Assembly: GCF_947648125.1 (NCBI RefSeq)
Contig: NZ_CANSMR010000016.1
Coordinates: 62,001 to 126,000, forward strand
Reading direction: 5' to 3'
From: an uncultured Bradyrhizobium sp.
Lineage (GTDB): Bacteria > Pseudomonadota > Alphaproteobacteria > Rhizobiales > Xanthobacteraceae
DNA: 64,000 nt
Part shown: piece by piece, positions 1 to 64,000 of the stretch
Position numbering within the stretch: the stretch's first letter is position 1
Layout of the letters: the number at the start of each line of letters is the position of its first letter
Notes under the pieces: generated by a model
Database searches by the model: none
Told to the model about the DNA's origin: nothing
The model's input: the letters and a program-made list of their open reading frames with translations, nothing else
Translations under genes and position numbers: made by a program

Positions 1-14
1 ATCAGGGCCGGACC

Positions 15-560
15 ATGTATCGCATCGATTTCAACAAGCTGCGATTTTTGATTTGCGACGACAATCCGCACATGCGCCGCATCCTGCGGACGCTGCTGCA
101 TTCGTTCGGCGCGCGCGAGGTGTATGAGGCCGAGGACGGCGCCACCGCGCTCGAGATGTACACCCATTACGTGCCCGACATCGTCATCACCGACTGGTCG
201 ATGCCGATCTTCGACGGGCTCGAGCTCGCGCAGATGATCCGGCAGCCGGAATCCAAGGGCAATCCCTATGCGCCCATCATCATGCTGACCGGCCATTCCG
301 AGAAGCGCCGCGTCACCGTGGCGCGCGATGCCGGCGTCACCGAATTCCTGGCCAAGCCGATCTCGGCCAAGGGCCTCTACCAGCGCATCATGAACGTGGT
401 CGCCAATCCGCGCCCGTTCATCAAGACCAAGACCTATTTCGGTCCCGACCGCCGCCGCAACACCACCAACACCTATATCGGCCCCGAACGCCGCGGCAGC
501 GGCGAGGTCGAAATCCTGCAGCAGCCATCGCTGCTCGAGAAGGCGCGCTCCGCCATTTAG
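15..560 (+). CDS. Single-domain response regulator (CheY-like receiver)
   Basis: The 181-residue protein is a receiver domain in its first ~130 residues. The acidic pair D15/D16, phospho-acceptor D60 (in VITDWSMP), T92 and K114 (in FLAKPIS) are all present, so phosphorylation should work. The ~50-residue tail carries two GPDRR/GPERR-type basic repeats and no DNA-binding domain, so output is probably by protein contact. The start ATG follows a GGxCGG-rich leader at the very edge of the window. The next gene, 8 bases downstream, encodes an Hpt-type protein, so the two likely form part of a phosphorelay. No kinase is visible in the window beside them. Confidence 0.9.
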   Translation: MYRIDFNKLRFLICDDNPHMRRILRTLLHSFGAREVYEAEDGATALEMYTHYVPDIVITDWSMPIFDGLELAQMIRQPESKGNPYAPIIMLTGHSEKRRVTVARDAGVTEFLAKPISAKGLYQRIMNVVANPRPFIKTKTYFGPDRRRNTTNTYIGPERRGSGEVEILQQPSLLEKARSAI

Positions 561-568
561 GAACCGTC

Positions 569-1159
569 ATGGCCAAGGACAATTCCAAGGACAAACCAGG
601 CACCATCGAGGTCAAGAGTTTCGGCACGCACCACGTCATCACGCAGCCGAACCCGCTGCGCAAGGTGTTGCTGCGCGTTCCCGAGAGCGATCTCGACGAT
701 CCGGTCGGCCGCGCCGAAAAGGCGCTCGCCGGGCTGTCGGGCGAGTTCAAGGAATGGATGACGATCGAGGCCGACCGCCTCTCCGCCGCGCACGCCACGG
801 TGCAACGCGAGGGCTTCAACGACAAGACGCGCGAGGAGCTGTTCCGCGCCGCGCACGACATCAAGGGCGATGCCGCAACATTCGGTTATCCCTCGGCGGC
901 GGCGGCGGCCGAGAGCCTGTGCCGCATCATCGAGCACGCGCCCGACCTCGCCGCGGTGCCGCAGCAGCTGATTGCCCACCACATCAATGCCGTGCAGGCG
1001 ATTGTGCGGAACCGCACCAAGCTCGACACCGCGGTCGTGGCCGGCGTGCTGAGCAAGCAGCTCCGCGGCATCGCCGATGAATTCCTGACTCACGCCAACC
1101 GCGACCGCCCCGAACATCTCGAGGCCATCCTCGCGCCGAGCATCGCACCTGGCGAATAG
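569..1159 (+). CDS. Hpt-domain histidine phosphotransfer protein
   Basis: This 196-residue soluble protein has the Hpt signature AAHDIKGDAATFG, with H96 the predicted phospho-histidine, in a helical C-terminal half. The first ~45 residues (rich in K, D, P) look like a flexible tail. It starts 8 bases after the receiver gene stop, which argues for co-transcription and for phosphotransfer between the two products. The family relays phosphate between receiver domains. The partner kinase is not encoded nearby. A simple structural Hpt without an attached kinase is the most likely reading. Confidence 0.85.
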   Translation: MAKDNSKDKPGTIEVKSFGTHHVITQPNPLRKVLLRVPESDLDDPVGRAEKALAGLSGEFKEWMTIEADRLSAAHATVQREGFNDKTREELFRAAHDIKGDAATFGYPSAAAAAESLCRIIEHAPDLAAVPQQLIAHHINAVQAIVRNRTKLDTAVVAGVLSKQLRGIADEFLTHANRDRPEHLEAILAPSIAPGE

Positions 1160-1218
1160 CCGCGCGCCGCGACGGCGGCCACGGCTTCAATCATTGTCAA
1201 TCATGGGAAACGCGGCCT

Positions 1219-2400
1219 TCAGGCCGCGATCAGATCGTCGTCGTAGGGCAGCACCGCGACCGCGTCTTCCGCGGCGAGCTCCTCGCAGAACATGCGCGCA
1301 TCCTCGCGGGCCGATTCCGTCGCGAAGCGGCGCAGCAGGATCAGCAGCGGCTCGGCCGCCGAATGGTCGGTCTCGCAATGGGTCAGCACGCGCTCGACCA
1401 TGCGGCGATGCAGCCGCGCCGCACCGTCGCCGCTGTCGACATAGCCGACCTCGTGGCTGGCTTCGAGCGCGACGCGGAACGCTGCATAAGTGGATTCCGG
1501 CAGGCCTGCGCGCCGCAGCAGCGCCTGCAGGCCGTTGCCGCCGCGGTCATTCAGGAGCGCGGAAACGCGGCCATAAGGCAGCCCGGACAGTTCGGCGAGC
1601 GCGGCTCCGAACAGATCGAGATTGCCCGACAGCAGCGCGCGCAGGATCAGCCCGGCGGTGAGCTGGCCGGTGGCGCGCAGATGCGTGATGAGGTTCTGCA
1701 TGTCGTCGCCGAAGGCACGCGCGGCGATGTTCACCGTGGAGCGCTCCTTCGCCTCGCCGGCGATGCGGTCGGCGCGATCGGCGCCGAGCCAGTTACGCGC
1801 GACAACGAACTGCGCCAGCGTGTCGGAGAGCTTTGCGACCAGCGCGAGCCGCGTCGCCGACGGTAAATCTTCCAGCTGCAGCATCGATTCCCGGATCGCC
1901 GCGAGATGGCCGTGGCGCTCGACGATGCGGTCCCAGGAGAAAGCCGCAAGCCCGGCGTAGGGATTCTCGATCAGCTCGAGCGCCGCCGCCGCCGAGCCGA
2001 CCTCGGCGATCGCCGCAGCGACCGAGGCCGGCAGATTGGCGCGGCGCGCGATCGCGCACTGCATCTCGTCGGAGCCGGTCGCGACGATGTCGACCAGGTC
2101 GGCATCGATCAGCAGCGGTGAATGCTCCAGCACCGGCAGCGCGATTGCCGGCTGGTCGGCCGACAGCGCCTGCACGATCGTAGCCGGCGCCTCCGCACTG
2201 TATGCAAACACCTCGGCCATCGCCCGTCGCACCAGCGGCGACGGGTCGTCGAGCAGCATCAGCAGCGCGCCCTCGGCTGCGATGCGGTCGTCCTCGGTGA
2301 GATCCGAGATGAGCCAGGCGCGGGCCAACGCCCGTGTCGCCTCTGCCCGCTCGCCTGCTGGAGCGGTCCTAATCCAACTAATGAACTGCCGAACGATCAT
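1219..2400 (-). CDS. DUF2336 family protein
   Basis: The 393-residue alpha-helical protein begins MIVRQFISWIRTAPAGERAE and contains the HEAT-like pattern typical of DUF2336 proteins, including a segment resembling DPSPLVRRAMAEVFA near residue 52. DUF2336 proteins are common in alphaproteobacteria and often lie beside two-component genes; their function is not established. An AGGA ribosome-binding motif lies just upstream of the ATG. It is convergent with the Hpt gene, with ~60 bases between the stops. A degenerate CtrA-like site (TTAA-N7-TTCA) lies ~75 bases upstream near 2475. Confidence 0.8.
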   Translation of the reverse strand: MIVRQFISWIRTAPAGERAEATRALARAWLISDLTEDDRIAAEGALLMLLDDPSPLVRRAMAEVFAYSAEAPATIVQALSADQPAIALPVLEHSPLLIDADLVDIVATGSDEMQCAIARRANLPASVAAAIAEVGSAAAALELIENPYAGLAAFSWDRIVERHGHLAAIRESMLQLEDLPSATRLALVAKLSDTLAQFVVARNWLGADRADRIAGEAKERSTVNIAARAFGDDMQNLITHLRATGQLTAGLILRALLSGNLDLFGAALAELSGLPYGRVSALLNDRGGNGLQALLRRAGLPESTYAAFRVALEASHEVGYVDSGDGAARLHRRMVERVLTHCETDHSAAEPLLILLRRFATESAREDARMFCEELAAEDAVAVLPYDDDLIAA

Positions 2401-2563
2401 GGTCCTGCCGGCTTACGCAACGAGACGGCATCGACATACGATGCCAACTACAAGGAAAAATAAACCATGACGCTTAACAAAGGGTTCACCATAAACGTTT
2501 GGGATTATTGACGTTTCGTTAAGACGGCCACGGTGCGCAAACGCAGCTGCGAAACCAGCAAGG

Positions 2564-3568
2564 CTAGCCGTTGCTGTAGGTGCCGTTCGGGTCGCTGAAC
2601 AGATCAAGCCGCCCTGGCGCGCGGACCTTTGGCGTCGCCGACGCGGTCAGCGAGCCGGAATTGCCCCACAGTTCCTGCACCACCGGCGAGATCGGCTCCG
2701 AACGGTCGCCGCCCTGGTAGAGCGAGCGGAAGGCCGGCGCCGGCTGCGCCGATGCGACGGCCGAGCTCGCACCGGCTGATGAGGCCGCGCGGGCATTCGG
2801 GAAGGTCGAAAGATAGGACGCGGTGTCCATGGTCAGCGGTTGCGTCGGCGCAGCGCTTGCAATCGCATTGGGGCTCATGGTGTCGCCGCCCGCCGCGGCA
2901 AAGGCCGTGCGCGTGTCGTTCGAATTCGCAGCCGCGGCGTAGCGCGTGGTCAACACCGAATAGACCTGGCTGACGCTGCGCGCACTGCCCGACTTGTCGT
3001 AGAAGATCGACTGGTTGGCGGCGGCAGCTTTCGGAAACATCGCGGCGGCATTGGCGCTCGGACTGTCCTCGGCGCTCGAGATCAGCTTGCCGGCGCCGCC
3101 GACGCCCATGAAATGCGCCATGTAGAGCTCGGCATCGGTCGGACGGCGGCCGAGCGTGCCGGTGAGCTTGAAGCTGTTGGATTGCGTCAGCACCGCCGCC
3201 ATCGAGGACGCCGCATCGGGATCGTCGCGCAACTTCATGACGGCGTTGCGCGCGGAGGGATCGCTGACCGAATAGCTGCCGTCGGAGTTCTTGGTGATGG
3301 CGTCGGCATACTGGCCGTAGCCGAGCTGGCTTCCGGCCTCCTTGACGGTGCCGAGCCAGGTCTGGTCGATGAACTGATAAAGCCCATGCGCCGACGAGGT
3401 CGTGGCGCCGGCCCGCGGATTGAAATTGGACTCCATCTTCGCGGTCGTGAGCAGATATTCGAAGCTCGTGCCGGTGGTCGCGGCGGCCTGCTTGATCGAA
3501 CCGGCGACCTTCAGGCGCAAAGCATCGACACCTGCCGAAGCCGTCGCATTGAAGAGGTCGACCGCCAT
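2564..3568 (-). CDS. Lytic transglycosylase-like protein (SLT domain)
   Basis: The N-terminal third is a soluble lytic transglycosylase (goose-lysozyme-like) fold with the motif AKMESNFNP, whose Glu is the predicted catalytic acid, followed by SSAHGLYQFIDQTW. The family cleaves peptidoglycan beta-1,4 links without hydrolysis. The C-terminal 150 residues are Ala/Ser/Pro-rich and look disordered. I chose the ATG at 3568 over an in-frame TTG at 3619, giving 334 residues. No signal peptide is obvious, which is common for flagellar or type III-associated members. A perfect CtrA box lies 68-82 bases upstream, which fits cell-cycle or motility-linked expression. Confidence 0.82.
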   Translation of the reverse strand: MAVDLFNATASAGVDALRLKVAGSIKQAAATTGTSFEYLLTTAKMESNFNPRAGATTSSAHGLYQFIDQTWLGTVKEAGSQLGYGQYADAITKNSDGSYSVSDPSARNAVMKLRDDPDAASSMAAVLTQSNSFKLTGTLGRRPTDAELYMAHFMGVGGAGKLISSAEDSPSANAAAMFPKAAAANQSIFYDKSGSARSVSQVYSVLTTRYAAAANSNDTRTAFAAAGGDTMSPNAIASAAPTQPLTMDTASYLSTFPNARAASSAGASSAVASAQPAPAFRSLYQGGDRSEPISPVVQELWGNSGSLTASATPKVRAPGRLDLFSDPNGTYSNG

Positions 3569-3635
3569 CTGTCCGGGTGCCTTGCCGGGCGCCGGCAATC
3601 GGCGCCCATGTCCCGTCAAACTGCCGTAATTATGG

Positions 3636-3650
3636 TTAACGGCGCGTTAA
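3636..3650 (-). promoter_or_regulatory. CtrA-type box upstream of the transglycosylase gene
   Basis: The sequence TTAACGGCGCGTTAA matches TTAA-N7-TTAA, the CtrA half-site pair, with no mismatch and the right spacing. It sits between the stop of the cytochrome c gene (3657) and the start of the transglycosylase gene (3568). The match is seen directly; binding is inferred. Confidence 0.6.
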
Positions 3651-3656
3651 CAACCC

Positions 3657-4448
3657 TCAAGGCTGGGCCTCGTAGTAATGCGCAACCTGGTCGATCTCCT
3701 CGGCGGTCATCTGGCGCGCGATGTTGCGCATCTGCTGACTGATGTCGTTGCGGCGGGCCGCGGACGCAAATGCCTCGAGCTGCGCCTTGATGTAGACCGC
3801 CGACTGACCGCCGAGCCAGGGGCTTCCCGCCTTGTTGTCGATATCGCCGTGGCAGGAGCCGCAAGGCGGGATGTTGCGCATCGGGGCCCCCGTCACCACG
3901 ACCGCCGGCGCGGGGCGCCCGGTGTCCAGATTGTTCGAAGGCACCCGCGGCAGATAGGCGTAATAGGCCGCAACATCCTTCATGTCCTGATCGCTCATCG
4001 CCGCCGCGAACGGGCTCATCACGACGTTGACCCGCGCGCCGGACTTGAAGTCGTTGAGCTCCTTGTACGTCACCGCGGCAAACTGCCCGGCGAGGTTCGG
4101 TGAATTGGCGTCGCTGACGCCCTGCGGTCCGTGGCAGATCGCGCAACGCTGCGCCAGCGTCGCGCCCCGCCCGATCGAGACCTGATTGACCTTGGTCAGC
4201 ATCTCCGACGTCATGACCACATTGGAGGTCTTGAAATCCGGCTTGACACTGGCCTCCTGCACGGCGGCACGCGGAACGCCGGCTGCGCTGCAGATCGCGT
4301 CCCAGACGCCTGCAAGCTTGAGGTTGGGTTGCGCCAGCGGCAACCAGATCAGGCCCGCAATGGCCGACAGCACGGCAATGGCGGCCGTGACGCCGACGCT
4401 GATGCCGAACCACGGATTGCGCGGGGAGAACAGCTGCTGATCACTCAT
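3657..4448 (-). CDS. Membrane-anchored dihaem cytochrome c (oxidase-associated)
   Basis: The 263-residue product has one N-terminal membrane anchor (~residues 16-38) and two CXXCH haem c sites, CAICH (C102/C105/H106) and CGSCH (C196/C199/H200), each in a cytochrome c4-like domain. It probably hands electrons to the oxidase encoded just upstream. The ATG at 4448 shares an ATGA overlap with the stop of the subunit I gene, so the two are translationally coupled; the longer reading frame back to 4559 is spurious. Downstream is the CtrA box of the next gene. Confidence 0.88.
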   Translation of the reverse strand: MSDQQLFSPRNPWFGISVGVTAAIAVLSAIAGLIWLPLAQPNLKLAGVWDAICSAAGVPRAAVQEASVKPDFKTSNVVMTSEMLTKVNQVSIGRGATLAQRCAICHGPQGVSDANSPNLAGQFAAVTYKELNDFKSGARVNVVMSPFAAAMSDQDMKDVAAYYAYLPRVPSNNLDTGRPAPAVVVTGAPMRNIPPCGSCHGDIDNKAGSPWLGGQSAVYIKAQLEAFASAARRNDISQQMRNIARQMTAEEIDQVAHYYEAQP

Positions 4449-6070
4449 CGGCCAGCTCCGACATAGACCGCGGGCACGCTGGTCTCGTTCAGCGCCATCA
4501 GCTGTGCAATCGGGAAGCCATAGTTCACCACGGTGAGGCCGACCATCAAGGCAAGCCAAAGGCCGAACGAGTTGAGCGCGACCGGAATCCGCGCCGGCAT
4601 ATGCAATGGCACTGCGAAGCGGTATGCACCCGCCTCGCCGCGCGCGCCGAATTGGCCGCGGATCAGGACGAGCAGGAACAGAAGACCCGACAGCAGCAGG
4701 ATGAATCCACCGATCGCCGACATCGTCACCGAGAAGGCCTGCGGCGAGATCGCCGGATTGGCGTAGTCATAATATGCCATGCGGCGCGGCATGCCGAGAA
4801 TACCGACATAGTGCCATGGGAAGGTGGTCACGATCATGCCGATGAACCACAGCCAGAGCTGCGTGCGCATCAGGCCGAAACTGTCCAGCGCGCGCCCGGT
4901 CAGATGCGGCCACAGATCATAGGCGATGGCAAAATACATGATCACGATGGCGCCACCGAAGATCAGGTGGAAATGGCCGGTGATCCACTGCGTGTTGTGC
5001 ACCGTGGCGTCGAGCTGGTAGCTCATGTTGATGATACCGCCGGCGCCGCCGAAACCGAGCATGACCAGCGACAGCGCGGTCGCCAGCATGATCGGGTTGG
5101 ACCATGGCAGCGCCCTGATCCAGCCGAATGCGCCGCGGCCGCCACGGAGGCGGCTTGCGATCTCCGCCGACGCGCAGATCGTGAACACCGTGAGGAGTGT
5201 CGGCAACGTCACCAGGCCGGTAAACACCGAATGCATGAACTTGAATCCGGCGCCGACCTGCGGGTCGGCGAACAGATGATGCACGCCGATCGGCATCGCC
5301 ACCACGACGAACAGGATGAACGAGATCCGTGCCATCGCGTCGCTATAGAGCCGGCCGCCGATCGCGCGCGGGAAGATCGTGTAATAGGCGATGTAGGTCG
5401 GGATCAGCCAGAAATAGACAATGGCGTGCAGAGTCCACGAGAAGAAGACGCGCGCCAGCCCCGCATCGATCGTCGACTTGAGTCCAAGCGCCACAGGCAG
5501 GATCTGGAACAGGATTTCCAGCGCTGCACCGACCGCGGTCCAGCCCCAGAGCAATGAGCCCGCGACATTGGCGTACATCGCAAGCGGCACCGGCTTGCCC
5601 GGGTTCTCGCGCTTCCAGATCGCGAAATTGGTCACCATCAGCGCGACCCAGATCCATGAGCCGACCACGACCATGACAACGCCGATGTAATAGAAGGGAT
5701 TGCCGACCATCGGCGGATAGAAGGTGTAGAGCACCGAGGCGAGCCCGAGCGACACCGGGATCATCGCGACAACGGCGCCGACGGCGACCAGGAAGAAGCC
5801 GGCCCAGGCCCAGCGCCGTCCAATCAGCGCCTTCTCCAGCGACGCTTCGGTGATCGCATAGCCGAAGCCCATCGCGATCAGCGTCGGGAATACGTAGCCC
5901 ATCGCCGAACCGTGCGCGGTGACCGAGCGATAGTAGAATTCCGGATTGAAGTGCCAGGCGTTCAACGGGCTGCGCACGAACATCTGCCAGGCACCGAGCA
6001 CCAGCGCGACGCCGAACACGATGAAGGCGAGCCAGAAATGCGCCGCTATCAGCCGCTTGTTAGTCAACAC
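4445..6070 (-). CDS. ba3-type (family B) haem-copper oxidase subunit I
   Basis: This 541-residue multi-pass membrane protein has the haem-copper ligand set: H53 (low-spin haem), H215 with Y219 four residues later in LHAIVYFW (CuB and the His-Tyr crosslink pair), H264/H265 (CuB), and H366/H368 in TGHFHL (the two haems). The short loops and LHAIVYFWLIPTY motif point to a ba3-like family B enzyme rather than aa3 or cbb3. The reaction is four-electron reduction of O2 to water, coupled to proton pumping. It overlaps subunit II by 11 bases and the downstream cytochrome gene by 4. Confidence 0.92.
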   Translation of the reverse strand: MLTNKRLIAAHFWLAFIVFGVALVLGAWQMFVRSPLNAWHFNPEFYYRSVTAHGSAMGYVFPTLIAMGFGYAITEASLEKALIGRRWAWAGFFLVAVGAVVAMIPVSLGLASVLYTFYPPMVGNPFYYIGVVMVVVGSWIWVALMVTNFAIWKRENPGKPVPLAMYANVAGSLLWGWTAVGAALEILFQILPVALGLKSTIDAGLARVFFSWTLHAIVYFWLIPTYIAYYTIFPRAIGGRLYSDAMARISFILFVVVAMPIGVHHLFADPQVGAGFKFMHSVFTGLVTLPTLLTVFTICASAEIASRLRGGRGAFGWIRALPWSNPIMLATALSLVMLGFGGAGGIINMSYQLDATVHNTQWITGHFHLIFGGAIVIMYFAIAYDLWPHLTGRALDSFGLMRTQLWLWFIGMIVTTFPWHYVGILGMPRRMAYYDYANPAISPQAFSVTMSAIGGFILLLSGLLFLLVLIRGQFGARGEAGAYRFAVPLHMPARIPVALNSFGLWLALMVGLTVVNYGFPIAQLMALNETSVPAVYVGAGR

Positions 6071-6623
6071 AGGTCAGCCTCCGCTTCGCCGCCGCCATGT
6101 CGCGGAACGCGGCCTTGTCGACCACCTTGACCTTGCCCCACATGCCCTGGTGGCCGATGCCGCAGAATTCCTGGCATGGCATCACGTGATCGCCCGGTGC
6201 CTTGAAGCGCACCGGCAGCGCCGTAACGTAGCCCGGCACCAGCATCGTGTTGACGTTGGTGCCTTCGATCAGGAATCCGTGGACAACATCCGCGCTGGTG
6301 GCGCGGAAGGTGATCGCTGTCTCCGCCGGCACCACAACGCATTGCGGCGTGAAGGAATATTGCTGGCCGATGGCGCGCACGGTGACCGAGCCGTCGGCCT
6401 CGATTTCGCTGCCGAGATTGCTCTCGATGAATTCGCCCGACAGATGCAACGTCTTGGGATCGGCGGTTTCGACCCGGCCCTGCGGCATCGTCGCCTGATG
6501 AATGCCGATATAGGCCGCCATGCCGACCAGCAGGCCGACAATCACGATCGACAGCGTCGCCCAGCGCCGCTCGACCCGTGCGGCAACTGCCTCGCCGAGG
6601 TTATGGTCCGTCTCGGTCGCCAT
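6060..6623 (-). CDS. Haem-copper oxidase subunit II (CuA-binding)
   Basis: The 187-residue product has one membrane helix (~residues 23-42) and a periplasmic cupredoxin domain with the full CuA set: H115 in VVHGF, then C150, C154, H158 and M161 in CQEFCGIGHQGM. It receives electrons from cytochrome c and passes them to subunit I. A single N-terminal helix is typical of ba3-type subunit II. I chose the ATG at 6623, which shares its A with the stop of the preceding small gene; the frame upstream to 6671 only overlaps that gene. Confidence 0.92.
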   Translation of the reverse strand: MATETDHNLGEAVAARVERRWATLSIVIVGLLVGMAAYIGIHQATMPQGRVETADPKTLHLSGEFIESNLGSEIEADGSVTVRAIGQQYSFTPQCVVVPAETAITFRATSADVVHGFLIEGTNVNTMLVPGYVTALPVRFKAPGDHVMPCQEFCGIGHQGMWGKVKVVDKAAFRDMAAAKRRLTCVD

Positions 6624-6802
6624 CAGGGCGCGCTCCGCGGCAGGAAGACGAACAGATAGAACGCAAACCACAAGCCGACCACGATCGCCGTCGCAACACC
6701 TGCGATCGCGACCGCGCCGCTCGGGCCCGCGCGAACGATGGTCTCGACGGCCTCGTCTTCCGAGACGGAAGTGGACGGTTGCGGCGAAGATGAGTTGATC
6801 AT
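6623..6802 (-). CDS. Small one-helix protein, probable ba3 oxidase subunit IIa
   Basis: This 59-residue ORF starts at ATG 6802 and ends in a TGA that overlaps the subunit II start by one base. The first ~25 residues are polar and acidic; the rest is one hydrophobic segment (GAVAIAGVATAIVVGLWFAF) ending in FLPRSAP. Thermus-type ba3 oxidases carry a single-helix subunit IIa with a similar PxGAxAV...W..F layout. Position, coupling and topology support that role here; the sequence similarity is by eye and weak in such a short protein. An alternative is an unrelated membrane peptide. Confidence 0.72.
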   Translation of the reverse strand: MINSSSPQPSTSVSEDEAVETIVRAGPSGAVAIAGVATAIVVGLWFAFYLFVFLPRSAP

Positions 6803-6816
6803 GACCGCGTTCCCCT

Positions 6817-6914
6817 AGAGCGCGACGGGATCAGGTTGAATCGTCATCACGCCCTGGCTCCTTGTTTGAGCAAGATCTTTTCGGAAAACCGCTTCGCACT
6901 TTTCCGGATCATGC
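6817..6914 (+). repeat. Dispersed intergenic repeat, copy 1
   Basis: The ~98-base gap between the small oxidase subunit gene and the cytochrome c gene is filled by a sequence ending in a CGGAAAA/TTTTCCG palindrome and TCCGGATCATGC. An inverted, partly diverged copy occurs at 20798-20870. I recognise this as a repeat common in bradyrhizobial intergenic regions. It interrupts an otherwise tight minus-strand operon. Confidence 0.7.
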
Positions 6915-6915
6915 T

Positions 6916-8166
6916 TTAGTTCAGCGTTGCTGCACGCAGTTCATTGGCCTGCCGCGCCGACACCGGCTCGCCGCGGTTGCCCCACGCCGTCCGAATGTAG
7001 GTCACGACAGCCGCGACCTCGTCGTCCGACAGCTTCTGCGCGAATGGCGGCATGCCGTGCGGCATCGGATTGCCTGATGTGCCCGGCGGATAGCCGCCAT
7101 TGAGCACCATGCGGATGGGGTTGACGGCGGAAACCATCTGTATCGACTGGTTGCCGGCGAGTGGCGGATAGTCCGGCGGCATGCCCTGCCCGGTCGCGCC
7201 ATGGCAGCTGGCGCATTCGCGGTCATAGATCGGCTTGCCGAAGGAGAGCAGCAGGCTGCTCTCCGCCGATGGCAGCGGCGTCGACGGCTTCTCAGGCGAG
7301 CCGCGCTGCGCCAGGCCCTTCAGATAGACCGCCATCGCGCGCACGTCGTCGTCATTGAGATATTGCAGGCTGTTGTAGACGACCTCGGCCATCGGCCCGT
7401 ACACGGCGCCCTTGGCGGAGACACCCTTGCGCAGATAGTCGACGATCTCCTCGATCGTCCAATCGCCGAGGCCCGTCTCCTTGTTCGAGGTCAAGGAGGG
7501 CGCGTACCAGTTCTGCATCGGGATCAGGCCACCCTCGAAGGCCTGCGATTGCGAGCTGCCGCCGAGCGCGTTGATCGGGGTATGGCACATGCCGCAATGG
7601 CCGAGCCCTTCGACGAGATAGGCGCCCCGGTTCCACTCGGCGGACTTGCTCGGATCCGGCTTGAACTCGCCTTCCCTGAAGAACAGCGTGCGCCATCCGA
7701 GGATCAGCGAGCGGTTGTTGAACGGGAATGTCAGGTCATGCGGCTTGTTGAGCTGCCTGACCGGCGCCACAGTGCGCAAATAGGCGTAGATCGCCTCGCT
7801 ATCCTCGCGCGTCACCTGGGTGTAGGACGCGAACGGCATCGCCGGATAGACCAGGCCGCCATCGGGGAAGCGGCCATTGTGCATCATCTGGTAGAACTGA
7901 TCCGACGTCCACGTGCCGATCCCGGTCTGCGGGTCGGGCGTGATGTTCGACGTGTAGAGCGTGCCGAATGGCGTCTTCATCGGAAGGCCGCCGGCGAAGA
8001 TCTTGCCTTCGCGCGCAGTGTGGCAGGCGATGCAATCGCCGGCGCGTGCGAGATATTCGCCCTTGGCGATGATCGCCGGATCAGCCGCCGTCTGCTGCGC
8101 GCGTGCCGCGACGGGCGCGAATGCGAGCATCAATCCGACCAGCAGTCCTGTGGAGGTTCGCGACAT
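6916..8166 (-). CDS. Periplasmic trihaem cytochrome c (alcohol/gluconate dehydrogenase subunit-like)
   Basis: A signal peptide ending near AARAQQ is followed by three CXXCH domains: CIACH (~residue 45), CGMCH (~191) and CASCH (~318), 416 residues in all. This three-domain plan matches cytochrome c subunits of membrane alcohol, gluconate and sorbitol dehydrogenases. No dehydrogenase is nearby, and the neighbour is an oxidase, so it more likely works as an electron carrier to the terminal oxidase. A GTG at 8172 with an AAGGG motif close upstream is an alternative start. The upstream cytochrome gene ends 13 bases away. Confidence 0.87.
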   Translation of the reverse strand: MSRTSTGLLVGLMLAFAPVAARAQQTAADPAIIAKGEYLARAGDCIACHTAREGKIFAGGLPMKTPFGTLYTSNITPDPQTGIGTWTSDQFYQMMHNGRFPDGGLVYPAMPFASYTQVTREDSEAIYAYLRTVAPVRQLNKPHDLTFPFNNRSLILGWRTLFFREGEFKPDPSKSAEWNRGAYLVEGLGHCGMCHTPINALGGSSQSQAFEGGLIPMQNWYAPSLTSNKETGLGDWTIEEIVDYLRKGVSAKGAVYGPMAEVVYNSLQYLNDDDVRAMAVYLKGLAQRGSPEKPSTPLPSAESSLLLSFGKPIYDRECASCHGATGQGMPPDYPPLAGNQSIQMVSAVNPIRMVLNGGYPPGTSGNPMPHGMPPFAQKLSDDEVAAVVTYIRTAWGNRGEPVSARQANELRAATLN

Positions 8167-8179
8167 CTGCACGATCCCT

Positions 8180-8890
8180 TCAGTGCGGTTCGCTGCCGCA
8201 TTCGAGCGGCATCGGCAGGCTGCCTCGCGGCGCGAAAGACGGATCCGCCGGCGATGGGCGCGACGACAGGTAGGCAGCCACCGCCTTCACGTCGTCCTCT
8301 GTGAGGAGGCTCGCAACGATCTGCATGCAATCGGGAGCGAGCGCGGTCCGCGTGCCGTAGCGCCAGCCGCCGAGTTGTCCGCTGATATAGGCCGCGCGCA
8401 GGCCAAGCAGGCCCGGGATGCCGGGCTCCATGCCGCCCAATGCCTGACCATGACAGGCCGAACAGGGCGGAATGCCGTGCTGTGGGTCGCCGTTCTTCAC
8501 GATCGCTTCGCCGCGCGCCAGGATCTCCTTGCTGTCGACCGGCGGGACCGGCGGCGGAAATGCCGGCCGGAGCGACGCGAAATACTCGGCGATCTTCTTC
8601 AGGTAATCGTCGGTCTGAAACTCCAGCAGATAGTTCATCGGCGGATATTTCCGCCGCCCGTCCCTGAACGCGATCAGCTGGTTATAGAGGTAGCCGGCTG
8701 GCTTGCCGGCGAGACGCGGAAAATAGACGTCGCTGGTGCCCTCACCTTCGGCGCCGTGACAAGGCGCGCAGGCGAGGACGCGTGCGGCTATGGTATCGGG
8801 TGCACGCTCCGCGGTTTGCGATTGCGCCGCACCGATCGGCAATACAACCCAGGCAAGAAACCCAAGAAGCGGTATCAGGCGATGCGCCAC
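8180..8890 (-). CDS. Periplasmic dihaem cytochrome c (c4-like)
   Basis: The 236-residue product has a signal peptide (cleavage near AAQSQ) and two CXXCH sites, CAPCH (C41/C44/H45) and CSACH (C143/C146/H147), in two tandem class I cytochrome c domains. This is the cytochrome c4 plan. It is the first gene of the respiratory cluster, and the FixK-type palindrome centred ~95 bases upstream of its start probably controls it. With its neighbours the cluster encodes seven c-type haem sites. Confidence 0.87.
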   Translation of the reverse strand: MAHRLIPLLGFLAWVVLPIGAAQSQTAERAPDTIAARVLACAPCHGAEGEGTSDVYFPRLAGKPAGYLYNQLIAFRDGRRKYPPMNYLLEFQTDDYLKKIAEYFASLRPAFPPPVPPVDSKEILARGEAIVKNGDPQHGIPPCSACHGQALGGMEPGIPGLLGLRAAYISGQLGGWRYGTRTALAPDCMQIVASLLTEDDVKAVAAYLSSRPSPADPSFAPRGSLPMPLECGSEPH

Positions 8891-8978
8891 AACTCACCCC
8901 CAGCGCGACGACGATGGGCAATTACTCGCACACAGCCGAACAGGAGGCAACGAAGTGCACCACTTCGACGCATCGCAT

Positions 8979-8992
8979 TTGATTTAGATCAA
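8979..8992 (-). promoter_or_regulatory. FixK/FNR-type palindrome upstream of the oxidase cluster
   Basis: TTGATTTAGATCAA is a perfect TTGAT-N4-ATCAA palindrome, the consensus for FNR/FixK/Anr activators. It lies between the hisI stop and the first cytochrome gene, ~88 bases before that start codon. That distance suits activation from about -41 with a ~47-base leader. It predicts induction at low oxygen. Confidence 0.72.
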
Positions 8993-8996
8993 CGCT

Positions 8997-9425
8997 CTAT
9001 TTGCGGTAGACCTGCGCCGGATCGAACAGCCGGTCTGCATCGACGAATGACAAGCTAATGTCACCGCCCTCGTTCTTCACGGCGCGATAGAAGCAGGAGC
9101 GCCGTCCGGTGTGGCAGGCCGCGCCGATCTGCTCGACCTTGATCCACACCGCGTCCTGATCGCAATCCATCCGGATCTCGATCACGCGCTGGGTCTGGCC
9201 CGAGCTCTCGCCCTTGCGCCACAGCGCATTGCGCGAGCGGCTGAAGTACCAGCCTTCGCCGGTCGCGATCGTCTTGCGCAGGGCTTCGTCGTTCATATGC
9301 GCGACCATCAGCACATCGCCGGTCGCGGCATCGGTCGCGACGCAGGTCACAAGACCTGCCGCGTCGAATTTGGGCTGGAAGGCCAGCCCCTCTTCGCGGT
9401 CGTGATCGTGGGTCGATGCGGACAC
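8997..9425 (-). CDS. hisI: Phosphoribosyl-AMP cyclohydrolase
   Basis: HisI opens the purine ring of phosphoribosyl-AMP in histidine biosynthesis. The 142-residue product shows the family blocks [22 protein letters not shown](S/T)SG, and the metal-binding MDCDQDA with [13 protein letters not shown] chose the GTG at 9425, which has a GCGAGG ribosome site and gives a typical length; the frame back to 9566 overlaps folE. No HisE (phosphoribosyl-ATP pyrophosphatase) domain is fused. It is 28 bases downstream of folE and probably co-transcribed. Confidence 0.95.
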
Positions 9426-9453
9426 GGAAAACCTCGCTTGGGAAAATGCGAGG

Positions 9454-10134
9454 TTACCGGTTCGGTCCTCGCACCAGGGACAGGAAACGCTGCTGCTCCG
9501 CCGGATTGTCGCGGAACATGCCGGTGAAGCGGCTGGTGAAGGTCGAGGCGCCATGCTTGGCGACACCGCGCACCGACATGCAGGTATGCTCCGCCTCGAT
9601 CAGCACCGCAACGCCACGGGGCTTCAGCACCTCGTCGATCGCGGCAGCGACCTGCGCGGTGAGATGCTCCTGGGTCTGCAGGCGGCGGGCGAAGATATCG
9701 GTCAGCCGCGCCAGCTTGGAGAGGCCCACGACGCGCTCCACCGGCGTGTAGGCGATATGCGCCTTGCCGTAGAACGGCATCATGTGATGTTCGCACTGCG
9801 AGGTGAATTCGATATCGCGGACCAGGACGAAATCGTCGTAGCCGGCGGTCTCGCCGAAGGTGCGGTTCAGCACCTCGGCCGGGCACTGATGATAGCCCTG
9901 ATAGAGCTCGTCATAGGCCTCGACGACGCGGCGCGGCGTGTCGAGCAGGCCCTCGCGGCCGGTATTCTCGCCGATATAGGCGAGCAGCGTCTTCACGGCG
10001 TCCTCGGCCTCCGCCCGCGACGGGCGCGGCTGGTCGGCACGGACGGCCGCCGCCAGGAATTCTGAAGGGTCGAGCTCGCTGGCCTTCGCATCGGCCGGCT
10101 TGTTGGCGCGAATCGGTTTGATCAAGGCGTCCAT
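9454..10134 (-). CDS. folE: GTP cyclohydrolase I
   Basis: FolE converts GTP to 7,8-dihydroneopterin triphosphate, the first step of tetrahydrofolate synthesis. The 226-residue product carries the zinc and active-site motifs [10 protein letters not shown] and [11 protein letters not shown], and RDIEF and [10 protein letters not shown]. The start ATG at 10134 follows a GAAGA-type ribosome site. It is divergent from the NifU-like gene at 10374, leaving ~240 bases for two promoters. The N-terminal ~35 residues are a non-conserved Ala/Lys/Asp-rich extension, common in alphaproteobacterial FolE. Confidence 0.96.
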
Positions 10135-10373
10135 GTCTTCTCCGTTCGACCGGCCAGGCATTTGCCTTTGGGCCGGATGTGTCACCGGGCAGACGGGGCG
10201 GATCATCGAACCGCCGGGCGCCTGAGTCCCATCTTTGTACCATCGCCGCGGCGCAAGTGGCCCGCAGTGGAAGCATAGCCGGGCTATGTTTCGGACGATG
10301 CCGTTCATATATAGGACGGTGAGACCCAGCCGCCAAGAGCGCCCGGCGCAGCCGGAACCAGGCATCTGCCCCC

Positions 10374-10820
10374 ATGCTGAACGACATTTATAACAAGCGG
10401 ATCATTGAGTTGGCCGGCAATATTCCGCGCCTCGGACGGCTGGCCGAGCCGGACGCCAGTGCCACCGCCCATTCGAAATTGTGCGGTTCGACCGTCAAGG
10501 TCGACCTCAAGATGGACGGCCCTGTGGTGACGGACTTCGCCCATGACGTGAAGGCCTGCGCGCTCGGCCAGGCGTCCTCCTCGATCATGGCGAGCCATGT
10601 GGTGGGGTCGACCGCGGACGAGCTGCGTGAATTGCGCGAGACCGTCCGCAAGATGCTGAAGGAAAATGGCCAGCCTCCGCAGGGCGGCAAATGGGCCGAC
10701 ATCGCGCTGCTCGAGCCGGTGCGCGACTACAAGGCCCGCCATGCCTCCACCCTGTTGACCTTCGATGCCGTGGTCGATGCGATCGGCCAGATCGAGGCCA
10801 AGGCAAGGCAGCCGGCGTAA
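10374..10820 (+). CDS. NifU/SufU-like iron-sulfur scaffold protein
   Basis: The 148-residue protein matches the NifU N-terminal (IscU/SufU) fold, beginning [20 protein letters not shown]. It has a Cys in [12 protein letters not shown] and another in [16 protein letters not shown], with the Cys set of classic IscU only partly visible. The family assembles or carries Fe-S clusters. This subtype occurs widely in Rhizobiales away from the suf operon and its role is not settled. It is divergently transcribed from folE and convergent with the secreted ClpP-like gene. Confidence 0.82.
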
Positions 10821-10842
10821 GCCCGGCTGCCAGCCCCAAACC

Positions 10843-11760
10843 TTACTGCGACGGCTGGACCGGCGCCGGCGCTGCGGTGCCGCCGGTCGGCACCACAGCC
10901 TCGGCGGTCTTGGTCGCCTTCCCGACTTGCGGCAGTGCCTCACCTTCCATCGCGCTACTGACGAAGCGATCGCCGTTCTTCGGCTTCGCCTCGGCGATCG
11001 GGATGGCGTTGTCCTGCCGCGGCAGCACGTCGGCAACCGCGTCCGTGGTGACGAGATTGGTCACCCGCAATTCGGCCGCCGACAATTCGTGCAAATCTTC
11101 CCACGGGGGCACGCTGAGTGCGAGCGACAACAGCTCACCCGCGCCACCCATATCGAAGGTGTATTTGGCAAGACGGCCGATATCGCGCTCGACGATCATC
11201 AGGTCCTGCGCGGTGTAGCTGGCCGCCTTGGCGTCGTCGGCGCGGTCGCCCATCCAGATCTGATGCACCCGGATGTGCGCGGCCGGTGGCACATAGCGCG
11301 TCTTGCCCGACAACAGCAGGAACACGCACATCGACTCGCAATAGGCATCCGGCAGCACACTGGCACGGTCGCCCTGCGCAGCCAGATTGACGACGCTGGT
11401 GCCGACCGTGGTCAGCGCGCCGAGACCGCGGAAGCGGCGGCCGAGCGCGATCGCGTCGTTGACCGAGCCGCCGCTGGAGTCGAGCACAATGGTGGCGCCG
11501 CCAAGCTGGCGGCCGCGCGCGAACTCGTCGAATTCCTTGGGGCTGTCGGCCGTGATGATGCCGACCGCCGACACCCAGCCGCGGCAATTCGGCTGGCATG
11601 CGATCCAGCTGAATTTCATCGGCAGCTTGCGTTCTTCGAGGGTCGAGCTGGTCTGCGTGGAGTTCCCCGCCCATGTGACGGTGCCGGAAATCGCGAGGCA
11701 AACGGCAACGACGCCGGTGAGCACCCAACTGCGCAGCGAAAGCGAGTTCTCGAGCCTCAA
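10843..11760 (-). CDS. Secreted ClpP-like protein with CxSxC motif (paralogue 1)
   Basis: A TTG start at 11760 preceded by GGGGGAAGGA gives 305 residues, with one N-terminal hydrophobic segment (SWVLTGVVAVCLAISG) as signal or anchor. The body resembles the ClpP/crotonase fold: DSSGGSVNDAIALGRRF, then CESMC, whose Ser falls where ClpP has its nucleophile, then RVHQIW with a candidate His. The C-terminus is Ala/Pro-rich. It shares this plan with the protein at 14001. Substrate and activity are unknown; a periplasmic peptidase is inferred. Confidence 0.75.
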   Translation of the reverse strand: MRLENSLSLRSWVLTGVVAVCLAISGTVTWAGNSTQTSSTLEERKLPMKFSWIACQPNCRGWVSAVGIITADSPKEFDEFARGRQLGGATIVLDSSGGSVNDAIALGRRFRGLGALTTVGTSVVNLAAQGDRASVLPDAYCESMCVFLLLSGKTRYVPPAAHIRVHQIWMGDRADDAKAASYTAQDLMIVERDIGRLAKYTFDMGGAGELLSLALSVPPWEDLHELSAAELRVTNLVTTDAVADVLPRQDNAIPIAEAKPKNGDRFVSSAMEGEALPQVGKATKTAEAVVPTGGTAAPAPVQPSQ

Positions 11761-12000
11761 TTTGGTTCCTTCCCCCAAGCCCTTGGTGATGCGAGCGGTG
11801 GCAATGGCCCCATGGCAACGCGCCACGAATCCGTCATCGGCGCGCAATGGGGACGGTAGCGTTGCTGATCTGGACCGTCCATAGGACCCTTGCTGCACCG
11901 CGACCAGGGCTGTGCGATAATAATGAACTGTGGCGTAAATATCTGCAATTGAACAGTTCCTTGGCTTGGAACCCCCGCAAGATTACGTACATACTTGCGT

Positions 12001-12354
12001 ATGTCTCCGACCGATCGCTCGACTACACACCATCCGCGATGCACGGACTGTGCCAGCACCATGCGCCGCATGCCGCGCAATTTCGGCCGCGCCTTGATCT
12101 GGATCTACCGGCACTCGCTGTCGCCGCTGGTCGGCTACAACTGCCGGCATCTGCCGACCTGCTCGGTCTATGGCGATGAGGCGATCGAGCGCTTCGGACT
12201 ATGGGCCGGCGGATGGATGACGCTGGCAAGATTGCTGCGCTGCCAGCCCTGGGGAACCTCCGGCATCGATAATGTCCCGCAGGCGGAGCCGCTCGGGGCT
12301 CACTGGTATCTGCCCTGGCGCTACGGCCGCTGGCGCGGCGTCAACGACAGTTGA
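12001..12354 (+). CDS. yidD: Membrane protein insertion efficiency factor YidD
   Basis: The core matches YidD: IWIYRHSLSPLVGYNCRHLP, TCSVYGDEAIERFG, then RLLRCQPWGTSGIDNVP. YidD is a small inner-face protein that assists YidC-dependent insertion. In many bacteria it lies between rnpA and yidC, but here it stands alone. The product is 117 residues from the ATG at 12001; starts at TTG 11995 or an internal ATG at 12061 are possible, and the first ~20 residues are not conserved. The three conserved Cys (in NCRHLPTC and RC) are present. Confidence 0.88.
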   Translation: MSPTDRSTTHHPRCTDCASTMRRMPRNFGRALIWIYRHSLSPLVGYNCRHLPTCSVYGDEAIERFGLWAGGWMTLARLLRCQPWGTSGIDNVPQAEPLGAHWYLPWRYGRWRGVNDS

Positions 12355-12468
12355 TCGATTACTGCGGCGCTCCTGAGCGCGGCGCGCATTGCTGTCCGGC
12401 GGAACTGTGGCGATACTTGGCGCATTGTTTCATTGCCCGCATGGGATCCCCTCGGGGAGGAAACAACA

Positions 12469-12636
12469 ATGCGCTGGAAACTCAGCCACAACGGTCACGA
12501 TCCCCGGCAGATCGATTTGCTGGCCGTGCTTGCCCTGCTCGTCATGATCGTTGCCGCCTACGGCTACTTCACCCACAATCCGAACAAGCCGAGCACGACG
12601 GCATTCATAGTGCCCAGCCAGAGCGTGAAGTGGTGA
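12469..12636 (+). CDS. Small single-pass membrane protein, unknown function
   Basis: The 55-residue product starts at an ATG 9 bases after a GGGGAGG ribosome site. It has a short charged N-terminus (MRWKLSHNGHDPRQID), one hydrophobic helix (LLAVLALLVMIVAAYGYF) and a polar tail of ~20 residues. I do not recognise a family. It follows yidD by 114 bases. The strong ribosome site and clean topology support it as a real gene. Confidence 0.6.
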   Translation: MRWKLSHNGHDPRQIDLLAVLALLVMIVAAYGYFTHNPNKPSTTAFIVPSQSVKW

Positions 12637-12743
12637 CGCGCCACGCGTCCCTCACAGGCTAGCGCCAGAACCAGAAGCCGCGCCACGACTCGCGCGAGCG
12701 GCATGGGCGCAGATTCGCGGAAAACCGCCTTAAGGCAAGAAGC

Positions 12744-13907
12744 TCACTCGGCTGCGGCAGCGCGCGCCGTCTGGCGCGGCCGCGTGATCACCACAACCGC
12801 AAGGGCCGCCGCGACGAAGGCCGTGGCCACATAGCCCGCGCTGTAGAGCCATTCGCGCGCGAACAGCAATCCGCCGATCGCGGAGCCGATGGCCTGGCCG
12901 ATATACAGCACCGAGGTATTGAGCGAGACCGACGCCGACGCGAGCGTCGGCGCCGCGCCGACCAGGCGCACCTGCTGCATCGAATTGGTCGACGCGAAGC
13001 CGAGGCCCCAGACCGCAACCGAGGCGGCCATCAATGCGTAGGCACCGGCGCTCAGGGCCCAGCCGGCCACGCCGGCGAGCAGCAGCACGGTGAACAGCAC
13101 CGACGTCTTCCAGGCGCCCCAGGAATCCACGATGCGGGTCGCGATCGCAATGCCGACGAACCCGAAGATGCCGTACAGCGCGAACACGATGCCGACAGCG
13201 TCCGCGTTGGCGCCGGTCAATTTGCCGAGCAGCGGCCCCATGAAGGTGAACACCACGAACTGGCCGGACATCTGCAACGTCGTGATCGACAGCAGCAGGA
13301 TGACGGTCGGATTGCCGCCGAGATCGGCCCAGGTCCTCAAGTCGACCGGCGCGCCATGCAATCCGCCCGGCAACCGCCACCACAGCAGCAGGCAGCTCAG
13401 GAGCCCGGTCAGCGCGATCGCGCCATAGGTCGTGCGAAAACCGTAACGGCTTGCGATGAAGGTGATCAACGGCAGCCCGATCGCGGCGGCGAGCGACCAG
13501 CCGAGGAAGATATAGGCGATCGTGCTGCCGCGCTTCTCCACCGGCACGATCAGTGCCGCGGTGCCGGCCGCCTGTGGCGTGTAGAGGACACCGACCGCGA
13601 GCATCACGAGGCGGATGATCAACAGGCTGTCGTAGTCCGGCGCGAAAGCAGATGCCGCGTTGGTCAGCGTCAGCACCAGCAGCGTCGCCGTCAGCAGCGC
13701 GCGCCGTTCGAACCGGCTGGTCAGCCACGCCGTCACCGGCGAGCCGACGCACAGCACGATCGCGCCGAAGGTGATCAGGAGACCCGCGGCGTGGATCGTG
13801 ACGCCGAGCCCGCTCGACAGCTCCGCCAGCATGCCGGCCGGCGCCAGCACCGAGCAGCCGGTGACGATATTGCCGAGCATCAATGCGGTGGGAGCGAAGC
13901 GTTTCAC
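12744..13907 (-). CDS. MFS transporter (DHA1/AraJ-like efflux)
   Basis: The 387-residue protein has twelve predicted membrane helices. After the second helix is the MFS loop (GSPVTAWLTSRFERR), and GWSLAAAIGLPL forms motif C-like glycine-rich sequence in helix 5. The arrangement fits sugar or drug efflux members of the DHA1 group, exporting small molecules with proton antiport; the substrate cannot be read. The start is GTG. A TGCAT-rich stretch and a tandem repeat lie upstream (13935-13984) and may be an operator. No regulator gene is adjacent. Confidence 0.88.
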   Translation of the reverse strand: MKRFAPTALMLGNIVTGCSVLAPAGMLAELSSGLGVTIHAAGLLITFGAIVLCVGSPVTAWLTSRFERRALLTATLLVLTLTNAASAFAPDYDSLLIIRLVMLAVGVLYTPQAAGTAALIVPVEKRGSTIAYIFLGWSLAAAIGLPLITFIASRYGFRTTYGAIALTGLLSCLLLWWRLPGGLHGAPVDLRTWADLGGNPTVILLLSITTLQMSGQFVVFTFMGPLLGKLTGANADAVGIVFALYGIFGFVGIAIATRIVDSWGAWKTSVLFTVLLLAGVAGWALSAGAYALMAASVAVWGLGFASTNSMQQVRLVGAAPTLASASVSLNTSVLYIGQAIGSAIGGLLFAREWLYSAGYVATAFVAAALAVVVITRPRQTARAAAAE

Positions 13908-13958
13908 GCCGCGTTGTTAGCAGACCCCGAAATCAATGCAACTGCATCTAAATGCATA

Positions 13959-13984
13959 GCACGTGATCGATGGCACGTGATCGA
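13959..13984. repeat. Tandem 12-base repeat upstream of MFS gene
   Basis: GCACGTGATCGA occurs twice, separated by TG, so the unit repeats every 14 bases. It is preceded at 13936-13956 by three ATGCA/TGCAT elements. It lies in the leader of the MFS gene and beyond the end of the secreted ClpP-like gene (14001). It could be a regulator site; it could also be chance microduplication. Confidence 0.45.
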
Positions 13985-14000
13985 ATAGCGCCTCTTGCGC

Positions 14001-15302
14001 TCACGGCGCCGGCGATGCGGCCGGCCCCGCGTTGACGCTCGGCGACACGGCGGTCGGCAACGGGCTCGCCGGCTTCGGGCCAGCGCTCGTTTCCGGGCAC
14101 GACGCCAGCAGCTGCGTCCAGCCCTGCTCCAGCCCGGTCGTGTCGATATCGAATGTCGTGAAGTCGGGCTTGAGATCGGACTTGAGATCCGCCTTGGGAT
14201 CTGACTTGCCGTCCGACGACGGCGTGCTTTCGCCGATCTGCAGATGCGCGACCGCCAGCATCGCCTTGACGATGTCCGAGGTCACCGGATCACTCCAGAC
14301 CTCGTATTTGCCGAACCGCGCCGGCAACCTGCCGAACGCGACGGTTCTGGTGGCGCCGGCCATCATCACCACCGTGCTTTTGCCGGCGGCGCCCTCGTCG
14401 AACTCGCGCACGAACATCAGCCGCCCGCGATCCTTGCTCTCGCAGAACAGGCGCCACTCCATCATGCGGAACGAGCTGCCGTCGCCCTTCTTCTGCTGCG
14501 CGATCTTGCGGACATAGGGCCGGGTTTCCTTCTCCACCGCCCATAGTGTTTCCGGCAGCGGCCGCGTATCGATTCCGAATCGATAGAGTTCCGGCCGCGT
14601 CAGCACGTGCAGGTTCTCGAACTTCACGGTCCGGATCAGCTCGCTGAGCTCATGGCTGATTCCCATCGCCGCGAGGAACAGGTTGCGGTCGCGATCGGCA
14701 CTGACCATCTCGCGCCGCCTGAAATCGGCGACGACCTGCGGCGGCGGATGGCCGTGGACCACGAACATCAGCCTGGAGTTATGCACAGCGAGCACCGAGT
14801 CGGGCGCCACTTCACGGTTGGTCGCGCCCACGAACAGATAGGCGCAGGCCGAAACGCACATCGCGTTGCGCGTGGTGAGTTCGGCCTCGACCTCGCCTTT
14901 CACAGCCTTGATCTTCTGGCAGGCGGCGTCGATCTCAGTGCCCGCGGAACAGGCCGGCACGCTGGTGCGACCGACCCGGGCAATCGCCTTGCGTGCACGC
15001 AGAAACCGCGCGATCGCATAGGACTGCTCGACGTTTCCGCCCGGCGAATGAAGGTAGATCGGAAGCTGCGGGTCCTTGACGGCAAGCAGGAAGCTGCGAA
15101 TCCGCGCCGCGGCATTCCGATCGATCTCGCCTTCGATCGCGATCCAGCGATCGCAACCGGCGCCGCAGGCATTCGCCGGTCCCTTGGCGAGGTAGATGGT
15201 CAGCCTCTTCGCAAACCCGGCCTTCTCGACCGGTGTTTCTTCCGCCCGCAAGACGCCCGGGACCAGAAGCAACGCCACGAAAAGCAGGAGACGAGAAAAC
15301 AT
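14001..15302 (-). CDS. Secreted ClpP-like protein with CxSxC motif (paralogue 2)
   Basis: From the ATG at 15302 (AAGG upstream) the 433-residue product has a clear signal peptide, MFSRLLLFVALLLVPGVLRA. The ClpP-like core has YLHSPGGNVEQSYAIARFL, then CVSAC with the putative nucleophile Ser between two Cys, then LAVHNSRLM. The C-terminal ~200 residues are a separate region with a repeated acidic/Lys stretch (SDPKADLKSDLKPDF) and a Pro/Ala tail. It is a longer relative of the protein at 10843. It is divergent from thrS. An ATG at 15338 is in frame but lacks a ribosome site. Confidence 0.75.
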   Translation of the reverse strand: MFSRLLLFVALLLVPGVLRAEETPVEKAGFAKRLTIYLAKGPANACGAGCDRWIAIEGEIDRNAAARIRSFLLAVKDPQLPIYLHSPGGNVEQSYAIARFLRARKAIARVGRTSVPACSAGTEIDAACQKIKAVKGEVEAELTTRNAMCVSACAYLFVGATNREVAPDSVLAVHNSRLMFVVHGHPPPQVVADFRRREMVSADRDRNLFLAAMGISHELSELIRTVKFENLHVLTRPELYRFGIDTRPLPETLWAVEKETRPYVRKIAQQKKGDGSSFRMMEWRLFCESKDRGRLMFVREFDEGAAGKSTVVMMAGATRTVAFGRLPARFGKYEVWSDPVTSDIVKAMLAVAHLQIGESTPSSDGKSDPKADLKSDLKPDFTTFDIDTTGLEQGWTQLLASCPETSAGPKPASPLPTAVSPSVNAGPAASPAP

Positions 15303-15447
15303 GAACCTTGCGGAGCGCGATGGCGGGAAAGTGGACATTCGACGTTAAACGATGATCGGCAGCGTCGCAACGCTCGGTGCCGTCACGTGCAGGCGAGCTC
15401 CCCTGAATTCGGTGCGGCTGAAGGCCCATTTTCTTGATATTGCCGGA

Positions 15448-15475
15448 TTGCAGGCGTCAAATCGCCTGCTATACC
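15448..15475 (+). promoter_or_regulatory. Candidate thrS promoter with inverted repeat in the spacer
   Basis: TTGCAG and TATACC are 16 bases apart, a plausible sigma-70 pair, ~55 bases before thrS. The spacer contains a perfect 7-base inverted repeat, GCAGGCG/CGCCTGC with a 6-base gap (15450-15469), a possible operator. Confidence 0.4.
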
Positions 15476-15529
15476 GCTGCTTTCCGCTTACCTGCGCTCG
15501 TTCGCAGGAGTGAGCTACAGGAGACATCG

Positions 15530-17575
15530 ATGGCAGAAACGCCCAAATCCGAGTCCGGATTCCAGTACAGCCTCTCTAACCTCAAGCCCGCAGAACCCGT
15601 GAACAAGATCGCCCTCACCTTCCCTGATGGAGCGAGGCGCGATTTCCCGAAAGGGACCACCGGCCTCGACATCGCCAAAGGCATTTCACCCTCGCTTGCC
15701 AAGCGCACCGTCGCGATGGCGCTCGACGGCACGCTTGCCGACCTCAACGATCCGATCGAAGCAGACGCCAAGATTGAGTTGATCGGCCGTGACGACCCCC
15801 GCGCGCTGGAACTGATCCGGCACGATGCCGCGCATGTGCTCGCCGAAGCCGTGCAGTCGCTGTGGCCGGGCACCCAGGTCACGATCGGCCCGGTGATCGA
15901 GAACGGCTTCTATTACGACTTCTTCCGCAATGAGCCGTTCACCCCGGAAGATTTTGCCGCCATCGAGAAGCGGATGCGCGAGATCGTCGCGCGCGACAAG
16001 CCATTCACCAAGGAAGTCTGGGATCGCGAAAAGACCAAGCAGGTGTTCCGCGACAAGGGCGAGGCCTTCAAGGTCGAGCTGGTCGACACCATTCCCGGCA
16101 ACGAGCCGATCAAGATCTATTTCCAGGGCGACTGGTTCGATCTCTGCCGCGGCCCGCACATGACCTCCACCGGCAAGATCGGCAACGCCTTTAAGCTGAT
16201 GAAGGTGGCCGGCGCCTATTGGCGCGGCGATTCCAACAATCCGATGCTGACCCGCATCTACGGCACAGCATTCGCCAAGCAGGAAGACCTCGACGCTTAC
16301 CTCAAGCAGATCGAGGAAGCCGAGAAGCGCGACCACCGCAAGCTTGGCCGCGAGCTCGACCTGTTCCACTTCCAGGAGGAAGGCCCCGGCGTGGTGTTCT
16401 GGCACCCCAAGGGCTGGACCATCTTCCAGCAGCTGATCGCCTATATGCGGCGCCGGCTGCTCGGCGACTACAGTGAGGTCAATGCGCCGCAGATCCTCGA
16501 CAAGGTGCTGTGGGAGACCTCGGGCCACTGGGACTGGTATCGCGAGAACATGTTCGCGGCCCAGTCCGCCGGCGACGAGGCCGAGGACAAGCGCTGGTTC
16601 GCGCTGAAGCCGATGAACTGCCCGGGCCATGTGCAGATCTTCAAGCACGGGCTGAAGAGCTACCGCGACCTGCCGTTGCGACTCGCCGAGTTCGGCGTCG
16701 TGCATCGCTACGAGCCGTCGGGCGCGATGCACGGCCTGATGCGGGTGCGCGGCTTCACCCAGGACGACGCCCATGTGTTCTGCACCGAACAGCAGCTTGC
16801 CGATGAGTGTCTCAAGATCAACGAGCTGATCCTGTCGACCTACGCCGATTTCGGCTTCGACGGCGAGCTCACGGTCAAGCTCTCGACGCGGCCCGAAAAG
16901 CGGGTCGGCACCGACGAGATGTGGGATCACGCCGAGCGCGTGATGGCGACCGTGCTGTCGGAGATCAAGGCCAAGGGCAGCAACCGGATCCGGACCGAGA
17001 TCAACCCGGGCGAAGGCGCGTTCTACGGGCCGAAGTTCGAGTACGTGCTGCGCGACGCCATCGGCCGCGACTGGCAGTGCGGCACGACCCAGGTCGACTT
17101 CAACCTGCCGGAGCGCTTCGGCGCGTTCTACATCGACCACGACGGCTCGAAGAAGGCGCCGGTCATGGTGCACCGCGCGATCTGCGGTTCGATGGAGCGC
17201 TTCATCGGCATCCTGATCGAGCACTATGCCGGCAACTTCCCGCTCTGGCTGGCGCCGACCCAGCTCGTGGTCACGACCATCACCTCCGAGGGCGACGAGT
17301 ACGCCAAGGTGGTGGCGGCCGCGGCGCGCCGCGCCGGCCTCCGCGTCGAGATCGACCTGCGCAACGAGAAGATCAACTACAAGGTCCGGGAGCACTCGCT
17401 GGCCAAGATCCCGGCCCTGCTGGTCGTCGGCAAGAAGGAAGCCGAGAGCCATTCGGTCTCCGTCCGCCGCCTCGGCAGCGAGCGCCAGACCGTGATGCCG
17501 ACCGATGAGGCGATCGCCGCGTTGGTGGATGAAGCGACGCCGCCGGACGTGAAACGGGCGCGATCGGTCGCCTGA
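15530..17575 (+). CDS. thrS: Threonyl-tRNA synthetase
   Basis: ThrRS charges tRNA-Thr. The 681-residue product has an N-terminal TGS domain ([13 protein letters not shown]), an editing domain with the histidine motif ([12 protein letters not shown]), the class II catalytic core with zinc-ligand [10 protein letters not shown] and [16 protein letters not shown], and a C-terminal anticodon-binding domain (VVGKKEAES). I chose the ATG at 15530, preceded by ACAGGAG; its N-terminus is ~20 residues longer than E. coli ThrRS. A long in-frame extension to 15434 is unlikely. The gene stands alone, followed by a strong hairpin. Confidence 0.97.
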
Positions 17576-17611
17576 TCTTCACAATCGGTCTAAACTGGCT
17601 TTCGTCGGCTT

Positions 17612-17640
17612 GGTCGTGCCCCCATCTTGGGGGCACGACC
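17612..17640 (+). terminator. Perfect 12-bp hairpin after thrS
   Basis: GGTCGTGCCCCC pairs perfectly with GGGGGCACGACC across a 5-base loop, 37 bases after the thrS stop. No T-tract follows on either strand, so it may stabilise or partly terminate the transcript rather than act as a classic intrinsic terminator. It lies 20 bases before the nitroreductase start. Confidence 0.5.
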
Positions 17641-17659
17641 CCACTTGAAGGACATTTCC

Positions 17660-18223
17660 GTGCCCGATGCCATTGAACTCCTGAAGACGCGCCGCTCGAT
17701 GAAACCGCGCGAGATGACCGGCCCGGGCCCGTCCGCGGCCGAGCTCGAGACCATCCTGACCATCGGTGCGCGCGTGCCCGACCACGGCAAGCTGGCGCCC
17801 TGGCGCTTCATCGTGTTCGAGGGTGAGGCCCGCGCGCGCGCCGGCGACGTGATCGCGAAGGTGTTTGCTCGCAAGAATCCCGGCGCGCCGGCCTCCGACA
17901 TCGAGGTCGAGAAGAAGCGCCTGACCGATGCGCCGCTGGTGATCGGCGTGGTCTCCTTCACCAAGCCGCACCCGAAGGTGCCGCCGTGGGAGCAGGAATT
18001 GTCGGCTGGCGCGAGCGCGATGAACATCGTCAACGCCGCGACCGCGCTCGGCTACGGCGCCTGCTGGCTGACCGGCTGGTTTGTCTTCGACCGCGACGTG
18101 CTCGACGGTCTCGGCCTGAAGCCGGATGAGAAGCTCGTCGGCCTGATTCATATCGGAACGCCGACCAAGCCGAGCGAGGACCGCCCGCGTCCGGCGCTGT
18201 CGGATATCGTGACGCGGTTTTGA
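17660..18223 (+). CDS. Nitroreductase family protein
   Basis: The 187-residue product is a compact FMN-dependent nitroreductase, YdjA-like, opening with IELLKTRRSMKP (FMN phosphate-binding Arg/Ser) and continuing ARVPDHGKLAPWRFIV, ASAMNIVNAATALGYGACWLTGW and LIHIGTPTKPSEDRPRP. The family reduces nitro or quinone compounds with NAD(P)H; the substrate is unknown. I chose the GTG at 17660, after GAAGGAC. It follows thrS in the same direction across a strong hairpin, and is convergent with the GGDEF-EAL gene. Confidence 0.9.
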   Translation: MPDAIELLKTRRSMKPREMTGPGPSAAELETILTIGARVPDHGKLAPWRFIVFEGEARARAGDVIAKVFARKNPGAPASDIEVEKKRLTDAPLVIGVVSFTKPHPKVPPWEQELSAGASAMNIVNAATALGYGACWLTGWFVFDRDVLDGLGLKPDEKLVGLIHIGTPTKPSEDRPRPALSDIVTRF

Positions 18224-18272
18224 AACCGTAGATCTGTCGTTGCCGGGCTTGACCCAGCCATGACGAGTGGCG

Positions 18273-20771
18273 TCACGCCGCCTTCGACGCTCGCTCCGCA
18301 AAGCCGCGCAGCAAGGCTGCGATCTCGTGCCCGGGTCTTGCCGCACTGAACAGGAAGCCCTGCACCTCGTTGCAGCCTTCGGCGCGCAGCCAGTCGAGCT
18401 GGTCCGTTGTCTCGACCCCTTCCGCGGTCGTGGTGATCCTGAGGCTGCGGCCGAGGCCGGAGATCGCGCGCACGATCGCGAGGCAGTCGGCGCGCCGCGC
18501 CAGGTCCTTCACGAAGGAGCGGTCGATCTTGATCTTGTCGAACGGGAAGCTGCGCAGATAGCTCAGGCTGGAATAGCCGGTGCCAAAATCGTCCATCGAG
18601 ATGCTGACGCCGAGCTCGCGGAGCTGGTGCAGGATCGCGAGGTTGGCCTCGGTCTCCGCTAGGAACACCGACTCGGTGATCTCGAGCTCGAGCCGTCGCG
18701 CCGACAGGCCGGAATGCGCCAGCGCCGAGATCACGGCCTGGACCAGGTTGCGGCTGCGGAACTGCACCGGCGACAGATTAACCGCGACCTTCACGTCGGC
18801 AGGCCACTTCATCGCCTCGGCGCAGGCTTCGCGCAGCACCCATTCGCCGAGCGCGACGATCAGGCCGATGTCTTCGGCAACCGGGATGAACTCCGCGGGC
18901 GAGACCATGCCCTTCTGCGGGTGCTGCCACCGCAGCAGCGACTCGAAGCCACTGATGCGGTCGGCGGCGATATCGACCAGCGGCTGGTAGTGCAGCTCGA
19001 ACTCGCCGTTGCTGAAGGCCGCGCGCAGATCGCGCTCCATGTCACGGCGCTTTTGCGCCTGCTGATCCATCTCCGGCTCGAAGAAATGGTGCACACCGCC
19101 GCCCTCGGACTTGGCGCGATACAACGCCATGTCGGCATTGCGCATCAGTTCTTCCGACGTCGTGCCGTCGCCCGGCGACAGCGCGATCCCGACGCTGGCG
19201 CCGACCACGACTTCGAGCCCGTCGATCTTGTAGGGCGCGCTCAGGGCACCGATCAGCCGCTCGGCGAAAGCGCTCGCCTCGTTCGGCGAGACATCCGCGG
19301 CTAGCACGATCGCGAACTCGTCGCCACCGAGACGGGCCGCGACATTGTCGTCGCGGACCACCTCGCGCAGCCGCTCCGCCACCAGCTTGAGCAGCCGGTC
19401 GCCCATCGGGTGCCCGAAGGAATCGTTGACGTTCTTGAACAGATCGAGATCGATGCACATCACGGCGACGCGCTTGTTGCCGGAGCGGCTGCGCTCCAGC
19501 GCCTCGCGCAGACGCTCCTGGTAGAAGTCGCGATTCGGCAGGTTGGTGAGACCGTCATGGTGCGCCATGTGCGCGATCCGCGCTTCGGCGGCCCGGCGTT
19601 CGGTGATGTCGACCACCGCGACCAGATAGCCGTCGCGGCCCTCGAACGCCACCCTGCGTCCGAAGGTCAGGACATGGATTTCGGTACCGTCGGCCTTGAT
19701 GTGCCGCCAGTCGCGGCTCGATTGATAGACGTCGCCGACCTCGCGCAAGGCGGCGCTGTGCATGGCCCACTCATCCTCCGGCCAGATCTGACGCAGCGTC
19801 ATGCCGAGAAATCGCTCCCGGCTGTACCCATAGTGCTGAACGGCAGCGTCATTGACGCTGAGGAATTCCATCGTGCCGGCGTCGAACACCCACATCGGCA
19901 TCGGGTTGTTCTCGAACAGCAGGCGGAACGACTGCTCGCGCTGCTTCAGCGCGGTGACGTCGGAGACGGTCAGCGACAGCATGTCGCCGAACGCCGTGAC
20001 CCCGAGCCGCAGGCAGCGATCGCCGCTGTCGATCTCGAACTGCCCGCCGGCGCCGCCGCCAACGAATCCGCTTCCGACGAATCCGCGCAGGCGGTTCATC
20101 ACCGCCGGCGCCGCAAGCGGATTGCCGCCGGCGCTGAGCCGGCGCCACAGCAATTCGGTCGCAGGCTGCATCAGGAGCTTTGCGGCGCCCTGGTTGAGAT
20201 GCACGATCTGGAAATCGGCCGCCTCGCCCCGCGCGTCGCGGATCGCGGCGAGCGACAGCACGCCCTCGTCGGTGGCCGAGAAGATCGTATCGAGAAGATT
20301 GTACTGCGCATTGCGTTCGTTGACATAGACGCCGACCAGGATGCCGCCCCAGCGCGATCGCGTCGGCAGCGCCAGCACGTCGAAGGTCCGCACCAGACCG
20401 TCGCGCACGCAATGCGCCGACGCGAGATAGGGCCGGCAGTTCTCGCGCGCATTCGCGGCGGCTTCGGTCAATGCCGTCGCGCAGTCCGGCGGCAGCGCGC
20501 TGAGCGGAATGTCCCAGCGCTCGTCGTTCAGCCAGGTCTGGACGTAGCGGCCGGTGTGCGAGACCGTGAGCACGCCGTCGACGTTCCGCAGCAGCACGAT
20601 GTGATCCGCGAGCCGGCCCAGGCTGCCGAGCATCACATCTTCATAATGCGGCAGCTTTTCACCGGGGCGGACCGCCGCCTGCCACTTGCGTTGCAGAACC
20701 GGAACGTCGGCGAACATCTCGGAACTGAACTTGGCCGATGTCTTTGCTGAATTCTTGTTGGCCATGATCAT
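18273..20771 (-). CDS. PAS-GGDEF-EAL cyclic-di-GMP signalling protein
   Basis: The 832-residue protein has a ~260-residue N-terminal sensory part, a PAS domain (residues ~275-390, FENNPMPMWVFDAG), an intact GGDEF domain (RLGGDEFAIVL) and an EAL domain in which the signature reads ESL (GFESLLRWQHP) but the later motifs are kept (MDDFGTGYSSL, IDRSFV). Both synthesis and hydrolysis of c-di-GMP are therefore possible. No membrane helices are seen, so it is probably cytoplasmic. The ATG at 20765 is an alternative start. A dispersed repeat lies just upstream. Confidence 0.92.
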   Translation of the reverse strand: MIMANKNSAKTSAKFSSEMFADVPVLQRKWQAAVRPGEKLPHYEDVMLGSLGRLADHIVLLRNVDGVLTVSHTGRYVQTWLNDERWDIPLSALPPDCATALTEAAANARENCRPYLASAHCVRDGLVRTFDVLALPTRSRWGGILVGVYVNERNAQYNLLDTIFSATDEGVLSLAAIRDARGEAADFQIVHLNQGAAKLLMQPATELLWRRLSAGGNPLAAPAVMNRLRGFVGSGFVGGGAGGQFEIDSGDRCLRLGVTAFGDMLSLTVSDVTALKQREQSFRLLFENNPMPMWVFDAGTMEFLSVNDAAVQHYGYSRERFLGMTLRQIWPEDEWAMHSAALREVGDVYQSSRDWRHIKADGTEIHVLTFGRRVAFEGRDGYLVAVVDITERRAAEARIAHMAHHDGLTNLPNRDFYQERLREALERSRSGNKRVAVMCIDLDLFKNVNDSFGHPMGDRLLKLVAERLREVVRDDNVAARLGGDEFAIVLAADVSPNEASAFAERLIGALSAPYKIDGLEVVVGASVGIALSPGDGTTSEELMRNADMALYRAKSEGGGVHHFFEPEMDQQAQKRRDMERDLRAAFSNGEFELHYQPLVDIAADRISGFESLLRWQHPQKGMVSPAEFIPVAEDIGLIVALGEWVLREACAEAMKWPADVKVAVNLSPVQFRSRNLVQAVISALAHSGLSARRLELEITESVFLAETEANLAILHQLRELGVSISMDDFGTGYSSLSYLRSFPFDKIKIDRSFVKDLARRADCLAIVRAISGLGRSLRITTTAEGVETTDQLDWLRAEGCNEVQGFLFSAARPGHEIAALLRGFAERASKAA

Positions 20772-20797
20772 GGCACGCCCCGTTCACGCAAACGCCT

Positions 20798-20870
20798 GAG
20801 CATGATCCGGAAAGTGTGAAGCGGTTTCCGAGAAGACCGTGCTCAAGCAAAAAGCCAAGGCGCGATGACG
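20798..20870 (-). repeat. Dispersed intergenic repeat, copy 2 (inverted)
   Basis: Read on the minus strand this matches the repeat at 6817-6914: a TCATCGCGCC..TGGCT block, TTTGCTTGAGCA, TCTTCTCGGAAA, CCGCTTC and TTTCCGGATCATGC. It lies just upstream of the GGDEF-EAL gene. The rest of the 280-base gap up to 21051 shows no gene. Confidence 0.7.
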
Positions 20871-21051
20871 ACACGACGTGAACTCAGCGCGCTTTAGTCC
20901 CCGTGGCATCCAAGTCATGCCGCGGCTTAACGCCGTGTAAAAATAGCGATGCCGCAAGTCGCCGCCAGCGATTATGACAGCTCAAATTCGCGCGATGGTT
21001 AGTTCACGTTAGAGACTATGACAGCTGCATGAAATACGGCGCGGCCGGGCG

Positions 21052-22128
21052 TCAGCGCGCCACGACCTCGACTTCGCCATCGACGCCGTTGACGACGTTG
21101 AAGGGACGCTCGAACACCTTGCCCTCGTTCTTAGCGATCGCACGATACTCGCCTTCGGAGAGCACGACACGCGGGAACGCGCCGATCGATTCCTTGATCA
21201 CGTCGCCGCCCGGCGTGATCACCGACCATGCGGTGTTGGCGAGCGCTTCGCCGCCCTTCTCGCTGACCAGCTTGAGGGTGATGACGGCCGCGCGATGCGT
21301 GACGGTGACGTCGGTCAGCTTGCCCGCTCCGACGCGAATGTCGGAGCGCACCACCGAGTTGGCGTCACCATAGTTGGAGACGATGTAGTAGGTGCCCTCC
21401 GGCAGCAGCGCAACGTCGCCGGCGGACACGTTGGGCACCAGCGGGCCACGGTCGGAGCCGTCGAACTGGCTGCCCTTGTAGATCGCGAACGAGATCTGGT
21501 TGGCCGGGATCTTGCTGGAGCCGACCCGGCCTTCGATCCGCAGGCCCCCGGCCGGCAACACGAAGGACTCGCGGTCGGTCTCCGACTTCAGGCTGACGGC
21601 ACGGACCGCGCTGACGAGGCCGAGCGCGACATGAACGACGTAGTTGCCGGGCGGCAGCACGACGTTGGGCGTCGCTCCGCGCTCTTCGCGGATCAGCTTG
21701 TAGGTGCCGTTGTCATCCGGCTTGTCGGCGAACACCCGCCACACCAGCCCGGCATTGATCACCGGCAGGTCCTTGCCGTACCGCGCCGTCAGCGACAGCA
21801 CCGCCTGCCCGGCGGTCGGCGAGCCGGCCGGTGGCGTCACCGGAGGCACGGTCGCGATCGACGGCTGGACGATGGTCGGCTGGGTCAGCGGACCGGGCAG
21901 AACGGGCCCCGAACCGGGCCCGGACGGCGGCGCCAAATTGAGCGCCGGGCCGGACGGTACGTCCGGAACCGAGGCGGGCGGGATTGGCGGCGGCCGGTCG
22001 CTGAAGAACTGCGCCGACACAGAAGTGGGGATCAGGGCGAGCAAAAATGCCGCAAGCGTCAATAGCGGAAGGAGCCGCATGCCCCGCCCGCATCCGCCGA
22101 TGCCGTTGCCCCTCGAAGTCATCACCAT
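21052..22128 (-). CDS. Secreted protein with beta-rich repeats, unknown function
   Basis: A signal peptide (MRLLPLLTLAAFLLALIPTS, ending VSAQ) is followed by a ~90-residue Pro-rich linker and then about three beta-rich, Ig/carboxypeptidase-regulatory-like units, each with a GxYxV/YYIV/YRAIA segment (LPPGNYVVHVALG, LPEGTYYIVSNYG, LSEGEYRAIAKNEG). The repeated P/S-E-G-x-Y pattern recalls peptidase-regulatory-type beta sandwiches. The product is probably an exported or outer-membrane-facing protein. Starts at 22128, 22122 or 22080 are all possible. No neighbour suggests a function. Confidence 0.7.
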   Translation of the reverse strand: MVMTSRGNGIGGCGRGMRLLPLLTLAAFLLALIPTSVSAQFFSDRPPPIPPASVPDVPSGPALNLAPPSGPGSGPVLPGPLTQPTIVQPSIATVPPVTPPAGSPTAGQAVLSLTARYGKDLPVINAGLVWRVFADKPDDNGTYKLIREERGATPNVVLPPGNYVVHVALGLVSAVRAVSLKSETDRESFVLPAGGLRIEGRVGSSKIPANQISFAIYKGSQFDGSDRGPLVPNVSAGDVALLPEGTYYIVSNYGDANSVVRSDIRVGAGKLTDVTVTHRAAVITLKLVSEKGGEALANTAWSVITPGGDVIKESIGAFPRVVLSEGEYRAIAKNEGKVFERPFNVVNGVDGEVEVVAR

Positions 22129-22389
22129 GCTTTTCAACGAAAACGCGGCGAATTCAAGCCTTCGTGCAAGGCGCGTCCAAGGCTTTGTCACAATCCAGGG
22201 GGCGCCGTCCCCGGTTTGGAACCGCTCGATCAAGCCGATGTTAGCGGTATCGTCGCGGTCCAGTCACATTCCCTGCCTACCGCGGTCCACCCGGGCATGA
22301 ATCATGCCTGTGGGGACTAACCATGAGACCGGACGACGCTGGCGTAGCCGTGCCGCGCGGCCTAGTCTCGTGCTGGCAGGAGATTTGTC

Positions 22390-23436
22390 GTGTTGGATAG
22401 CTGGATGGGCCGAGGCCAAAAGAGCTCCGACGGCCCCGACAAGGTAGGACTGGGAACGGTTCGCCGTCCGGTGATCGGGCTTGCGCTCGGCGGCGGCGCC
22501 GCGCGCGGCTTTGCCCATATCGGCATCATCAAGACCCTGCTCGCCCATGGCATCGTCCCCAACGTGGTTGTCGGCACCTCGATCGGCTCCGTGGTCGGCG
22601 GCGCCTATGCGGCCGGCCACATCGACAAACTGGAGCAGTGGGCCCGCAGCCTGCAGCCGCGCAGCGTGCTCGGCTACCTCGACATCCGCCTCAACGGCTC
22701 CGGCCTGATCGGCGGCGCCAAGCTCGCCGCCGAGATCGAGGCGGCGCTGGGCCAGGTCATGATCGAGGACCTCGCGGTCAAGTTCGCCAGCGTCGCAACC
22801 GAAGTCCGCACCGGCCACGAAATCTGGCTGACCCAGGGCCGCGTGGTCGACGCCATGCGCGCCTCCTACGCCCTGCCCGGCATCTTCGCGCCGGTGCTGA
22901 TCGGCGACCGCTGGCTGGTCGACGGCGCGCTGGTCAATCCGGTGCCAGTTTCGGCCGCCCGCGCCCTCGGCGCCGAGATCGTCATTGCGGCGAACCTCTC
23001 CAGCGACGTGTTCGCGCATTCGACCACGATCTACAATCACGGGCCGTCCGCCGCGCCCGAGGTGACGGTCGCGGTGACTGCCGAGGCGGAGGTCGAGCCG
23101 GAACCGCCCAAGCGGCGGTTCGGCCGCTTCTTCTCCGCCGAACGGACCGTGAAGCGGGAGTTTTTCGGCAGCGCCAGCCGGCCCGGGATCTCGAGCGTCA
23201 TGGTCGACGCCTTCAACATCATGCAGGACCGCATTACCCGTGCGCGCCTCGCCGGCGATCCGCCTGACATGCTGATCTCGCCGCGCGTCGGTCAGATCGG
23301 CTGGTTCGACTTCCACCGCGCCGACGACCTGATCGCACACGGCATCCGCGCGGCCGAACGCGCCATCGGCGCGATCGAGGAAGCGATCGATATCCTGGTG
23401 CCGCCGTCCAACGGCGCGGGCACCACCGGGAAATAG
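22390..23436 (+). CDS. Patatin-like phospholipase (RssA/YlbK family)
   Basis: The 348-residue product has the full patatin set: oxyanion motif LGGGAARGFAHIG, nucleophile elbow GTSIGS, and catalytic Asp in VDGALVNPVPV. It starts with GTG after a CAGGAGA ribosome site. Members hydrolyse acyl esters of phospholipids; RssA-type members are cytoplasmic or peripheral and poorly understood. The C-terminal third contains an extra acidic/basic insertion (EAEVEPEPPKRRFGRF). It is convergent with the CBS gene, with only 3 bases between the stops. Confidence 0.9.
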   Translation: MLDSWMGRGQKSSDGPDKVGLGTVRRPVIGLALGGGAARGFAHIGIIKTLLAHGIVPNVVVGTSIGSVVGGAYAAGHIDKLEQWARSLQPRSVLGYLDIRLNGSGLIGGAKLAAEIEAALGQVMIEDLAVKFASVATEVRTGHEIWLTQGRVVDAMRASYALPGIFAPVLIGDRWLVDGALVNPVPVSAARALGAEIVIAANLSSDVFAHSTTIYNHGPSAAPEVTVAVTAEAEVEPEPPKRRFGRFFSAERTVKREFFGSASRPGISSVMVDAFNIMQDRITRARLAGDPPDMLISPRVGQIGWFDFHRADDLIAHGIRAAERAIGAIEEAIDILVPPSNGAGTTGK

Positions 23437-23439
23437 CGC

Positions 23440-23868
23440 TCAGGCGGTCTTGATGTAGTCGCGCAGCGCTTCCTGCTCGTGCTCATATTCCTGCACGCGG
23501 CGCTTGACGACGTCACCGATCGAGATCAGCCCGACCACCTTGCCGTCCTCGACGACAGGGAGATGGCGGAACTTGCCGGTCGTCATCGTCTCCATCAGGC
23601 CGCTGACGGTATCGGACTCGCGGCAACTCACGACCTTCCTGGTCATCACCGCGCTTACCGGCTCGTCCAGCACGCCCGCGCCGCGCTCGCTGAGCACGCG
23701 CACGATGTCGCGCTCCGACAGGATGCCTTCCATCCGGCCCTGCTCCATCACCAGCACGGCGCCGATCTTGCGCTCGCCGAGCAGTTTGACCGCGGCCGAG
23801 AGCTTCGCGCCGGGCGCGACGCTCATGACCTGATGGCCCTTTGCATCGAGAATGGAACGTACCGTCAT
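23440..23868 (-). CDS. Two-CBS-domain protein
   Basis: The 142-residue protein consists of two tandem CBS domains (VMSVAPGAKLSAAVKLL ... GILSERDIVRVL, then KVVSCRESDTVSGLMETM ... GLISIGDVVKRRV). CBS pairs bind adenosyl nucleotides and regulate partner proteins; stand-alone forms are common in Rhizobiales. The ATG at 23868 is preceded by GGGAGGCGGC. No partner gene is adjacent. Confidence 0.9.
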   Translation of the reverse strand: MTVRSILDAKGHQVMSVAPGAKLSAAVKLLGERKIGAVLVMEQGRMEGILSERDIVRVLSERGAGVLDEPVSAVMTRKVVSCRESDTVSGLMETMTTGKFRHLPVVEDGKVVGLISIGDVVKRRVQEYEHEQEALRDYIKTA

Positions 23869-24056
23869 TGCCGCCTCCCTGAATCCGCTCGCGCCCGCTT
23901 CAGCGGGATCGAGCCTGTTCGCCAGAGTCTTCAATCAACAGTTCCGCGCCGATTTCGGTTCCGGGGCGCGGTCGGTAGCTGGGCTCGATTTGTCGGCCCG
24001 CTTTGTTCTGTGTCGCAAAGATGATGATGGAATTCGAACCGAGCTGCAAGCGGCGA

Positions 24057-24905
24057 TCAGACGCGGCCGGACTGGTCCGCCGACGACGCATCCGCAGCAT
24101 CATCTCGCGCGCGCGGAATCGGATCGAACAGCGAGAACAGCAACAGCCCGGCGAGGAAGCCGCCGATATGCGCCTGCCAGGCGACGCTCGCCTCCTCACC
24201 ACCAAGCGACAGCGAGGTGGCGCCGAACAGGATATTGACGCCGAACCAGATCGCCAGGAAGGCGAGCACCCGTCCATTGCGCAGCGCCCGCCACAGTGAC
24301 AGCGCGGGCACCTTGGCGGCCGCATCGGCATCGCCCCGGCTGAACGACAGGAAGCTGCCCTTCACAAAGGCGAAGCGCATCGCCGCCGCCATCGTCCCCG
24401 ACACCGAGGCCGACGCGCCGATCATCGGCGCAATGGCGTGCTCGTGGGTCAACAAATGCGCGAGCGCGCCGGCGGCCGCCGTCACCGCCATGAAGACAAA
24501 GAAGCGCACGGCGCCGAAGCGCCGCGCCAGCGCGCTGCCGAACGGCAGCAGCCACAGCACGTTGAAGCCGATATGGGTGAGGTTGGCGTGCAGCAGCGAA
24601 TAGGTGACGAAGGTCCAGACCTTGGCGCCGTCTCCGCCCGGGAAGGTGATGTCGAGCAGCGTCGAATCGTACCGCTTCGGGATGAAGCCGAAGACGTCGA
24701 TGGTCCAGTTTTCGATCTCCGGCGGCAGCAGCACCCGCAGATGGATCACCGCGATCAGGAGGATGTAGGCGGTGAGCGCCGGCGGCAAGGTCAGGATCGG
24801 CTCGCGCGGCGCCTCCGGCGGCGGCTCGAGCGGGGATTCGGGATGGGAGTCCAAGGGGTCGGCGACCTCGCACGCGGCTGTGCATCCCAGATAGGCGGCT
24901 TTCAT
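24057..24905 (-). CDS. Rhomboid family intramembrane serine protease
   Basis: Six membrane helices carry the rhomboid dyad: Ser in GASASVSGTM and His in AWQAHIGGFLAG; HANLTHIGFNVLWLLPFG is the conserved L1/TM2 region. Rhomboids cleave single-pass membrane proteins within the bilayer. The exact start is uncertain: ATG 24905 gives 282 residues, and TTG 24854 removes a non-conserved N-terminus. An intrinsic terminator for minus-strand transcription lies upstream (24983-25018), so the gene needs its own promoter between 24905 and 24983 or read-through. Confidence 0.88.
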   Translation of the reverse strand: MKAAYLGCTAACEVADPLDSHPESPLEPPPEAPREPILTLPPALTAYILLIAVIHLRVLLPPEIENWTIDVFGFIPKRYDSTLLDITFPGGDGAKVWTFVTYSLLHANLTHIGFNVLWLLPFGSALARRFGAVRFFVFMAVTAAAGALAHLLTHEHAIAPMIGASASVSGTMAAAMRFAFVKGSFLSFSRGDADAAAKVPALSLWRALRNGRVLAFLAIWFGVNILFGATSLSLGGEEASVAWQAHIGGFLAGLLLFSLFDPIPRARDDAADASSADQSGRV

Positions 24906-24982
24906 ACCGCTGTGCAAGTGCACAATCCCGAAATCGGACACAGGGTGGCGCGGCGCCAGCATCAACACAAAAGCGATCGGGA

Positions 24983-25018
24983 CAAAAGAAAAGGGAGGGC
25001 GCTGAGAACGCCCTCCCT
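24983..25018 (-). terminator. Rho-independent terminator, minus strand
   Basis: AGGGAGGGCG pairs with CGCCCTCCCT over a 7-base loop, 10 bp without mismatch. On the minus strand the stem is followed at once by TTTTCTTTTG. This is the clearest intrinsic terminator in the window. It ends a minus-strand transcript starting upstream of the rhomboid gene, where no convincing protein gene is seen. Confidence 0.82.
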
Positions 25019-25190
25019 GATCTGCTGGTCTTCTCGTGCCCCAGAGGGATCGGGAGAACATCCCCACCCCTCCCCGCACGGTGACCAAACTGTTTGACGC
25101 CACCTGTGTACCAACCACGCCGGCGCTTGGGGCAGCCGGCGAACGGGAACGCGCGGACCCTACGCGCAGGTTCCATCGACGCCAAGGACA
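24983..25190 (-). ncRNA. Candidate small RNA or short-peptide transcript
   Basis: Between an AT-rich, CtrA-box-containing promoter-like stretch (25191-25215) and a strong intrinsic terminator (24983-25018) there is a ~170-base minus-strand segment with no recognised protein. It can fold locally (for example GCCGGC/GCCGGC near 25110-25140). A short reading frame beginning at an ATG near 25177 (MEPARRVRAFPF...) is open through it and past the terminator, so a leader peptide is an alternative. The rest of the 450-base gap (25209-25356) is the leader of the PAS_5 gene. Confidence 0.5.
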
Positions 25191-25193
25191 TAG

Positions 25194-25208
25194 TTAAATT
25201 TACGTTAA
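25194..25208. promoter_or_regulatory. CtrA-type box
   Basis: TTAAATTTACGTTAA is an exact TTAA-N7-TTAA. It lies immediately upstream of the terminator-ended minus-strand segment and ~150 bases before the plus-strand PAS_5 gene. Either could be the target. Confidence 0.6.
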
Positions 25209-25356
25209 CAACACAAAGCGGCCGATAAGCGGCCCAAACCGCGGCCACGGCATGGACGCTGCACAGCCTTCCCTGCACAACAGAGAAGGGAAGGCGCCTG
25301 AGCAAAACCGGGACAGATGTGTCCCGCCGAGCCAGGTGCCGGGCAAGGTTCTTTAG

Positions 25357-25911
25357 ATGAAACACAGCTCGAGCCGCGATTTCTTCGCCTATTGGAATGC
25401 GAAGCGCGGCACTGCGCGTGCACCCGACCGGAGTGAGTTCGAACCGTCCGCGGTGCGCGAGCTGCTGTCCGACATCTTCGTGCTGTCCTATGACGGCGAG
25501 ACCAGCTTTCCGTTCCGGGTCGCCGGCACCCGCACCTCCGCCCTGCTCGGCTGCGACCTCAAGAACCGCAGCTTTTCCGCCCTTTTCACCGGCGAGAGCC
25601 GCGGCGAGATCGAGGACATCATCACCTGTGTCGTCGAAGAGACCCTGCCGGCCATCGCCGGCATCACCGCCACGACCGAAACCGGATCGAAGGCGCACCT
25701 TGAATTGCTGCTGCTGCCCTTCACCGCCCGCGTCCATATGCCGGCGAGCCTGACCGGCCTGCTCGCCCCGTTCGAGGACGACGTCACCCGGCTGCACGAC
25801 CTCGTCCTGACCTCGTGGCGCTACCTGCATCCCCAGGAGCGGCTGGTGCCGCGGACCCTGCGCAAGCTCGCCATCGCGCGCGGCCTGATGGTCTACGAAG
25901 GGCTGCGCTAG
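25357..25911 (+). CDS. PAS_5 family protein
   Basis: The 184-residue soluble protein begins MKHSSSRDFFAYWNAKRGTA and matches the PAS_5 family common in Rhizobiales, with RDFFAYWNAKRG and LLSDIFVLSYDGETSFPFRVAGTR as the core. These proteins are single sensory domains of unknown role. No output domain is present. A CtrA-type box ~150 bases upstream suggests cell-cycle-linked expression, unless it serves the minus-strand transcript. The gene is followed, 133 bases later, by a cyclase gene in the same direction. Confidence 0.83.
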   Translation: MKHSSSRDFFAYWNAKRGTARAPDRSEFEPSAVRELLSDIFVLSYDGETSFPFRVAGTRTSALLGCDLKNRSFSALFTGESRGEIEDIITCVVEETLPAIAGITATTETGSKAHLELLLLPFTARVHMPASLTGLLAPFEDDVTRLHDLVLTSWRYLHPQERLVPRTLRKLAIARGLMVYEGLR

Positions 25912-26044
25912 CCTGACGCCTGCCCCGATCCAGCGACGGGACAGGCCACGCCGGTCGCTTGCACCGCGGGCCGCGGAACTCTATTAGCTGTTTCGCCGCC
26001 ATGGCGGGGGTGATCCGCTTATTGCAGCTGCGGCCGGGCTGGGC

Positions 26045-27778
26045 ATGTTTCGCAATTCGATCAGGCAGAAGATCGTCGGCATTGCCGCGGGACTCATCGT
26101 CCTCGCGGTGATCACCTCGCTGCTGTCGATGGTGATGGCGGGCCAGGTCGGCCATCTCCTGGATGAGCTCACCAACCGCTACATCCCCGCCTACGGTCAT
26201 CTCGCCCGCGTCAACATCCGCTCGCTGGAGCGGTCCCTGGCGATGCGCCGGATGATGATGGCGAAGATGCAGGCGCCGGGGGAAGCCAGCGGCTACGACG
26301 CGGCGCGCAAGACCTTCGACGAGATCGAGCCGACGATCAAGCGCGAAGCCGATGCGGCGCGCGTGCTGATCGATTCGATCATCGCCGATCCCTCGACCCC
26401 GTCCGACAACGCCGCCCTCGGCCGCCTCGATGACCGCATCGACAATGCCGTCAACGATCTCTTGATGCGCCTGAACGCCGAGAACAAGACGCTGCTCGAC
26501 CAGCTCGACGCCCAGGACTTTGCGGCCGCGAAAGCGACCACGCTCCGCGCCGACGTCCTGCGCGACGACTTCAACAACAAGATCGAAGGCATTCGTACCG
26601 ACATGCTGGCGCAGGTCGCTTCGGCCGCGGCGAAGGTGATGAGTGCCCAGCAGCGGGCGATCATCATCTCCGGTGTCGTGACCGCGATTGCCGCGATCCT
26701 CGGCTTCGTGTTCGCGATGCTGGTCGGCAGCGGCATCACGCGCCCGGTGATGCGGCTGCTGGAGGGCACCCGCGAAGTCGAAGCGGGCCGCCTCGACGGC
26801 ACCATCGCGATCACGACCCAGGACGAGATCGGCCAGCTCTCGGCCGCCTTCAACCGCATGATCGAGACGTTGCGTCACAACCAGCGCATTCGCGAGACCT
26901 TCGGCCGCTACATCAATCCCCGGATCGCCGAGGGCCTGCTCGAGCAGCCCGCGATCGCCGCCACCGAAGGACAGCGCCGCATCATGACGGTGATGTTCTG
27001 CGACATGAAAGGCTTCACCAGCCTGAGCGAAGGCGTAACGCCGCGCGGCCTCGTCAAGATCATGAACCTCTATCTGTCGACGATGTCGGCGCCGGTCCAT
27101 GCGCATCGCGGCATCATCGACAAATATATCGGCGACGCCATCATGGCCTATTGGGGCGCCCCATTCGTCGAGGAAGCCGAGCAGACCCATCTGGCCGCGC
27201 TTGCCGCCATCGACATGATCGGCCAGGTCAACCAGCTGCGCAAGGATCTGCCCGAGCTGCTCGGCGTGCGCGCCATCCCGGCCGATTGCGACATCCGGAT
27301 CGGGATCGCCACCGGTGAAGCGCTGGTCGGCAGCATCGGCTCCGAATTCATGATGAGCTACACCGTGCTCGGCGACACCGTGAACCTCGCCTCGCGGCTG
27401 GAGGGCGCCAACAAGTTCTACGGCAGCCGCAGCCTGATCTCGGAAGCCACCGCGAGCGCCTGTGCTGCGACCATTGAGCTGCGCGAGATCGACCGCCTTG
27501 TCGCCGTCGGTCAGACCCAGCCGGTCGCCGTGTTCGAGATCATCGGCAAGAAGGACGAGCTGACACCGGCGCAGACCGAGTTGCGGCAGCGCTACGCGGA
27601 TGGCCTCGCCGCCTATCGCGACCGCCGCTGGGACGACGCCGAGCAAGCTTTCGCTGCGGCACTGGCTGCGGCGCCGGGCGACGGACCGTCGATCGCCATG
27701 AAGTCGCGCGTCGCAGCGTTCAGGCAAAATCCGCCGGCGGCGGATTGGGACGGCGCCTGGCGCCTGGAGCAGAAGTAG
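26045..27778 (+). CDS. Membrane-bound HAMP-class III adenylate/guanylate cyclase
   Basis: The 577-residue product has a membrane helix (residues ~8-32), a ~170-residue periplasmic sensor region, a second helix (~201-228), a HAMP domain and a class III cyclase domain with metal-binding CDMKGFTSLSEG, YIGDAIMAYWG and YTVLGDTVNLASRLEGANK. A short TPR-like tail ends the protein (QRYADGLAAYRDRRWDDAEQAF). It should make cAMP (or cGMP) in response to an external signal. There is no receiver, and the ligand is unknown. Confidence 0.92.
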   Translation: MFRNSIRQKIVGIAAGLIVLAVITSLLSMVMAGQVGHLLDELTNRYIPAYGHLARVNIRSLERSLAMRRMMMAKMQAPGEASGYDAARKTFDEIEPTIKREADAARVLIDSIIADPSTPSDNAALGRLDDRIDNAVNDLLMRLNAENKTLLDQLDAQDFAAAKATTLRADVLRDDFNNKIEGIRTDMLAQVASAAAKVMSAQQRAIIISGVVTAIAAILGFVFAMLVGSGITRPVMRLLEGTREVEAGRLDGTIAITTQDEIGQLSAAFNRMIETLRHNQRIRETFGRYINPRIAEGLLEQPAIAATEGQRRIMTVMFCDMKGFTSLSEGVTPRGLVKIMNLYLSTMSAPVHAHRGIIDKYIGDAIMAYWGAPFVEEAEQTHLAALAAIDMIGQVNQLRKDLPELLGVRAIPADCDIRIGIATGEALVGSIGSEFMMSYTVLGDTVNLASRLEGANKFYGSRSLISEATASACAATIELREIDRLVAVGQTQPVAVFEIIGKKDELTPAQTELRQRYADGLAAYRDRRWDDAEQAFAAALAAAPGDGPSIAMKSRVAAFRQNPPAADWDGAWRLEQK

Positions 27779-28139
27779 CGACACTTGCAGCCCGCATGAG
27801 CCAACAGCGTGCGCGACATGCGCGCCCGATGACGGGCTCCGCGATATGCGGGAAGAAAGATCCCGGATATCGCTTTGCTCATCCGGGCTACACGCATCGA
27901 CGCTGGCCTGCCCTTCACACTGCCCTCGCGCGACCGGCGCAATTCTAACACCGATGTTAGTTTCGGCTCCGTCGTTCGATATCGCGAACCAACAGCACGC
28001 ACATGCAAGCATGACGTCCGAAAGCGACAGTGCGATTGCCGCTTCGGCAAACAATTTTTCAAAGCGCGCGGAATGCTCTCCTCGATCGGGAGTTAGTGCT
28101 TCAGAGCAATAACTGTCCTTGTCTACTCGGGAGGTGTGC
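27779..28139. other. Intergenic region with a palindromic repeat
   Basis: No gene is seen. It contains a CCCGGAT-N12-ATCCGGG hairpin repeat at 27862-27887, related to the one at 28806-28831, and a CTAAC/GTTAG inverted repeat near 27945-27961. The last ~60 bases are the leader of the TPR gene, with GGGAGGT before its ATG. Confidence 0.5.
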
Positions 28140-28754
28140 ATGTTCAATTCACCAACGAAGCTCGCAATACTTGCAGCATTTCTGACAGCGCCGATCATCC
28201 TGTTCCCACCGCACACGGCGATCGCCGCCGGCGGAGGTGGTGGTGGCGGCGGAGGTGCAGGCGGCGGAGACCTCTACGGTTCGAGCTACAGCACGCCCGC
28301 GCCGGCGTATCCCCAGCAGAAGGACAGAAAGACCACGCACAAGATCAAGAAACCGATCAAGCAATCCGGCTTCGACGACCCGGCATTCCGCGACGGCTAT
28401 CGCGCGGCCTATGCGACGATCTACGAACGCAACGACTACGCCGCCGCGATCGATCAGCTGCACGCGCTCGGCCGTGACGATCATCCGAACGTCGCGAACC
28501 TGATTGGATACTCCTATCGCAAGCTCGGTGACTACAAGCAGTCGCAGGTCTGGTACGAGCGCGCGCTGAAAGCCGATCCGAACCACGTGCTGACGTGGAA
28601 CTATTACGGCCTGTGGCAGATCGAACAGGGCAACCGCGACCAGGCGCAGTATCATCTGCAGCGGATCGCCGAGATCTGCGGCACCGATTGCGAGGAGTAT
28701 CGCACGCTGGCGGCGGCGCTGGAGAAGCCGCCGGGCACGAACCTCGTCTACTGA
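28140..28754 (+). CDS. Secreted Gly-rich TPR protein
   Basis: The 204-residue product has a signal peptide (MFNSPTKLAILAAFLTAPII ... AIAAG), then a 13-residue Gly-rich run (nine Gly, then AGGG), a short basic linker, and a TPR region of about three repeats (DYAAAIDQLHALG, DYKQSQVWYERALKADPNHV, NRDQAQYHLQRI). TPR scaffolds mediate protein contacts in the periplasm. GGGAGGT precedes the ATG; the TTG at 28119 is unlikely. A second small secreted protein with a terminal Gly run occurs at 35165. Function unknown. Confidence 0.8.
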   Translation: MFNSPTKLAILAAFLTAPIILFPPHTAIAAGGGGGGGGGAGGGDLYGSSYSTPAPAYPQQKDRKTTHKIKKPIKQSGFDDPAFRDGYRAAYATIYERNDYAAAIDQLHALGRDDHPNVANLIGYSYRKLGDYKQSQVWYERALKADPNHVLTWNYYGLWQIEQGNRDQAQYHLQRIAEICGTDCEEYRTLAAALEKPPGTNLVY

Positions 28755-28805
28755 GGGCGCCGGCGCGGAGCCGGCACGAGCGGATTGTGGGATCACTGGA
28801 CCCGG

Positions 28806-28831
28806 CCCGGATATCGCTTCGCGCGTCCGGG
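28806..28831. repeat. Palindromic repeat (CCCGGATATCGCTT family)
   Basis: CCCGGAT..GTCCGGG, with the same ATCGCTTCG loop as the copy at 27862-27887. Both lie in gaps between plus-strand genes, and similar elements are common in bradyrhizobial genomes. Confidence 0.6.
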
Positions 28832-28900
28832 CTGTACGCGCCGTTGGCTTCCTTCGGCGCTCTCCGCTATCGTGGGCCGCAAATCATTTGCGAGTCCGTC

Positions 28901-29323
28901 ATGCCTGACCTGATCGATTTCGGTACGTTGCAGCTCAAATTCCTGCAGAGCAAGGAGACCACCGGCGGCAGCGTCGATCTGTTCGAGATGACGCTGCAAC
29001 CGAACGCCCGGATGCCGATCCCGCACTATCACGAGAGCTGGGACGAGACGATCTACGGGCTTTCGGGCGTCTCGACCTGGCGGGTCGACGGCAAGGAGAT
29101 CGACGTCGGGCCCGGCGAAACGGTGTTCATCAAGCGTGGTGTCGTGCACGGCTTCACCAACCGCTCGAACGGTCCGGCGGCCTGCCTCTGCCTCCTCAGC
29201 CCCGGCGCGCTCGGACCGCAATATTTCAAGGACATGGCGGCATTGATGGCGGGGGGTGCCCCCGATCCAGCCAGGATGAAAGAGACGATGCTGCGCTACG
29301 GCCTGGTGCCGGTCGCCCCCTGA
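28901..29323 (+). CDS. Cupin-domain protein
   Basis: The 140-residue product is a single small cupin: MPIPHYHESWDETIYGLSG gives the metal-binding HxH...E motif, and GVVHGF gives the final His. Family members range from dioxygenases to sugar-binding or regulatory proteins; nothing in the neighbourhood selects one. The ATG at 28901 follows GCGAG. It is convergent with the acyl-CoA dehydrogenase-like gene. Confidence 0.85.
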   Translation: MPDLIDFGTLQLKFLQSKETTGGSVDLFEMTLQPNARMPIPHYHESWDETIYGLSGVSTWRVDGKEIDVGPGETVFIKRGVVHGFTNRSNGPAACLCLLSPGALGPQYFKDMAALMAGGAPDPARMKETMLRYGLVPVAP

Positions 29324-29349
29324 CCGCGCCGCGAAATCGGCGACCCGGC

Positions 29350-30519
29350 TCAAAACCGCGTCGTGCCGAGCGGCAGGCCGAGCTTGACCCTCCCGGTCAG
29401 CGTATAGCTGTTCGGCGTCATCGCGACATGCTTGATCGCCGCCTGGACGTCGCGGATCGAACGTTCGAGCGTGCCGGTCTCGAAGATCGCGGCCGTCCCG
29501 GCGGACGCTGCGATCATTTCGACGATTCGCGCGGCGCTTTCGCCGGCGTTGGCGCAGGCGATCCGGTGCAGCAGCCGCGCTTCAGTCAGACGGTCGCCTC
29601 CAATGTCGCTCGCCGCCATCAGCTCTATCATGCCCTCGACCAGCAGCGCCCGCGCCGACCGCAGCGCAGTTTCGGCACGGCCGACCATAGCCTGCACCAG
29701 CTCGCCGTCGCGCAGCTGGCCGACGCCACCGAGCCGCGGCTTCTTGCCCGCGAGCGTGATAAAGGCGTCGAGCGCGCCGCGGGCGATCCCGAGCGGCACC
29801 ACCGAGACGGTCCAGGAAAACGCCGATACGCCCGGCAGGCGATATGGGATGCCCGGCTGGGTCGGCTGGAAGTCGACCAGCGGATGGGTGTGGCTGTCAG
29901 GCACGAAGCAATCCTGCATCTCGAAGTCGCAGCTCCCGGTGGCGCGCAATCCGGACACGAACCAGGTGTCGTGGAGGCGGACGTCGCCGCGATCGACGTA
30001 GCAGCAGATCGGCGGGCCGTCCTTGCCGTCGGGGCCCTTGACGCTCGCGAGCCCCATGAACCTGGTCGCGTGAGGCGCGCCGCTGCCGAACGGCCAGCGT
30101 CCGCTGACGCGATAACCGCCCTCGACCTCCACCGCCGTCCCGATCGCACCGGTGGCGGCGGCGATGAACGCCAGCGGATCGGCGAACCAGCCCCGCACCA
30201 CCGCCTCCGGCAGGTAGCCACCGGCCCGGCTCATGCCGCCGCCATTGCCGACCAGCCAGCCGACCGAGCCGTCGAGCGCCGAGGCTGCCTCGACGATCGT
30301 CATGAAGTCGAGCGGCGAGAATTCCGGCCCGCCGAGTGCCTTCGGCAAATACAGCCGAAACATTCCGGCCTCGGCCAAGGCGCGGAGGACGGCGTCGGGA
30401 AGCCGGCGCTCGCGGTCGAAATCCGCCCGTTGCTCGGCGATCAGCGGGGCAATCCGCTCGAGCGCGGCCAAATGGCCGGCAACAGTGGGCAAGTCAAGAT
30501 CTTGGGCAGGCTGGGGCAT
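29350..30519 (-). CDS. Acyl-CoA dehydrogenase family flavoprotein (HsaA/DszC-like)
   Basis: The 389-residue product has an acyl-CoA dehydrogenase fold: N-terminal helices (ADFDRERRLPDAVLRALAEAG), MFRLYLPKALGGPE, then SGRWPFGSGAPHATRFMG and the C-terminal helical bundle. The PFGSGAPHA block and lack of the classic catalytic Glu pattern point to the flavin-dependent monooxygenase branch (HsaA, DszC, 4-hydroxyphenylacetate hydroxylase-like) rather than a dehydrogenase. These need a separate flavin reductase, which is not seen here. Substrate unknown. Confidence 0.8.
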   Translation of the reverse strand: MPQPAQDLDLPTVAGHLAALERIAPLIAEQRADFDRERRLPDAVLRALAEAGMFRLYLPKALGGPEFSPLDFMTIVEAASALDGSVGWLVGNGGGMSRAGGYLPEAVVRGWFADPLAFIAAATGAIGTAVEVEGGYRVSGRWPFGSGAPHATRFMGLASVKGPDGKDGPPICCYVDRGDVRLHDTWFVSGLRATGSCDFEMQDCFVPDSHTHPLVDFQPTQPGIPYRLPGVSAFSWTVSVVPLGIARGALDAFITLAGKKPRLGGVGQLRDGELVQAMVGRAETALRSARALLVEGMIELMAASDIGGDRLTEARLLHRIACANAGESAARIVEMIAASAGTAAIFETGTLERSIRDVQAAIKHVAMTPNSYTLTGRVKLGLPLGTTRF

Positions 30520-30667
30520 GACGCCTTCCTTTCCGAAAGCTGGCTATATCGGCAGTTCAGCGCGGAGACGCGGATTTGGCCATGGCGCCTTGGCGTCGCA
30601 GAGGGATTGTCATCTCTTTGTCATGAATTGTGCAGACAGGTTCAGCGGACCAGTTTCGGGGACACGC

Positions 30668-33025
30668 ATGGACTATTTCAAACGCTTCAACTTCCTGTTC
30701 GCAGCGCCGGTTTTCGAGGCCGACGACCTCGAAGGCATCCGGTTCAACCAGATCATCACGGAGATCGAGCGCTCCGGCTTCGAAGTGGTCCGCGCCCGCA
30801 AGCTGGAAGATGCCGAGATCGCGGTGCAGACCGATGCGGCGATCGGCTGCATGGTGGTCGACTGGGGCAAGAAGGGTCTTGAGGGCAAGACCGCGGCGCT
30901 GATCAATCTGATGCGCCGCCGCGGCCTCGACTTCCCGATCCTCCTGCTGATCCGCCGCAAGCGGTTCGAGGACCTGCCGGTCGAGGTGCTGGATTTCATC
31001 GACGGCTACGTGTTCCTGTCCGAGGAAACCCCGCCCTTCATCGCCAAGAACCTGATCTCCAGGCTGAAGCAATATGCCGAGAACCTGAAGACCCCGTTCT
31101 TCGGGGCGCTGGTCGACTACGCCGAGGAAGGCAACCAGCTCTGGACCTGCCCGGGCCACAATGGCGGCGTGTTCTACAGCCGCAGCCCGATCGGGCGGGT
31201 GTTCGTCGAGCATCTCGGCGAAGCCGTGTTCCGCGACGACCTCGACAATTCCGTGCTCGACCTCGGCGACCTCCTCACCCACGAGGGACCGGCTCTGAAG
31301 GCGCAGAAGGAGGCGGCGCGGATCTTTGGCGCCGAGAAGACCTATTTCGTGCTCAACGGCACCTCGACCTCCAACAAGGTTGCGCTCGGCTCGCTTGTGA
31401 CCGACGGCGACCTCGTGCTGTTCGACCGCAACAACCACAAGGCCGCCCATCACGGCGCGCTTTTGATCGGCGGCGGCATCCCGGTCTATGTGCCGACGGT
31501 GCGCAACGCCTGGGGCCTGATCGGCCCGATGCGCTGGGACCTGCTCGACGAGGGAAGCTTGCGCGACCAGATCCGCAAGCACCCGCTGGTCAAGGACGAG
31601 AACGCCTGGAAGAAGGAGCGTCCGTTCCGCGTCGCCGTGGTCGAGCAATGCACCTATGACGGCACCATCCACTCCGCCGAGATGATCCTCAAGCGGATCG
31701 GCCATCTCTGCGACTACATCCTGTTCGACGAGGCCTGGGCCGGCTTCATGAAATTCCACCCGATCTATGCCGGCCGCTTCGCAATGGGGCTTGCCAATCT
31801 CAGCCCCGAGGCGCCCGGCATCATCGCGACCCAATCGACCCACAAGCAGCTCGCGAGCTTCTCGCAGGCTTCGCAGATCCACATCCGCGACCGCCACATC
31901 AAGGGCCAGAAGCGCCGGGTTGAGCACCGCCGCTTCAACGAAAGCTTCATGCAGCACGCCTCGACGTCGCCGTTCTATCCGATCTTCGCCTCGCTCGACG
32001 TCGGCGCGCAGATGATGAAGGGCCGCTCCGGCGAGGTCTTGTGGGACGACACGATCCGGCTCGGCATCGAGCTGCGCAAGAAAATCCGCGCGGTGAAGCG
32101 CGAGTTCGAGGAGAAGGAGACGCGCGCCGAGCGGCGCTGGTTCTTCGAGCCGTTCGTGCCGGACCGTGTGATGATCCCCGACGTCGCGCGCGAGAACGGC
32201 GTGCACAATGTCGCCTGGGAGACGATCGCGACCGATCAGCTCGCGACCAATCCGTCCTACTGGCAGCTCAGCCCGGGCGAGACCTGGCACGGCTTCCCCG
32301 AATTGACCGCCGGCTTTGCCATGACCGACCCGAACAAGCTCACCTTGCTGACGCCGGGCTTCGATCACGCTACCGGCGCCTATGCCGATCACGGCATTCC
32401 CGCGCCGGTCGTCGCGCAATATCTGCGCGAGAACCAGATCGTCGCCGAGAAGAACGACCTCAACTCCCTGCTCTTCCTGCTGACGCCCGGCGTCGAGGCC
32501 AGCAAGGCCGGCACACTCGTGTCGGGGCTCGTCGCCTTCAAGAAGCTGCACGACGACAACGCGCTGGTCGAGGACGTCATCCCCGAGTTCTTCCGCCGCC
32601 GCCCGCAGCGCTACACCGGGGTGCGGCTGCGCGACCTCTGCGGCGACATGCACCGCTTCTTCCGCGACGGCGGCGTCAGCACGCTGCAGGCCAAGCAATT
32701 CCTGCCCGAACATCTGCCTGAGATCGCGATGTCGCCGCGCCAGGCGGCGCAATATCTGATCCGCAACGACGTCGACTATCTGCCGATCGACCAGATCTTC
32801 GGCCGCATCGCCGCGACGCCGTTCGTGGTCTACCCGCCCGGCATCGCCACCATCGTGCCCGGCGAACGGCTGTCGGAACGCAGCAAGCCGATGATCGATT
32901 ACCTCAAGATGTTCGAGGCGAGCTTCAATGCATTCCCGGGCTTCGAGGTCGAGGTCCAGGGCATCTACAAGGAGATCGACGACGCGGGCCGGGTCCGCTT
33001 CTACACCTATGTCGTGTCCGAATAG
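30668..33025 (+). CDS. Fold-type I Orn/Lys/Arg decarboxylase
   Basis: The 785-residue PLP enzyme has an N-terminal receiver-like wing domain (residues ~1-130), the major PLP domain with LWTCPGHNGGVF and LNGTSTSNKVALG, the lysine site STHKQL (K393), and a C-terminal domain. Length and motifs match inducible ornithine, lysine or arginine decarboxylases, which make putrescine, cadaverine or agmatine and consume a proton. The exact substrate cannot be read. The ATG at 30668 follows GGGGACAC. A GNAT gene follows 18 bases downstream, probably in the same operon. Confidence 0.9.
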   Translation: MDYFKRFNFLFAAPVFEADDLEGIRFNQIITEIERSGFEVVRARKLEDAEIAVQTDAAIGCMVVDWGKKGLEGKTAALINLMRRRGLDFPILLLIRRKRFEDLPVEVLDFIDGYVFLSEETPPFIAKNLISRLKQYAENLKTPFFGALVDYAEEGNQLWTCPGHNGGVFYSRSPIGRVFVEHLGEAVFRDDLDNSVLDLGDLLTHEGPALKAQKEAARIFGAEKTYFVLNGTSTSNKVALGSLVTDGDLVLFDRNNHKAAHHGALLIGGGIPVYVPTVRNAWGLIGPMRWDLLDEGSLRDQIRKHPLVKDENAWKKERPFRVAVVEQCTYDGTIHSAEMILKRIGHLCDYILFDEAWAGFMKFHPIYAGRFAMGLANLSPEAPGIIATQSTHKQLASFSQASQIHIRDRHIKGQKRRVEHRRFNESFMQHASTSPFYPIFASLDVGAQMMKGRSGEVLWDDTIRLGIELRKKIRAVKREFEEKETRAERRWFFEPFVPDRVMIPDVARENGVHNVAWETIATDQLATNPSYWQLSPGETWHGFPELTAGFAMTDPNKLTLLTPGFDHATGAYADHGIPAPVVAQYLRENQIVAEKNDLNSLLFLLTPGVEASKAGTLVSGLVAFKKLHDDNALVEDVIPEFFRRRPQRYTGVRLRDLCGDMHRFFRDGGVSTLQAKQFLPEHLPEIAMSPRQAAQYLIRNDVDYLPIDQIFGRIAATPFVVYPPGIATIVPGERLSERSKPMIDYLKMFEASFNAFPGFEVEVQGIYKEIDDAGRVRFYTYVVSE

Positions 33026-33043
33026 CCGAACGGACGCAACACA

Positions 33044-33604
33044 ATGGAGAATGATCACAAGATCACCGTCCGTCCCTCGCGCGACAGCGACGTCGATGCG
33101 ATGCTGTCGATCTACCGCTATCACATCCGCCACGGCATCGAGGAGAGCGTCGACGATTCCGGCACGCCGGAGCCCGACGATCTGCGCGACCGCCGCAAGA
33201 ATTTGCGCAACACCCGCCTGCCGCATCTGGTTGCGCTGTGCGACGGCGAGGTGGTCGGCTACGCCTATGTCGTCCAATTCCGCAAGCGCCCGGCCTATCG
33301 CTACACGGTGAAGCATTCGATCTATATTCACCACCGTTTCACCGGCAAGGGCGTCGGCGGCCGGCTGTTGCAGGAGTTGGTCGACACCTGCGCTGCTTCC
33401 GGCTTCCGCCAGATGATCGGCTACATCGACAGCGACAATGCCGCGTCGCTCGCGTTGCACGAGCGCTTCGATTTCGCTCGCGTCGGCCATCTGCCCGGCG
33501 TCGCGTATCGCTACGGCCACTGGTCCGACACCGTGATGGTGCAGCGCTCGCTCGCCGCCGGCGCCACCGCCCCGCCGCCGCCCGCGCCGCTGTCGCGGCG
33601 GTGA
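33044..33604 (+). CDS. GNAT family N-acetyltransferase (Pat-like)
   Basis: The 186-residue product has the GNAT acetyl-CoA loop (HHRFTGKGVGGRLLQELVDTC) and SLALHERFDFARVGHLPGVAYRYGHWSDTVMVQRSL, typical of phosphinothricin-acetyltransferase-like members. Its position 18 bases after the basic amino-acid decarboxylase suggests it may acetylate the amine product (putrescine, cadaverine or agmatine), or simply share regulation. The Pro/Ala-rich tail looks unstructured. Downstream lie paired-hairpin repeats. Confidence 0.87.
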   Translation: MENDHKITVRPSRDSDVDAMLSIYRYHIRHGIEESVDDSGTPEPDDLRDRRKNLRNTRLPHLVALCDGEVVGYAYVVQFRKRPAYRYTVKHSIYIHHRFTGKGVGGRLLQELVDTCAASGFRQMIGYIDSDNAASLALHERFDFARVGHLPGVAYRYGHWSDTVMVQRSLAAGATAPPPPAPLSRR

Positions 33605-33622
33605 TGGGGGCAACCAGCCCAC

Positions 33623-33755
33623 AACAGTCGTCCCGGCGAAGGCCGGGACCCATAACCACAGGATTGGGTTGGTGAGGAAGGCTGTGGCCCCAGCGTCGCG
33701 CAACAATTGAGATTTGGGGTAATGGGTCCTGGCTTTCGCCAGGACGACGATGATG
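33623..33755. repeat. Paired-hairpin repeat element (GTCGTCCYGGCGAARGCC type)
   Basis: Two palindromes, GTCCCGGC/GCCGGGAC (33630-33649) and GTCCTGGC/GCCAGGAC (33726-33745), lie in inverted orientation around a ~75-base core, like a short transposable element that pairs its ends. The consensus GTCGTCCYGGCGAARGCCRGGACCCAT is shared on the two strands. I recognise this type as widespread in Bradyrhizobium intergenic DNA. Confidence 0.68.
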
Positions 33756-33787
33756 ATGGGTCGCAATTCAAGACCCCAAACAGCGCG

Positions 33788-33892
33788 GTGTCATCACCCG
33801 CGCATGCGGGCAATCCAGTATTCCAGAGACGGCTGTGCTTGAGCCGAGAGGCCGCGGCGTACTGGATCGCCCGGTCGAGCCGGGCGATGACA
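33788..33892. repeat. Second paired-hairpin repeat element
   Basis: GTCATCACCCGCGCATGCGGGCAATCCAGTA near 33789-33819 and the inverted TACTGGATCGCCCGG..CCGGGCGATGACAG near 33860-33892 form another pair of inverted palindromes ~50 bases apart. The element abuts the previous one; together they fill most of the 339-base gap 33605-33943, which holds no gene. Confidence 0.6.
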
Positions 33893-33943
33893 GCTGAGGA
33901 TGGGATACAGCTTCGCGCTCTCGCGATAAGCGGCCTAAGCGCC

Positions 33944-34165
33944 CTACTCCAGTGTGAAGCCGACCCGCAGCGCCACCTGGTAGTGGCGGACCTTGCCGCC
34001 TTCGATATGGCCCCGGGTCTGCACCACCTCGAACCATTTCATTTCCCGGATCGTCTTCGACGCGCGGCTGACGGCGTTCTCGATCGCCGCTTCGATGCTC
34101 TTGTCCGATGATCCGACCAGTTCGAGGATCTTGTAGACGTGGTCCTTGTCGTTCGTGGTGGGCAT
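33944..34165 (-). CDS. Dodecin (flavin-binding)
   Basis: The 73-residue product matches dodecin: [20 protein letters not shown], then [20 protein letters not shown] and [15 protein letters not shown]. The Trp in KWFEV is the flavin-stacking residue; dodecins are dodecamers that store flavins. The ATG at 34165 has an AAGGAGGT ribosome site, an unusually strong one. It is divergent from the HdeD-like gene, and a FixK-type box lies between the two. The frame back to 34273 is not coding. Confidence 0.94.
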
Positions 34166-34278
34166 GTCGACCTCCTTGGGTGGATGCGCGATCCGGACAA
34201 TTTGCACTCCGATCCGGACAGTCCGTCGTCCGATGCGGGCTGTCGTCAAACGACGAATGCTGCGCGGCAACACACCGG

Positions 34279-34292
34279 TTGACTTGAATCAA
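34279..34292. promoter_or_regulatory. FixK/FNR-type box between dodecin and HdeD genes
   Basis: TTGACTTGAATCAA matches TTG(A/C)-N6-(T/G)CAA exactly. It is ~114 bases from either start codon, so it could serve one or both of the divergent genes. Confidence 0.55.
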
Positions 34293-34405
34293 CGTGTTGC
34301 GGGGCCTTTGGTGCCAGCATGCATTTGGTGCCAGCCGGGCCGCCTGCCCTTGCCCGCGCCTTGACCTATGGTAGCATGGTTTGACCAAGTATTCGGGAGC
34401 GATCG

Positions 34406-34987
34406 ATGTCCACAGCGTCCAGCTCACCCGCCACACCTCCTCACAGCCTCGGATCCGGGCTTGCCAACCTTCGCGCGAAATGGGGCTGGATCGTCGCCCT
34501 TGGCGTGATCTACCTGATCGCAGGCGTGCTCGCCTTCGGCAGCGTGTTCTTTGCGACCGTCGTCAGCGTGCTGTTCGTCGGCGCCATGATGATCGTCGCC
34601 GGCGTTGCCGAGATCATCAACGCGTTCCAGTTCAAGACGTGGGGCAAGTTCCTGTTCTGGCTGCTGCTCGGCGCGCTCTATGTCGTCGCGGGCTTCATCA
34701 CCTTCGAGAACCCGCTGCTCGCAGCGGCAACGCTGACGCTGTTCCTCGGCATCGCCCTCGTCGTCTCCGGCATCGTCCGCATCTTCCTGGCGTTCGGCAT
34801 GAACTCGGCGGCGCCGTGGGGAATGGTCGCGATCTCCGGGCTGATCACGCTGGTGCTCGGGGCCATGATCCTGGCGCACTGGCCGGTGTCCAGCCTCTAC
34901 GTGCTCGGCATCTTCCTCAGCGTCGACCTGATCTGCGCCGGCGTCAGCTGGATCAGCATGGGCATGGCGCTGAAGCAGCGAGCCTGA
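34406..34987 (+). CDS. HdeD family membrane protein
   Basis: The 193-residue product has six predicted helices in pairs (GWIVALGVIYLIAGVLAFGS, LFVGAMMIVAGVAEII, LFWLLLGALYVVAGFITF, LFLGIALVVSGIVRIF, MVAISGLITLVLGAMIL, LGIFLSVDLICAGVSW), matching HdeD/DUF308. In enterobacteria HdeD contributes to acid resistance; that role is not assumed here. GGGAGC precedes the ATG. The gene shares its upstream region with dodecin, and a low-oxygen box. Confidence 0.9.
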   Translation: MSTASSSPATPPHSLGSGLANLRAKWGWIVALGVIYLIAGVLAFGSVFFATVVSVLFVGAMMIVAGVAEIINAFQFKTWGKFLFWLLLGALYVVAGFITFENPLLAAATLTLFLGIALVVSGIVRIFLAFGMNSAAPWGMVAISGLITLVLGAMILAHWPVSSLYVLGIFLSVDLICAGVSWISMGMALKQRA

Positions 34988-35022
34988 ATCCGCAAGGCGC
35001 GGGCGAACCGCACGGCCTGCAT

Positions 35023-35044
35023 AAGGCGCGAGCATTCGCGCCTT
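35023..35044 (+). terminator. Hairpin after the HdeD gene
   Basis: AAGGCGCGA pairs perfectly with TCGCGCCTT over a 4-base loop (9 bp), 35 bases after the stop of the HdeD-like gene. No T-tract follows, so termination is only possible, not shown. Confidence 0.4.
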
Positions 35045-35164
35045 CACGTTGTCGTGTCCACGACGCCAAATCGCCGCCTCCCTCTCGAACCCACTTCCAT
35101 CAGCTCCCGTCCAATTCGACGAGCGGACCATTCCGGTTTCGCCGAACCGAAGGATGGAATTCTG

Positions 35165-35503
35165 ATGTCGATACGATCGAGATTATCCTCAGCAACGTTA
35201 TTCACCGTCGCGAGCACCAGCGCGTTCGCGGCAGCCGCAGTGCTGGCCACGACCGTCGCCACGACGGCCCTGACGACCACCGCAGCCCATGCATTTCAGC
35301 CTCGTATCGTTCCGCCCTGCAGCTTCTTCCTGTTCACGGAGGGATGCGGGCAGCCTGCCCCACCGACCGATCCGGGTCGTGCGCGCAACCGCGACATCTC
35401 GCCGGCCTACATGAAACAGTCCGATCCGCGCTACAATCAGAGCCTGCTGAACGCAGGCGGAGGTGGTGGTGGCGGAGGGGGCGGCGGCGGTGGCGGCCGC
35501 TAG
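35165..35503 (+). CDS. Small secreted protein with poly-Gly tail
   Basis: The 112-residue product has a long hydrophobic N-terminus (signal peptide through ~residue 42, ending AAHAFQP), a ~55-residue polar core with two Cys in PPCSFFLFTEGCGQ, and a terminal run of 14 Gly plus Arg. No family is recognised. AAGGATGG precedes the ATG, and an in-frame start at 35054 is less likely. The Gly run resembles that of the TPR protein at 28140, so both may be envelope proteins. Confidence 0.6.
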   Translation: MSIRSRLSSATLFTVASTSAFAAAAVLATTVATTALTTTAAHAFQPRIVPPCSFFLFTEGCGQPAPPTDPGRARNRDISPAYMKQSDPRYNQSLLNAGGGGGGGGGGGGGGR

Positions 35504-35512
35504 CACGATCGC

Positions 35513-35595
35513 AGGACGGGTTAGCGGTCGCGTAACCCGCCGCAAGTCTGCTGCGCGGAGAGATGGCGGGCTGCGCTTGCGCCAACCCGCCCTAC
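35513..35595. repeat. Palindromic repeat, CGGGTTAGCG family (double hairpin)
   Basis: GACGGGTTAGCG..CGTAACCCGCC followed by GGCGGGCTGCGCTT..CCAACCCGCCC. It is the first of three copies in the window (others at 37994 and 39026). Confidence 0.68.
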
Positions 35596-35613
35596 CGTTC
35601 TTCCCGCAACTCC

Positions 35614-36000
35614 TCAGGGCTGCGCGAGGTGCCAGGCGCCGTTGAGAAAGCCGTCGCCGGTGATGTCGCCGGCCTTCTGGTCCTTGGCGAAGGTATAGAG
35701 CGGCTTGCCCTTGTAGGCCCACTGCTTCGAGCCGTCGTCACGGGCGATGATCGTATAGCCGCCTTCGGCCTTGTCGCTGGCTTCCGCCTTCAGCACCGGC
35801 CAGTTCGTCGCACAGGGACCGTTGCAGACCGACTTGCCTTCGCTGTCCTTGTCGAAGGTGTAGAGCGTCATGCCCTTGGTGTCGGTCAGGACCGAGCCCT
35901 TCGCCGTGGTGCCGGTCTTGGTCGGCGGCGCGGCAAGCGCGGCGGATGCGAGCGCAAACGACATGGCGGTGCCGAGCGCGAGCGAGATCGATGGCTTCAT
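35614..36000 (-). CDS. Secreted lipoprotein-repeat family protein (COG4315-like)
   Basis: The 128-residue product has a signal peptide (MKPSISLALGTAMSFALASA, ending ALAAPP) and two secreted repeats of the type VLTDTKGMTLYTFDKDSEGKS and W..YKGKPLYTFAKDQKAGD, with a Cys pair in SVCNGPCATNWPVL. This is the lipoprotein_15 fold found in small periplasmic proteins. Mature protein lacks a lipobox Cys, so it is probably soluble. Start at the ATG 36000 after AAGGAGACATC. Function is not known. Confidence 0.82.
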   Translation of the reverse strand: MKPSISLALGTAMSFALASAALAAPPTKTGTTAKGSVLTDTKGMTLYTFDKDSEGKSVCNGPCATNWPVLKAEASDKAEGGYTIIARDDGSKQWAYKGKPLYTFAKDQKAGDITGDGFLNGAWHLAQP

Positions 36001-36145
36001 GATGTCTCCTTTTCGAATGCAAACGACTTGCATGCGTAAGGACGCGCGAAGGCCTCTACTATTCCGCCGGTAGCCCGGAAACAATTTCGGGCCGAGCGAC
36101 GGACGTAAGGGGAATAAAGCCGAGAGCGCGTGCCGATACCGGCAG

Positions 36146-36895
36146 CTACCGTCTGATCTCCTCCGCCGCGCGCACCAGCGGGCGGTCGGAGAGCTGGATC
36201 GGACCGGAGAACGGCGTGCTCATTTCGAGGATCAGATAGATCGCGGCCGCGACCAGCGCCGCGGCGGCGACATAGGTCGAGACCACGACCGCGTTGCGCG
36301 GCGCGCGAAAGCCCAGCGTCGCGAACATCAGCGTCAGCCACCCGACCAGGATGCAGATCAGCGGCGACGGAAACGAACTGTCGGACTGCTCGACAAAGGT
36401 CCAGCGCTGCTGCACCGCCTGGCGATAGACCGATCGGGCCTCGTTCCACAGCGCGATCTTCTGCTCGTCGTTGAACTTCAGCTCGCGGAGACTGTTGCCG
36501 ACCTCGTCGAGCAAATGTTCGGACACCTCGTTCGCGCGCGAGATCGGGGCATCCTTGAGCGCCTGCTCAACATAGGCGAGCAACCGCTTGCGCGGCTCGT
36601 CGGCGCTGGGGCCGAGCGGCCGCAGGCTGCGGTCGAGCAGGATGAGGTCGGTCGCGAAGACGTGCAGGTTGCGGTCAACCGCCGCATAGGTGTTGGCCGA
36701 ATTGTTCATCATCAGGCCGAGCAGCAGCGAGGGCATGGTGACGAACAGGGTCGCAACCAGGCGCACCGAGGTATTGGTCTCGTCGCTGCGGTGATGCTCG
36801 CCGAGCCGGCCATGGATCGCCATGGTCGCAAGCGCGGCGCCGCCGAGCAGCATGAAGATCAGGATGGCGATGATGACTGCAACCACGGCTTGCAA
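36146..36895 (-). CDS. DUF4239 family membrane protein
   Basis: The 249-residue product has two N-terminal helices (VVAVIIAILIFMLLGGAALA, LVATLFVTMPSLLLGLMMNNSA), a ~110-residue cytoplasmic or periplasmic helical part, and two C-terminal helices (LICILVGWLTLMFATLGF and YVAAAALVAAAIYLILEM). This is the bestrophin-like DUF4239 plan; function is unknown. The start is read as TTG 36895; a GTG slightly downstream is possible. A small palindrome lies downstream near 36073-36095. Confidence 0.75.
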   Translation of the reverse strand: MQAVVAVIIAILIFMLLGGAALATMAIHGRLGEHHRSDETNTSVRLVATLFVTMPSLLLGLMMNNSANTYAAVDRNLHVFATDLILLDRSLRPLGPSADEPRKRLLAYVEQALKDAPISRANEVSEHLLDEVGNSLRELKFNDEQKIALWNEARSVYRQAVQQRWTFVEQSDSSFPSPLICILVGWLTLMFATLGFRAPRNAVVVSTYVAAAALVAAAIYLILEMSTPFSGPIQLSDRPLVRAAEEIRR

Positions 36896-37043
36896 GGACC
36901 TGCGAGAGAATCAGGTGCGCAGGATAGCAAGTGCCGCGCGGCGGCGCATGCCCGGTTGACTGGCCTTCCCTACGCGCTATCCAGTCCGGAGCGGCTTTGG
37001 CGCGCGCCGGGAGGCGCACAAGGACGCCCTGGGAGAGCAACAC

Positions 37044-37988
37044 GTGCATATTGTCGACGACCACGAGGTCAACCGCGTCCTGACCTTTCCGATCCTGATT
37101 GAGGCGATCGAGGCTGCGCACCGGCGGCCGAAGATCGCGGTGCACGACAGCTATCTCGGTGACGACAGGGGCCAGCAGCTGGTGACCCGCAGCGCGGTCG
37201 ATGCCGGCCGCTTCATGATGACCAAGCTGTACACCAGCTTCCCGGGCAACCTCGCGCACGGCAAGCTGCCGGCGGTGCAGGCGGTCTGCGTGCTGTTCGA
37301 CGGCAATGACGGGCGACCGCTGGCGGTGATGGACGCCGCCGAAATCACCCATTGGAAGACCGCAGCCGACTCCGCGCTCGGCGCCAAACACCTGGCGCGG
37401 CCGGATGCCGAGACGCTGCTGGTGGTCGGCGCCGGCGAGATGGCGCGCTGGCTGGTGCGCGGCCACCGCACGGTGCGGCCGTCACTGAAGCGGGTGCGGA
37501 TCTGGAACCGGACGGCCGAGCGCGCGCACGAGCTCGCCGCACAGCTTGAGAGTGACGGCATCGCCGCCGATATCGTCACCGATCTCGATGCCGCGACACG
37601 CGAGGCCGATATCATCACCACCTGCACCCGCTCGCGCGAGCCGCTGGTGAAGGGCGCCAACTTGCGGCCCGGCACCCATCTCGATCTGGTCGGCGGCTTC
37701 ACCCCCGACACACGCGAGTCCGACGACGAGGCGGCACGGCGCGCGCGCATCTTCGTCGACCGAAGGGAATCCGCCTTCGACGGCGTCGGCGACATCCTTG
37801 CGCCGATCGCGAGCGGCGCGATCAAAGAGAGCGATGTGCTCGGCGATCACTACGACCTCGCGACCGGCAAGGTCGCCGGCCGACAGTCAGCCAGTGACAT
37901 CACCTTCTTCAAGAACGCCGGTGGCGGGCATCTCGATCTGATGACCTGCGAGACGGTGCTTGCGCAGTTGGGGAAAGAGCTACGGTAA
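37044..37988 (+). CDS. Ornithine cyclodeaminase/mu-crystallin family protein
   Basis: The 314-residue product starts with GTG after GGGAGAGC and has the family blocks: MMTKLYTSFPGN (substrate site with Lys), GNDGRPLAVMDAAEITHWKTAADSALGAK, and a Rossmann region LLVVGAGEMARWLVRGH with RIWNRT. Family members are ornithine cyclodeaminases, N-alkyl amino-acid or L-alanine-type dehydrogenases, or ketimine reductases; the sequence does not decide. A polyamine link to the decarboxylase at 30668 is possible but they are 4 kb apart. Confidence 0.85.
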   Translation: MHIVDDHEVNRVLTFPILIEAIEAAHRRPKIAVHDSYLGDDRGQQLVTRSAVDAGRFMMTKLYTSFPGNLAHGKLPAVQAVCVLFDGNDGRPLAVMDAAEITHWKTAADSALGAKHLARPDAETLLVVGAGEMARWLVRGHRTVRPSLKRVRIWNRTAERAHELAAQLESDGIAADIVTDLDAATREADIITTCTRSREPLVKGANLRPGTHLDLVGGFTPDTRESDDEAARRARIFVDRRESAFDGVGDILAPIASGAIKESDVLGDHYDLATGKVAGRQSASDITFFKNAGGGHLDLMTCETVLAQLGKELR

Positions 37989-37993
37989 GGACC

Positions 37994-38027
37994 GTAGGGC
38001 GGGTTAGCGAAGCGTAACCCGCCCTAC
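37994..38027. repeat. Palindromic repeat, CGGGTTAGCG family (single hairpin)
   Basis: GTAGGGCGGGTTA pairs perfectly with TAACCCGCCCTAC over an 8-base loop (13 bp). It starts 6 bases after the stop at 37988 and sits between convergent genes, so it may also act as a transcript end. Confidence 0.75.
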
Positions 38028-38043
38028 GCCATCATTCTCTACT

Positions 38044-38976
38044 TTACATCTCCCGCAGCCAGACCTCACCGATCGAATGGTCGGAGCGCTTGCGCAGCAC
38101 GACGTCGGCGCGCGTCCGCGTCGGCAAGATGTTCTCCCTGAGATTGGCGCGATGATGCTCGCGCCACAGCCGCTCCGCGACCTCGCGCGCGTCGCCGGGC
38201 GGCAGGTCCCTGTAATGGTGGAAATAGGAGGCGGGGTTTCGGAACGCGGTCGGCTGCAGCCTGAGGAAACGCTCGACATACCAGGACTGGATGTCGGCCT
38301 CATCGGCATCGAGGTAGATCGAGAAATCGAAGAAATCCGACACCACCACCGGCGCCGTGCCGCGCGCCAGCAGCACGTTGAGGCCCTCGAACACAAGAAT
38401 ATCTGGCTGCTGGATGACCTGCCGTTCCGACGGCACGATATCGCCGATCAGGTGCGAGTAGATGGGCAGCTCGAGCTCACCTTCACCCGCCTTGGCGGCC
38501 GCGAGAAACCGCAGCATCCGCGGCAGATCGTAGCTCTCGGGAAGGCCCTTGCGCCGCATCAGGCCGCGTTCTTCCAGAACAGCGTTGGCATGCAGAAAGC
38601 CGTCAGTCGTCACCAGCTCGACACGCGGGTGATCTGCCCAGCCGGCCAGCAGCGCACACAGCACCCGCGCAAAGGTGCTCTTGCCGACGCCGACACTCCC
38701 GGCCAACGCGACGATGTAGGGCGAAGGTCGGGCCAGCCGGCCGAGAAACTCCGCCTTGACCTGCATCAGATTGCGCGCCGCCGAGAAATGCAGGTTCAAC
38801 AGGCGCGTCAGCGGCAGATACACGTCGCAGACTTCGGCAGACGTGATCGGCCCGTTCAAGCCGCGTAGCGCCGTGAGATCGGCGTCCGACAGCGTCAGCG
38901 ACGTGCTGGAGCGCAATGCCGCCCAGTCGCCGCGGCCGAACATCATGTAGGCGGAGAGCTCGTCGGGGTGGGTCAT
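38044..38976 (-). CDS. coaA: Type I pantothenate kinase
   Basis: CoaA phosphorylates pantothenate, the first step of coenzyme A synthesis. The 310-residue product has the P-loop GSVGVGKST, the VELVTTDGFLHANAVL and PESYDLPRMLRF blocks, and VFEGLNVL, all type I (CoaA) signatures. I chose the ATG at 38976, which gives a typical length; the frame to 39012 has no ribosome site. It is flanked by two palindromic repeats and is not in an operon. Confidence 0.96.
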   Translation of the reverse strand: MTHPDELSAYMMFGRGDWAALRSSTSLTLSDADLTALRGLNGPITSAEVCDVYLPLTRLLNLHFSAARNLMQVKAEFLGRLARPSPYIVALAGSVGVGKSTFARVLCALLAGWADHPRVELVTTDGFLHANAVLEERGLMRRKGLPESYDLPRMLRFLAAAKAGEGELELPIYSHLIGDIVPSERQVIQQPDILVFEGLNVLLARGTAPVVVSDFFDFSIYLDADEADIQSWYVERFLRLQPTAFRNPASYFHHYRDLPPGDAREVAERLWREHHRANLRENILPTRTRADVVLRKRSDHSIGEVWLREM

Positions 38977-39025
38977 TCTCCGATCTTGCCGAGGCAGAGA
39001 CTGCCACGTCAATGCGCAGAAACCG

Positions 39026-39110
39026 TCGGGCGGGTTAGCAAAGCGTAACCCGCCGCAGCCCGATACGAGGAAGCAATGGCGGGTTACGGCTTCGCCTAAC
39101 CCGCCCTACA
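39026..39110. repeat. Palindromic repeat, CGGGTTAGCG family (double hairpin)
   Basis: CGGGCGGGTTAGCAAAGCGTAACCCGCC-type hairpin followed by GGCGGGTTACGGCTTCGCCTAACCCGCC. It resembles the copy at 35513 in having two hairpins, and separates coaA from the molybdenum hydroxylase operon. Confidence 0.72.
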
Positions 39111-39114
39111 ATCC

Positions 39115-41373
39115 CTACTCCGCAGCCTGCTGCGTTGGTGCATCCAGCGCCGCCGAGACCTTCGGCGGCGACATCGGCAGGCTGTAGAACCGCTTGCCGA
39201 GCGCGTTGTGGACGGCGTTGGCGACCGCGGCCATGACGGGGACCAGCGGCACCTCGCCGACGCCCTTGACGCCCTGCGGATGCTTCGGGTTCGGCACCTC
39301 GACCAGCGCGCAGTCGAGCATCGGCAGGTCGGAGCAAACCGGCATCCGGTAATCGAGGAAGCCCGGATTATCGACCTTGCCGTCCTTGTTGTAGATGTAC
39401 TCCTCGTTCAACGCCCAGCCGATGCCCTGCGCGACGCCGCCCTGCAGCTGGCCCTCGACATAGCTCGGATGCACGGCGCGGCCGACATCCTGCACGGCGG
39501 TGTAGCGGATCACGCGCACGATGCCGAGGTCGACATCGACCTCGACGTCGCAGATATGCGTGCCGAAGCCGCCTTCCGCGCCTTGCGTATTGAGCTGTAC
39601 GCTGGCGCCGATCGGGCCGCCCTGCGACGGCGCCTTTTCAGCAAGGTCCGCGAGCGTCAGCGGCTCGAACTGGCCGGCGTTTGGACTGACGGGATGCGCG
39701 GCGCCGTTCTCCCACTTCACCGCTTCCGGGTCGATCTCCCAGATCTTCGCGGCGCGCTCGCGCAAGGTGGCGATCACCTTGTCGGCCGCCTGCGTCACCA
39801 CCATCGAGGAGGCGAACAGCACGCGGCTGCCGCCGGTGAGATTGGAGAAGCCGACCGTCTGGGTGTCGCCGATGATCACGGAGATCCGCTTATAGTCGAT
39901 GCCGAGCAGCTCGGCACAGATGTTGGCGATACCGGCGCGCGAGCCGCCGATATCAGGGTGCCCCGTCGTGACGACGACGTTGCCGTCCTCGGTGATGTTG
40001 ACCTGCGCGGAGGATTCACCGCCGGCATTGAACCAGAAGCCGGAGGCGACGCCCCTGCCCTGATATTTGCCGAGCGGCGCGGCATAATGCGGGTGGTTCT
40101 TGGCGGCCTCCAGCGTCTCGATATAGCCGATACGCGGAAATACCGGGCCGTGCGCGGCCTTGGTGCCTTCCTTGGCAGCGTTCTTCAACCGCAGCGCCAG
40201 CGGATCCATCTTGAGGCTTTCTGCGAGCTCGTCGAGCACGCATTCCACCGCATAGGCGCCGATCGGCGCGCCGGGCGCGCGATAGGCCGCGACCTTGGAG
40301 CGGTTGGAGCAGACGTCAAACCCTTCCGACAGCACATGTGGAATGTCGTAGGGCGCAAAGCTGCATCCGACCGCACCGCGGATCGGCGAACCCGGGAAAG
40401 CGCCGGCCTGCAGATAGAAGCTGCCATAGGCGGCGACGATGGTGCCGTCCTTCTTGGCGCCGATCTTCACCGTGCTCTTCGAGCCCGAGGTCGGCCCGGT
40501 GGCGCGCATCACCTCCTCGCGGGTCATCACCATCTTGACCGGGCGGCCGGACTTCTTGGCGAGCAAGGTCGCAAGCGGCTCCAGATAGACGATGGTCTTG
40601 CCGCCGAAGCCGCCGCCGATCTCGGCGGGAATGGCGCGGATATCGTTCTGCGGGATGCCTGTCAGCATCGACGTCATCGCGCGCACCATGAACTGGCCCT
40701 GGCTCGACGACCAGATCGTGGTCTTGCCGTCGGCCGCGACCGAGATCAGGCAGGCATGCGGCTCGATGTAACCCTGGTGCACCGGGCGCGTGCTGAAGGA
40801 ACGCTCGACGACGATGTCGGCATCCTTGAAGCCTTGCGCGATATCGCCCTTCTTGGATTCGATGCGGCCCATGATGTTCGACGGCTTGCCGTCGAACCTG
40901 TTGAACTCGTGCAGGATCGGCGCGTCGGGCTTGAGCGCGTCGTCGATCTCGATCGCCCAGGGCAGCACCTCGTAGTCGACCTCGATCAGCTTGCAGGCTT
41001 CCGCCGCGATCGCCTCCGTGGTCGCAGCGACGGCGGCGACGGGATGGCCGGGAAACAGCGCCTTGTCGCGCGCCATCACGTTGCGGCACATCCAGCGCAT
41101 GTCCTGGATGCCGAGCATCACCGCACCCTTCGCGATCGTGAAATCGACGATGTCACGTGAGGTGACCACCGCCTTGACGCCGGGCAGCGCCTCGGCCTTC
41201 GCGGTGTTGATCGACTTGATACGGGCGTGCGGATGCGGACTGCGCAGCACCTTGCCCCAGATCATGCCGGGCATGGTGGTGTCGGCGGCGAACGCCGCGC
41301 GGCCCGTCACCTTGTCGACGCCATCGGGCCTGATGGTGCGCTGGCCGATCCATTTGTTGTTGACGACGTTCAT
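39115..41373 (-). CDS. Molybdenum hydroxylase large subunit (CoxL/XdhB-like)
   Basis: The 752-residue product binds the molybdopterin-cytosine cofactor. It has DKVTGRAAFAADTTMPGMIWG at the N-terminus, QGQFMVRAMTSMLTG with GGGFGGKTIVYLEP, and the active-site loop AYRAPGAP, then GVKGVGEVPLVP with the catalytic Glu. The loop differs from the AYxCSFR of form I CO dehydrogenase, so a xanthine/aldehyde-type hydroxylase is likelier; the substrate is unknown. I chose the ATG at 41373, which overlaps the small-subunit stop in ATGA. The trio order is FAD, 2Fe-2S, Mo. Confidence 0.9.
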   Translation of the reverse strand: MNVVNNKWIGQRTIRPDGVDKVTGRAAFAADTTMPGMIWGKVLRSPHPHARIKSINTAKAEALPGVKAVVTSRDIVDFTIAKGAVMLGIQDMRWMCRNVMARDKALFPGHPVAAVAATTEAIAAEACKLIEVDYEVLPWAIEIDDALKPDAPILHEFNRFDGKPSNIMGRIESKKGDIAQGFKDADIVVERSFSTRPVHQGYIEPHACLISVAADGKTTIWSSSQGQFMVRAMTSMLTGIPQNDIRAIPAEIGGGFGGKTIVYLEPLATLLAKKSGRPVKMVMTREEVMRATGPTSGSKSTVKIGAKKDGTIVAAYGSFYLQAGAFPGSPIRGAVGCSFAPYDIPHVLSEGFDVCSNRSKVAAYRAPGAPIGAYAVECVLDELAESLKMDPLALRLKNAAKEGTKAAHGPVFPRIGYIETLEAAKNHPHYAAPLGKYQGRGVASGFWFNAGGESSAQVNITEDGNVVVTTGHPDIGGSRAGIANICAELLGIDYKRISVIIGDTQTVGFSNLTGGSRVLFASSMVVTQAADKVIATLRERAAKIWEIDPEAVKWENGAAHPVSPNAGQFEPLTLADLAEKAPSQGGPIGASVQLNTQGAEGGFGTHICDVEVDVDLGIVRVIRYTAVQDVGRAVHPSYVEGQLQGGVAQGIGWALNEEYIYNKDGKVDNPGFLDYRMPVCSDLPMLDCALVEVPNPKHPQGVKGVGEVPLVPVMAAVANAVHNALGKRFYSLPMSPPKVSAALDAPTQQAAE

Positions 41374-41852
41374 GGCCGCACCTCCCGCATTTCGGCGGCG
41401 GTCTCCATCACCGCACGGACGATCTTGTCGTAACCGGTGCACCGGCAGAGATTGCCGGCGAGCCAGAAGCGGACTTCCTCTTCGGTCGGATTGGAATTTC
41501 TGGCCAGCAGTGCCTCCGAGGCCACCAGCATGCCCGAGGTGCAGATGCCGCACTGAAGCGCGGCGTGCTCGAGGAACTTCTGCTGCAAGGGATGCAGCCT
41601 GTCGCCCTTGGCCATGCCCTCGATGGTCCTGATCTCATGGCCCTCGGCCTCGGCCGCGAGCATCAGGCAGGAGCAGATCAGCCGGCCGTCGAGCGTGATC
41701 GAGCAGGCGCCGCAATCGCCGGATGCGCAGCCTTCCTTGGAGCCGGTGAGCCCCAATTGTCCGCGCAACGCATCGAGCATGGTCTCATAGGGCTCGCAGA
41801 GGAATTCGACCGGCTCGCCGTTGACGGAGGTGGTGACGTGCAGTTTCGGCAT
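41370..41852 (-). CDS. Molybdenum hydroxylase 2Fe-2S small subunit
   Basis: The 160-residue product has two 2Fe-2S clusters. A plant-type one uses C42, C47, C50 and C62 (GCASGDCGACSITLDG), and a C-terminal one has CGICTSG and CRCTGYDKIV. This is the CoxS/XdhA-N small subunit that carries electrons between FAD and Mo subunits. It overlaps the large subunit by 4 bases and starts 4 bases after the stop of the FAD subunit, so all three are translationally coupled. Confidence 0.93.
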   Translation of the reverse strand: MPKLHVTTSVNGEPVEFLCEPYETMLDALRGQLGLTGSKEGCASGDCGACSITLDGRLICSCLMLAAEAEGHEIRTIEGMAKGDRLHPLQQKFLEHAALQCGICTSGMLVASEALLARNSNPTEEEVRFWLAGNLCRCTGYDKIVRAVMETAAEMREVRP

Positions 41853-41856
41853 GGTG

Positions 41857-42726
41857 CTAGTGTCCTCCCGCGCGCTGGGCGGCGATCGCGGCGGTGCGCT
41901 TGAGCAGCACGCCGGCGGTTTTTACCCTGTAGGCAATGGTGCCGCGCTTGTCGTCGATCGGACGGCAGGCGGCGCGGCATGCCGCAGCCGCCGCCTCGAG
42001 CGCGGCGTCGTCGAGCTTCGAGCCGATCAACGCTTGCGCAGCCGGCGCGACCAGCAACGCGGTCGGCGCCACCGCGCCGAGGCCGACGCGGGCTGCGGTG
42101 CAGACGCCGTCCTGCAAGGTCAGACTGACGCCGATGCCGACCACCGCAATGTCCATCTCGGTGCGCGGGATCATCCGCAAGTAAGCATCGCCCGAGCCTT
42201 TGGGCCGCGGCGGCAAGGTGAAGCTGACGAGGATCTCGCCCGGCTTGAGGTTGGTGCGGCCGGGTCCGGCCGGCACGTCCTCGACCTTGAGCTCGCGGCG
42301 GCCGTTCGGGCCCTGCACGGTGACGACGGCGCCCGCCGCGATCATCGCCGGCACGCTGTCGCCTGCCGGCGAACCGTTGCAGAGATTGCCGCCGGCGGAG
42401 GCGCGGCCCTGCACCTGCTTGGAGCCGATCAGGTTCACGGCCTCGAGCACGCCGGGCCACACCTTGCCGAAGCGCGCGTGGTCGGCGAGCTCCATGCCGG
42501 AGACGGCGGCGCCGACGCGGAAACCGCCATCGGCGGCCTCGGTGATCTCGGTCATCTCGCCGATCTTCTTGATGTCGACGATCAATCCCGGCCGCACCAG
42601 GCCGGAGCGCATTTGCACCAATAAGTCGGTCCCCCCTGCCATAATGCGGGCGGCACTCCCGGCGGCAGCAAATGCGCCAATCGCTTCATCAAGCGTGCGC
42701 GGTGCTACGTATCGGATATCGGTCAT
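41857..42726 (-). CDS. Molybdenum hydroxylase FAD-binding medium subunit
   Basis: The 289-residue product is a CoxM-type FAD subunit: IMAGGTDLLVQMRSGL (first FAD motif), QVQGRASAGGNLCNGSPAGD (second motif), and the C-terminal medium-subunit domain. It lacks the 4Fe-4S insertion of 4-hydroxybenzoyl-CoA reductases, so that enzyme is unlikely. It is first in the operon, divergent from the peptide-type binding protein gene at 43075. Insertion or maturation genes (coxD/E/F/G type) are absent nearby. Confidence 0.92.
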   Translation of the reverse strand: MTDIRYVAPRTLDEAIGAFAAAGSAARIMAGGTDLLVQMRSGLVRPGLIVDIKKIGEMTEITEAADGGFRVGAAVSGMELADHARFGKVWPGVLEAVNLIGSKQVQGRASAGGNLCNGSPAGDSVPAMIAAGAVVTVQGPNGRRELKVEDVPAGPGRTNLKPGEILVSFTLPPRPKGSGDAYLRMIPRTEMDIAVVGIGVSLTLQDGVCTAARVGLGAVAPTALLVAPAAQALIGSKLDDAALEAAAAACRAACRPIDDKRGTIAYRVKTAGVLLKRTAAIAAQRAGGH

Positions 42727-43074
42727 GGCTGTTCTTCTGGTCTCCCTCGGCTGCTTGTTCCCATAAATTGTGCGGGATATGGCCTTATTGCTGGCCGGCA
42801 GAGCGTAAGCCTACACGGCGGATCGGGATCCGAACAGCCTGTGAGGTGCGGCAGGAAGCGCAGGCTCCTATGCAGGATGCGCGCTTGCGTGGCGCCGACG
42901 GTGGCGTGCGACGGCCGCGGATCACCGAACGTTCACGTCACGGTCCGCTCGAACCCGCTGCCGAGATTCCGAGATTGGCGGCATGGCCCTTGCTTGCTTT
43001 GCGTCACGGATTGGTGAAGCATGCGGCTCGCTGCGGCCTGCGTGCCGGCGCAACGACAAATCGGGGGACGGCGA
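42727..43074. other. Divergent promoter region
   Basis: These 348 bases separate the molybdenum hydroxylase operon (minus) from the substrate-binding protein gene (plus). I see no gene and no recognised operator. The last 15 bases include GGGGGACGG, the ribosome site of the 43075 gene. Confidence 0.5.
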
Positions 43075-44685
43075 ATGGTCGATGTTTCGCGCAGAACGCT
43101 GCTCAAGCTCGCGGCCAGCGTGCCGCCGGCGATGGCGGCCCCGGCTATCCTCTCATCGAGAGCCATCGCCGCCGGCAAGGGCAAGACCATATCGGCGGTC
43201 ATGCATTCGGACCTGCGCATCATCGATCCCGGTTTCACCACCGCCTACATCACCCGCGACCATGGCTACATGGTCTACGACACGCTGCTCGGCATCGATT
43301 CAAGCTTCAAGGTCCGACCGCAGATGGCGGACTGGACGATCTCGGACGACAAGCTCACCTACACCTTCACGCTGCGCGACGGCTTGAAATGGCATGACGG
43401 CGCGCCGGTCACGGCGGAGGACTGCATCGCCTCGCTGAAGCGCTGGACCGTCGTTGACGGCATGGCGCAGAAGCTCGCCGAATTCACCGCCTCCCTCGAG
43501 GCCAGCGGACCGAAGACGATCGTGCTCAAGCTCAAGGAGCCGTACGGCCTGGTGCTGGAGTCGCTGGCCAAGCCCTCCTCCTATGTCGCCTTCATGATGC
43601 CGAAGCGGCTCGCGGAAACGCCACCGGGCAAGCAGATCCCCGAGCAGGTCGGCTGCGGCCCGTTCAAATTCGTGCAGGCCGAATTCCAGCCCGGCGTGAA
43701 GGCGGTCTATGAGCGGAACGCCGACTACGTGCCGCGCAAGGAAAAGCCGGATTGGCTGTCGGGCGGCAAGGTCGCGAAAGTCGATCGCGTCGAATGGATC
43801 ACGATGCCCGACGCGCAGACCGCGATCAACGCGCTGCAATCCGGCGACATCGATTTCCTGGAGCAGCCGTCGATCGATCTGGTGCCGGTGCTCGAAGCCA
43901 ATTCCGATCTCACCGTCGGCGTGCTGAACAAGTTCGGTTTCCAGATCGAAGGCCGGATGAATTTCCTGCACCCGCCGTTCGACAATCCCAAGATCCGCCG
44001 CGCCGCATTCCTGGCGATGAACCAGAAGGACGTGCTCGACGCCACCGTCGGCAACGCCAAATATTACGAAGTCTGCGGCTCCTATTTCGCCTGCGCCACG
44101 CCGCTCGCCAGCGACGCCGGCGCAGAGACGCTGATCAAGGGCAACGGCATGGCCGAGGCCAAGAAGGCGCTGGCCGCCTCGGGCTATGACGGCACGCCCG
44201 TCGTGATCATGATCCCCGGCGACGTGCAGACGCTGAAGGGGCCACCGACCGTCGCGGCGCAGCTGTTGCGCGCGGCCGGCTTCAATGTCGACGCGCAGGT
44301 GACGGACTGGCAGACCGTGGTGAGCCGCCGCGCCAGCCAGAAGCCGCCCAAGGAAGGCGGCTGGAACCTGTTCTTCACCTTCACGGGCGCGACCGAGGTG
44401 ATGAACCCGATCGTCAACAACCAGATCGCCGCGAACGGCAAGCGGGCCTGGTTCGGCTGGCCTGAGGACCCCAAGCTCGAGCAGATGCGCGACGCCTACG
44501 CGCGCGCCACCTCGCCTGAGGAGCAGAAGAAGCTCGCGGTGGAGATCCAGAAGGAAGCCTACGAGCAGGTGATCTATGTCCCGCTCGGCCAGTTCCGCCT
44601 GCCGAGCGCCTGGCGCAAATCGCTCACCGGTATCCTGGACGGCCCGGCGCCGCCGGTGTTCTGGAACGTCGACAAGACGGAATAG
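43075..44685 (+). CDS. ABC transporter substrate-binding protein, family 5 (dipeptide/oligopeptide type)
   Basis: The 536-residue product has a twin-arginine-like signal (SRRTLLKLAASVPP) and SBP family 5 blocks: DPGFTTAYITRDHGYMVYDTLL, YTFTLRDGLKWHDGAPVTAEDC, and the C-terminal EEQKKLAVEIQKEAYEQVIYVPLGQF. The family delivers peptides, or other ligands such as glutathione or nickel, to Opp-type permeases. No permease or ATPase is adjacent, so it is an orphan or it serves a distant system. The neighbouring Mo hydroxylase operon may share its ligand, but this is inference. Confidence 0.9.
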   Translation: MVDVSRRTLLKLAASVPPAMAAPAILSSRAIAAGKGKTISAVMHSDLRIIDPGFTTAYITRDHGYMVYDTLLGIDSSFKVRPQMADWTISDDKLTYTFTLRDGLKWHDGAPVTAEDCIASLKRWTVVDGMAQKLAEFTASLEASGPKTIVLKLKEPYGLVLESLAKPSSYVAFMMPKRLAETPPGKQIPEQVGCGPFKFVQAEFQPGVKAVYERNADYVPRKEKPDWLSGGKVAKVDRVEWITMPDAQTAINALQSGDIDFLEQPSIDLVPVLEANSDLTVGVLNKFGFQIEGRMNFLHPPFDNPKIRRAAFLAMNQKDVLDATVGNAKYYEVCGSYFACATPLASDAGAETLIKGNGMAEAKKALAASGYDGTPVVIMIPGDVQTLKGPPTVAAQLLRAAGFNVDAQVTDWQTVVSRRASQKPPKEGGWNLFFTFTGATEVMNPIVNNQIAANGKRAWFGWPEDPKLEQMRDAYARATSPEEQKKLAVEIQKEAYEQVIYVPLGQFRLPSAWRKSLTGILDGPAPPVFWNVDKTE

Positions 44686-44700
44686 GATCGGTGGCGCGAT
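44669..44700 (+). repeat. 32-base direct repeat, copy A
   Basis: This overlaps the last codons of the family 5 binding protein gene and the hairpin just after it. A copy with 3 mismatches lies at 46414-46445. The two bracket the PNPOx remnant and the LivJ-type gene. Confidence 0.7.
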
Positions 44701-44935
44701 CACCGATCAGCCTTCGCGATCGTGCCTGATCGTGGATCCAATGGCCAAAGCCATTCTCGCGCTGGTGTCCTGCCCGTGAAACCGGGCGCCCTTCCCGACG
44801 TCTCCGGCAATCCACCCGACGACAATCGGGCACAGGAAGCATCGTATTCAGTGGGAATGGGCGAGGGCCCGGCGGCGCGCCGGTGCTATGCTGTCATCTC
44901 GCCCGAAGCCTGCCCATTGAATCTCGAGAACGGCC

Positions 44936-45184
44936 ATGGAGGCACGCGGATTTTACCACGAGGGGATGCTTGCGCTGCAGGAGCACGCCGACGGCCGGCG
45001 CCTGGCCGATTTCCTGGCCACCAGCGCCAGGCACAGCGAATTTTCCGAACGCGACGCGGCGCAGATCACGGCGGCAAGTTTCTTCTTCAAAACGCTGCCG
45101 GCGGTCGTACCGCATCTGCCGCGGTCCGACGCGCGGGGCGTCATGTCGTCAAGCCCGGTCACCATTGGGCAGCGCGATGCATAG
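44936..45184 (+). pseudogene. Truncated pyridoxamine 5'-phosphate oxidase-like gene
   Basis: The N-terminal ~60 residues (MEARGFYHEGMLALQEHADG ... AASFFF) resemble PNPOx-family flavoproteins found in Rhizobiales, but the sequence then leaves the family and stops at residue 82, well short of the usual ~150-200. I read it as a remnant, overlapped by the start of the next gene at 45177. The match is by eye. It may still be expressed as a short peptide. Confidence 0.5.
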
Positions 45185-46394
45185 AGACCGATGCAGGCTG
45201 ACGGCCACGGTTGCGATCATCGGTGTCAGCCTTGTTGCCGCCAACGCGCTCGCCCAAAGCCGCAAATACGATCCCGGCGCCAGCGACGCCGAGATCAGGA
45301 TCGGCCAGACCATGCCCTATAGCGGGCCGGCGTCGGCAATCTCGGTCATCGGCAAACTCCAGGCCGCCTATTTTCGGATGATCAACGACCGCGGCGGAAT
45401 TAACGGACGCAAGATCAAGCTGATCTCCTATGACGATGCGGCGACGCCATCCAAGACGGTCGAGCAGATCCGCAAGCTCGTCGAAGGCGACGAGGTGCTG
45501 TTCACGTTCCAGACGCCCGGCAGCGCCTCCAACATCGCCGTTCAGAAATATCTCAACGACCACCATGTCCCGCAACTGTTCGTGGGCGGTCGCTCGACGC
45601 GTTTCGAGGATCCCGTGGACTTTCCATGGACCATGGGATTCGCGCCAAACCTGCGGACCGAGATTCGCATCTACGTGCGCTTCATCCTCGACAATTATCC
45701 GGATGCCAGGATCGGCCTGCTCTACCAGAATGACGAAAGCGGCAAGGACTATCTCGCCGGCTTGAAGGACGGGCTCGGCGCGAAGGCCGCGCTGATGCTC
45801 ACGTCTGAAGCGCCCTATGAAATGACGGACCCGACCATCGACTCGCAGGTGGTGCGGCTCAAGGCTGCGGGCGTCAACGTGCTGATCGACATGGCAGCGC
45901 CGAAGTTCGCCGCCCAGGCGATCCGCAAGACCGCGGAGCTCGGTTGGAAGCCGCTTCATTTGCTTGGTGTCGGCTCATCCTCGATCGACGCGGTGCTGGC
46001 GCCCGCGGGACTCGATAACGCCAAGGGACTGATCTCGGCGAGTTCGTTCAAGGAGGCCGCCGACCCTACCTGGGCAGACGATGCGGGCATGAGGAAATGG
46101 ACCGCCTTCATGGCCTCGTATTATCCGGAGGGCGACAGAAAGAGCATCTTCACAACCTACGGCTACAGCGCAGCCGAGCTGCTGGTGCAGGTGCTGCAGC
46201 AATGCGGCGACGATCTCTCGCGCGACAACGTCATGCGCCAGGCGGCCAATCTGAAGAGCGTGAAGCTCGATCTGCTGCTGCCGGGCCTCTCCATCAACAC
46301 CAGCCGCAGCGATTATCGCGTGGTGAAGGAATTCCGGATGATGCGCTTCACCGGCGAGCGCTGGGAACCGTTCGGGCCGATGGTCGCGGATTGA
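45177..46394 (+). CDS. ABC substrate-binding protein, LivJ type (family 4)
   Basis: The 405-residue product has a signal peptide (LTATVAIIGVSLVAANALAQ) and a periplasmic-binding type I fold: IRIGQTMPYSGPASAISVIG, INDRGGINGRKIKLISYDD, IGLLYQNDESGKDYL and FKEAADPTWADD. The family binds branched-chain amino acids, amides or aromatic compounds. No permease genes are adjacent. The ATG at 45177 lies within the remnant upstream. The gene sits between two short direct repeats, which suggests that it arrived as a unit. Confidence 0.9.
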   Translation: MHRDRCRLTATVAIIGVSLVAANALAQSRKYDPGASDAEIRIGQTMPYSGPASAISVIGKLQAAYFRMINDRGGINGRKIKLISYDDAATPSKTVEQIRKLVEGDEVLFTFQTPGSASNIAVQKYLNDHHVPQLFVGGRSTRFEDPVDFPWTMGFAPNLRTEIRIYVRFILDNYPDARIGLLYQNDESGKDYLAGLKDGLGAKAALMLTSEAPYEMTDPTIDSQVVRLKAAGVNVLIDMAAPKFAAQAIRKTAELGWKPLHLLGVGSSSIDAVLAPAGLDNAKGLISASSFKEAADPTWADDAGMRKWTAFMASYYPEGDRKSIFTTYGYSAAELLVQVLQQCGDDLSRDNVMRQAANLKSVKLDLLLPGLSINTSRSDYRVVKEFRMMRFTGERWEPFGPMVAD

Positions 46395-46413
46395 CCCTGC
46401 GGCGCAAGGAATA

Positions 46414-46445
46414 TCGACAAGACCGAATGGGATCGGCGGCGCGAT
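46414..46445 (+). repeat. 32-base direct repeat, copy B
   Basis: Matches 44669-44700 at 29 of 32 positions. Copy A is the 3' end of the family 5 binding protein gene plus its hairpin, so copy B is a second tail without its gene. It sits 19 bases after the LivJ-type stop. Confidence 0.7.
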
Positions 46446-46460
46446 TTACGCGCCGCCGAT
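46432..46460. terminator. Perfect 12-bp hairpin between convergent genes
   Basis: ATCGGCGGCGCG pairs with CGCGCCGCCGAT across the loop ATTTA, between the LivJ-type gene (plus) and the SPFH gene (minus). No T-tract follows, but its position suits a bidirectional transcript end. Confidence 0.6.
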
Positions 46461-46485
46461 GGCGCTGCTGACGATACCGTTCGCG

Positions 46486-48495
46486 TCACTGACCGTTGGT
46501 GCGGCGCGCGGCCTTCGGTGCCTCGTCCTTCAGCTTCTCCAATGCGCCGGGCATCATCTGCCCGAACATCGAGCTCAGCATCGCGGTCGGGATCAAACCC
46601 GCGCTGTTGCCCTCCTGCCCCTGCCCGCCCGACATCAGGAATTGCGGCACCAGCGGCTGGTTGATCCGCGTCAGCGCGTCGGCGAACTTCGCGAAGTTCT
46701 GCTCGGCAAGCCGGTATTCCGGCCCGCCATAGGCATCGACCGACAGCTTGGTCGCCTGCGCGTTGGCGGTGCCGACGGCCAGCACCCGGTCGGCCTCGCC
46801 CTGGCCTTCCAGCCGCGACTGCTCGCCGACCGCGGCTGCGGTCACCTTCCTCGTCTCGGCATCCTTCTGTGCGCGGGCGAGCGCAGCCGCGCCCTCGTTC
46901 TCGTTGACCTTGACCTGGATCAGCGATTGCGTGAGTGCCGTCTGCGCCGCCGCCGTCGCCTTGGCTTCGTTCAGCGCGCGCTCCTGCACCGCGGCCTTCT
47001 CCTGCTCCTGATAGGTCTCGATCTGCTCGCGCGCGATCTGGCGCGAGCGGAGCTGGATCAGGATGTTCTCGATGGTGTGGTCACCAGGGGCCGCGCGCGG
47101 CGTGCCGATCAACACCTCCTGAAGATCGAGCGAATAGCTCTCGAACCTCGCTTTCATGTCGTGTTCCGCTTCCTCCTGGATCGCGGCGCGGTTCTGCAGC
47201 AGCTCGATCAGCGTCATCTTCTGCGCGATGTTCTTGAAGAACGCGCTGACCATCGGGTCGAGCGTCTGCTCGACCAGCTTCTTCACGTCGCCGAAGCGCT
47301 GGATGATCATCGGCGCCTTCTTGTAGTCGATATGCATCACCACCGAGAGCGGCAGCGTCGGCTCGAACGCGTCCTTGGTGATCAGCGAGATCTCCGACAG
47401 GTTCTCGTCGAGCTTCATCGCACCGACCTCGCCGCGCATCCATTTCAGGATGAAGTTGACGGTCGGGATCACCTCGATCTTGCCGGCATAGGTGTTGAAC
47501 GCGTACTTGCCCGGCAACAGCGGGTCCTTCCAGACGCCGCGGCTGCCGTTCAGCACCAGCTCGCCGTGGCGGTACTGCTCGCCGGAAACGTCGTCGGTGC
47601 GCGGGCCGGTATAGAAGATGACGACGCCGACATTGCCGACCGGAATCACCGTCTTCGGCACCGCCTCGACGGTCGCGAACAGGCGGTTGATGTACCAGGT
47701 GCCCTCGACGATGACCTGGAGCTGACGGCCGCGATAGCCGCCGGCGCTCAGGAATTTCTCGGGCTCCTGGAAATTGTTGTGAAAGGTCGCCGCGTCGCGC
47801 AGCTCGATGCCGACTTCAGGCGCGATGATCTCACCCGGAGGCAGCGACGGGCCGTCATGCACGGTGACGATGCCGACCAGATCGTGATCGGCCGCCAGCA
47901 CGACCGGCGCAAAACCCCAGCGCTCGGTGATCGTGAGCTGCATGCTCTCGAGCACGCCGCGTTCCCGCTCGCTGAGCGCATGACCGTAGACGCGCTCGTC
48001 GGTGATGACCGCGAATTGCGTCGTGTTGATCGCATAGGTGCCTTCGCGCAGGATCTTGCGCTGCGGCCCCTTCTGGCCGCCGCCGAGCAGGAAGCGGCGC
48101 GCGTCCTGGAAGTCGGACTTGTCTTCGGTGTCGTTGGCGCCAAGTACCTGCGAAGGCTCGAGCGCCGCGCCGTCGCGCGCGAACACATAGGCGATCTTGC
48201 CCTGGCCGACGGTCACGAGGTCCGAGCGGTGGATCCGGTACATGAACGGAAACATCACGTGCAGGCCGCCGCGCAGCACCTCCGGCTCGTAGCCGGCCTC
48301 GCCGTTCAGCGCGATGAAGCCGTCCTCGATCGAGCCCTTCATCGCCCACAGCTTCTCGACGATGCCGACCTGATTGTTGGGAATGTAGCGAAATACGTTC
48401 GATATGCGCAGCAGGATCGCACATGCGACCGCTGCAGCGATCCAAATGGCAGGCTGGGTTAAACCTGAACCATTAAGAAAACCGAGGAAATCCAT
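46486..48495 (-). CDS. SPFH/band 7 (flotillin-like) membrane protein
   Basis: The 669-residue product has an N-terminal anchor helix (AIWIAAAVACAILLRIS), a band 7/SPFH region, and a long C-terminal coiled coil rich in A, E, Q and R (EQIETYQEQEKAAVQERALN), ending in QGQEGNSAGLIPTA. It is longer than typical flotillins, with two SPFH-like stretches (residues ~40-270 and ~270-450). Such proteins form membrane microdomains that scaffold proteases or signalling complexes. The ATG at 48495 is chosen. No NfeD-type partner is adjacent. Confidence 0.85.
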   Translation of the reverse strand: MDFLGFLNGSGLTQPAIWIAAAVACAILLRISNVFRYIPNNQVGIVEKLWAMKGSIEDGFIALNGEAGYEPEVLRGGLHVMFPFMYRIHRSDLVTVGQGKIAYVFARDGAALEPSQVLGANDTEDKSDFQDARRFLLGGGQKGPQRKILREGTYAINTTQFAVITDERVYGHALSERERGVLESMQLTITERWGFAPVVLAADHDLVGIVTVHDGPSLPPGEIIAPEVGIELRDAATFHNNFQEPEKFLSAGGYRGRQLQVIVEGTWYINRLFATVEAVPKTVIPVGNVGVVIFYTGPRTDDVSGEQYRHGELVLNGSRGVWKDPLLPGKYAFNTYAGKIEVIPTVNFILKWMRGEVGAMKLDENLSEISLITKDAFEPTLPLSVVMHIDYKKAPMIIQRFGDVKKLVEQTLDPMVSAFFKNIAQKMTLIELLQNRAAIQEEAEHDMKARFESYSLDLQEVLIGTPRAAPGDHTIENILIQLRSRQIAREQIETYQEQEKAAVQERALNEAKATAAAQTALTQSLIQVKVNENEGAAALARAQKDAETRKVTAAAVGEQSRLEGQGEADRVLAVGTANAQATKLSVDAYGGPEYRLAEQNFAKFADALTRINQPLVPQFLMSGGQGQEGNSAGLIPTAMLSSMFGQMMPGALEKLKDEAPKAARRTNGQ

Positions 48496-48936
48496 AGTCC
48501 ATCTCCACAATTCGCAACTGGGCGGTTTGGAACCCAAACCTCACCCAAGAATTGCGGTGCGGACATGTGGTGCGGCCTTGGCGACGCAAGGCGTGAACAT
48601 TATTCGCACTGCCAATCTTTTTTTGATGACAGCATGAACCGCAGCACTGGCGGCGCGACATCGATCGGCGCGAACAATTTGCTGCGATTGCACATCATTC
48701 GCAGCAGACCGGTCTTGCGCGATGACCGGGGCGTGGACTCATAAAGGTCCGCTTCCGAGGGTGAATCGGTAGTTGCTGGGGTCGATCGTCGTCGACTGCT
48801 TTTGACCCATCGCGTCATCTGCAGCTGCCGACGGCGCACAGTCATATTGCCGCCGTCGAACGTCGGATACACCATAGCGTCCGGTAACAGTAGCGCGAAC
48901 CCGCCGTCTGAAGCGGATTTAACCGATGAGCCCTCT
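48496..48936. other. Intergenic region without a recognised gene
   Basis: These 441 bases lie upstream of two minus-strand genes. A minus-strand reading frame is open over part of it (SVKSASDGGFALLLPDAMVY onward) and runs on into the next gene's other frame, but I recognise no family and no ribosome site. GC content falls visibly compared with the flanks, and an eight-base T-run occurs near 48618. Confidence 0.4.
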
Positions 48937-49857
48937 TCATCCGCGCTTCGACAGCATCTCCTGGAGTATCGCCTCAACCGAGTACGGCGAAATCCCAAGT
49001 TCGACAAAGCCAGGCATCTCCGGCGATGACACGGTGTCGATCTGCATGAGCTCCACCTGATTGCGCGTGAGAAGTGGCTCCGGGAGTATTTCGGAAGCCC
49101 ATGCCAGCGCGTGCCAAACGGCGAACGGGATGGGGACCAGGATGGGCGCGAGGTCAGCTTGGCGCGCGACGATTCCGACCAATTCCTTGTAGGAATAAAC
49201 GCGAGGGCCGCCGCACTCGAAGATCGTTGGTCGCGTCTCGGCTCGCTGGATGGTCCGAACCGTCGCTTCCGCCACATCTTCCACATAGGCAGGCTGCAGA
49301 CTCATCAAGCCACGGCCGAACATCGGGTAGATTGGGAGCCGACGGAGAAGCTTGAGGATGGTCGTGACGAACGCATCGTCCGGTCCGAACATGACGGCGG
49401 GTCGGATGATATGTGCGTCGGCGAAGGCAGCCCCGACCACCAATTCGCCTTCGCCGCGCGCTCGGATGTACCGCGATTGAGACGCGGCATCGGCGCCGAT
49501 GCCTGAAATGTGAACGAGCCTTTTGACTCCGGTCCGGCGCGCTTGGGCTGCTACCCGTTGGGCGGCTTCGACATGAACGGAATGAAACGTCTCCCGACCG
49601 TGCTCGACGTAAAGGCTGACCGCATTTACGGCGGCGTAAGCCCCGGCAAGTGCATCCGCGACAGACCGTACGTCGTGAATATCGGCCTGGACCAATTGGA
49701 GTTGCGGATCATGAGGGCCAGACTGACTGCGCCCGCGATCTGGATGCCTTGACGCGATCCGGACGGGAAACTCGCGATCGCGCAGACGCTGAACGATGCG
49801 GCGGCCGAGAAAACCGGTTCCGCCGAATACGGTGACGGTGCGACCGTTCGTTGCCAT
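48937..49857 (-). CDS. NAD(P)-binding SDR protein (NDUFA9-like)
   Basis: The 306-residue product has the atypical SDR cofactor motif VFGGTGFLGRRIVQRL, AAVNAVSLYVEHGRETF, HISGIGADAASQSRYIRARGE and IRPAVMFGPDDAF. These match NDUFA9-like NAD(P)H-binding proteins, in bacteria often unlinked to complex I. Substrate is unknown. The first gene of a mosaic region, it is divergent from nothing obvious; its ATG at 49857 is followed upstream by the VOC gene. Confidence 0.88.
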   Translation of the reverse strand: MATNGRTVTVFGGTGFLGRRIVQRLRDREFPVRIASRHPDRGRSQSGPHDPQLQLVQADIHDVRSVADALAGAYAAVNAVSLYVEHGRETFHSVHVEAAQRVAAQARRTGVKRLVHISGIGADAASQSRYIRARGEGELVVGAAFADAHIIRPAVMFGPDDAFVTTILKLLRRLPIYPMFGRGLMSLQPAYVEDVAEATVRTIQRAETRPTIFECGGPRVYSYKELVGIVARQADLAPILVPIPFAVWHALAWASEILPEPLLTRNQVELMQIDTVSSPEMPGFVELGISPYSVEAILQEMLSKRG

Positions 49858-49979
49858 CCTTTGATCTTTGCTCGAGAGACCGCGCCATAGTCCGAGCCGA
49901 AGCTGACGTCAGGGCGCTGCCGTCTGTCGGAACAATACCCTCTCTCAGCGACTGTTGGAATGCAGGCTGCTTCGATCCG

Positions 49980-50348
49980 CTATTGGACGGAAGCCGGAAG
50001 CAAAGGTCGAGCGAAACTGAGTTCCTGGCCGTCGGGATCAACCAGGTGGAAGAAGCGCTCACCCCATTTGGCATCGCGGGGCACAGTCGCCGGCTTGTAA
50101 CCTGCCGCGAGCGCGCGTTCGTAAAGTGCGTCAACATCGGTGACGTAGAAGATGACCCGACCCCACCAGGACCAGCGTCGTTCGGCTGGTTGGTCGGTGA
50201 GGTTGAGGTAGCTCGTACCTGCTCGAAAGCTAGTGAACGACGACCATTCGCCGCCATGCAGCACCTCAAATCCCAGCGCTCGGTAGAATTGGACAGCCCG
50301 TCGCATTTCATGCGTGCCGAGTGTGACCGCGCTGACCCCCTCGATCAT
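49980..50348 (-). CDS. VOC superfamily (glyoxalase/dioxygenase fold) protein
   Basis: The 122-residue single-domain product opens MIEGVSAVTLGTHEMRRAVQ with FYRALGFEVLHGGEWSSF, GRVIFYVTDVDALYERALAAG and FFHLVDPDGQELSFARPL, giving a His and Glu metal-binding pattern. Members include glyoxalase I, antibiotic resistance and extradiol enzymes; nothing selects one. The ATG at 50348 has AGGAGAG 7 bases upstream. A TTG six bases earlier is possible. Confidence 0.88.
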   Translation of the reverse strand: MIEGVSAVTLGTHEMRRAVQFYRALGFEVLHGGEWSSFTSFRAGTSYLNLTDQPAERRWSWWGRVIFYVTDVDALYERALAAGYKPATVPRDAKWGERFFHLVDPDGQELSFARPLLPASVQ

Positions 50349-50575
50349 GGCCAAACTCTCCTGTTCGATTTCGCTGCGCCTTTTGTTGTCGCGGCAGCGG
50401 GATTAACCTCCACCTCATGTGTGACGAACGGCGAGCAAGTCAACGTCGAGCAACGCTTTCCATGCGTCACCGCTCACGGCGAACGGTAGACGTCCCAAAA
50501 AGTTCGAACCGAACATGGAGAGGCTCTAAACTCTAACCAGTCGATCCGAACAGCACACGCGAAAAGGAGCAGAGC

Positions 50576-51058
50576 ATGAAGGGCGATAAAGACGTTATCG
50601 AATACCTCAACAAAGCGCTGCGCCACGAGCTCACCGCGGTGAACCAGTACTGGCTGCACTACCGCCTGCTCGACAATTGGGGCTACAAGGTGCTGGCCAA
50701 GACGTGGCGCAAGGAATCGATTGAAGAGATGCAACATGCAGACAAGCTCATCGAACGCATTATCTTCCTCGATGGATCTCCCAATATGCAGACGCTGGAA
50801 TCCCTTCATATCGGGAAGACCGTGAAGGCCGTGCTCGATAGCGACTTACAAGCCGAATTGTCGGCGCGCTCCCTCTACGCTGAAGCCGCGACCCATTGCC
50901 ATCAGGTCGAAGACTACGTGACACGGGATCTGTTTGAGCAACTCATGCACGATGAGGAAGAGCATATCGATTTTCTGGAAACCCAGATCGAACTCGTCGT
51001 GAGGATCGGTCTTGAGCTATATGCCCAGCGCCATATCGGAGAGCTCGACAAGGACTAA
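50576..51058 (+). CDS. bfr: Bacterioferritin
   Basis: The 160-residue product has all ferroxidase ligands in place, E18, E51, H54, E94, E127 and H130, and the haem ligand M52. Bfr forms a 24-mer that oxidises and stores iron with haem at subunit interfaces. AAAAGGAGCAGAGC precedes the ATG. No bacterioferritin-associated ferredoxin (bfd) gene is beside it. It is in the mosaic region, divergent from the VOC gene, so transfer of the whole segment is possible. Confidence 0.95.
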   Translation: MKGDKDVIEYLNKALRHELTAVNQYWLHYRLLDNWGYKVLAKTWRKESIEEMQHADKLIERIIFLDGSPNMQTLESLHIGKTVKAVLDSDLQAELSARSLYAEAATHCHQVEDYVTRDLFEQLMHDEEEHIDFLETQIELVVRIGLELYAQRHIGELDKD

Positions 51059-51432
51059 AGTGCCAACAACTGCTTTTGGCCTTTGTCGGTCATGCCGCGC
51101 TGGTTGACGAAGGTCCGCTCCGGCAAGGCTCTCCGCCTCGTTAGAGTTGTGATCAATCTCAAGACCGCAAAAGCGCTCTGGGTTGAAGAGCCGGCAAGGC
51201 TACCCTCGCCGACGAGGGACCGAATGAGGGCTCCATCTGCTGCGATGCATAATCTGAAACTGGCCCATCGCTTCAGTTGGCGCAGTGCAGCGGCATGTCT
51301 GAAACTGGGGGTAGATCGGAAGTAGATGGCCAACTACAAAATAACGCGAATGACCCAAGGCGACATCGGCTGCGCAATGCACAACACAACTATAATGTGG
51401 TAGCGTGTAGCCCTTGGTTGGGAGGAAATCCC
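51059..51432. other. Intergenic region with a gene remnant
   Basis: Apart from the ABC_sub_bind tail fragment at 51128-51183, this 374-base gap holds no complete gene. The last ~20 bases carry GGGAGGAAATCCC, the ribosome site of the gene at 51433. Confidence 0.5.
51128..51183 (+). pseudogene. Fragment of an ABC_sub_bind gene C-terminus
   Basis: The translated stretch LRLVRVVINLKTAKALWVEE carries VINLKTAKAL, the C-terminal signature of the intact binding proteins at 51433, 52416 and 58795. The rest of the gene is missing, so only a decayed tail remains. Confidence 0.6.
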
Positions 51433-52419
51433 ATGAGGCGGCGGGAATTCATTGCGTCCCTTGTGAGCACGATCGCCGTATGGCCGTTCGCGGCCCCCGC
51501 TCAGACTGCGTCAAAGGTGTACCGCATCGGGATCCTCAGTACCGATGGACCCGCCGACGCTAAGAGCATTTTTGACGCAATGTTGCATGCCTTAGCGAGT
51601 CACGGTTACATACCCGAGCGCAATATTGCGCTCGAAATCCGTGCCAGCGGGATCCACACTGAACAGCTGCCACAGCTTGCCAAGGATCTTGTCGCGAGCA
51701 ACGTGGATATGATCCTTGCCTTCAGCTTTCCCGCAGCCATGGCCGCCAAGAACGCCACGGCAACGATTCCAATCGTGTCGACCGAAGCGGGGGGAGATCC
51801 CGTTGCGACGGGCTTGGTCAAAAGTCTGTCGCGGCCAGGCGGCAACGTAACCGGCGTCTCTGATATGGCCATCGAACTTGCTCCCAAGCGTCTCGAACTG
51901 ATCAAAGACATGGTGCCTTTGGTGCGCTCCGTCGCAATGCTCTGGAACGCTCGCGATCTGGGCATGACGCTGCGATACCAGGGGGCGGCCGACGCCGCGC
52001 GGGCAATTGGGGCACGAGTGCAACCCCTCGCGGTGCGTGAGCCGGATGATTTTGACGAAGCTTTCGCAAGCATGGTGCGCGATCCGCCAGATGCAATTCT
52101 CTTGGTCTCGGATGCACTCACTCGCCTGAATCGCCGACGGGTCTACGAATTTGCCGATGCACATCGGCTGCCGGCCACCTACGAGCGGGCAAACTATGTG
52201 CGCGAAGGCGGCCTGTCGTCCTATAGCCCAGACTTGGATGAAATCTACGATCGAGCGACCTCTTTGATTGATCGCATTTTTAAGGGAGCCAACCCGGCGG
52301 ACTTACCATTCGAGCAACCGACGCGTTTTCACCTCACCATCAATCTCAAGACAGCTAAGTCGCTCGGCATTACAGTGCCCGCTTCAGTGGTTGCTCGCGC
52401 CGACGAGGTAATCGAATGA
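51433..52419 (+). CDS. ABC_sub_bind (PF04392) periplasmic binding protein 1
   Basis: The 328-residue product has a TAT-like signal (MRRREFIASLVSTIAVWPFA) and the family pattern: KVYRIGILSTDGP, SRPGGNVTGVSDMAIELAPKRLELIK, AMLWNARDLGMTLRYQGA and the tail LTINLKTAKSLGITVPASV. These proteins are strongly expanded in Bradyrhizobium, usually without a permease; ligands are largely unknown. It is coupled to the next paralogue by an ATGA overlap. GGGAGGAAAT precedes the ATG. Confidence 0.9.
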   Translation: MRRREFIASLVSTIAVWPFAAPAQTASKVYRIGILSTDGPADAKSIFDAMLHALASHGYIPERNIALEIRASGIHTEQLPQLAKDLVASNVDMILAFSFPAAMAAKNATATIPIVSTEAGGDPVATGLVKSLSRPGGNVTGVSDMAIELAPKRLELIKDMVPLVRSVAMLWNARDLGMTLRYQGAADAARAIGARVQPLAVREPDDFDEAFASMVRDPPDAILLVSDALTRLNRRRVYEFADAHRLPATYERANYVREGGLSSYSPDLDEIYDRATSLIDRIFKGANPADLPFEQPTRFHLTINLKTAKSLGITVPASVVARADEVIE

Positions 52420-53402
52420 AGATGCATCATCTTCTCCTCGTCATCGCCGCCGCGCTCTTTCTCGCGTCGCCCTCCCACGCGCAGATCGCCAAGGTTTACC
52501 GCATCGGTTTCCTAAGCCCGGGAGACTTTGCGCCGGGCACGAACTCCGGCAGGCTGACGGAAGAAATCTCTCGCCAACTTGCGCAAAGTGGCCTCACGGC
52601 CGGCGCCAATCTCGAGCTAGTCAAACGCGGGGCGGAGGGGCACCTTGAACGCCTGCCGGCGTTAGTTGCGGAACTGGTGGCGGCGAAGGTCGATGTCATC
52701 GTCACCTTCGGCTATCCAGTCGCGGAGGCGGCGAAGGAAGGCACGAGCACGATCCCCACCGTGATCTTCAGTGCCGGCGATCCGGTAAAGACGCATCTTG
52801 TCGCGAGCCTCAACCGACCGGGTGGCAACGTCACCGGCATTTCCGACGTAGCTGCCGAGCTCGCGCCAAAGCGCCTTGAATTGTTGAAGGAGGCAGCCCC
52901 CAAACTGCTTCGCGTGGCGATGCTTTGGAACGCCAATGATCTCGGGATGACGACGCGTTACGAGGCTTCGGCGGCGGCGGCCAATAAATTGGGCGTCACC
53001 GTCATGTCCTTCGGCGTGCGCGAGCCGGACGATTTCGGCGGCGCGTTCGAGGCGATGGAACGCGACAAGCCCGACGGCCTGTTGATGGTCGCCGATGCCC
53101 TCACATTTCTTAATCGCAAGCGCGTCTTCGACTTCGCCGCAGAGCACCGCCTGCCCGTGATCTATGAGACGAGTGTCTTTGCACACGATGGCGGCCTCAT
53201 GTCCTATGGCCCGGACGAGAACGAAGCCGCTGGGCGCGGCGCAAATCTTGTTCTGCGCGTCCTGAAAGGCGAGAAACCCGCCGATCTACCGCTCGAGCAG
53301 CCGACCCAGTTTCGCCTCGTCATCAACCTTAAGACAGCAAAGGCGCTTGGCCTCACTGTGTCGCCAGGCCTGCTGGTCGCCGCCGACGAGGTGATTGAAT
53401 AG
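52416..53402 (+). CDS. ABC_sub_bind (PF04392) periplasmic binding protein 2
   Basis: The 328-residue paralogue is co-translated with the previous gene (4-base overlap). A signal peptide (HHLLLVIAAALFLASPSHAQ) precedes KVYRIGFLSPGDF, NRPGGNVTGISDVAAELAPKR and LVINLKTAKALGLTVSPGLL. The two share most residues of the VxGxSD and APKRLEL blocks, so they are a tandem duplication. No membrane permease or ATPase is nearby. Binding of a small carboxylate or sugar is possible; the ligand cannot be read. Confidence 0.9.
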   Translation: MKMHHLLLVIAAALFLASPSHAQIAKVYRIGFLSPGDFAPGTNSGRLTEEISRQLAQSGLTAGANLELVKRGAEGHLERLPALVAELVAAKVDVIVTFGYPVAEAAKEGTSTIPTVIFSAGDPVKTHLVASLNRPGGNVTGISDVAAELAPKRLELLKEAAPKLLRVAMLWNANDLGMTTRYEASAAAANKLGVTVMSFGVREPDDFGGAFEAMERDKPDGLLMVADALTFLNRKRVFDFAAEHRLPVIYETSVFAHDGGLMSYGPDENEAAGRGANLVLRVLKGEKPADLPLEQPTQFRLVINLKTAKALGLTVSPGLLVAADEVIE

Positions 53403-53572
53403 GGCTGGTAATGCTGCGGTGCATGAGTCTCAAGTTGGCCCATTCGAGACATGCCAACTGCACCGAGCTGTGTCCGCATTCAGGGGCAATCCGGAAGGCA
53501 TGTTGCTCATGCTGAGTTCTTCTCAGTTTGACCCAACTCCGGCGTCCGGAAGACGTCGCGTTCGGGATGACG

Positions 53573-54823
53573 TCACCCCAATTCCATCCGCACGCCCTTA
53601 TTGCCATTGAGCAAGCGTCGCAGGTGAAAACCCGCCAGTGGATCATCCGCATTCGTACCGACCAGCGCCGCGAAGGCCGGCAGCGCGGCAATATCGCCGG
53701 CCTCGAGCTTCGCGAACGCCTGGGAATATTGCAACCTGCCCGGTTCTGCGAACGCCTCGGGCCCCAGCGGCTCGTAGGCGCGCAGCGGCTCGCTTCGCCC
53801 ACGCAGGATGAGGTCACCCACCGGTCTTCCCCGGAAGTTCCCGGCGGCATTTGCGACCGTCGCACTGGCGCAGATTCGCGTGCCCAAGGACTTGTTCGCA
53901 GCCTCCAGGCGCGCCGCGGTGTTGATGGTATCGCCATAGGCGGTGTAGTCGAAAAAGCGGCTACCACCGAAATTGCCGACCAGCGCCGGTCCGGCGTGAA
54001 CGCCGATCCGGGTAGCGCCGAAACAGACGCCCTTGCTCTTCCAGCGTCGGCGAAATTCCTCCGCCCAGGAATCGAGATCATGCGCACAGGCAATGGCGCG
54101 TGTGGCGTAGTCGGCCTGGTCGGAAGGTGCGTTGAACAGCACCTCGATCGCATCGCCGATCACCTTGGCGACCGTGCCCTCGTGTGCGAACACCGCGTCG
54201 GTCATGCCAGCGACATATTCATTGAGAAGGAGACCGAGCACCTCGGGTTCGGCAGCCTCGACCAGCGAGGTGAAGCCAGTGATGTCGGTGAAAATCACCG
54301 CAACGTCGCGCCACTGCACTTCCATCCCATCAGCCTCGCCGGCGCACGCAAGCCGGCTCGCGATCTGCGGCGAGAAATAGCGTGAGAGCGAGGCATGCGC
54401 CCGCTCGGCTTCCGCCTGACGGCGACGGGCCTCGCGCAGCGTCTCGACGTGGCGGAGGGTCTTGTCGATCGTGATCTCGAGATCGGAAAAATCGATCGGC
54501 TTGGTCACGAAATCGAACGCGCCGCGATTCATTGCGGTGCGGATATTGCTCATGTTGCCATAGGCCGAGACGATGATCGTCGATTTCTTGTCTTCCGTCG
54601 CCTGCAGCCTTTCGAGCAGCGATAGCCCGTCCATCCGTGGCATGTTGATATCGGAGATCACCATGTCGACATTCGGATTCAGCTCGAGCGATTGCAGCGC
54701 CTCCAGTCCGTCGTGAGCGAAGACAAAGCTCACCTCGCCCTCGCCGATCCGCTTGCGGAATTTCTGCAAGACCAGATCCTCGAGGTCGGGTTCGTCATCC
54801 ACGAAGAGTATCGTTGCCGTCAT
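53573..54823 (-). CDS. Response regulator with class III adenylate/guanylate cyclase output
   Basis: The 416-residue product has a receiver domain (DD9/10, phospho-acceptor D58, K108) and a C-terminal class III cyclase domain (VAVIFTDITGFTSLVEAAE, VIGDAIEVLFNAP, RIGVHAGPALVGNFGG, YTAYGDTINTAARLEAANK) joined by a coiled-coil linker (EARRRQAEAERAHASLS). It should turn phosphorylation into cAMP or cGMP. Its start overlaps the previous receiver gene in ATGA, so it is the last gene of the kinase operon. Confidence 0.93.
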   Translation of the reverse strand: MTATILFVDDEPDLEDLVLQKFRKRIGEGEVSFVFAHDGLEALQSLELNPNVDMVISDINMPRMDGLSLLERLQATEDKKSTIIVSAYGNMSNIRTAMNRGAFDFVTKPIDFSDLEITIDKTLRHVETLREARRRQAEAERAHASLSRYFSPQIASRLACAGEADGMEVQWRDVAVIFTDITGFTSLVEAAEPEVLGLLLNEYVAGMTDAVFAHEGTVAKVIGDAIEVLFNAPSDQADYATRAIACAHDLDSWAEEFRRRWKSKGVCFGATRIGVHAGPALVGNFGGSRFFDYTAYGDTINTAARLEAANKSLGTRICASATVANAAGNFRGRPVGDLILRGRSEPLRAYEPLGPEAFAEPGRLQYSQAFAKLEAGDIAALPAFAALVGTNADDPLAGFHLRRLLNGNKGVRMELG

Positions 54824-55203
54824 GCAGCCTGTCCAAGCCTGGTATCGATCTCCTCGCGCAGCAGCACGAAATCGATCGGTTTGGTCAAAAGTCCGACCGC
54901 TCCGCGCTCGATCGCCTTCCGCCGGGTTTCAGCGTCGCTATAGGCGGTGATCATGATCACCGGCACGTCGGGCCGCTCGGCGCGCAATTTTGGCAGCATC
55001 TCGAGCCCGCTCATGCCGGGCATGTTGATATCGGACAGGATCAGGATCAGCGGGGGTTCGCGAACCTCCACGGCTCGTTGCAGCGCTGCAACTGCGGATG
55101 GCACGAACTCCATCTGAAAGCGCCCTGCACGCAGATCGCGCCGGAACTGCTGACGGAACAGAAATTCGACGTCGGGTTCGTCGTCCACGACAAGAATGTA
55201 CAT
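54820..55203 (-). CDS. Single-domain response regulator
   Basis: The 127-residue product is a bare receiver domain, MYILVVDDEPDVEF, with D58 in SDINMPGMSGLEML and Lys in LLTKPIDF. It sits between the histidine kinase (stop 2 bases upstream) and the receiver-cyclase (4-base overlap), so all three are coupled. It may be an intermediate or a phosphate sink. ATG 55203 is chosen over a TTG at 55209. Confidence 0.92.
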   Translation of the reverse strand: MYILVVDDEPDVEFLFRQQFRRDLRAGRFQMEFVPSAVAALQRAVEVREPPLILILSDINMPGMSGLEMLPKLRAERPDVPVIMITAYSDAETRRKAIERGAVGLLTKPIDFVLLREEIDTRLGQAA

Positions 55204-55205
55204 GC

Positions 55206-58200
55206 TCAATTCGTGCCTCCGGCAATATCTTGCGCCGCCGCATCTCGCGGCAGCGTAATAATGAGTTCGGTGAACATGTTCAGTGCGGTATCGACTTCGA
55301 TCCTGCCATTGTGCTGTTTCACCACGATGTCGTGGCTGATCGATAGCCCAAGCCCGGTGCCCTCCCCCGGAGGCTTGGTGGTGAAGAAGGGATTGAACAT
55401 TTTCTCCTTCACGTCCGGCGGGATGCCCGCACCGTTGTCGCGAATCCGGATTTCCACCTTGTCGCCGAGATTCTTCGTGGCCGCCGTCAGTGTCGGCTCG
55501 AATGTTTCGCCGGCGCTCCCCTTGCGCTTGGCCGCGGCGTAGAAACCGTTCGAGATCAGGTTGAGGAGGACGCGGGTAATCTCCTGCGGATAGAGGTCGA
55601 TCATGCCGGCCGTCGCATCGAGGTCGCGCTGGATCTTGACGTTGAATCCCGGCTTTTCGGCACGCACGCCGTGATAGGCGAGGTTGAGGCTCTCTTCCAC
55701 GAGCGCATTGATGTCGGCAAGACGATGCTCGCCTGATCCCTCGCGTGAATGCAGCAGCATGTTCTTCACGATCGAGTCGGCCCGCTTGCCGTGCTGCACG
55801 ACCTTCTCCAGGTTACGCTTGAGCATCCGCGTGAGTTCATCGATCTCCCCGCGCGCCTTCGCGTCCAGGGTGATGTCCTTGAGCAATTCGTTCAACTCGT
55901 CGACCAATTCTCCTGACAGTGCCGAGAAGTTGTTGACGAAGTTGAGCGGGTTCTTGATCTCATGGGCGATGCCGGCGGTAAGCTGGCCGAGCGACGCCAG
56001 TTTCTCGGTCTGGATCAAGCGCCCCTGCGCGGTGCGCAATTCGTCGAGCGATTTCGACAGCTCTTTGGTGCGTTTGCGCAATTCGCTCAGCAGACGCGCG
56101 TTCTCGATGGCGATCACAGCCTGATTGGCGAAGTTCGCTACGAGATCCGTCTGCTTGTCTGTGAAGGTCTTCACCTCCTGACGGAAAATCGTGATCGAGC
56201 CGATCAGTACGTCCTCCTTCAGCATCGGCACGATGGCAAGGGTACGCGCCCCGCCGAGATCGGCCAGCGCACGAACGGCGGCGTGGCCTTCGATGTAGGG
56301 TGGCTGCATCCTGAGATCGTCGATGTGAACGGTCTGGCGCGTCCGCTCCAGCGCGCTGAGCCCACTCTCCGGATGCGGACGAAACAGCTTGTGGAGCTGG
56401 GCGTCTACATAGGTCCGTGGCGCATTGCAAAGCGCGACAGTCCGAAAGGCGCCGTCCTCGTAAAGCGTCATGGCGCCAAAGCTGGCGCCACAGATGCGCA
56501 CCGCGTTCTCCAGCACCTTGCGGAACACCGGCTCGAGCTCGCCTGCGGACGAACTGATGGTCTCCAGCACTTCCGATGTTGCCGTCTGTTGTTCAAGCGA
56601 TTCCTGCAGGGCGGAGGTTCGAGCCTGAACCTCTTCGAACAGACGCGCGTTTTCGATCGCGATGACGGCTTGGTCGGCGAAGGTCTGCACCAGGTCGATC
56701 TGGCGGGAGGTAAACGGCTGGACTTGCGAGCGCACGAGCGAAAACGCGCCGATCGGAGTCCCCTGCCGAAGCAGGGGCACCCCCAGCGTCGTGCGATAGC
56801 CGCCCAATTCCTGGTACTCCAGTGCACTGTAGTCCTGATCGGCAAGCACGTCCGGGGCGTGAACTGCCCGCCTCTCCAAAATCGCCCGGCCCGTTATGGT
56901 GCTTGGGTCGGGCGTGATGGGATGCTGCCGGGCATATTCCACGAAATCTGCCGTGAACCCGCTATTGGCGGCTATCCGATATGCATCGCCATCGCTCTGG
57001 AAGATCAAGCCCTTGTCGGCGTTGCACAGACGGGCAGCGGAGGAAACCAGCGTGTCAAGCACGGCAGTCAAGTCGAACGCCGAGCGGCTGATGACCTTGA
57101 GCACGTCGGAGGTCGCGGTCTGCACCTGCAGCGTCTCCTGCAGTTCCGCTGTGCGCTGCTCGACCTTGTGCTCCAGGTCGGTGTAGGACTCCTGCAAGCG
57201 CGCGCCCATGTCGTTGAACTGGTTGGCAAGCCCCTCGAGTTCGTCGCCGGTCCTAATCGAGATGCGCTGGGTGAAGTCACCGCCGCCGATACGCTCGGCG
57301 CCGACGCGCAATGCCTGGATCGGGCCGACCATGCGGCGCGCCAGGAAGATTCCGGCGAGCACCGCGAAGATCGATGCCGCCAGCAATACGATCGCGAGGC
57401 GTTGCAGCGCCGCGTAAAGCGACGCATAGGCCTCATCGACCGGCAGTTCGACGAACATGGTCCAGCGTAGCGGGCTGATCGGGGCGGAAGCCGTCAATAC
57501 CTCCTGGCCCTGGATATTCCTGGCCCCCGCAACGTCATCGATGACGCCGCCGTTAGCCAGTGCAGCCTGCACCTGGGCTAGCTTGGACATGTCGGTGTTG
57601 CGCAGGACCAGACTGATGTCGGGATGCGCAATCAGCTTTCCTTGCGCGCCGACGACATAGGCGCGGCCGTGCTCGCCGACCCTGATTTGGGAGACCACCT
57701 CCCGGATCAGCTTCAGATTGACCTCCGCAATGCTGACGCCGGCGTCCTTGCGTGTACCGGCGACAGCGAGCGTCATGTACGGCTCGGATTCCCTGTGGAA
57801 GTACACCGGCCCGTAATAGACCTTGTGCGCAAGGGCCTCGGTGAATTTCGGCTCGTTCGAAAGATCAACGCCGCTGTCGAACACATTCATGGCAAGGCGC
57901 GAGACCCTCAGTCGCTCCTTGCCGCTGGAATCGACCTGAGCTAGCTCTGCGACGGCGGGTACCTGGTGCAATAGCCGCAACGCGTCGAACCGGCGTTGCT
58001 CGATCGAGCCGTCCGACCAGGGCAATTGCGTGGTCCAGCCGAGCTGGCTCTCGATTTCCTTGATGAACTGACTGATCTTGCCGGCCGCCGCCACGGCTTG
58101 CTCATGCTGGAGACGGATCAACGCCGCCTTGTGCTCCCGATAGTAGAAGACGACCTCGAAAATCCCGTTCGACAGCAGCGCCACACCAACGACCGCGACA

Positions 58201-58337
58201 AAGAGCGCGACATATTTGATGAAGAGCCGGCTACGGGTCCTCCGTCCCGATGCGGTCGAGGGCTGCGCTACATCTCCGGCTGGCAACGGCGCCAGCACTG
58301 GGGCCTGCGGCGTATCGGAGCGCGAGCAAATGGTCAT
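55206..58337 (-). CDS. Hybrid-input sensor histidine kinase (Cache-HAMP-GAF-GAF)
   Basis: The 1043-residue kinase has a membrane helix (residues ~38-60), a large periplasmic Cache-type sensor (~70-300), a second helix, HAMP, two GAF domains (~430-575, ~620-765), a coiled linker, then the HisKA H-box GQLTAGIAHEIKNPLNF and an HATPase domain (IRDNGAGIPPDVKEKMFNPF, GTGLGLSISHDIV). It phosphorylates the two downstream receivers. GGCGGAG precedes the ATG. A second frame over its N-terminus is open (see findings). Confidence 0.94.
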   Translation of the reverse strand: MTICSRSDTPQAPVLAPLPAGDVAQPSTASGRRTRSRLFIKYVALFVAVVGVALLSNGIFEVVFYYREHKAALIRLQHEQAVAAAGKISQFIKEIESQLGWTTQLPWSDGSIEQRRFDALRLLHQVPAVAELAQVDSSGKERLRVSRLAMNVFDSGVDLSNEPKFTEALAHKVYYGPVYFHRESEPYMTLAVAGTRKDAGVSIAEVNLKLIREVVSQIRVGEHGRAYVVGAQGKLIAHPDISLVLRNTDMSKLAQVQAALANGGVIDDVAGARNIQGQEVLTASAPISPLRWTMFVELPVDEAYASLYAALQRLAIVLLAASIFAVLAGIFLARRMVGPIQALRVGAERIGGGDFTQRISIRTGDELEGLANQFNDMGARLQESYTDLEHKVEQRTAELQETLQVQTATSDVLKVISRSAFDLTAVLDTLVSSAARLCNADKGLIFQSDGDAYRIAANSGFTADFVEYARQHPITPDPSTITGRAILERRAVHAPDVLADQDYSALEYQELGGYRTTLGVPLLRQGTPIGAFSLVRSQVQPFTSRQIDLVQTFADQAVIAIENARLFEEVQARTSALQESLEQQTATSEVLETISSSAGELEPVFRKVLENAVRICGASFGAMTLYEDGAFRTVALCNAPRTYVDAQLHKLFRPHPESGLSALERTRQTVHIDDLRMQPPYIEGHAAVRALADLGGARTLAIVPMLKEDVLIGSITIFRQEVKTFTDKQTDLVANFANQAVIAIENARLLSELRKRTKELSKSLDELRTAQGRLIQTEKLASLGQLTAGIAHEIKNPLNFVNNFSALSGELVDELNELLKDITLDAKARGEIDELTRMLKRNLEKVVQHGKRADSIVKNMLLHSREGSGEHRLADINALVEESLNLAYHGVRAEKPGFNVKIQRDLDATAGMIDLYPQEITRVLLNLISNGFYAAAKRKGSAGETFEPTLTAATKNLGDKVEIRIRDNGAGIPPDVKEKMFNPFFTTKPPGEGTGLGLSISHDIVVKQHNGRIEVDTALNMFTELIITLPRDAAAQDIAGGTN

Positions 58338-58794
58338 CTCCGCCCTTTTTTAGCAAGAAGGCCTCATCTTGTCTCTTGCTGTGCAGTGCGGGAGGACAGA
58401 ATTGCACGGGCTGGCCCGAAAGCTGAAGCGCATCAGCAATCGCATCACCTGCTCCGGTAAACAGCGTGAAGCATTTCTGACCGGCTGCGCAGCATTCGCC
58501 CGCGATATGCAAGGCATCCAATTCCAATAATAGCCCCACCCACTCAGGCCGGTTTTAAAGGAGTAGCCCGGAATTGACTGACACGTGGCCAAAGCAGTGC
58601 TTTGACCAACTCGGCAACAGTGTCCTTGTTTCCCGCCGTCTTGTCCGCTTCAATCCAGGAGGGAGATCGGACTAAAGCTCGGGCGGTCTCGTAGGAGCGG
58701 GTTTGACCCAACAGAGACATGAGCGGGCTGCTCTTGCTGCTATGCGGCCCTAAACTGCCATACCTCGCATCATCCTAGGGTTGGGGTTAACACG
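58338..58794. other. Intergenic region between divergent genes
   Basis: These 457 bases separate the kinase operon from the next ABC_sub_bind gene. I see a Cys-rich open frame on the minus strand (58231-58539) of uncertain status. The segment 58697-58790, with GTTTGACCCAACAGAGACATGAG, resembles one at 53525-53550 after the earlier paralogue. No tRNA or clear terminator is seen. Confidence 0.4.
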
Positions 58795-59778
58795 ATGAAG
58801 CGGCGCCAGTTCATTGCGATGCTCGGCAGCGTAGCAGCGTGGCCACTCGCGGCGAGAGCGCAGCAGCCGACCGCGCAACCGTCGATCGGATTCCTCAGCA
58901 CGCGCTCGCCCGAGGAAGCCGCGATTCACACCGGTGCCTTTCGTCGCGGCCTCGAAGAAATGGGTTTTGCCGAGGGGCGTACCGTTGCCGTTGAGTACCG
59001 CTGGGCAAGGGGCGATTATAGCCAACTACCGGCTTTTGCCGCCGACCTGCTCAGCCGACCGCTTTCGCTGATAGTTGCGACAGGCGATCCGGCAGCACAC
59101 GCAGCCAAGGCGGCGGACGTCGCGGTCCCGCTCGTCTTTGTCGTTGGCCAGGACCCGGTGCAATCGGGTCTAGTCGCGAGCATGAACCGGCCGGGTATGG
59201 CCACGGGCGTCAACTTCTTCACGGGTGATCTGGGCGGCAAGCGGCTGGAGTTTCTCTGCGCGATGGTTCCGTCAGCGCGCCTTGTGGGGCTGCTGCTCAA
59301 TCCGAGTTTCGGAGCCCAAGCGGTCGATCAATTTCGGCGGTCGGTAGCCAGCGCAGCCCAGCTGCTTGGCCGCGAGCTGGTCGTGCAGGAAGCGGCCACA
59401 GATGCCGAGATCGACGCCGGATTTACGCTGCTGGTTAAAGCGGGCGTCACCGCACTGTTGGTGCAGAACGATCCATTCTTCGACTCTCGGCGTAGCCAGA
59501 TCGTGGCGCTGTCGTCTCGTCACCGGCTGCCCGGCATTTTTCACATCCGGGAGTTCCCGGCGAATGGCGGGCTAATGAGCTATGGCGCGAGCCTCGCCGA
59601 TACTTACCGCCAGGTCGGCGTGTATGCCGGCAAGATTCTGCGCGGCGCTAAGCCGGACGACCTTCCAGTCCTGCGGCCGACGAAGTTCGAACTGGTCATC
59701 AATATGCGGACCGCAAGGACGCTTGGCCTTGCCGTACCACAACCCATTCTCATTGCCGCCGACGAGCTGATCGAATGA
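58795..59778 (+). CDS. ABC_sub_bind (PF04392) periplasmic binding protein 3
   Basis: The 327-residue product has a TAT-like signal (MKRRQFIAMLGSVAAWPLAA) and the family pattern PSIGFLSTRSPEEAAIHTGA, LSRPLSLIVATGDPAAHAA, MNRPGMATGVNFFTG and the C-terminal FELVINMRTARTLGLAVPQP. It is more diverged from the two at 51433 and 52416 than they are from each other. No transporter components are adjacent. GGGTTGGGGTTAAC precedes the ATG. Confidence 0.9.
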   Translation: MKRRQFIAMLGSVAAWPLAARAQQPTAQPSIGFLSTRSPEEAAIHTGAFRRGLEEMGFAEGRTVAVEYRWARGDYSQLPAFAADLLSRPLSLIVATGDPAAHAAKAADVAVPLVFVVGQDPVQSGLVASMNRPGMATGVNFFTGDLGGKRLEFLCAMVPSARLVGLLLNPSFGAQAVDQFRRSVASAAQLLGRELVVQEAATDAEIDAGFTLLVKAGVTALLVQNDPFFDSRRSQIVALSSRHRLPGIFHIREFPANGGLMSYGASLADTYRQVGVYAGKILRGAKPDDLPVLRPTKFELVINMRTARTLGLAVPQPILIAADELIE

Positions 59779-59809
59779 GGACGGCACGACCTGTCCAGTA
59801 ATGGTCCCT

Positions 59810-60108
59810 TAGCCGACATTCATCCAGACCGGCTTCCATGTCGCCTTTATGAAGGCGGAGCGGACGCGGATCTTATGAGAATGCGCCCTTTCGCGGATGC
59901 CACCAGCGTCCACCGATCACGACGCCTTCGGATACGATCTTGCGATCGCCGGTCAGGTGTTCGCCGACCACGTCGACATAGTCGAACTGCCCTTCCCTGA
60001 GCATCGCGCGCGGTCTTGAAGGCGAACGAGCCCTTGCCATGGCCAATGTCGAACAGCACGCCGCGCTCTCGCGCCTCCAGCACCACCTTCTTCACCGCGC
60101 CCTGCGCG
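59810..60108 (-). pseudogene. Decayed partial copy of the amidohydrolase 3' end
   Basis: Almost all of this matches the 3' end of the intact gene at 61153-62292 and its flank (61076-61265, then 61491-61600). A 225-base stretch is missing at 60000/60001, joined through a 2-base GA match, and two further bases are lost just after (60010/60011), so the frame is broken. The lost stop codon is also changed. It abuts the SDR stop at 60110. Confidence 0.85.
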
Positions 60109-60109
60109 C

Positions 60110-60963
60110 TTAACGTTTCGGGTTGCGCCCGCGGATGTGGTCAAAGCCTTGCTTGATTGCGGCGAAGCGCGCGTCGACCATCGGCTCGAATTCGAGGTCG
60201 GTGAAGATATAGGGCCAGTCGTTTTCGACGCCTTCGCGGACGAGTTCACCGACATACATGGGATCGATGCCCTGAGAGACGCGTTCGCGGATCAGATTGA
60301 TCCGCTCGGCAAGCGGGCCCGAAGTCGGCATGGCGCGGACCGCCCCCTCGAAGCGCTTGGGCAGGTTGCGCCCTGAGTTCACGATTTGAGTGCGGATGAA
60401 CCCGGGACACAGCACCGATACGCCAATCCCGCGCGGCGCGAGTTCAGGCCGCAGGCCTTCGGACAGCGCGACTACGCCATACTTTGAAACGTTGTATGCA
60501 GTGCTCCCCCTGAAATAAGGCCAGCGAGCGAGGCTGTGGAGACGATGTGTCCACCCTCGCCATGCTGCTCGATCAATGGCCCGAAAATCTCGATCCCCCA
60601 AATGGTCGCCATCAGGTTGACGCCCAGGGTCCAATTCCACGACGCCTCGGTCCAGGTGCCATACGGCCCACCGCCGCCGACGCCCGCGTTATTGACGAGG
60701 ATATGCACCTTGCCGTAGCGGGCAGTCGTGGTTTCGGCGGCGGCGGCAAGTTCGGCTTTGAGCGAGACGTCCGCTTTCACGCCGTCGACATCGACGTTGG
60801 TGAGCCTCAGTTGCTCGAGCGCCGCGGACAGAGCCGCTTCTTCGATATCGCAAAGCATGACTTTCACCCCCGCTTGGGCGAGAGCGGTCGCGATCCCCAA
60901 TCCAATGCCTGACGCCGCACCGGTGACGAACGCGGTCTTTCCAGCGAGTTCCTTCACGCGCAT
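60110..60963 (-). pseudogene. Short-chain dehydrogenase with a frameshift
   Basis: The gene has an SDR plan: cofactor motif TGAASGIGLGIATAL, VNNAGVGGGGPYG and the active-site YNVSKYGVVALSE. These are in two frames, broken after GGHIVSTASLAGLISGG at a run of five C (60506-60510); six would restore a 284-residue frame. ATG 60963 follows GGGGAGA. It is either a recent pseudogene or a sequencing error. It lies between two copies of the amidohydrolase 3' end, so it may have been carried in by recombination. Confidence 0.82.
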
Positions 60964-61152
60964 TCTCCCCGTGCAAGCGGACTCCGTCGTCCCAAGACGA
61001 CAAGTGTCACCGGACGCCATATGACCGCACATTTAAGCGATTGGGAAGTGTGCGGGATATACGCTCCTGGCCCTAGGCCGACATTCATCCAAACCGGCTT
61101 CGATGTCGCCTTTATGAAGGCAAAGCGGACGCGGGTCTTGTGAGTACGCGCC

Positions 61153-62292
61153 CTATCTCGGATGCCACCAGCGTCCGTCGATCACGACGCCTTCGGAGAC
61201 GATCTTGCGATCGCCGGTCAGGTGTTCGCCGACCACGTCGACATAGTCGAACTGCCCTTCCCTGATCGAGAGCAGCGTGGCATCGCCGACGCTGCCCGGC
61301 TTGAGGCTGCCGAGCTCCGGCCGCCGCAAGGCCATCGCGGCATCGACGGTGGACGCCGCGATCACGTCCGGCAGCGACATTCCCATGCAGAGGAATTTCG
61401 ACATCGTCGTCACCTGGTCGAACGCCGGACCGTCGATGCAGAGCTGATGGATGTCGGAGGAAATGGTGTCGGGATAGAAGCCGTTGGCGAGCATCGCGCG
61501 AGCGGTCTTGAACGCGAACGAGCCCTTGCCATGGCCGATGTCGAACAGCACGCCGCGCTCGCGCGCCTCCAGCACCACCTTCTTCACCGTGCCCTGCGCG
61601 GTCGCGGGCGTGTTGGGGAACGGACGGAATGCATGGGTCAGCACGTCGCCCGGGCGCAGGCGCGCGAGCACCTCCTCATAGCTTGGCGGCGGATGGTCGA
61701 TATGCGCCATCAGCGGCATGCCGACCTGCTCCGCTACCTCGAGCGCGATCTCGAGCGGCACCAGCCCCGAGGTGCCCGAGGCGAACAGGCCGACCCGCAC
61801 CTTGATGCCGACGATGAGGTCGCGGTTCTCGTCCGCCACGCGCGCCGCGTCGACCGGATTCATCAGCCGCAATTCCTCGCTCTCGCCGACCATCACGCGG
61901 TCCGAGAAACCGAAGATGCCGGCGTGCGAGACATGCAGATAGGCGAGGATGCGGACCTGGCTCGGCTCGATCACGTGCTTGCGGAAACCAGCAAAATTGC
62001 CGGGACCGGCGCTGCCGGTGTCGACCGAGGTGGTGACGCCGGAGTTGCGGCAGAATTCCTCCGCGTCGATGCCGAGCGAAGTGCCACCCCAATAAACATG
62101 GGTGTGCAGGTCGATGATCCCCGGCGAGACGATCAGCCCCGAGACGTCGCGGACCTCGGTCGCGGGATCGGCCTTCAGCTCCTGGCCGACCGCGGCGACC
62201 TTGCCGCCGGCAAAGGCGACGTCAGTCACCGCATCGAGCTTTTGCGACGGGTCGACCACCCGTCCGCCGCGCAGAATCAAATCGAAAGGCAT
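61153..62292 (-). CDS. Amidohydrolase/deacetylase family metalloenzyme
   Basis: The 379-residue product is an amidohydrolase-superfamily (dihydroorotase/D-aminoacylase-like) TIM barrel: DLHTHVYWGG (first metal pair), a Lys in GIKVRVG, MAHIDHPPP, DVLTHAF and SDIHQL. The family hydrolyses amide or ester bonds of acylated amines or cyclic ureides; the substrate is unknown. The ATG at 62292 has GGAG 6 bases upstream; the ATG at 62298 is unlikely. The patatin gene's stop lies 60 bases upstream, probably in an operon. Confidence 0.88.
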   Translation of the reverse strand: MPFDLILRGGRVVDPSQKLDAVTDVAFAGGKVAAVGQELKADPATEVRDVSGLIVSPGIIDLHTHVYWGGTSLGIDAEEFCRNSGVTTSVDTGSAGPGNFAGFRKHVIEPSQVRILAYLHVSHAGIFGFSDRVMVGESEELRLMNPVDAARVADENRDLIVGIKVRVGLFASGTSGLVPLEIALEVAEQVGMPLMAHIDHPPPSYEEVLARLRPGDVLTHAFRPFPNTPATAQGTVKKVVLEARERGVLFDIGHGKGSFAFKTARAMLANGFYPDTISSDIHQLCIDGPAFDQVTTMSKFLCMGMSLPDVIAASTVDAAMALRRPELGSLKPGSVGDATLLSIREGQFDYVDVVGEHLTGDRKIVSEGVVIDGRWWHPR

Positions 62293-62351
62293 CGTCATCT
62301 CCGGATTTCCGTCCGGCACGATGGTCGAGTTCGGCGCCGCCTGCAAGGCGT

Positions 62352-64000
62352 TCAACCGACGCGGGCCTGATGGGAGACGGGCGCGGTCATTGTCGTCGTC
62401 TGATCCGCGCTGTTGTCTGTACCTGTGTCCGCAGCCTTGTCCGTCGCCTCGGCCGACGCGACGATGGCCGCAATGGCCGGATGATGCGCCGCCTCCGAGG
62501 CCGCAATGGTTTCTTGCGCCCAGCGGTATGAGGATTCGAAGATTTCCTGATGGCGGTCGAAATCGGTTACGTCGACGCCATCCGGCGTCGGCGGGCGCAT
62601 CACCAGGTCGAGCGGCGTGGTCGGCAGCGTATCGTAACGCTGATGCGCGACGAGGCTCCGCCACAGCACGTTGACGGCGCTCGGCGCCGCCGGAAGCGCT
62701 TTCCTCCGGAACGGCGTCAGCAGCGACGCGAGCAGCTCCAGCCGCCCCGGCAGCGCGGCATAGTCGACGTCGAACATCTCGGTTGCCGGCTCGCCGAAAT
62801 GGACCACCAGATTCGGCCCGCTCTTCAGCTGATGCATCTGCGCCAGCGGGACGTTGTCGACGAGGCATCCATCGACCAGCATCAGGCCGTCCCGCGTGTA
62901 GAACGGCGGCAGCAGGCCGGGGATGGCGCTCGATGCCCGCACCGCCTGCCAGAGCAGGCCGGTGCGGATCAATTCGAGACTGTGCGTCGAAAGGTTGGTC
63001 GCGACCGCCGCGAACGGCCGCCAGCAATCCTCGATCCGGCAGTTGTGGCCGTACTGATCGGCAAGCGCCCGATCGAAGGCCTTGTGGTCCAGCAGCGCGT
63101 AGCGCGGCCAGGTCGGGCGGCGGAAGCTGCGGCTGGAGACGAAGATCTCGTGCGTACCGCGCTCGAGATGCTCGGCGTCGTAATTCTTGGCAAAGCCCGC
63201 CGCCATCGCCGAACCGACGCTGGTGCCGACAAAGATGTCGAACATGGCGCCGCGCTCGCGAAACGCCTTGTAGACGCCGACATGCGCGGTGCCGAGACTG
63301 CCGCCGCCCCCCGCGACAAACCCGACGGCGCGGCCGCACAGGAAGCGCACCAGGCTCTCGATATCGATCTGGTCCTCGAGCGCGACATGGTGATGCATGA
63401 AGCAAGGCAGCCGCGCCAGCCAGGCCGCGGTGCCGCTGACCTCGTGTTGCCTGAAATCATGAACGCGAACCAGGCGTCGCGCCGACGCCGGATGCACGGC
63501 GCAGGCGAAGCTCTCGATCTCGGTGAGAACCGGCGGCGGGACATCGCCGCGGCAGGCGAACACGACGAGGTCGGCCTGGCGAATGGCCTTGCGCGCCCAG
63601 TCGGATGCTTCAGCACCACCGAAATAAGCCACCAGCGGCGCGTCGTACTCGATCCGGTTCAGCCAGTCGGCGACCTCCGATGAATCCAGCGCGCGGCCGG
63701 GAAACATCGCTTGAATGCGCGCGAGATCGACGATCTCGGCACCTGCGCCAGCAAGGCCTTCGCGCAACCGCTGTTCAAAGGCAGGCGGCACCGGCTCCCG
63801 TCCGCCCGCAATCAGCGCAACGGTGCGCGCCTTCGGTGACGCCCGGACGGGCAGCAGGCGTGCGGTCTGGACAGCAAACCGCTGCGCGAGCGCGGCAAGC
63901 AGTGCCTCGACGATGCCGGGCGCTTCCTGGACCAGCCTCGCATAGGCTGCGCGCGTCAGCACCAGCACGCTGGTATCGCGGATCGCGATCACGTTGGCCG
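62352..64000 (-). CDS. Patatin-like protein with N-terminal cyclic-nucleotide-type region (partial)
   Basis: The frame runs off the right edge. The visible ~550 residues begin with the end of a regulatory region (RDTSVLVLTRAAYARLVQEA, as in cyclic-nucleotide-binding domains), then an ~140-residue linker and a patatin domain with oxyanion GGGGSLGTAHVGVYK, nucleophile GTSVGSAMAAG and Asp in VDGCLVDNVP. This is the bacterial neuropathy-target-esterase-like plan: a phospholipase regulated by a nucleotide. It precedes the amidohydrolase gene. The start is outside. Confidence 0.85.
   Translation of the reverse strand, partial: ANVIAIRDTSVLVLTRAAYARLVQEAPGIVEALLAALAQRFAVQTARLLPVRASPKARTVALIAGGREPVPPAFEQRLREGLAGAGAEIVDLARIQAMFPGRALDSSEVADWLNRIEYDAPLVAYFGGAEASDWARKAIRQADLVVFACRGDVPPPVLTEIESFACAVHPASARRLVRVHDFRQHEVSGTAAWLARLPCFMHHHVALEDQIDIESLVRFLCGRAVGFVAGGGGSLGTAHVGVYKAFRERGAMFDIFVGTSVGSAMAAGFAKNYDAEHLERGTHEIFVSSRSFRRPTWPRYALLDHKAFDRALADQYGHNCRIEDCWRPFAAVATNLSTHSLELIRTGLLWQAVRASSAIPGLLPPFYTRDGLMLVDGCLVDNVPLAQMHQLKSGPNLVVHFGEPATEMFDVDYAALPGRLELLASLLTPFRRKALPAAPSAVNVLWRSLVAHQRYDTLPTTPLDLVMRPPTPDGVDVTDFDRHQEIFESSYRWAQETIAASEAAHHPAIAAIVASAEATDKAADTGTDNSADQTTTMTAPVSHQARVG

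Follow-up and report, generated by a model that had tools for sequence, protein, structure and literature searches.

The B-family haem-copper oxidases are known biochemically mainly from thermophiles and haloarchaea. In the ba3 oxidase of Thermus thermophilus and the B-type enzyme of Aquifex aeolicus, subunit I is accompanied by a one-helix, CuA-bearing subunit II and by subunit IIa, which is encoded directly before subunit II. Characterised members named in PMC3128077 also come from Rhodothermus, Geobacillus and Natronomonas, and Table 1 of that source, a listing from 2011, already includes a B-type oxidase of Bradyrhizobium japonicum USDA110, to which the USDA110 proteins can be matched by mass (IIa, 5972; II, 20123 minus Met = 19992 Da). 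Eight oxidase complexes are attributed to USDA110 in PMC4036050. The premise of the sequence-only reading, namely, that bradyrhizobia are known for aa3, cbb3 and bd oxidases, is thus outdated, and homologues were found in 122 of 265 Bradyrhizobium genomes, USDA110 included, with up to five first-look candidates scored per genome. The USDA110 B-type oxidase (NP_771121) has the same six-gene order as the cluster described here, and its cassette presumably corresponds to bll4479-bll4483, judging from the order of accessions; its subunit I is only 75.5% identical to that of our locus and sits in another branch of the tree.

The cluster occupies positions 3657-8890 on the minus strand of the window, the whole 64,000-nt stretch of DNA that was analysed, as delineated by reading of the open reading frames and alignment of homologues. 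In the direction of transcription, the features are:

8979 to 8992, minus strand: perfect FNR/FixK-type palindrome TTGATTTAGATCAA, TTGAT-N4-ATCAA (pattern search)
8921 to 8950, minus strand: possible core promoter TTGCCT-N17-GAGTAAT (by eye from alignments, weak consensus match)
8180 to 8890, minus strand: c4-like dihaem cytochrome c with signal peptide, 236 aa, 2 CXXCH (c4 6q2u_A, E 3e-25)
6916 to 8172, minus strand: AdhB-like trihaem cytochrome c, 418 aa, 3 CXXCH (8gy2_B, 295 bits)
6803 to 6915, minus strand: gap of 113 nt with a dispersed repeat able to form a hairpin (repeat copies in the genome)
6623 to 6802, minus strand: subunit IIa, 59 aa, one TM helix, PSGA motif and Trp (alignment, signature rule)
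6060 to 6623, minus strand: subunit II, one TM helix, CuA site C-X3-C-X3-H-X2-M plus upstream His (1ehk_B best, 101 bits)
4445 to 6070, minus strand: B-family haem-copper oxidase subunit I, 541 aa (similarity search, tree, ligands)
3657 to 4448, minus strand: membrane-anchored c4-like dihaem cytochrome c, 263 aa, 2 CXXCH (6q2u_A, E 9e-21)

This gene set agrees with the one originally proposed, two cytochromes with two and three CXXCH motifs, a one-helix subunit, subunits II and I and a membrane dihaem cytochrome, as does the total of seven c-haem sites (2 + 3 + 2). Two starts were set within the listed reading frames: that of subunit II at the ATG at 6623 (the frame began at 6671) and that of the membrane dihaem cytochrome at the inner ATG at 4448, where its relatives begin to align (the frame reached 4559). 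Neighbouring genes overlap or are separated by at most 7 nt, with the exception of the gap between the trihaem and IIa genes, the repeat of which contains an 18-mer with 23 exact copies in the genome (control, 0); a scan of positions 3500-9200 yielded no Rfam family above its cut-off. The hydrophobic segments fit a signal peptide on the first dihaem cytochrome and a single TM helix in each of the proteins IIa, II and membrane dihaem cytochrome; no TM-like segment above the hydrophobicity cut-off was detected in the trihaem protein.

Subunit I is most similar to Thermus ba3 (334 bits), followed by 7deg, which we take to be the Aquifex oxidase (258 bits), whereas A-family enzymes score at most 54 bits and the 59 sequences listed with E ≤10 include no cbb3 chain. 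In the tree, the B group (support 95/94) is separate from the genome's own paralogues, four of the A type (CtaD/CyoB-like) and one CcoN. Using what we assume to be the Thermus residue numbers, we mapped through the alignment all six His ligands of haem and CuB, the cross-link Tyr219 and a K-path comprising Tyr226, Tyr230, Thr291, Thr294 and Thr297, of which Thr291 is Ser in Thermus. Subunit II finds its closest match in Thermus ba3 subunit II and has an intact CuA site. Its gene is directly preceded by that of IIa, in keeping with the B-family rule, that is, a IIa signature PX1-3GT/A plus Trp and IIa encoded directly before II (PMC3128077); IIa has no Pfam match above cut-off, and neither subunit I nor subunit II reaches the cut-off of an NCBIfam model. 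Two orthologues are named 'cbb3-type' by NCBI, a name that the similarity search and the tree do not bear out. The designation ba3-type is supported at the family level: compared with the A, B and C families, subunit I groups with B and clusters with neither aa3 nor cbb3 enzymes, and subunit II and the one-helix subunit are likewise of the B-family kind. As judged from sequence, subunit I is that of a complete B-family (ba3-like) oxidase, with ba3 denoting a sequence family, from which haem composition cannot be read. The bit scores and the tree rule out an A-type or C-type oxidase, the cross-link Tyr and CuB ligands a nitric oxide reductase, the catalytic Tyr a degenerate ba3-a1 type and the intact CuA site a quinol oxidase.

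The six-gene order is found in 37 of 38 Bradyrhizobium loci, our own counted, the remaining one being broken by a contig end, and in 91 of 92 alpha- and betaproteobacterial loci. The latter set consists of 12 plasmid loci (43 plasmid records had a match; four others served as outgroups) and the best 80 of at least 442 confirmed named relatives, so that it is tilted to close relatives, and some of its genomes duplicate others. In samples of the class and the phylum, 2 of 385 and 5 of 398 genomes, respectively, had a match, our own genome counted, although these counts may be low, given that at most three first-look candidates were scored per genome. Many bacteria of soil and roots carry the six-gene set, and the trihaem gene, being present in 91 of the 92 cassettes, is part of the unit. 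The multihaem cytochromes that had been proposed as the oxidase's own are therefore part of one conserved cluster with the oxidase genes.

Both dihaem proteins resemble cytochrome c4 across two c domains (residues 36-209 in the first protein, 95-260 in the last), whereas the trihaem protein is homologous to AdhB-type cytochromes through all three haem domains, with the 8gy2_B alignment stopping at residue 435 of 478. We consider it probable that the six genes form an operon for an auxiliary B-family cytochrome c oxidase with its own electron-donor set, induced through FixLJ-FixK2 in some lineages. Most likely, the oxidase works at low oxygen with the cluster's cytochromes as its donors; the donor chain, the oxygen and NO roles and the FixK dependence are what we infer. 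The donor set would comprise two c4-like dihaem cytochromes, one soluble and the other anchored in the membrane, and a soluble AdhB-like trihaem cytochrome. Electrons would be supplied by the bc1 pool or, through docking on the AdhB-like cytochrome, by periplasmic dehydrogenases, and would pass through the c4-like carriers, with the membrane c4-like protein as the presumed final step to CuA; O2 would then be reduced at the haem-CuB site, with protons taken up via a single K-type path. Falling oxygen may boost transcription through FixLJ-FixK2 in the window species and some related ones, probably from a class I position.

The palindrome that had been claimed upstream of the cluster is indeed present; it lies 4 bp past the stop codon of hisI, with 88 bp between it and the first cassette gene, and it conforms to the FixK2 consensus TTGA/C-N6-T/GCAA (PMC6710368). 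If the candidate promoter is used, the palindrome would lie ~70 bp upstream of the start, possibly a class I position. In the window, the exact palindrome occurs once; with one mismatch allowed, there are three, a number reached by 10 of 100 shuffles. Across the 8.57-Mb genome, the exact palindrome is found in 14 places, one of them 59 nt upstream of the probable ATG of the genome's own ccoN/fixN, and ~4 kb from fixN (contig C3) lies a gene for a FixL-like sensor (537 bits, below the family's 850-bit cut-off). Of the 28 loci of the window's clade, 14 have the consensus box. In the commoner second Bradyrhizobium group, which has a different conserved promoter-like block, it is present in only 1 of 29 loci; the USDA110 cassette, a member of this group, lacks it in the 170 nt upstream. 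Because the box is missing in 14 clade loci and 28 second-group loci, FixK control does not characterise the family as a whole; it is plausible, but specific to some lineages. Of the claim that the cluster is FixK-controlled, the consensus site and its occurrence in half of the clade loci thus stand, whereas the commoner group does not follow, and the support is at the DNA level. The same absences and the alternative promoter-like block would also fit a chance or decaying box, with a constitutive or other promoter driving the cluster. This explanation concerns the FixK part alone, is compatible with the oxidase function and seems unlikely to us, given that the reversed control pattern occurs only once in the genome and that the half-sites are slightly more conserved (0.81, 20 clade loci) than the inner six positions (0.70) and the rest (0.73). 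Furthermore, independent boxes are found in other lineages: in the set of plasmid and best 80 of at least 442 named loci, a strict FNR box lies upstream of 17 of 91 cassettes, versus 30 of 5167 background windows, and box presence requires at least four forced changes on the tree.

A broader scenario would see in the six genes a mobile, self-sufficient module of plant-associated alpha- and betaproteobacteria, with a seven-haem wire (c4, AdhB-like, membrane c4) that can bypass bc1, repeatedly rewired to FixK/FNR or NO control, which would sustain respiration in nodules and at root surfaces when other oxidases are poisoned by NO; we regard it as quite improbable. Among the flanking families, we examined those that seemed related to NO or oxygen, other recurrent ones being taken as local synteny. 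A gene 76-100% identical to the NorR of locus L161 (762 bits to NorR; six further matches at 38-47% were left out of the count) lies near the cassette in 10 of 131 loci, and an NnrS-like neighbour in 7 of 131 (Mesorhizobium, Caballeronia, Variovorax and a Bradyrhizobium MAG); NnrS is found in the cassette flank of 3 of 38 genomes (24 NnrS matches in all), with chance roughly estimated at 0.07. The six COX1 matches of our genome are of A, B or ccoN types, none being norB-like, and NO reduction in vitro is described for bacterial ba3 oxidases (PMC8780969). These observations would fit a mainly nitrosative role, with a NO-tolerant oxidase or side NO reductase that is produced at low oxygen alongside the NO-response genes. 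However, according to the same source, haem-copper oxidases reduce NO at substantially lower rates than NORs do. Moreover, the active site, with its Tyr, is that of a full oxidase, the close NorR genes occur only in the Burkholderiales and lie farther from the cassette in two loci, and Caballeronia accounts for two of the three flank NnrS cases, which makes such a role decidedly doubtful. Direct NorR/sigma-54 control was rejected, as the 420 nt before the cassette in the ten NorR-linked loci showed neither a sigma-54 nor a NorR-type pattern, a result that also counts against a nitrosative role. Very unlikely is a bc1-independent branch in which the trihaem protein takes electrons from ubiquinol or a separately encoded sugar or alcohol dehydrogenase and passes them to CuA, since, despite a 295-bit match over the three-haem length to the cytochrome subunit of a quinone alcohol dehydrogenase and its gene's retention in all but one of the 12 plasmid and best 80 (of at least 442) named cassettes, the protein lacks the C-terminal part (43-56 residues, four best chains) and a TM-like segment, and the cluster contains no dehydrogenase gene.

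For the B family, no Km for O2 has been reported, to the knowledge of the authors of PMC6431628, and the many Bradyrhizobium homologues, that of USDA110 included, mean that a tractable mesophile could show the role of this family at low oxygen. In Table 2 of PMC6321122, Bll4482 (NP_771122), named an alcohol dehydrogenase, has a nitrogenase-like symbiosis pattern in soybean bacteroids. Its accession adjoins that of USDA110 subunit II, and by position it would be the AdhB-like cytochrome, so the oxidase branch may operate in nodules under a wrong label.

In the literature as searched (rhizobial and Burkholderia ba3, B-family and c4, FixK2), we found no account of the six-gene set, although figures of PMC6431628 may show it, and ba3 is not mentioned in the available text of PMC8239418 and PMC9381517; what appears new is the donor set, together with its low-oxygen and NO gene context. 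The degenerate ba3-a1 oxidases are also B-family relatives in alphaproteobacteria, but they lack the catalytic Tyr and are accompanied by SCO genes (PMC6431628), whereas our subunit I retains the Tyr and none of the six genes encodes SCO. AdhB/FdhC-type dehydrogenase cytochrome c subunits share with the trihaem protein three CXXCH motifs and likeness in all domains, but those of the membrane alcohol, glucose and fructose dehydrogenases have the C-terminal tail missing here, presumably their membrane anchor, and no dehydrogenase partner is encoded among the six conserved genes. Cytochrome c4 has the two-domain dihaem likeness of both dihaem proteins, from which it differs in that one cluster copy is membrane-anchored and both are encoded beside a B-family oxidase. 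The Thermus ba3 and Aquifex B-type enzymes share with our subunit I the haem and CuB ligands and the K-type path. The donor of Thermus ba3 is a monohaem c552; unlike in the Thermus and Aquifex systems, the oxidase genes in the window are flanked by three multihaem cytochrome c genes.

Six closely packed minus-strand genes (8890 down to 3657) make up a real operon, which is conserved and belongs to a known oxidase family; hisI adjoins it upstream and a gene with a lytic-transglycosylase domain downstream. As the sequence-only reading had it, the cluster carries seven c-haem sites, by our count of CXXCH motifs, and is preceded by a perfect FNR/FixK palindrome:

8992-8979, minus strand: exact palindrome TTGATCTAAATCAA, 4 bp past the hisI stop codon and 88 bp ahead of the first cassette gene
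8180-8890, minus strand: c4-like dihaem cytochrome c
6916-8172, minus strand: trihaem cytochrome c
6623-6802, minus strand: one-helix protein of 59 aa (IIa)
6060-6623, minus strand: oxidase subunit II
4445-6070, minus strand: oxidase subunit I
3657-4448, minus strand: membrane-anchored dihaem cytochrome c

Compared with sequences in the PDB, subunit I reaches 334 bits against Thermus ba3, 258 bits against 7deg_A, which we take to be an Aquifex oxidase chain, and at most 54 bits against A-family chains, with no cbb3 chain among the 59 sequences listed (E up to 10); subunit II is best matched by Thermus ba3 subunit II. Subunits I and II pass the general Pfam cut-offs (COX1 and COX2) and neither reaches any NCBIfam cut-off. 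The ligand and K-path residues of subunit I and the CuA motif are intact, and the 59-aa protein has the gene position, PX1-3GT/A motif and Trp that mark IIa according to PMC3128077. In a 21-row tree, in which the program flags long branches, subunit I groups with B-type proteins of haloarchaea, Deinococcus and Geobacillus (support 95/94), and the five other haem-copper oxidases of the genome fall outside this group. Compared with the A, B and C families, the protein is thus nearest to B, and no clustering with aa3 or cbb3 types is seen; the proposed ba3 type holds in the family sense. When their matched stretches were scanned, CtaD was the best profile for three of the other five, CyoB for a fourth and CcoN for the fifth, whose score exceeds the CcoN cut-off. 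Cytochrome bd subunit I has two matches in the genome. A CtaD-like subunit I gene is located on the contig of the window (G000:C16:50989-52383), ~10 kb before window base 1, so that two oxidase loci lie near each other.

The genome contains 14 exact palindromes versus one for the reversed pattern. One is 59 nt ahead of the likely ccoN/fixN start, ~4 kb from which lies a FixL-like gene (537 bits, under the 850-bit cut-off). Scans of seven proteins beside other palindromes identified a universal stress protein in one case and found no clear oxygen link for the remaining six. The FixK2 consensus (from PMC6710368) occurs within ~170 nt upstream in 14 of the 28 loci of this Bradyrhizobium clade, including our own, all 14 being among the 20 with subunit I identity of at least 91%. 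Across these 20, conservation is 0.81 for the half-sites, 0.70 for the inner six positions and 0.73 for the rest, a difference that is no more than suggestive. FixK control of this cassette, as originally proposed, is likely on sequence grounds, but is not a trait of the whole family: in the second, commoner Bradyrhizobium group, a site is present in 1/26 loci and in none of three further ones. The single case, L067 (genome G053), carries TTGACCTAGATCAA ~119 nt ahead of its first cassette gene, perhaps an independent gain. Most of the second-group loci L049-L074 share a different, conserved promoter-like block, CTTGCGC ... GCAATAATGC, then TCCGGAATCAACCGGA, between ~-100 and -30 relative to the first gene, where this clade has the FixK box. 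More broadly, strict boxes occur in 17/91 upstream windows (300 nt) versus 30/5167 background windows, and a looser search finds 22/91 loci versus 0.27% of 1820 base shuffles. Mapped on the tree, box presence changes five times, at least four of them forced, with box lineages in Bradyrhizobium clade 1, Rhizobium/Sinorhizobium-like bacteria, Burkholderia and Beijerinckia. Given these counts and changes, low-oxygen control of the cassette looks recurrent, not universal.

The six-gene order is kept in 37/38 Bradyrhizobium loci, our own included, the remaining one being cut by a contig end, and in 91/92 further loci (12 plasmid and 80 named, the latter the best 80 of at least 442 confirmed relatives and hence biased to close ones). 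At L103, the first and second cassette genes were undetected. Cassette-bearing genera include Rhizobium, Sinorhizobium, Mesorhizobium, Methylobacterium and Beijerinckia on the alphaproteobacterial side, and Burkholderia, Paraburkholderia, Caballeronia, Variovorax, Cupriavidus and Janthinobacterium on the betaproteobacterial side. Homologues were found in 122/265 Bradyrhizobium genomes at E <= 1e-60, a few just 55-60% identical. Because the two Bradyrhizobium groups stay unjoined in the trees, 22 plasmid records hold copies at 60-80% identity, and some Bradyrhizobium genomes contain two copies, horizontal transfer of the cassette is likely. In three Bradyrhizobium contigs (G901:C85, G859:C1 and G1030:C85), the subunit I homologue is split into two neighbouring parts, which may reflect broken copies or errors of assembly.

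Between the trihaem gene and IIa, a dispersed minus-strand repeat (6869-6915) can fold as a hairpin; its 18-mer (6874-6891) has 23 exact copies in the genome versus 0 for the reversed control. Among 11 clade loci, this gap measures 114-116 nt in the window, L039 and L040, and 10-29 nt in the other eight. The repeat might alter the ratio of donors to oxidase. Elsewhere in the window, G+C drops from ~0.65 to 0.57-0.64 at 48001-62000, a possible acquired stretch; no tRNA was found in the 64 kb.

Close NorR genes lie upstream of the cassette in 10/131 loci, all from Burkholderiales; a search ahead of the first cassette gene in these ten detected neither a NorR nor a sigma-54 pattern. NnrS-like genes are nearby in 7/131. 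NnrS is found in 19/38 tested genomes (24 matches, one below cut-off) and in the cassette flank at three of those 38 loci, against a rough expectation of 0.07. In M. nodulans, a Crp/Fnr gene is upstream. Such neighbours provide genomic context, not proof.

The suggestion that this oxidase is new to bradyrhizobia falls, as the USDA110 copy, on the minus strand, is already tabulated: both masses given for NP_771121 in Table 1 of PMC3128077 equal those of the proteins encoded there, 5972 Da for IIa and 19992 Da for subunit II after subtraction of Met from 20123 Da. Bll4482/NP_771122, which by accession order would be the gene ahead of subunit II and hence the trihaem cytochrome, shows a nitrogenase-like pattern alongside FixK2 in Table 2 of PMC6321122. 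The literature searched on ba3/B-family oxidases and the FixK2 regulon yielded no description of the six-gene accessory arrangement. Both dihaem proteins match cytochrome c4. The trihaem protein is homologous to dehydrogenase cytochrome subunits over all three domains (295 bits against 8gy2_B), and no dehydrogenase gene is among the six of the cassette. Whereas those subunits have a C-terminal tail, the cassette protein lacks it, ending where that tail starts.
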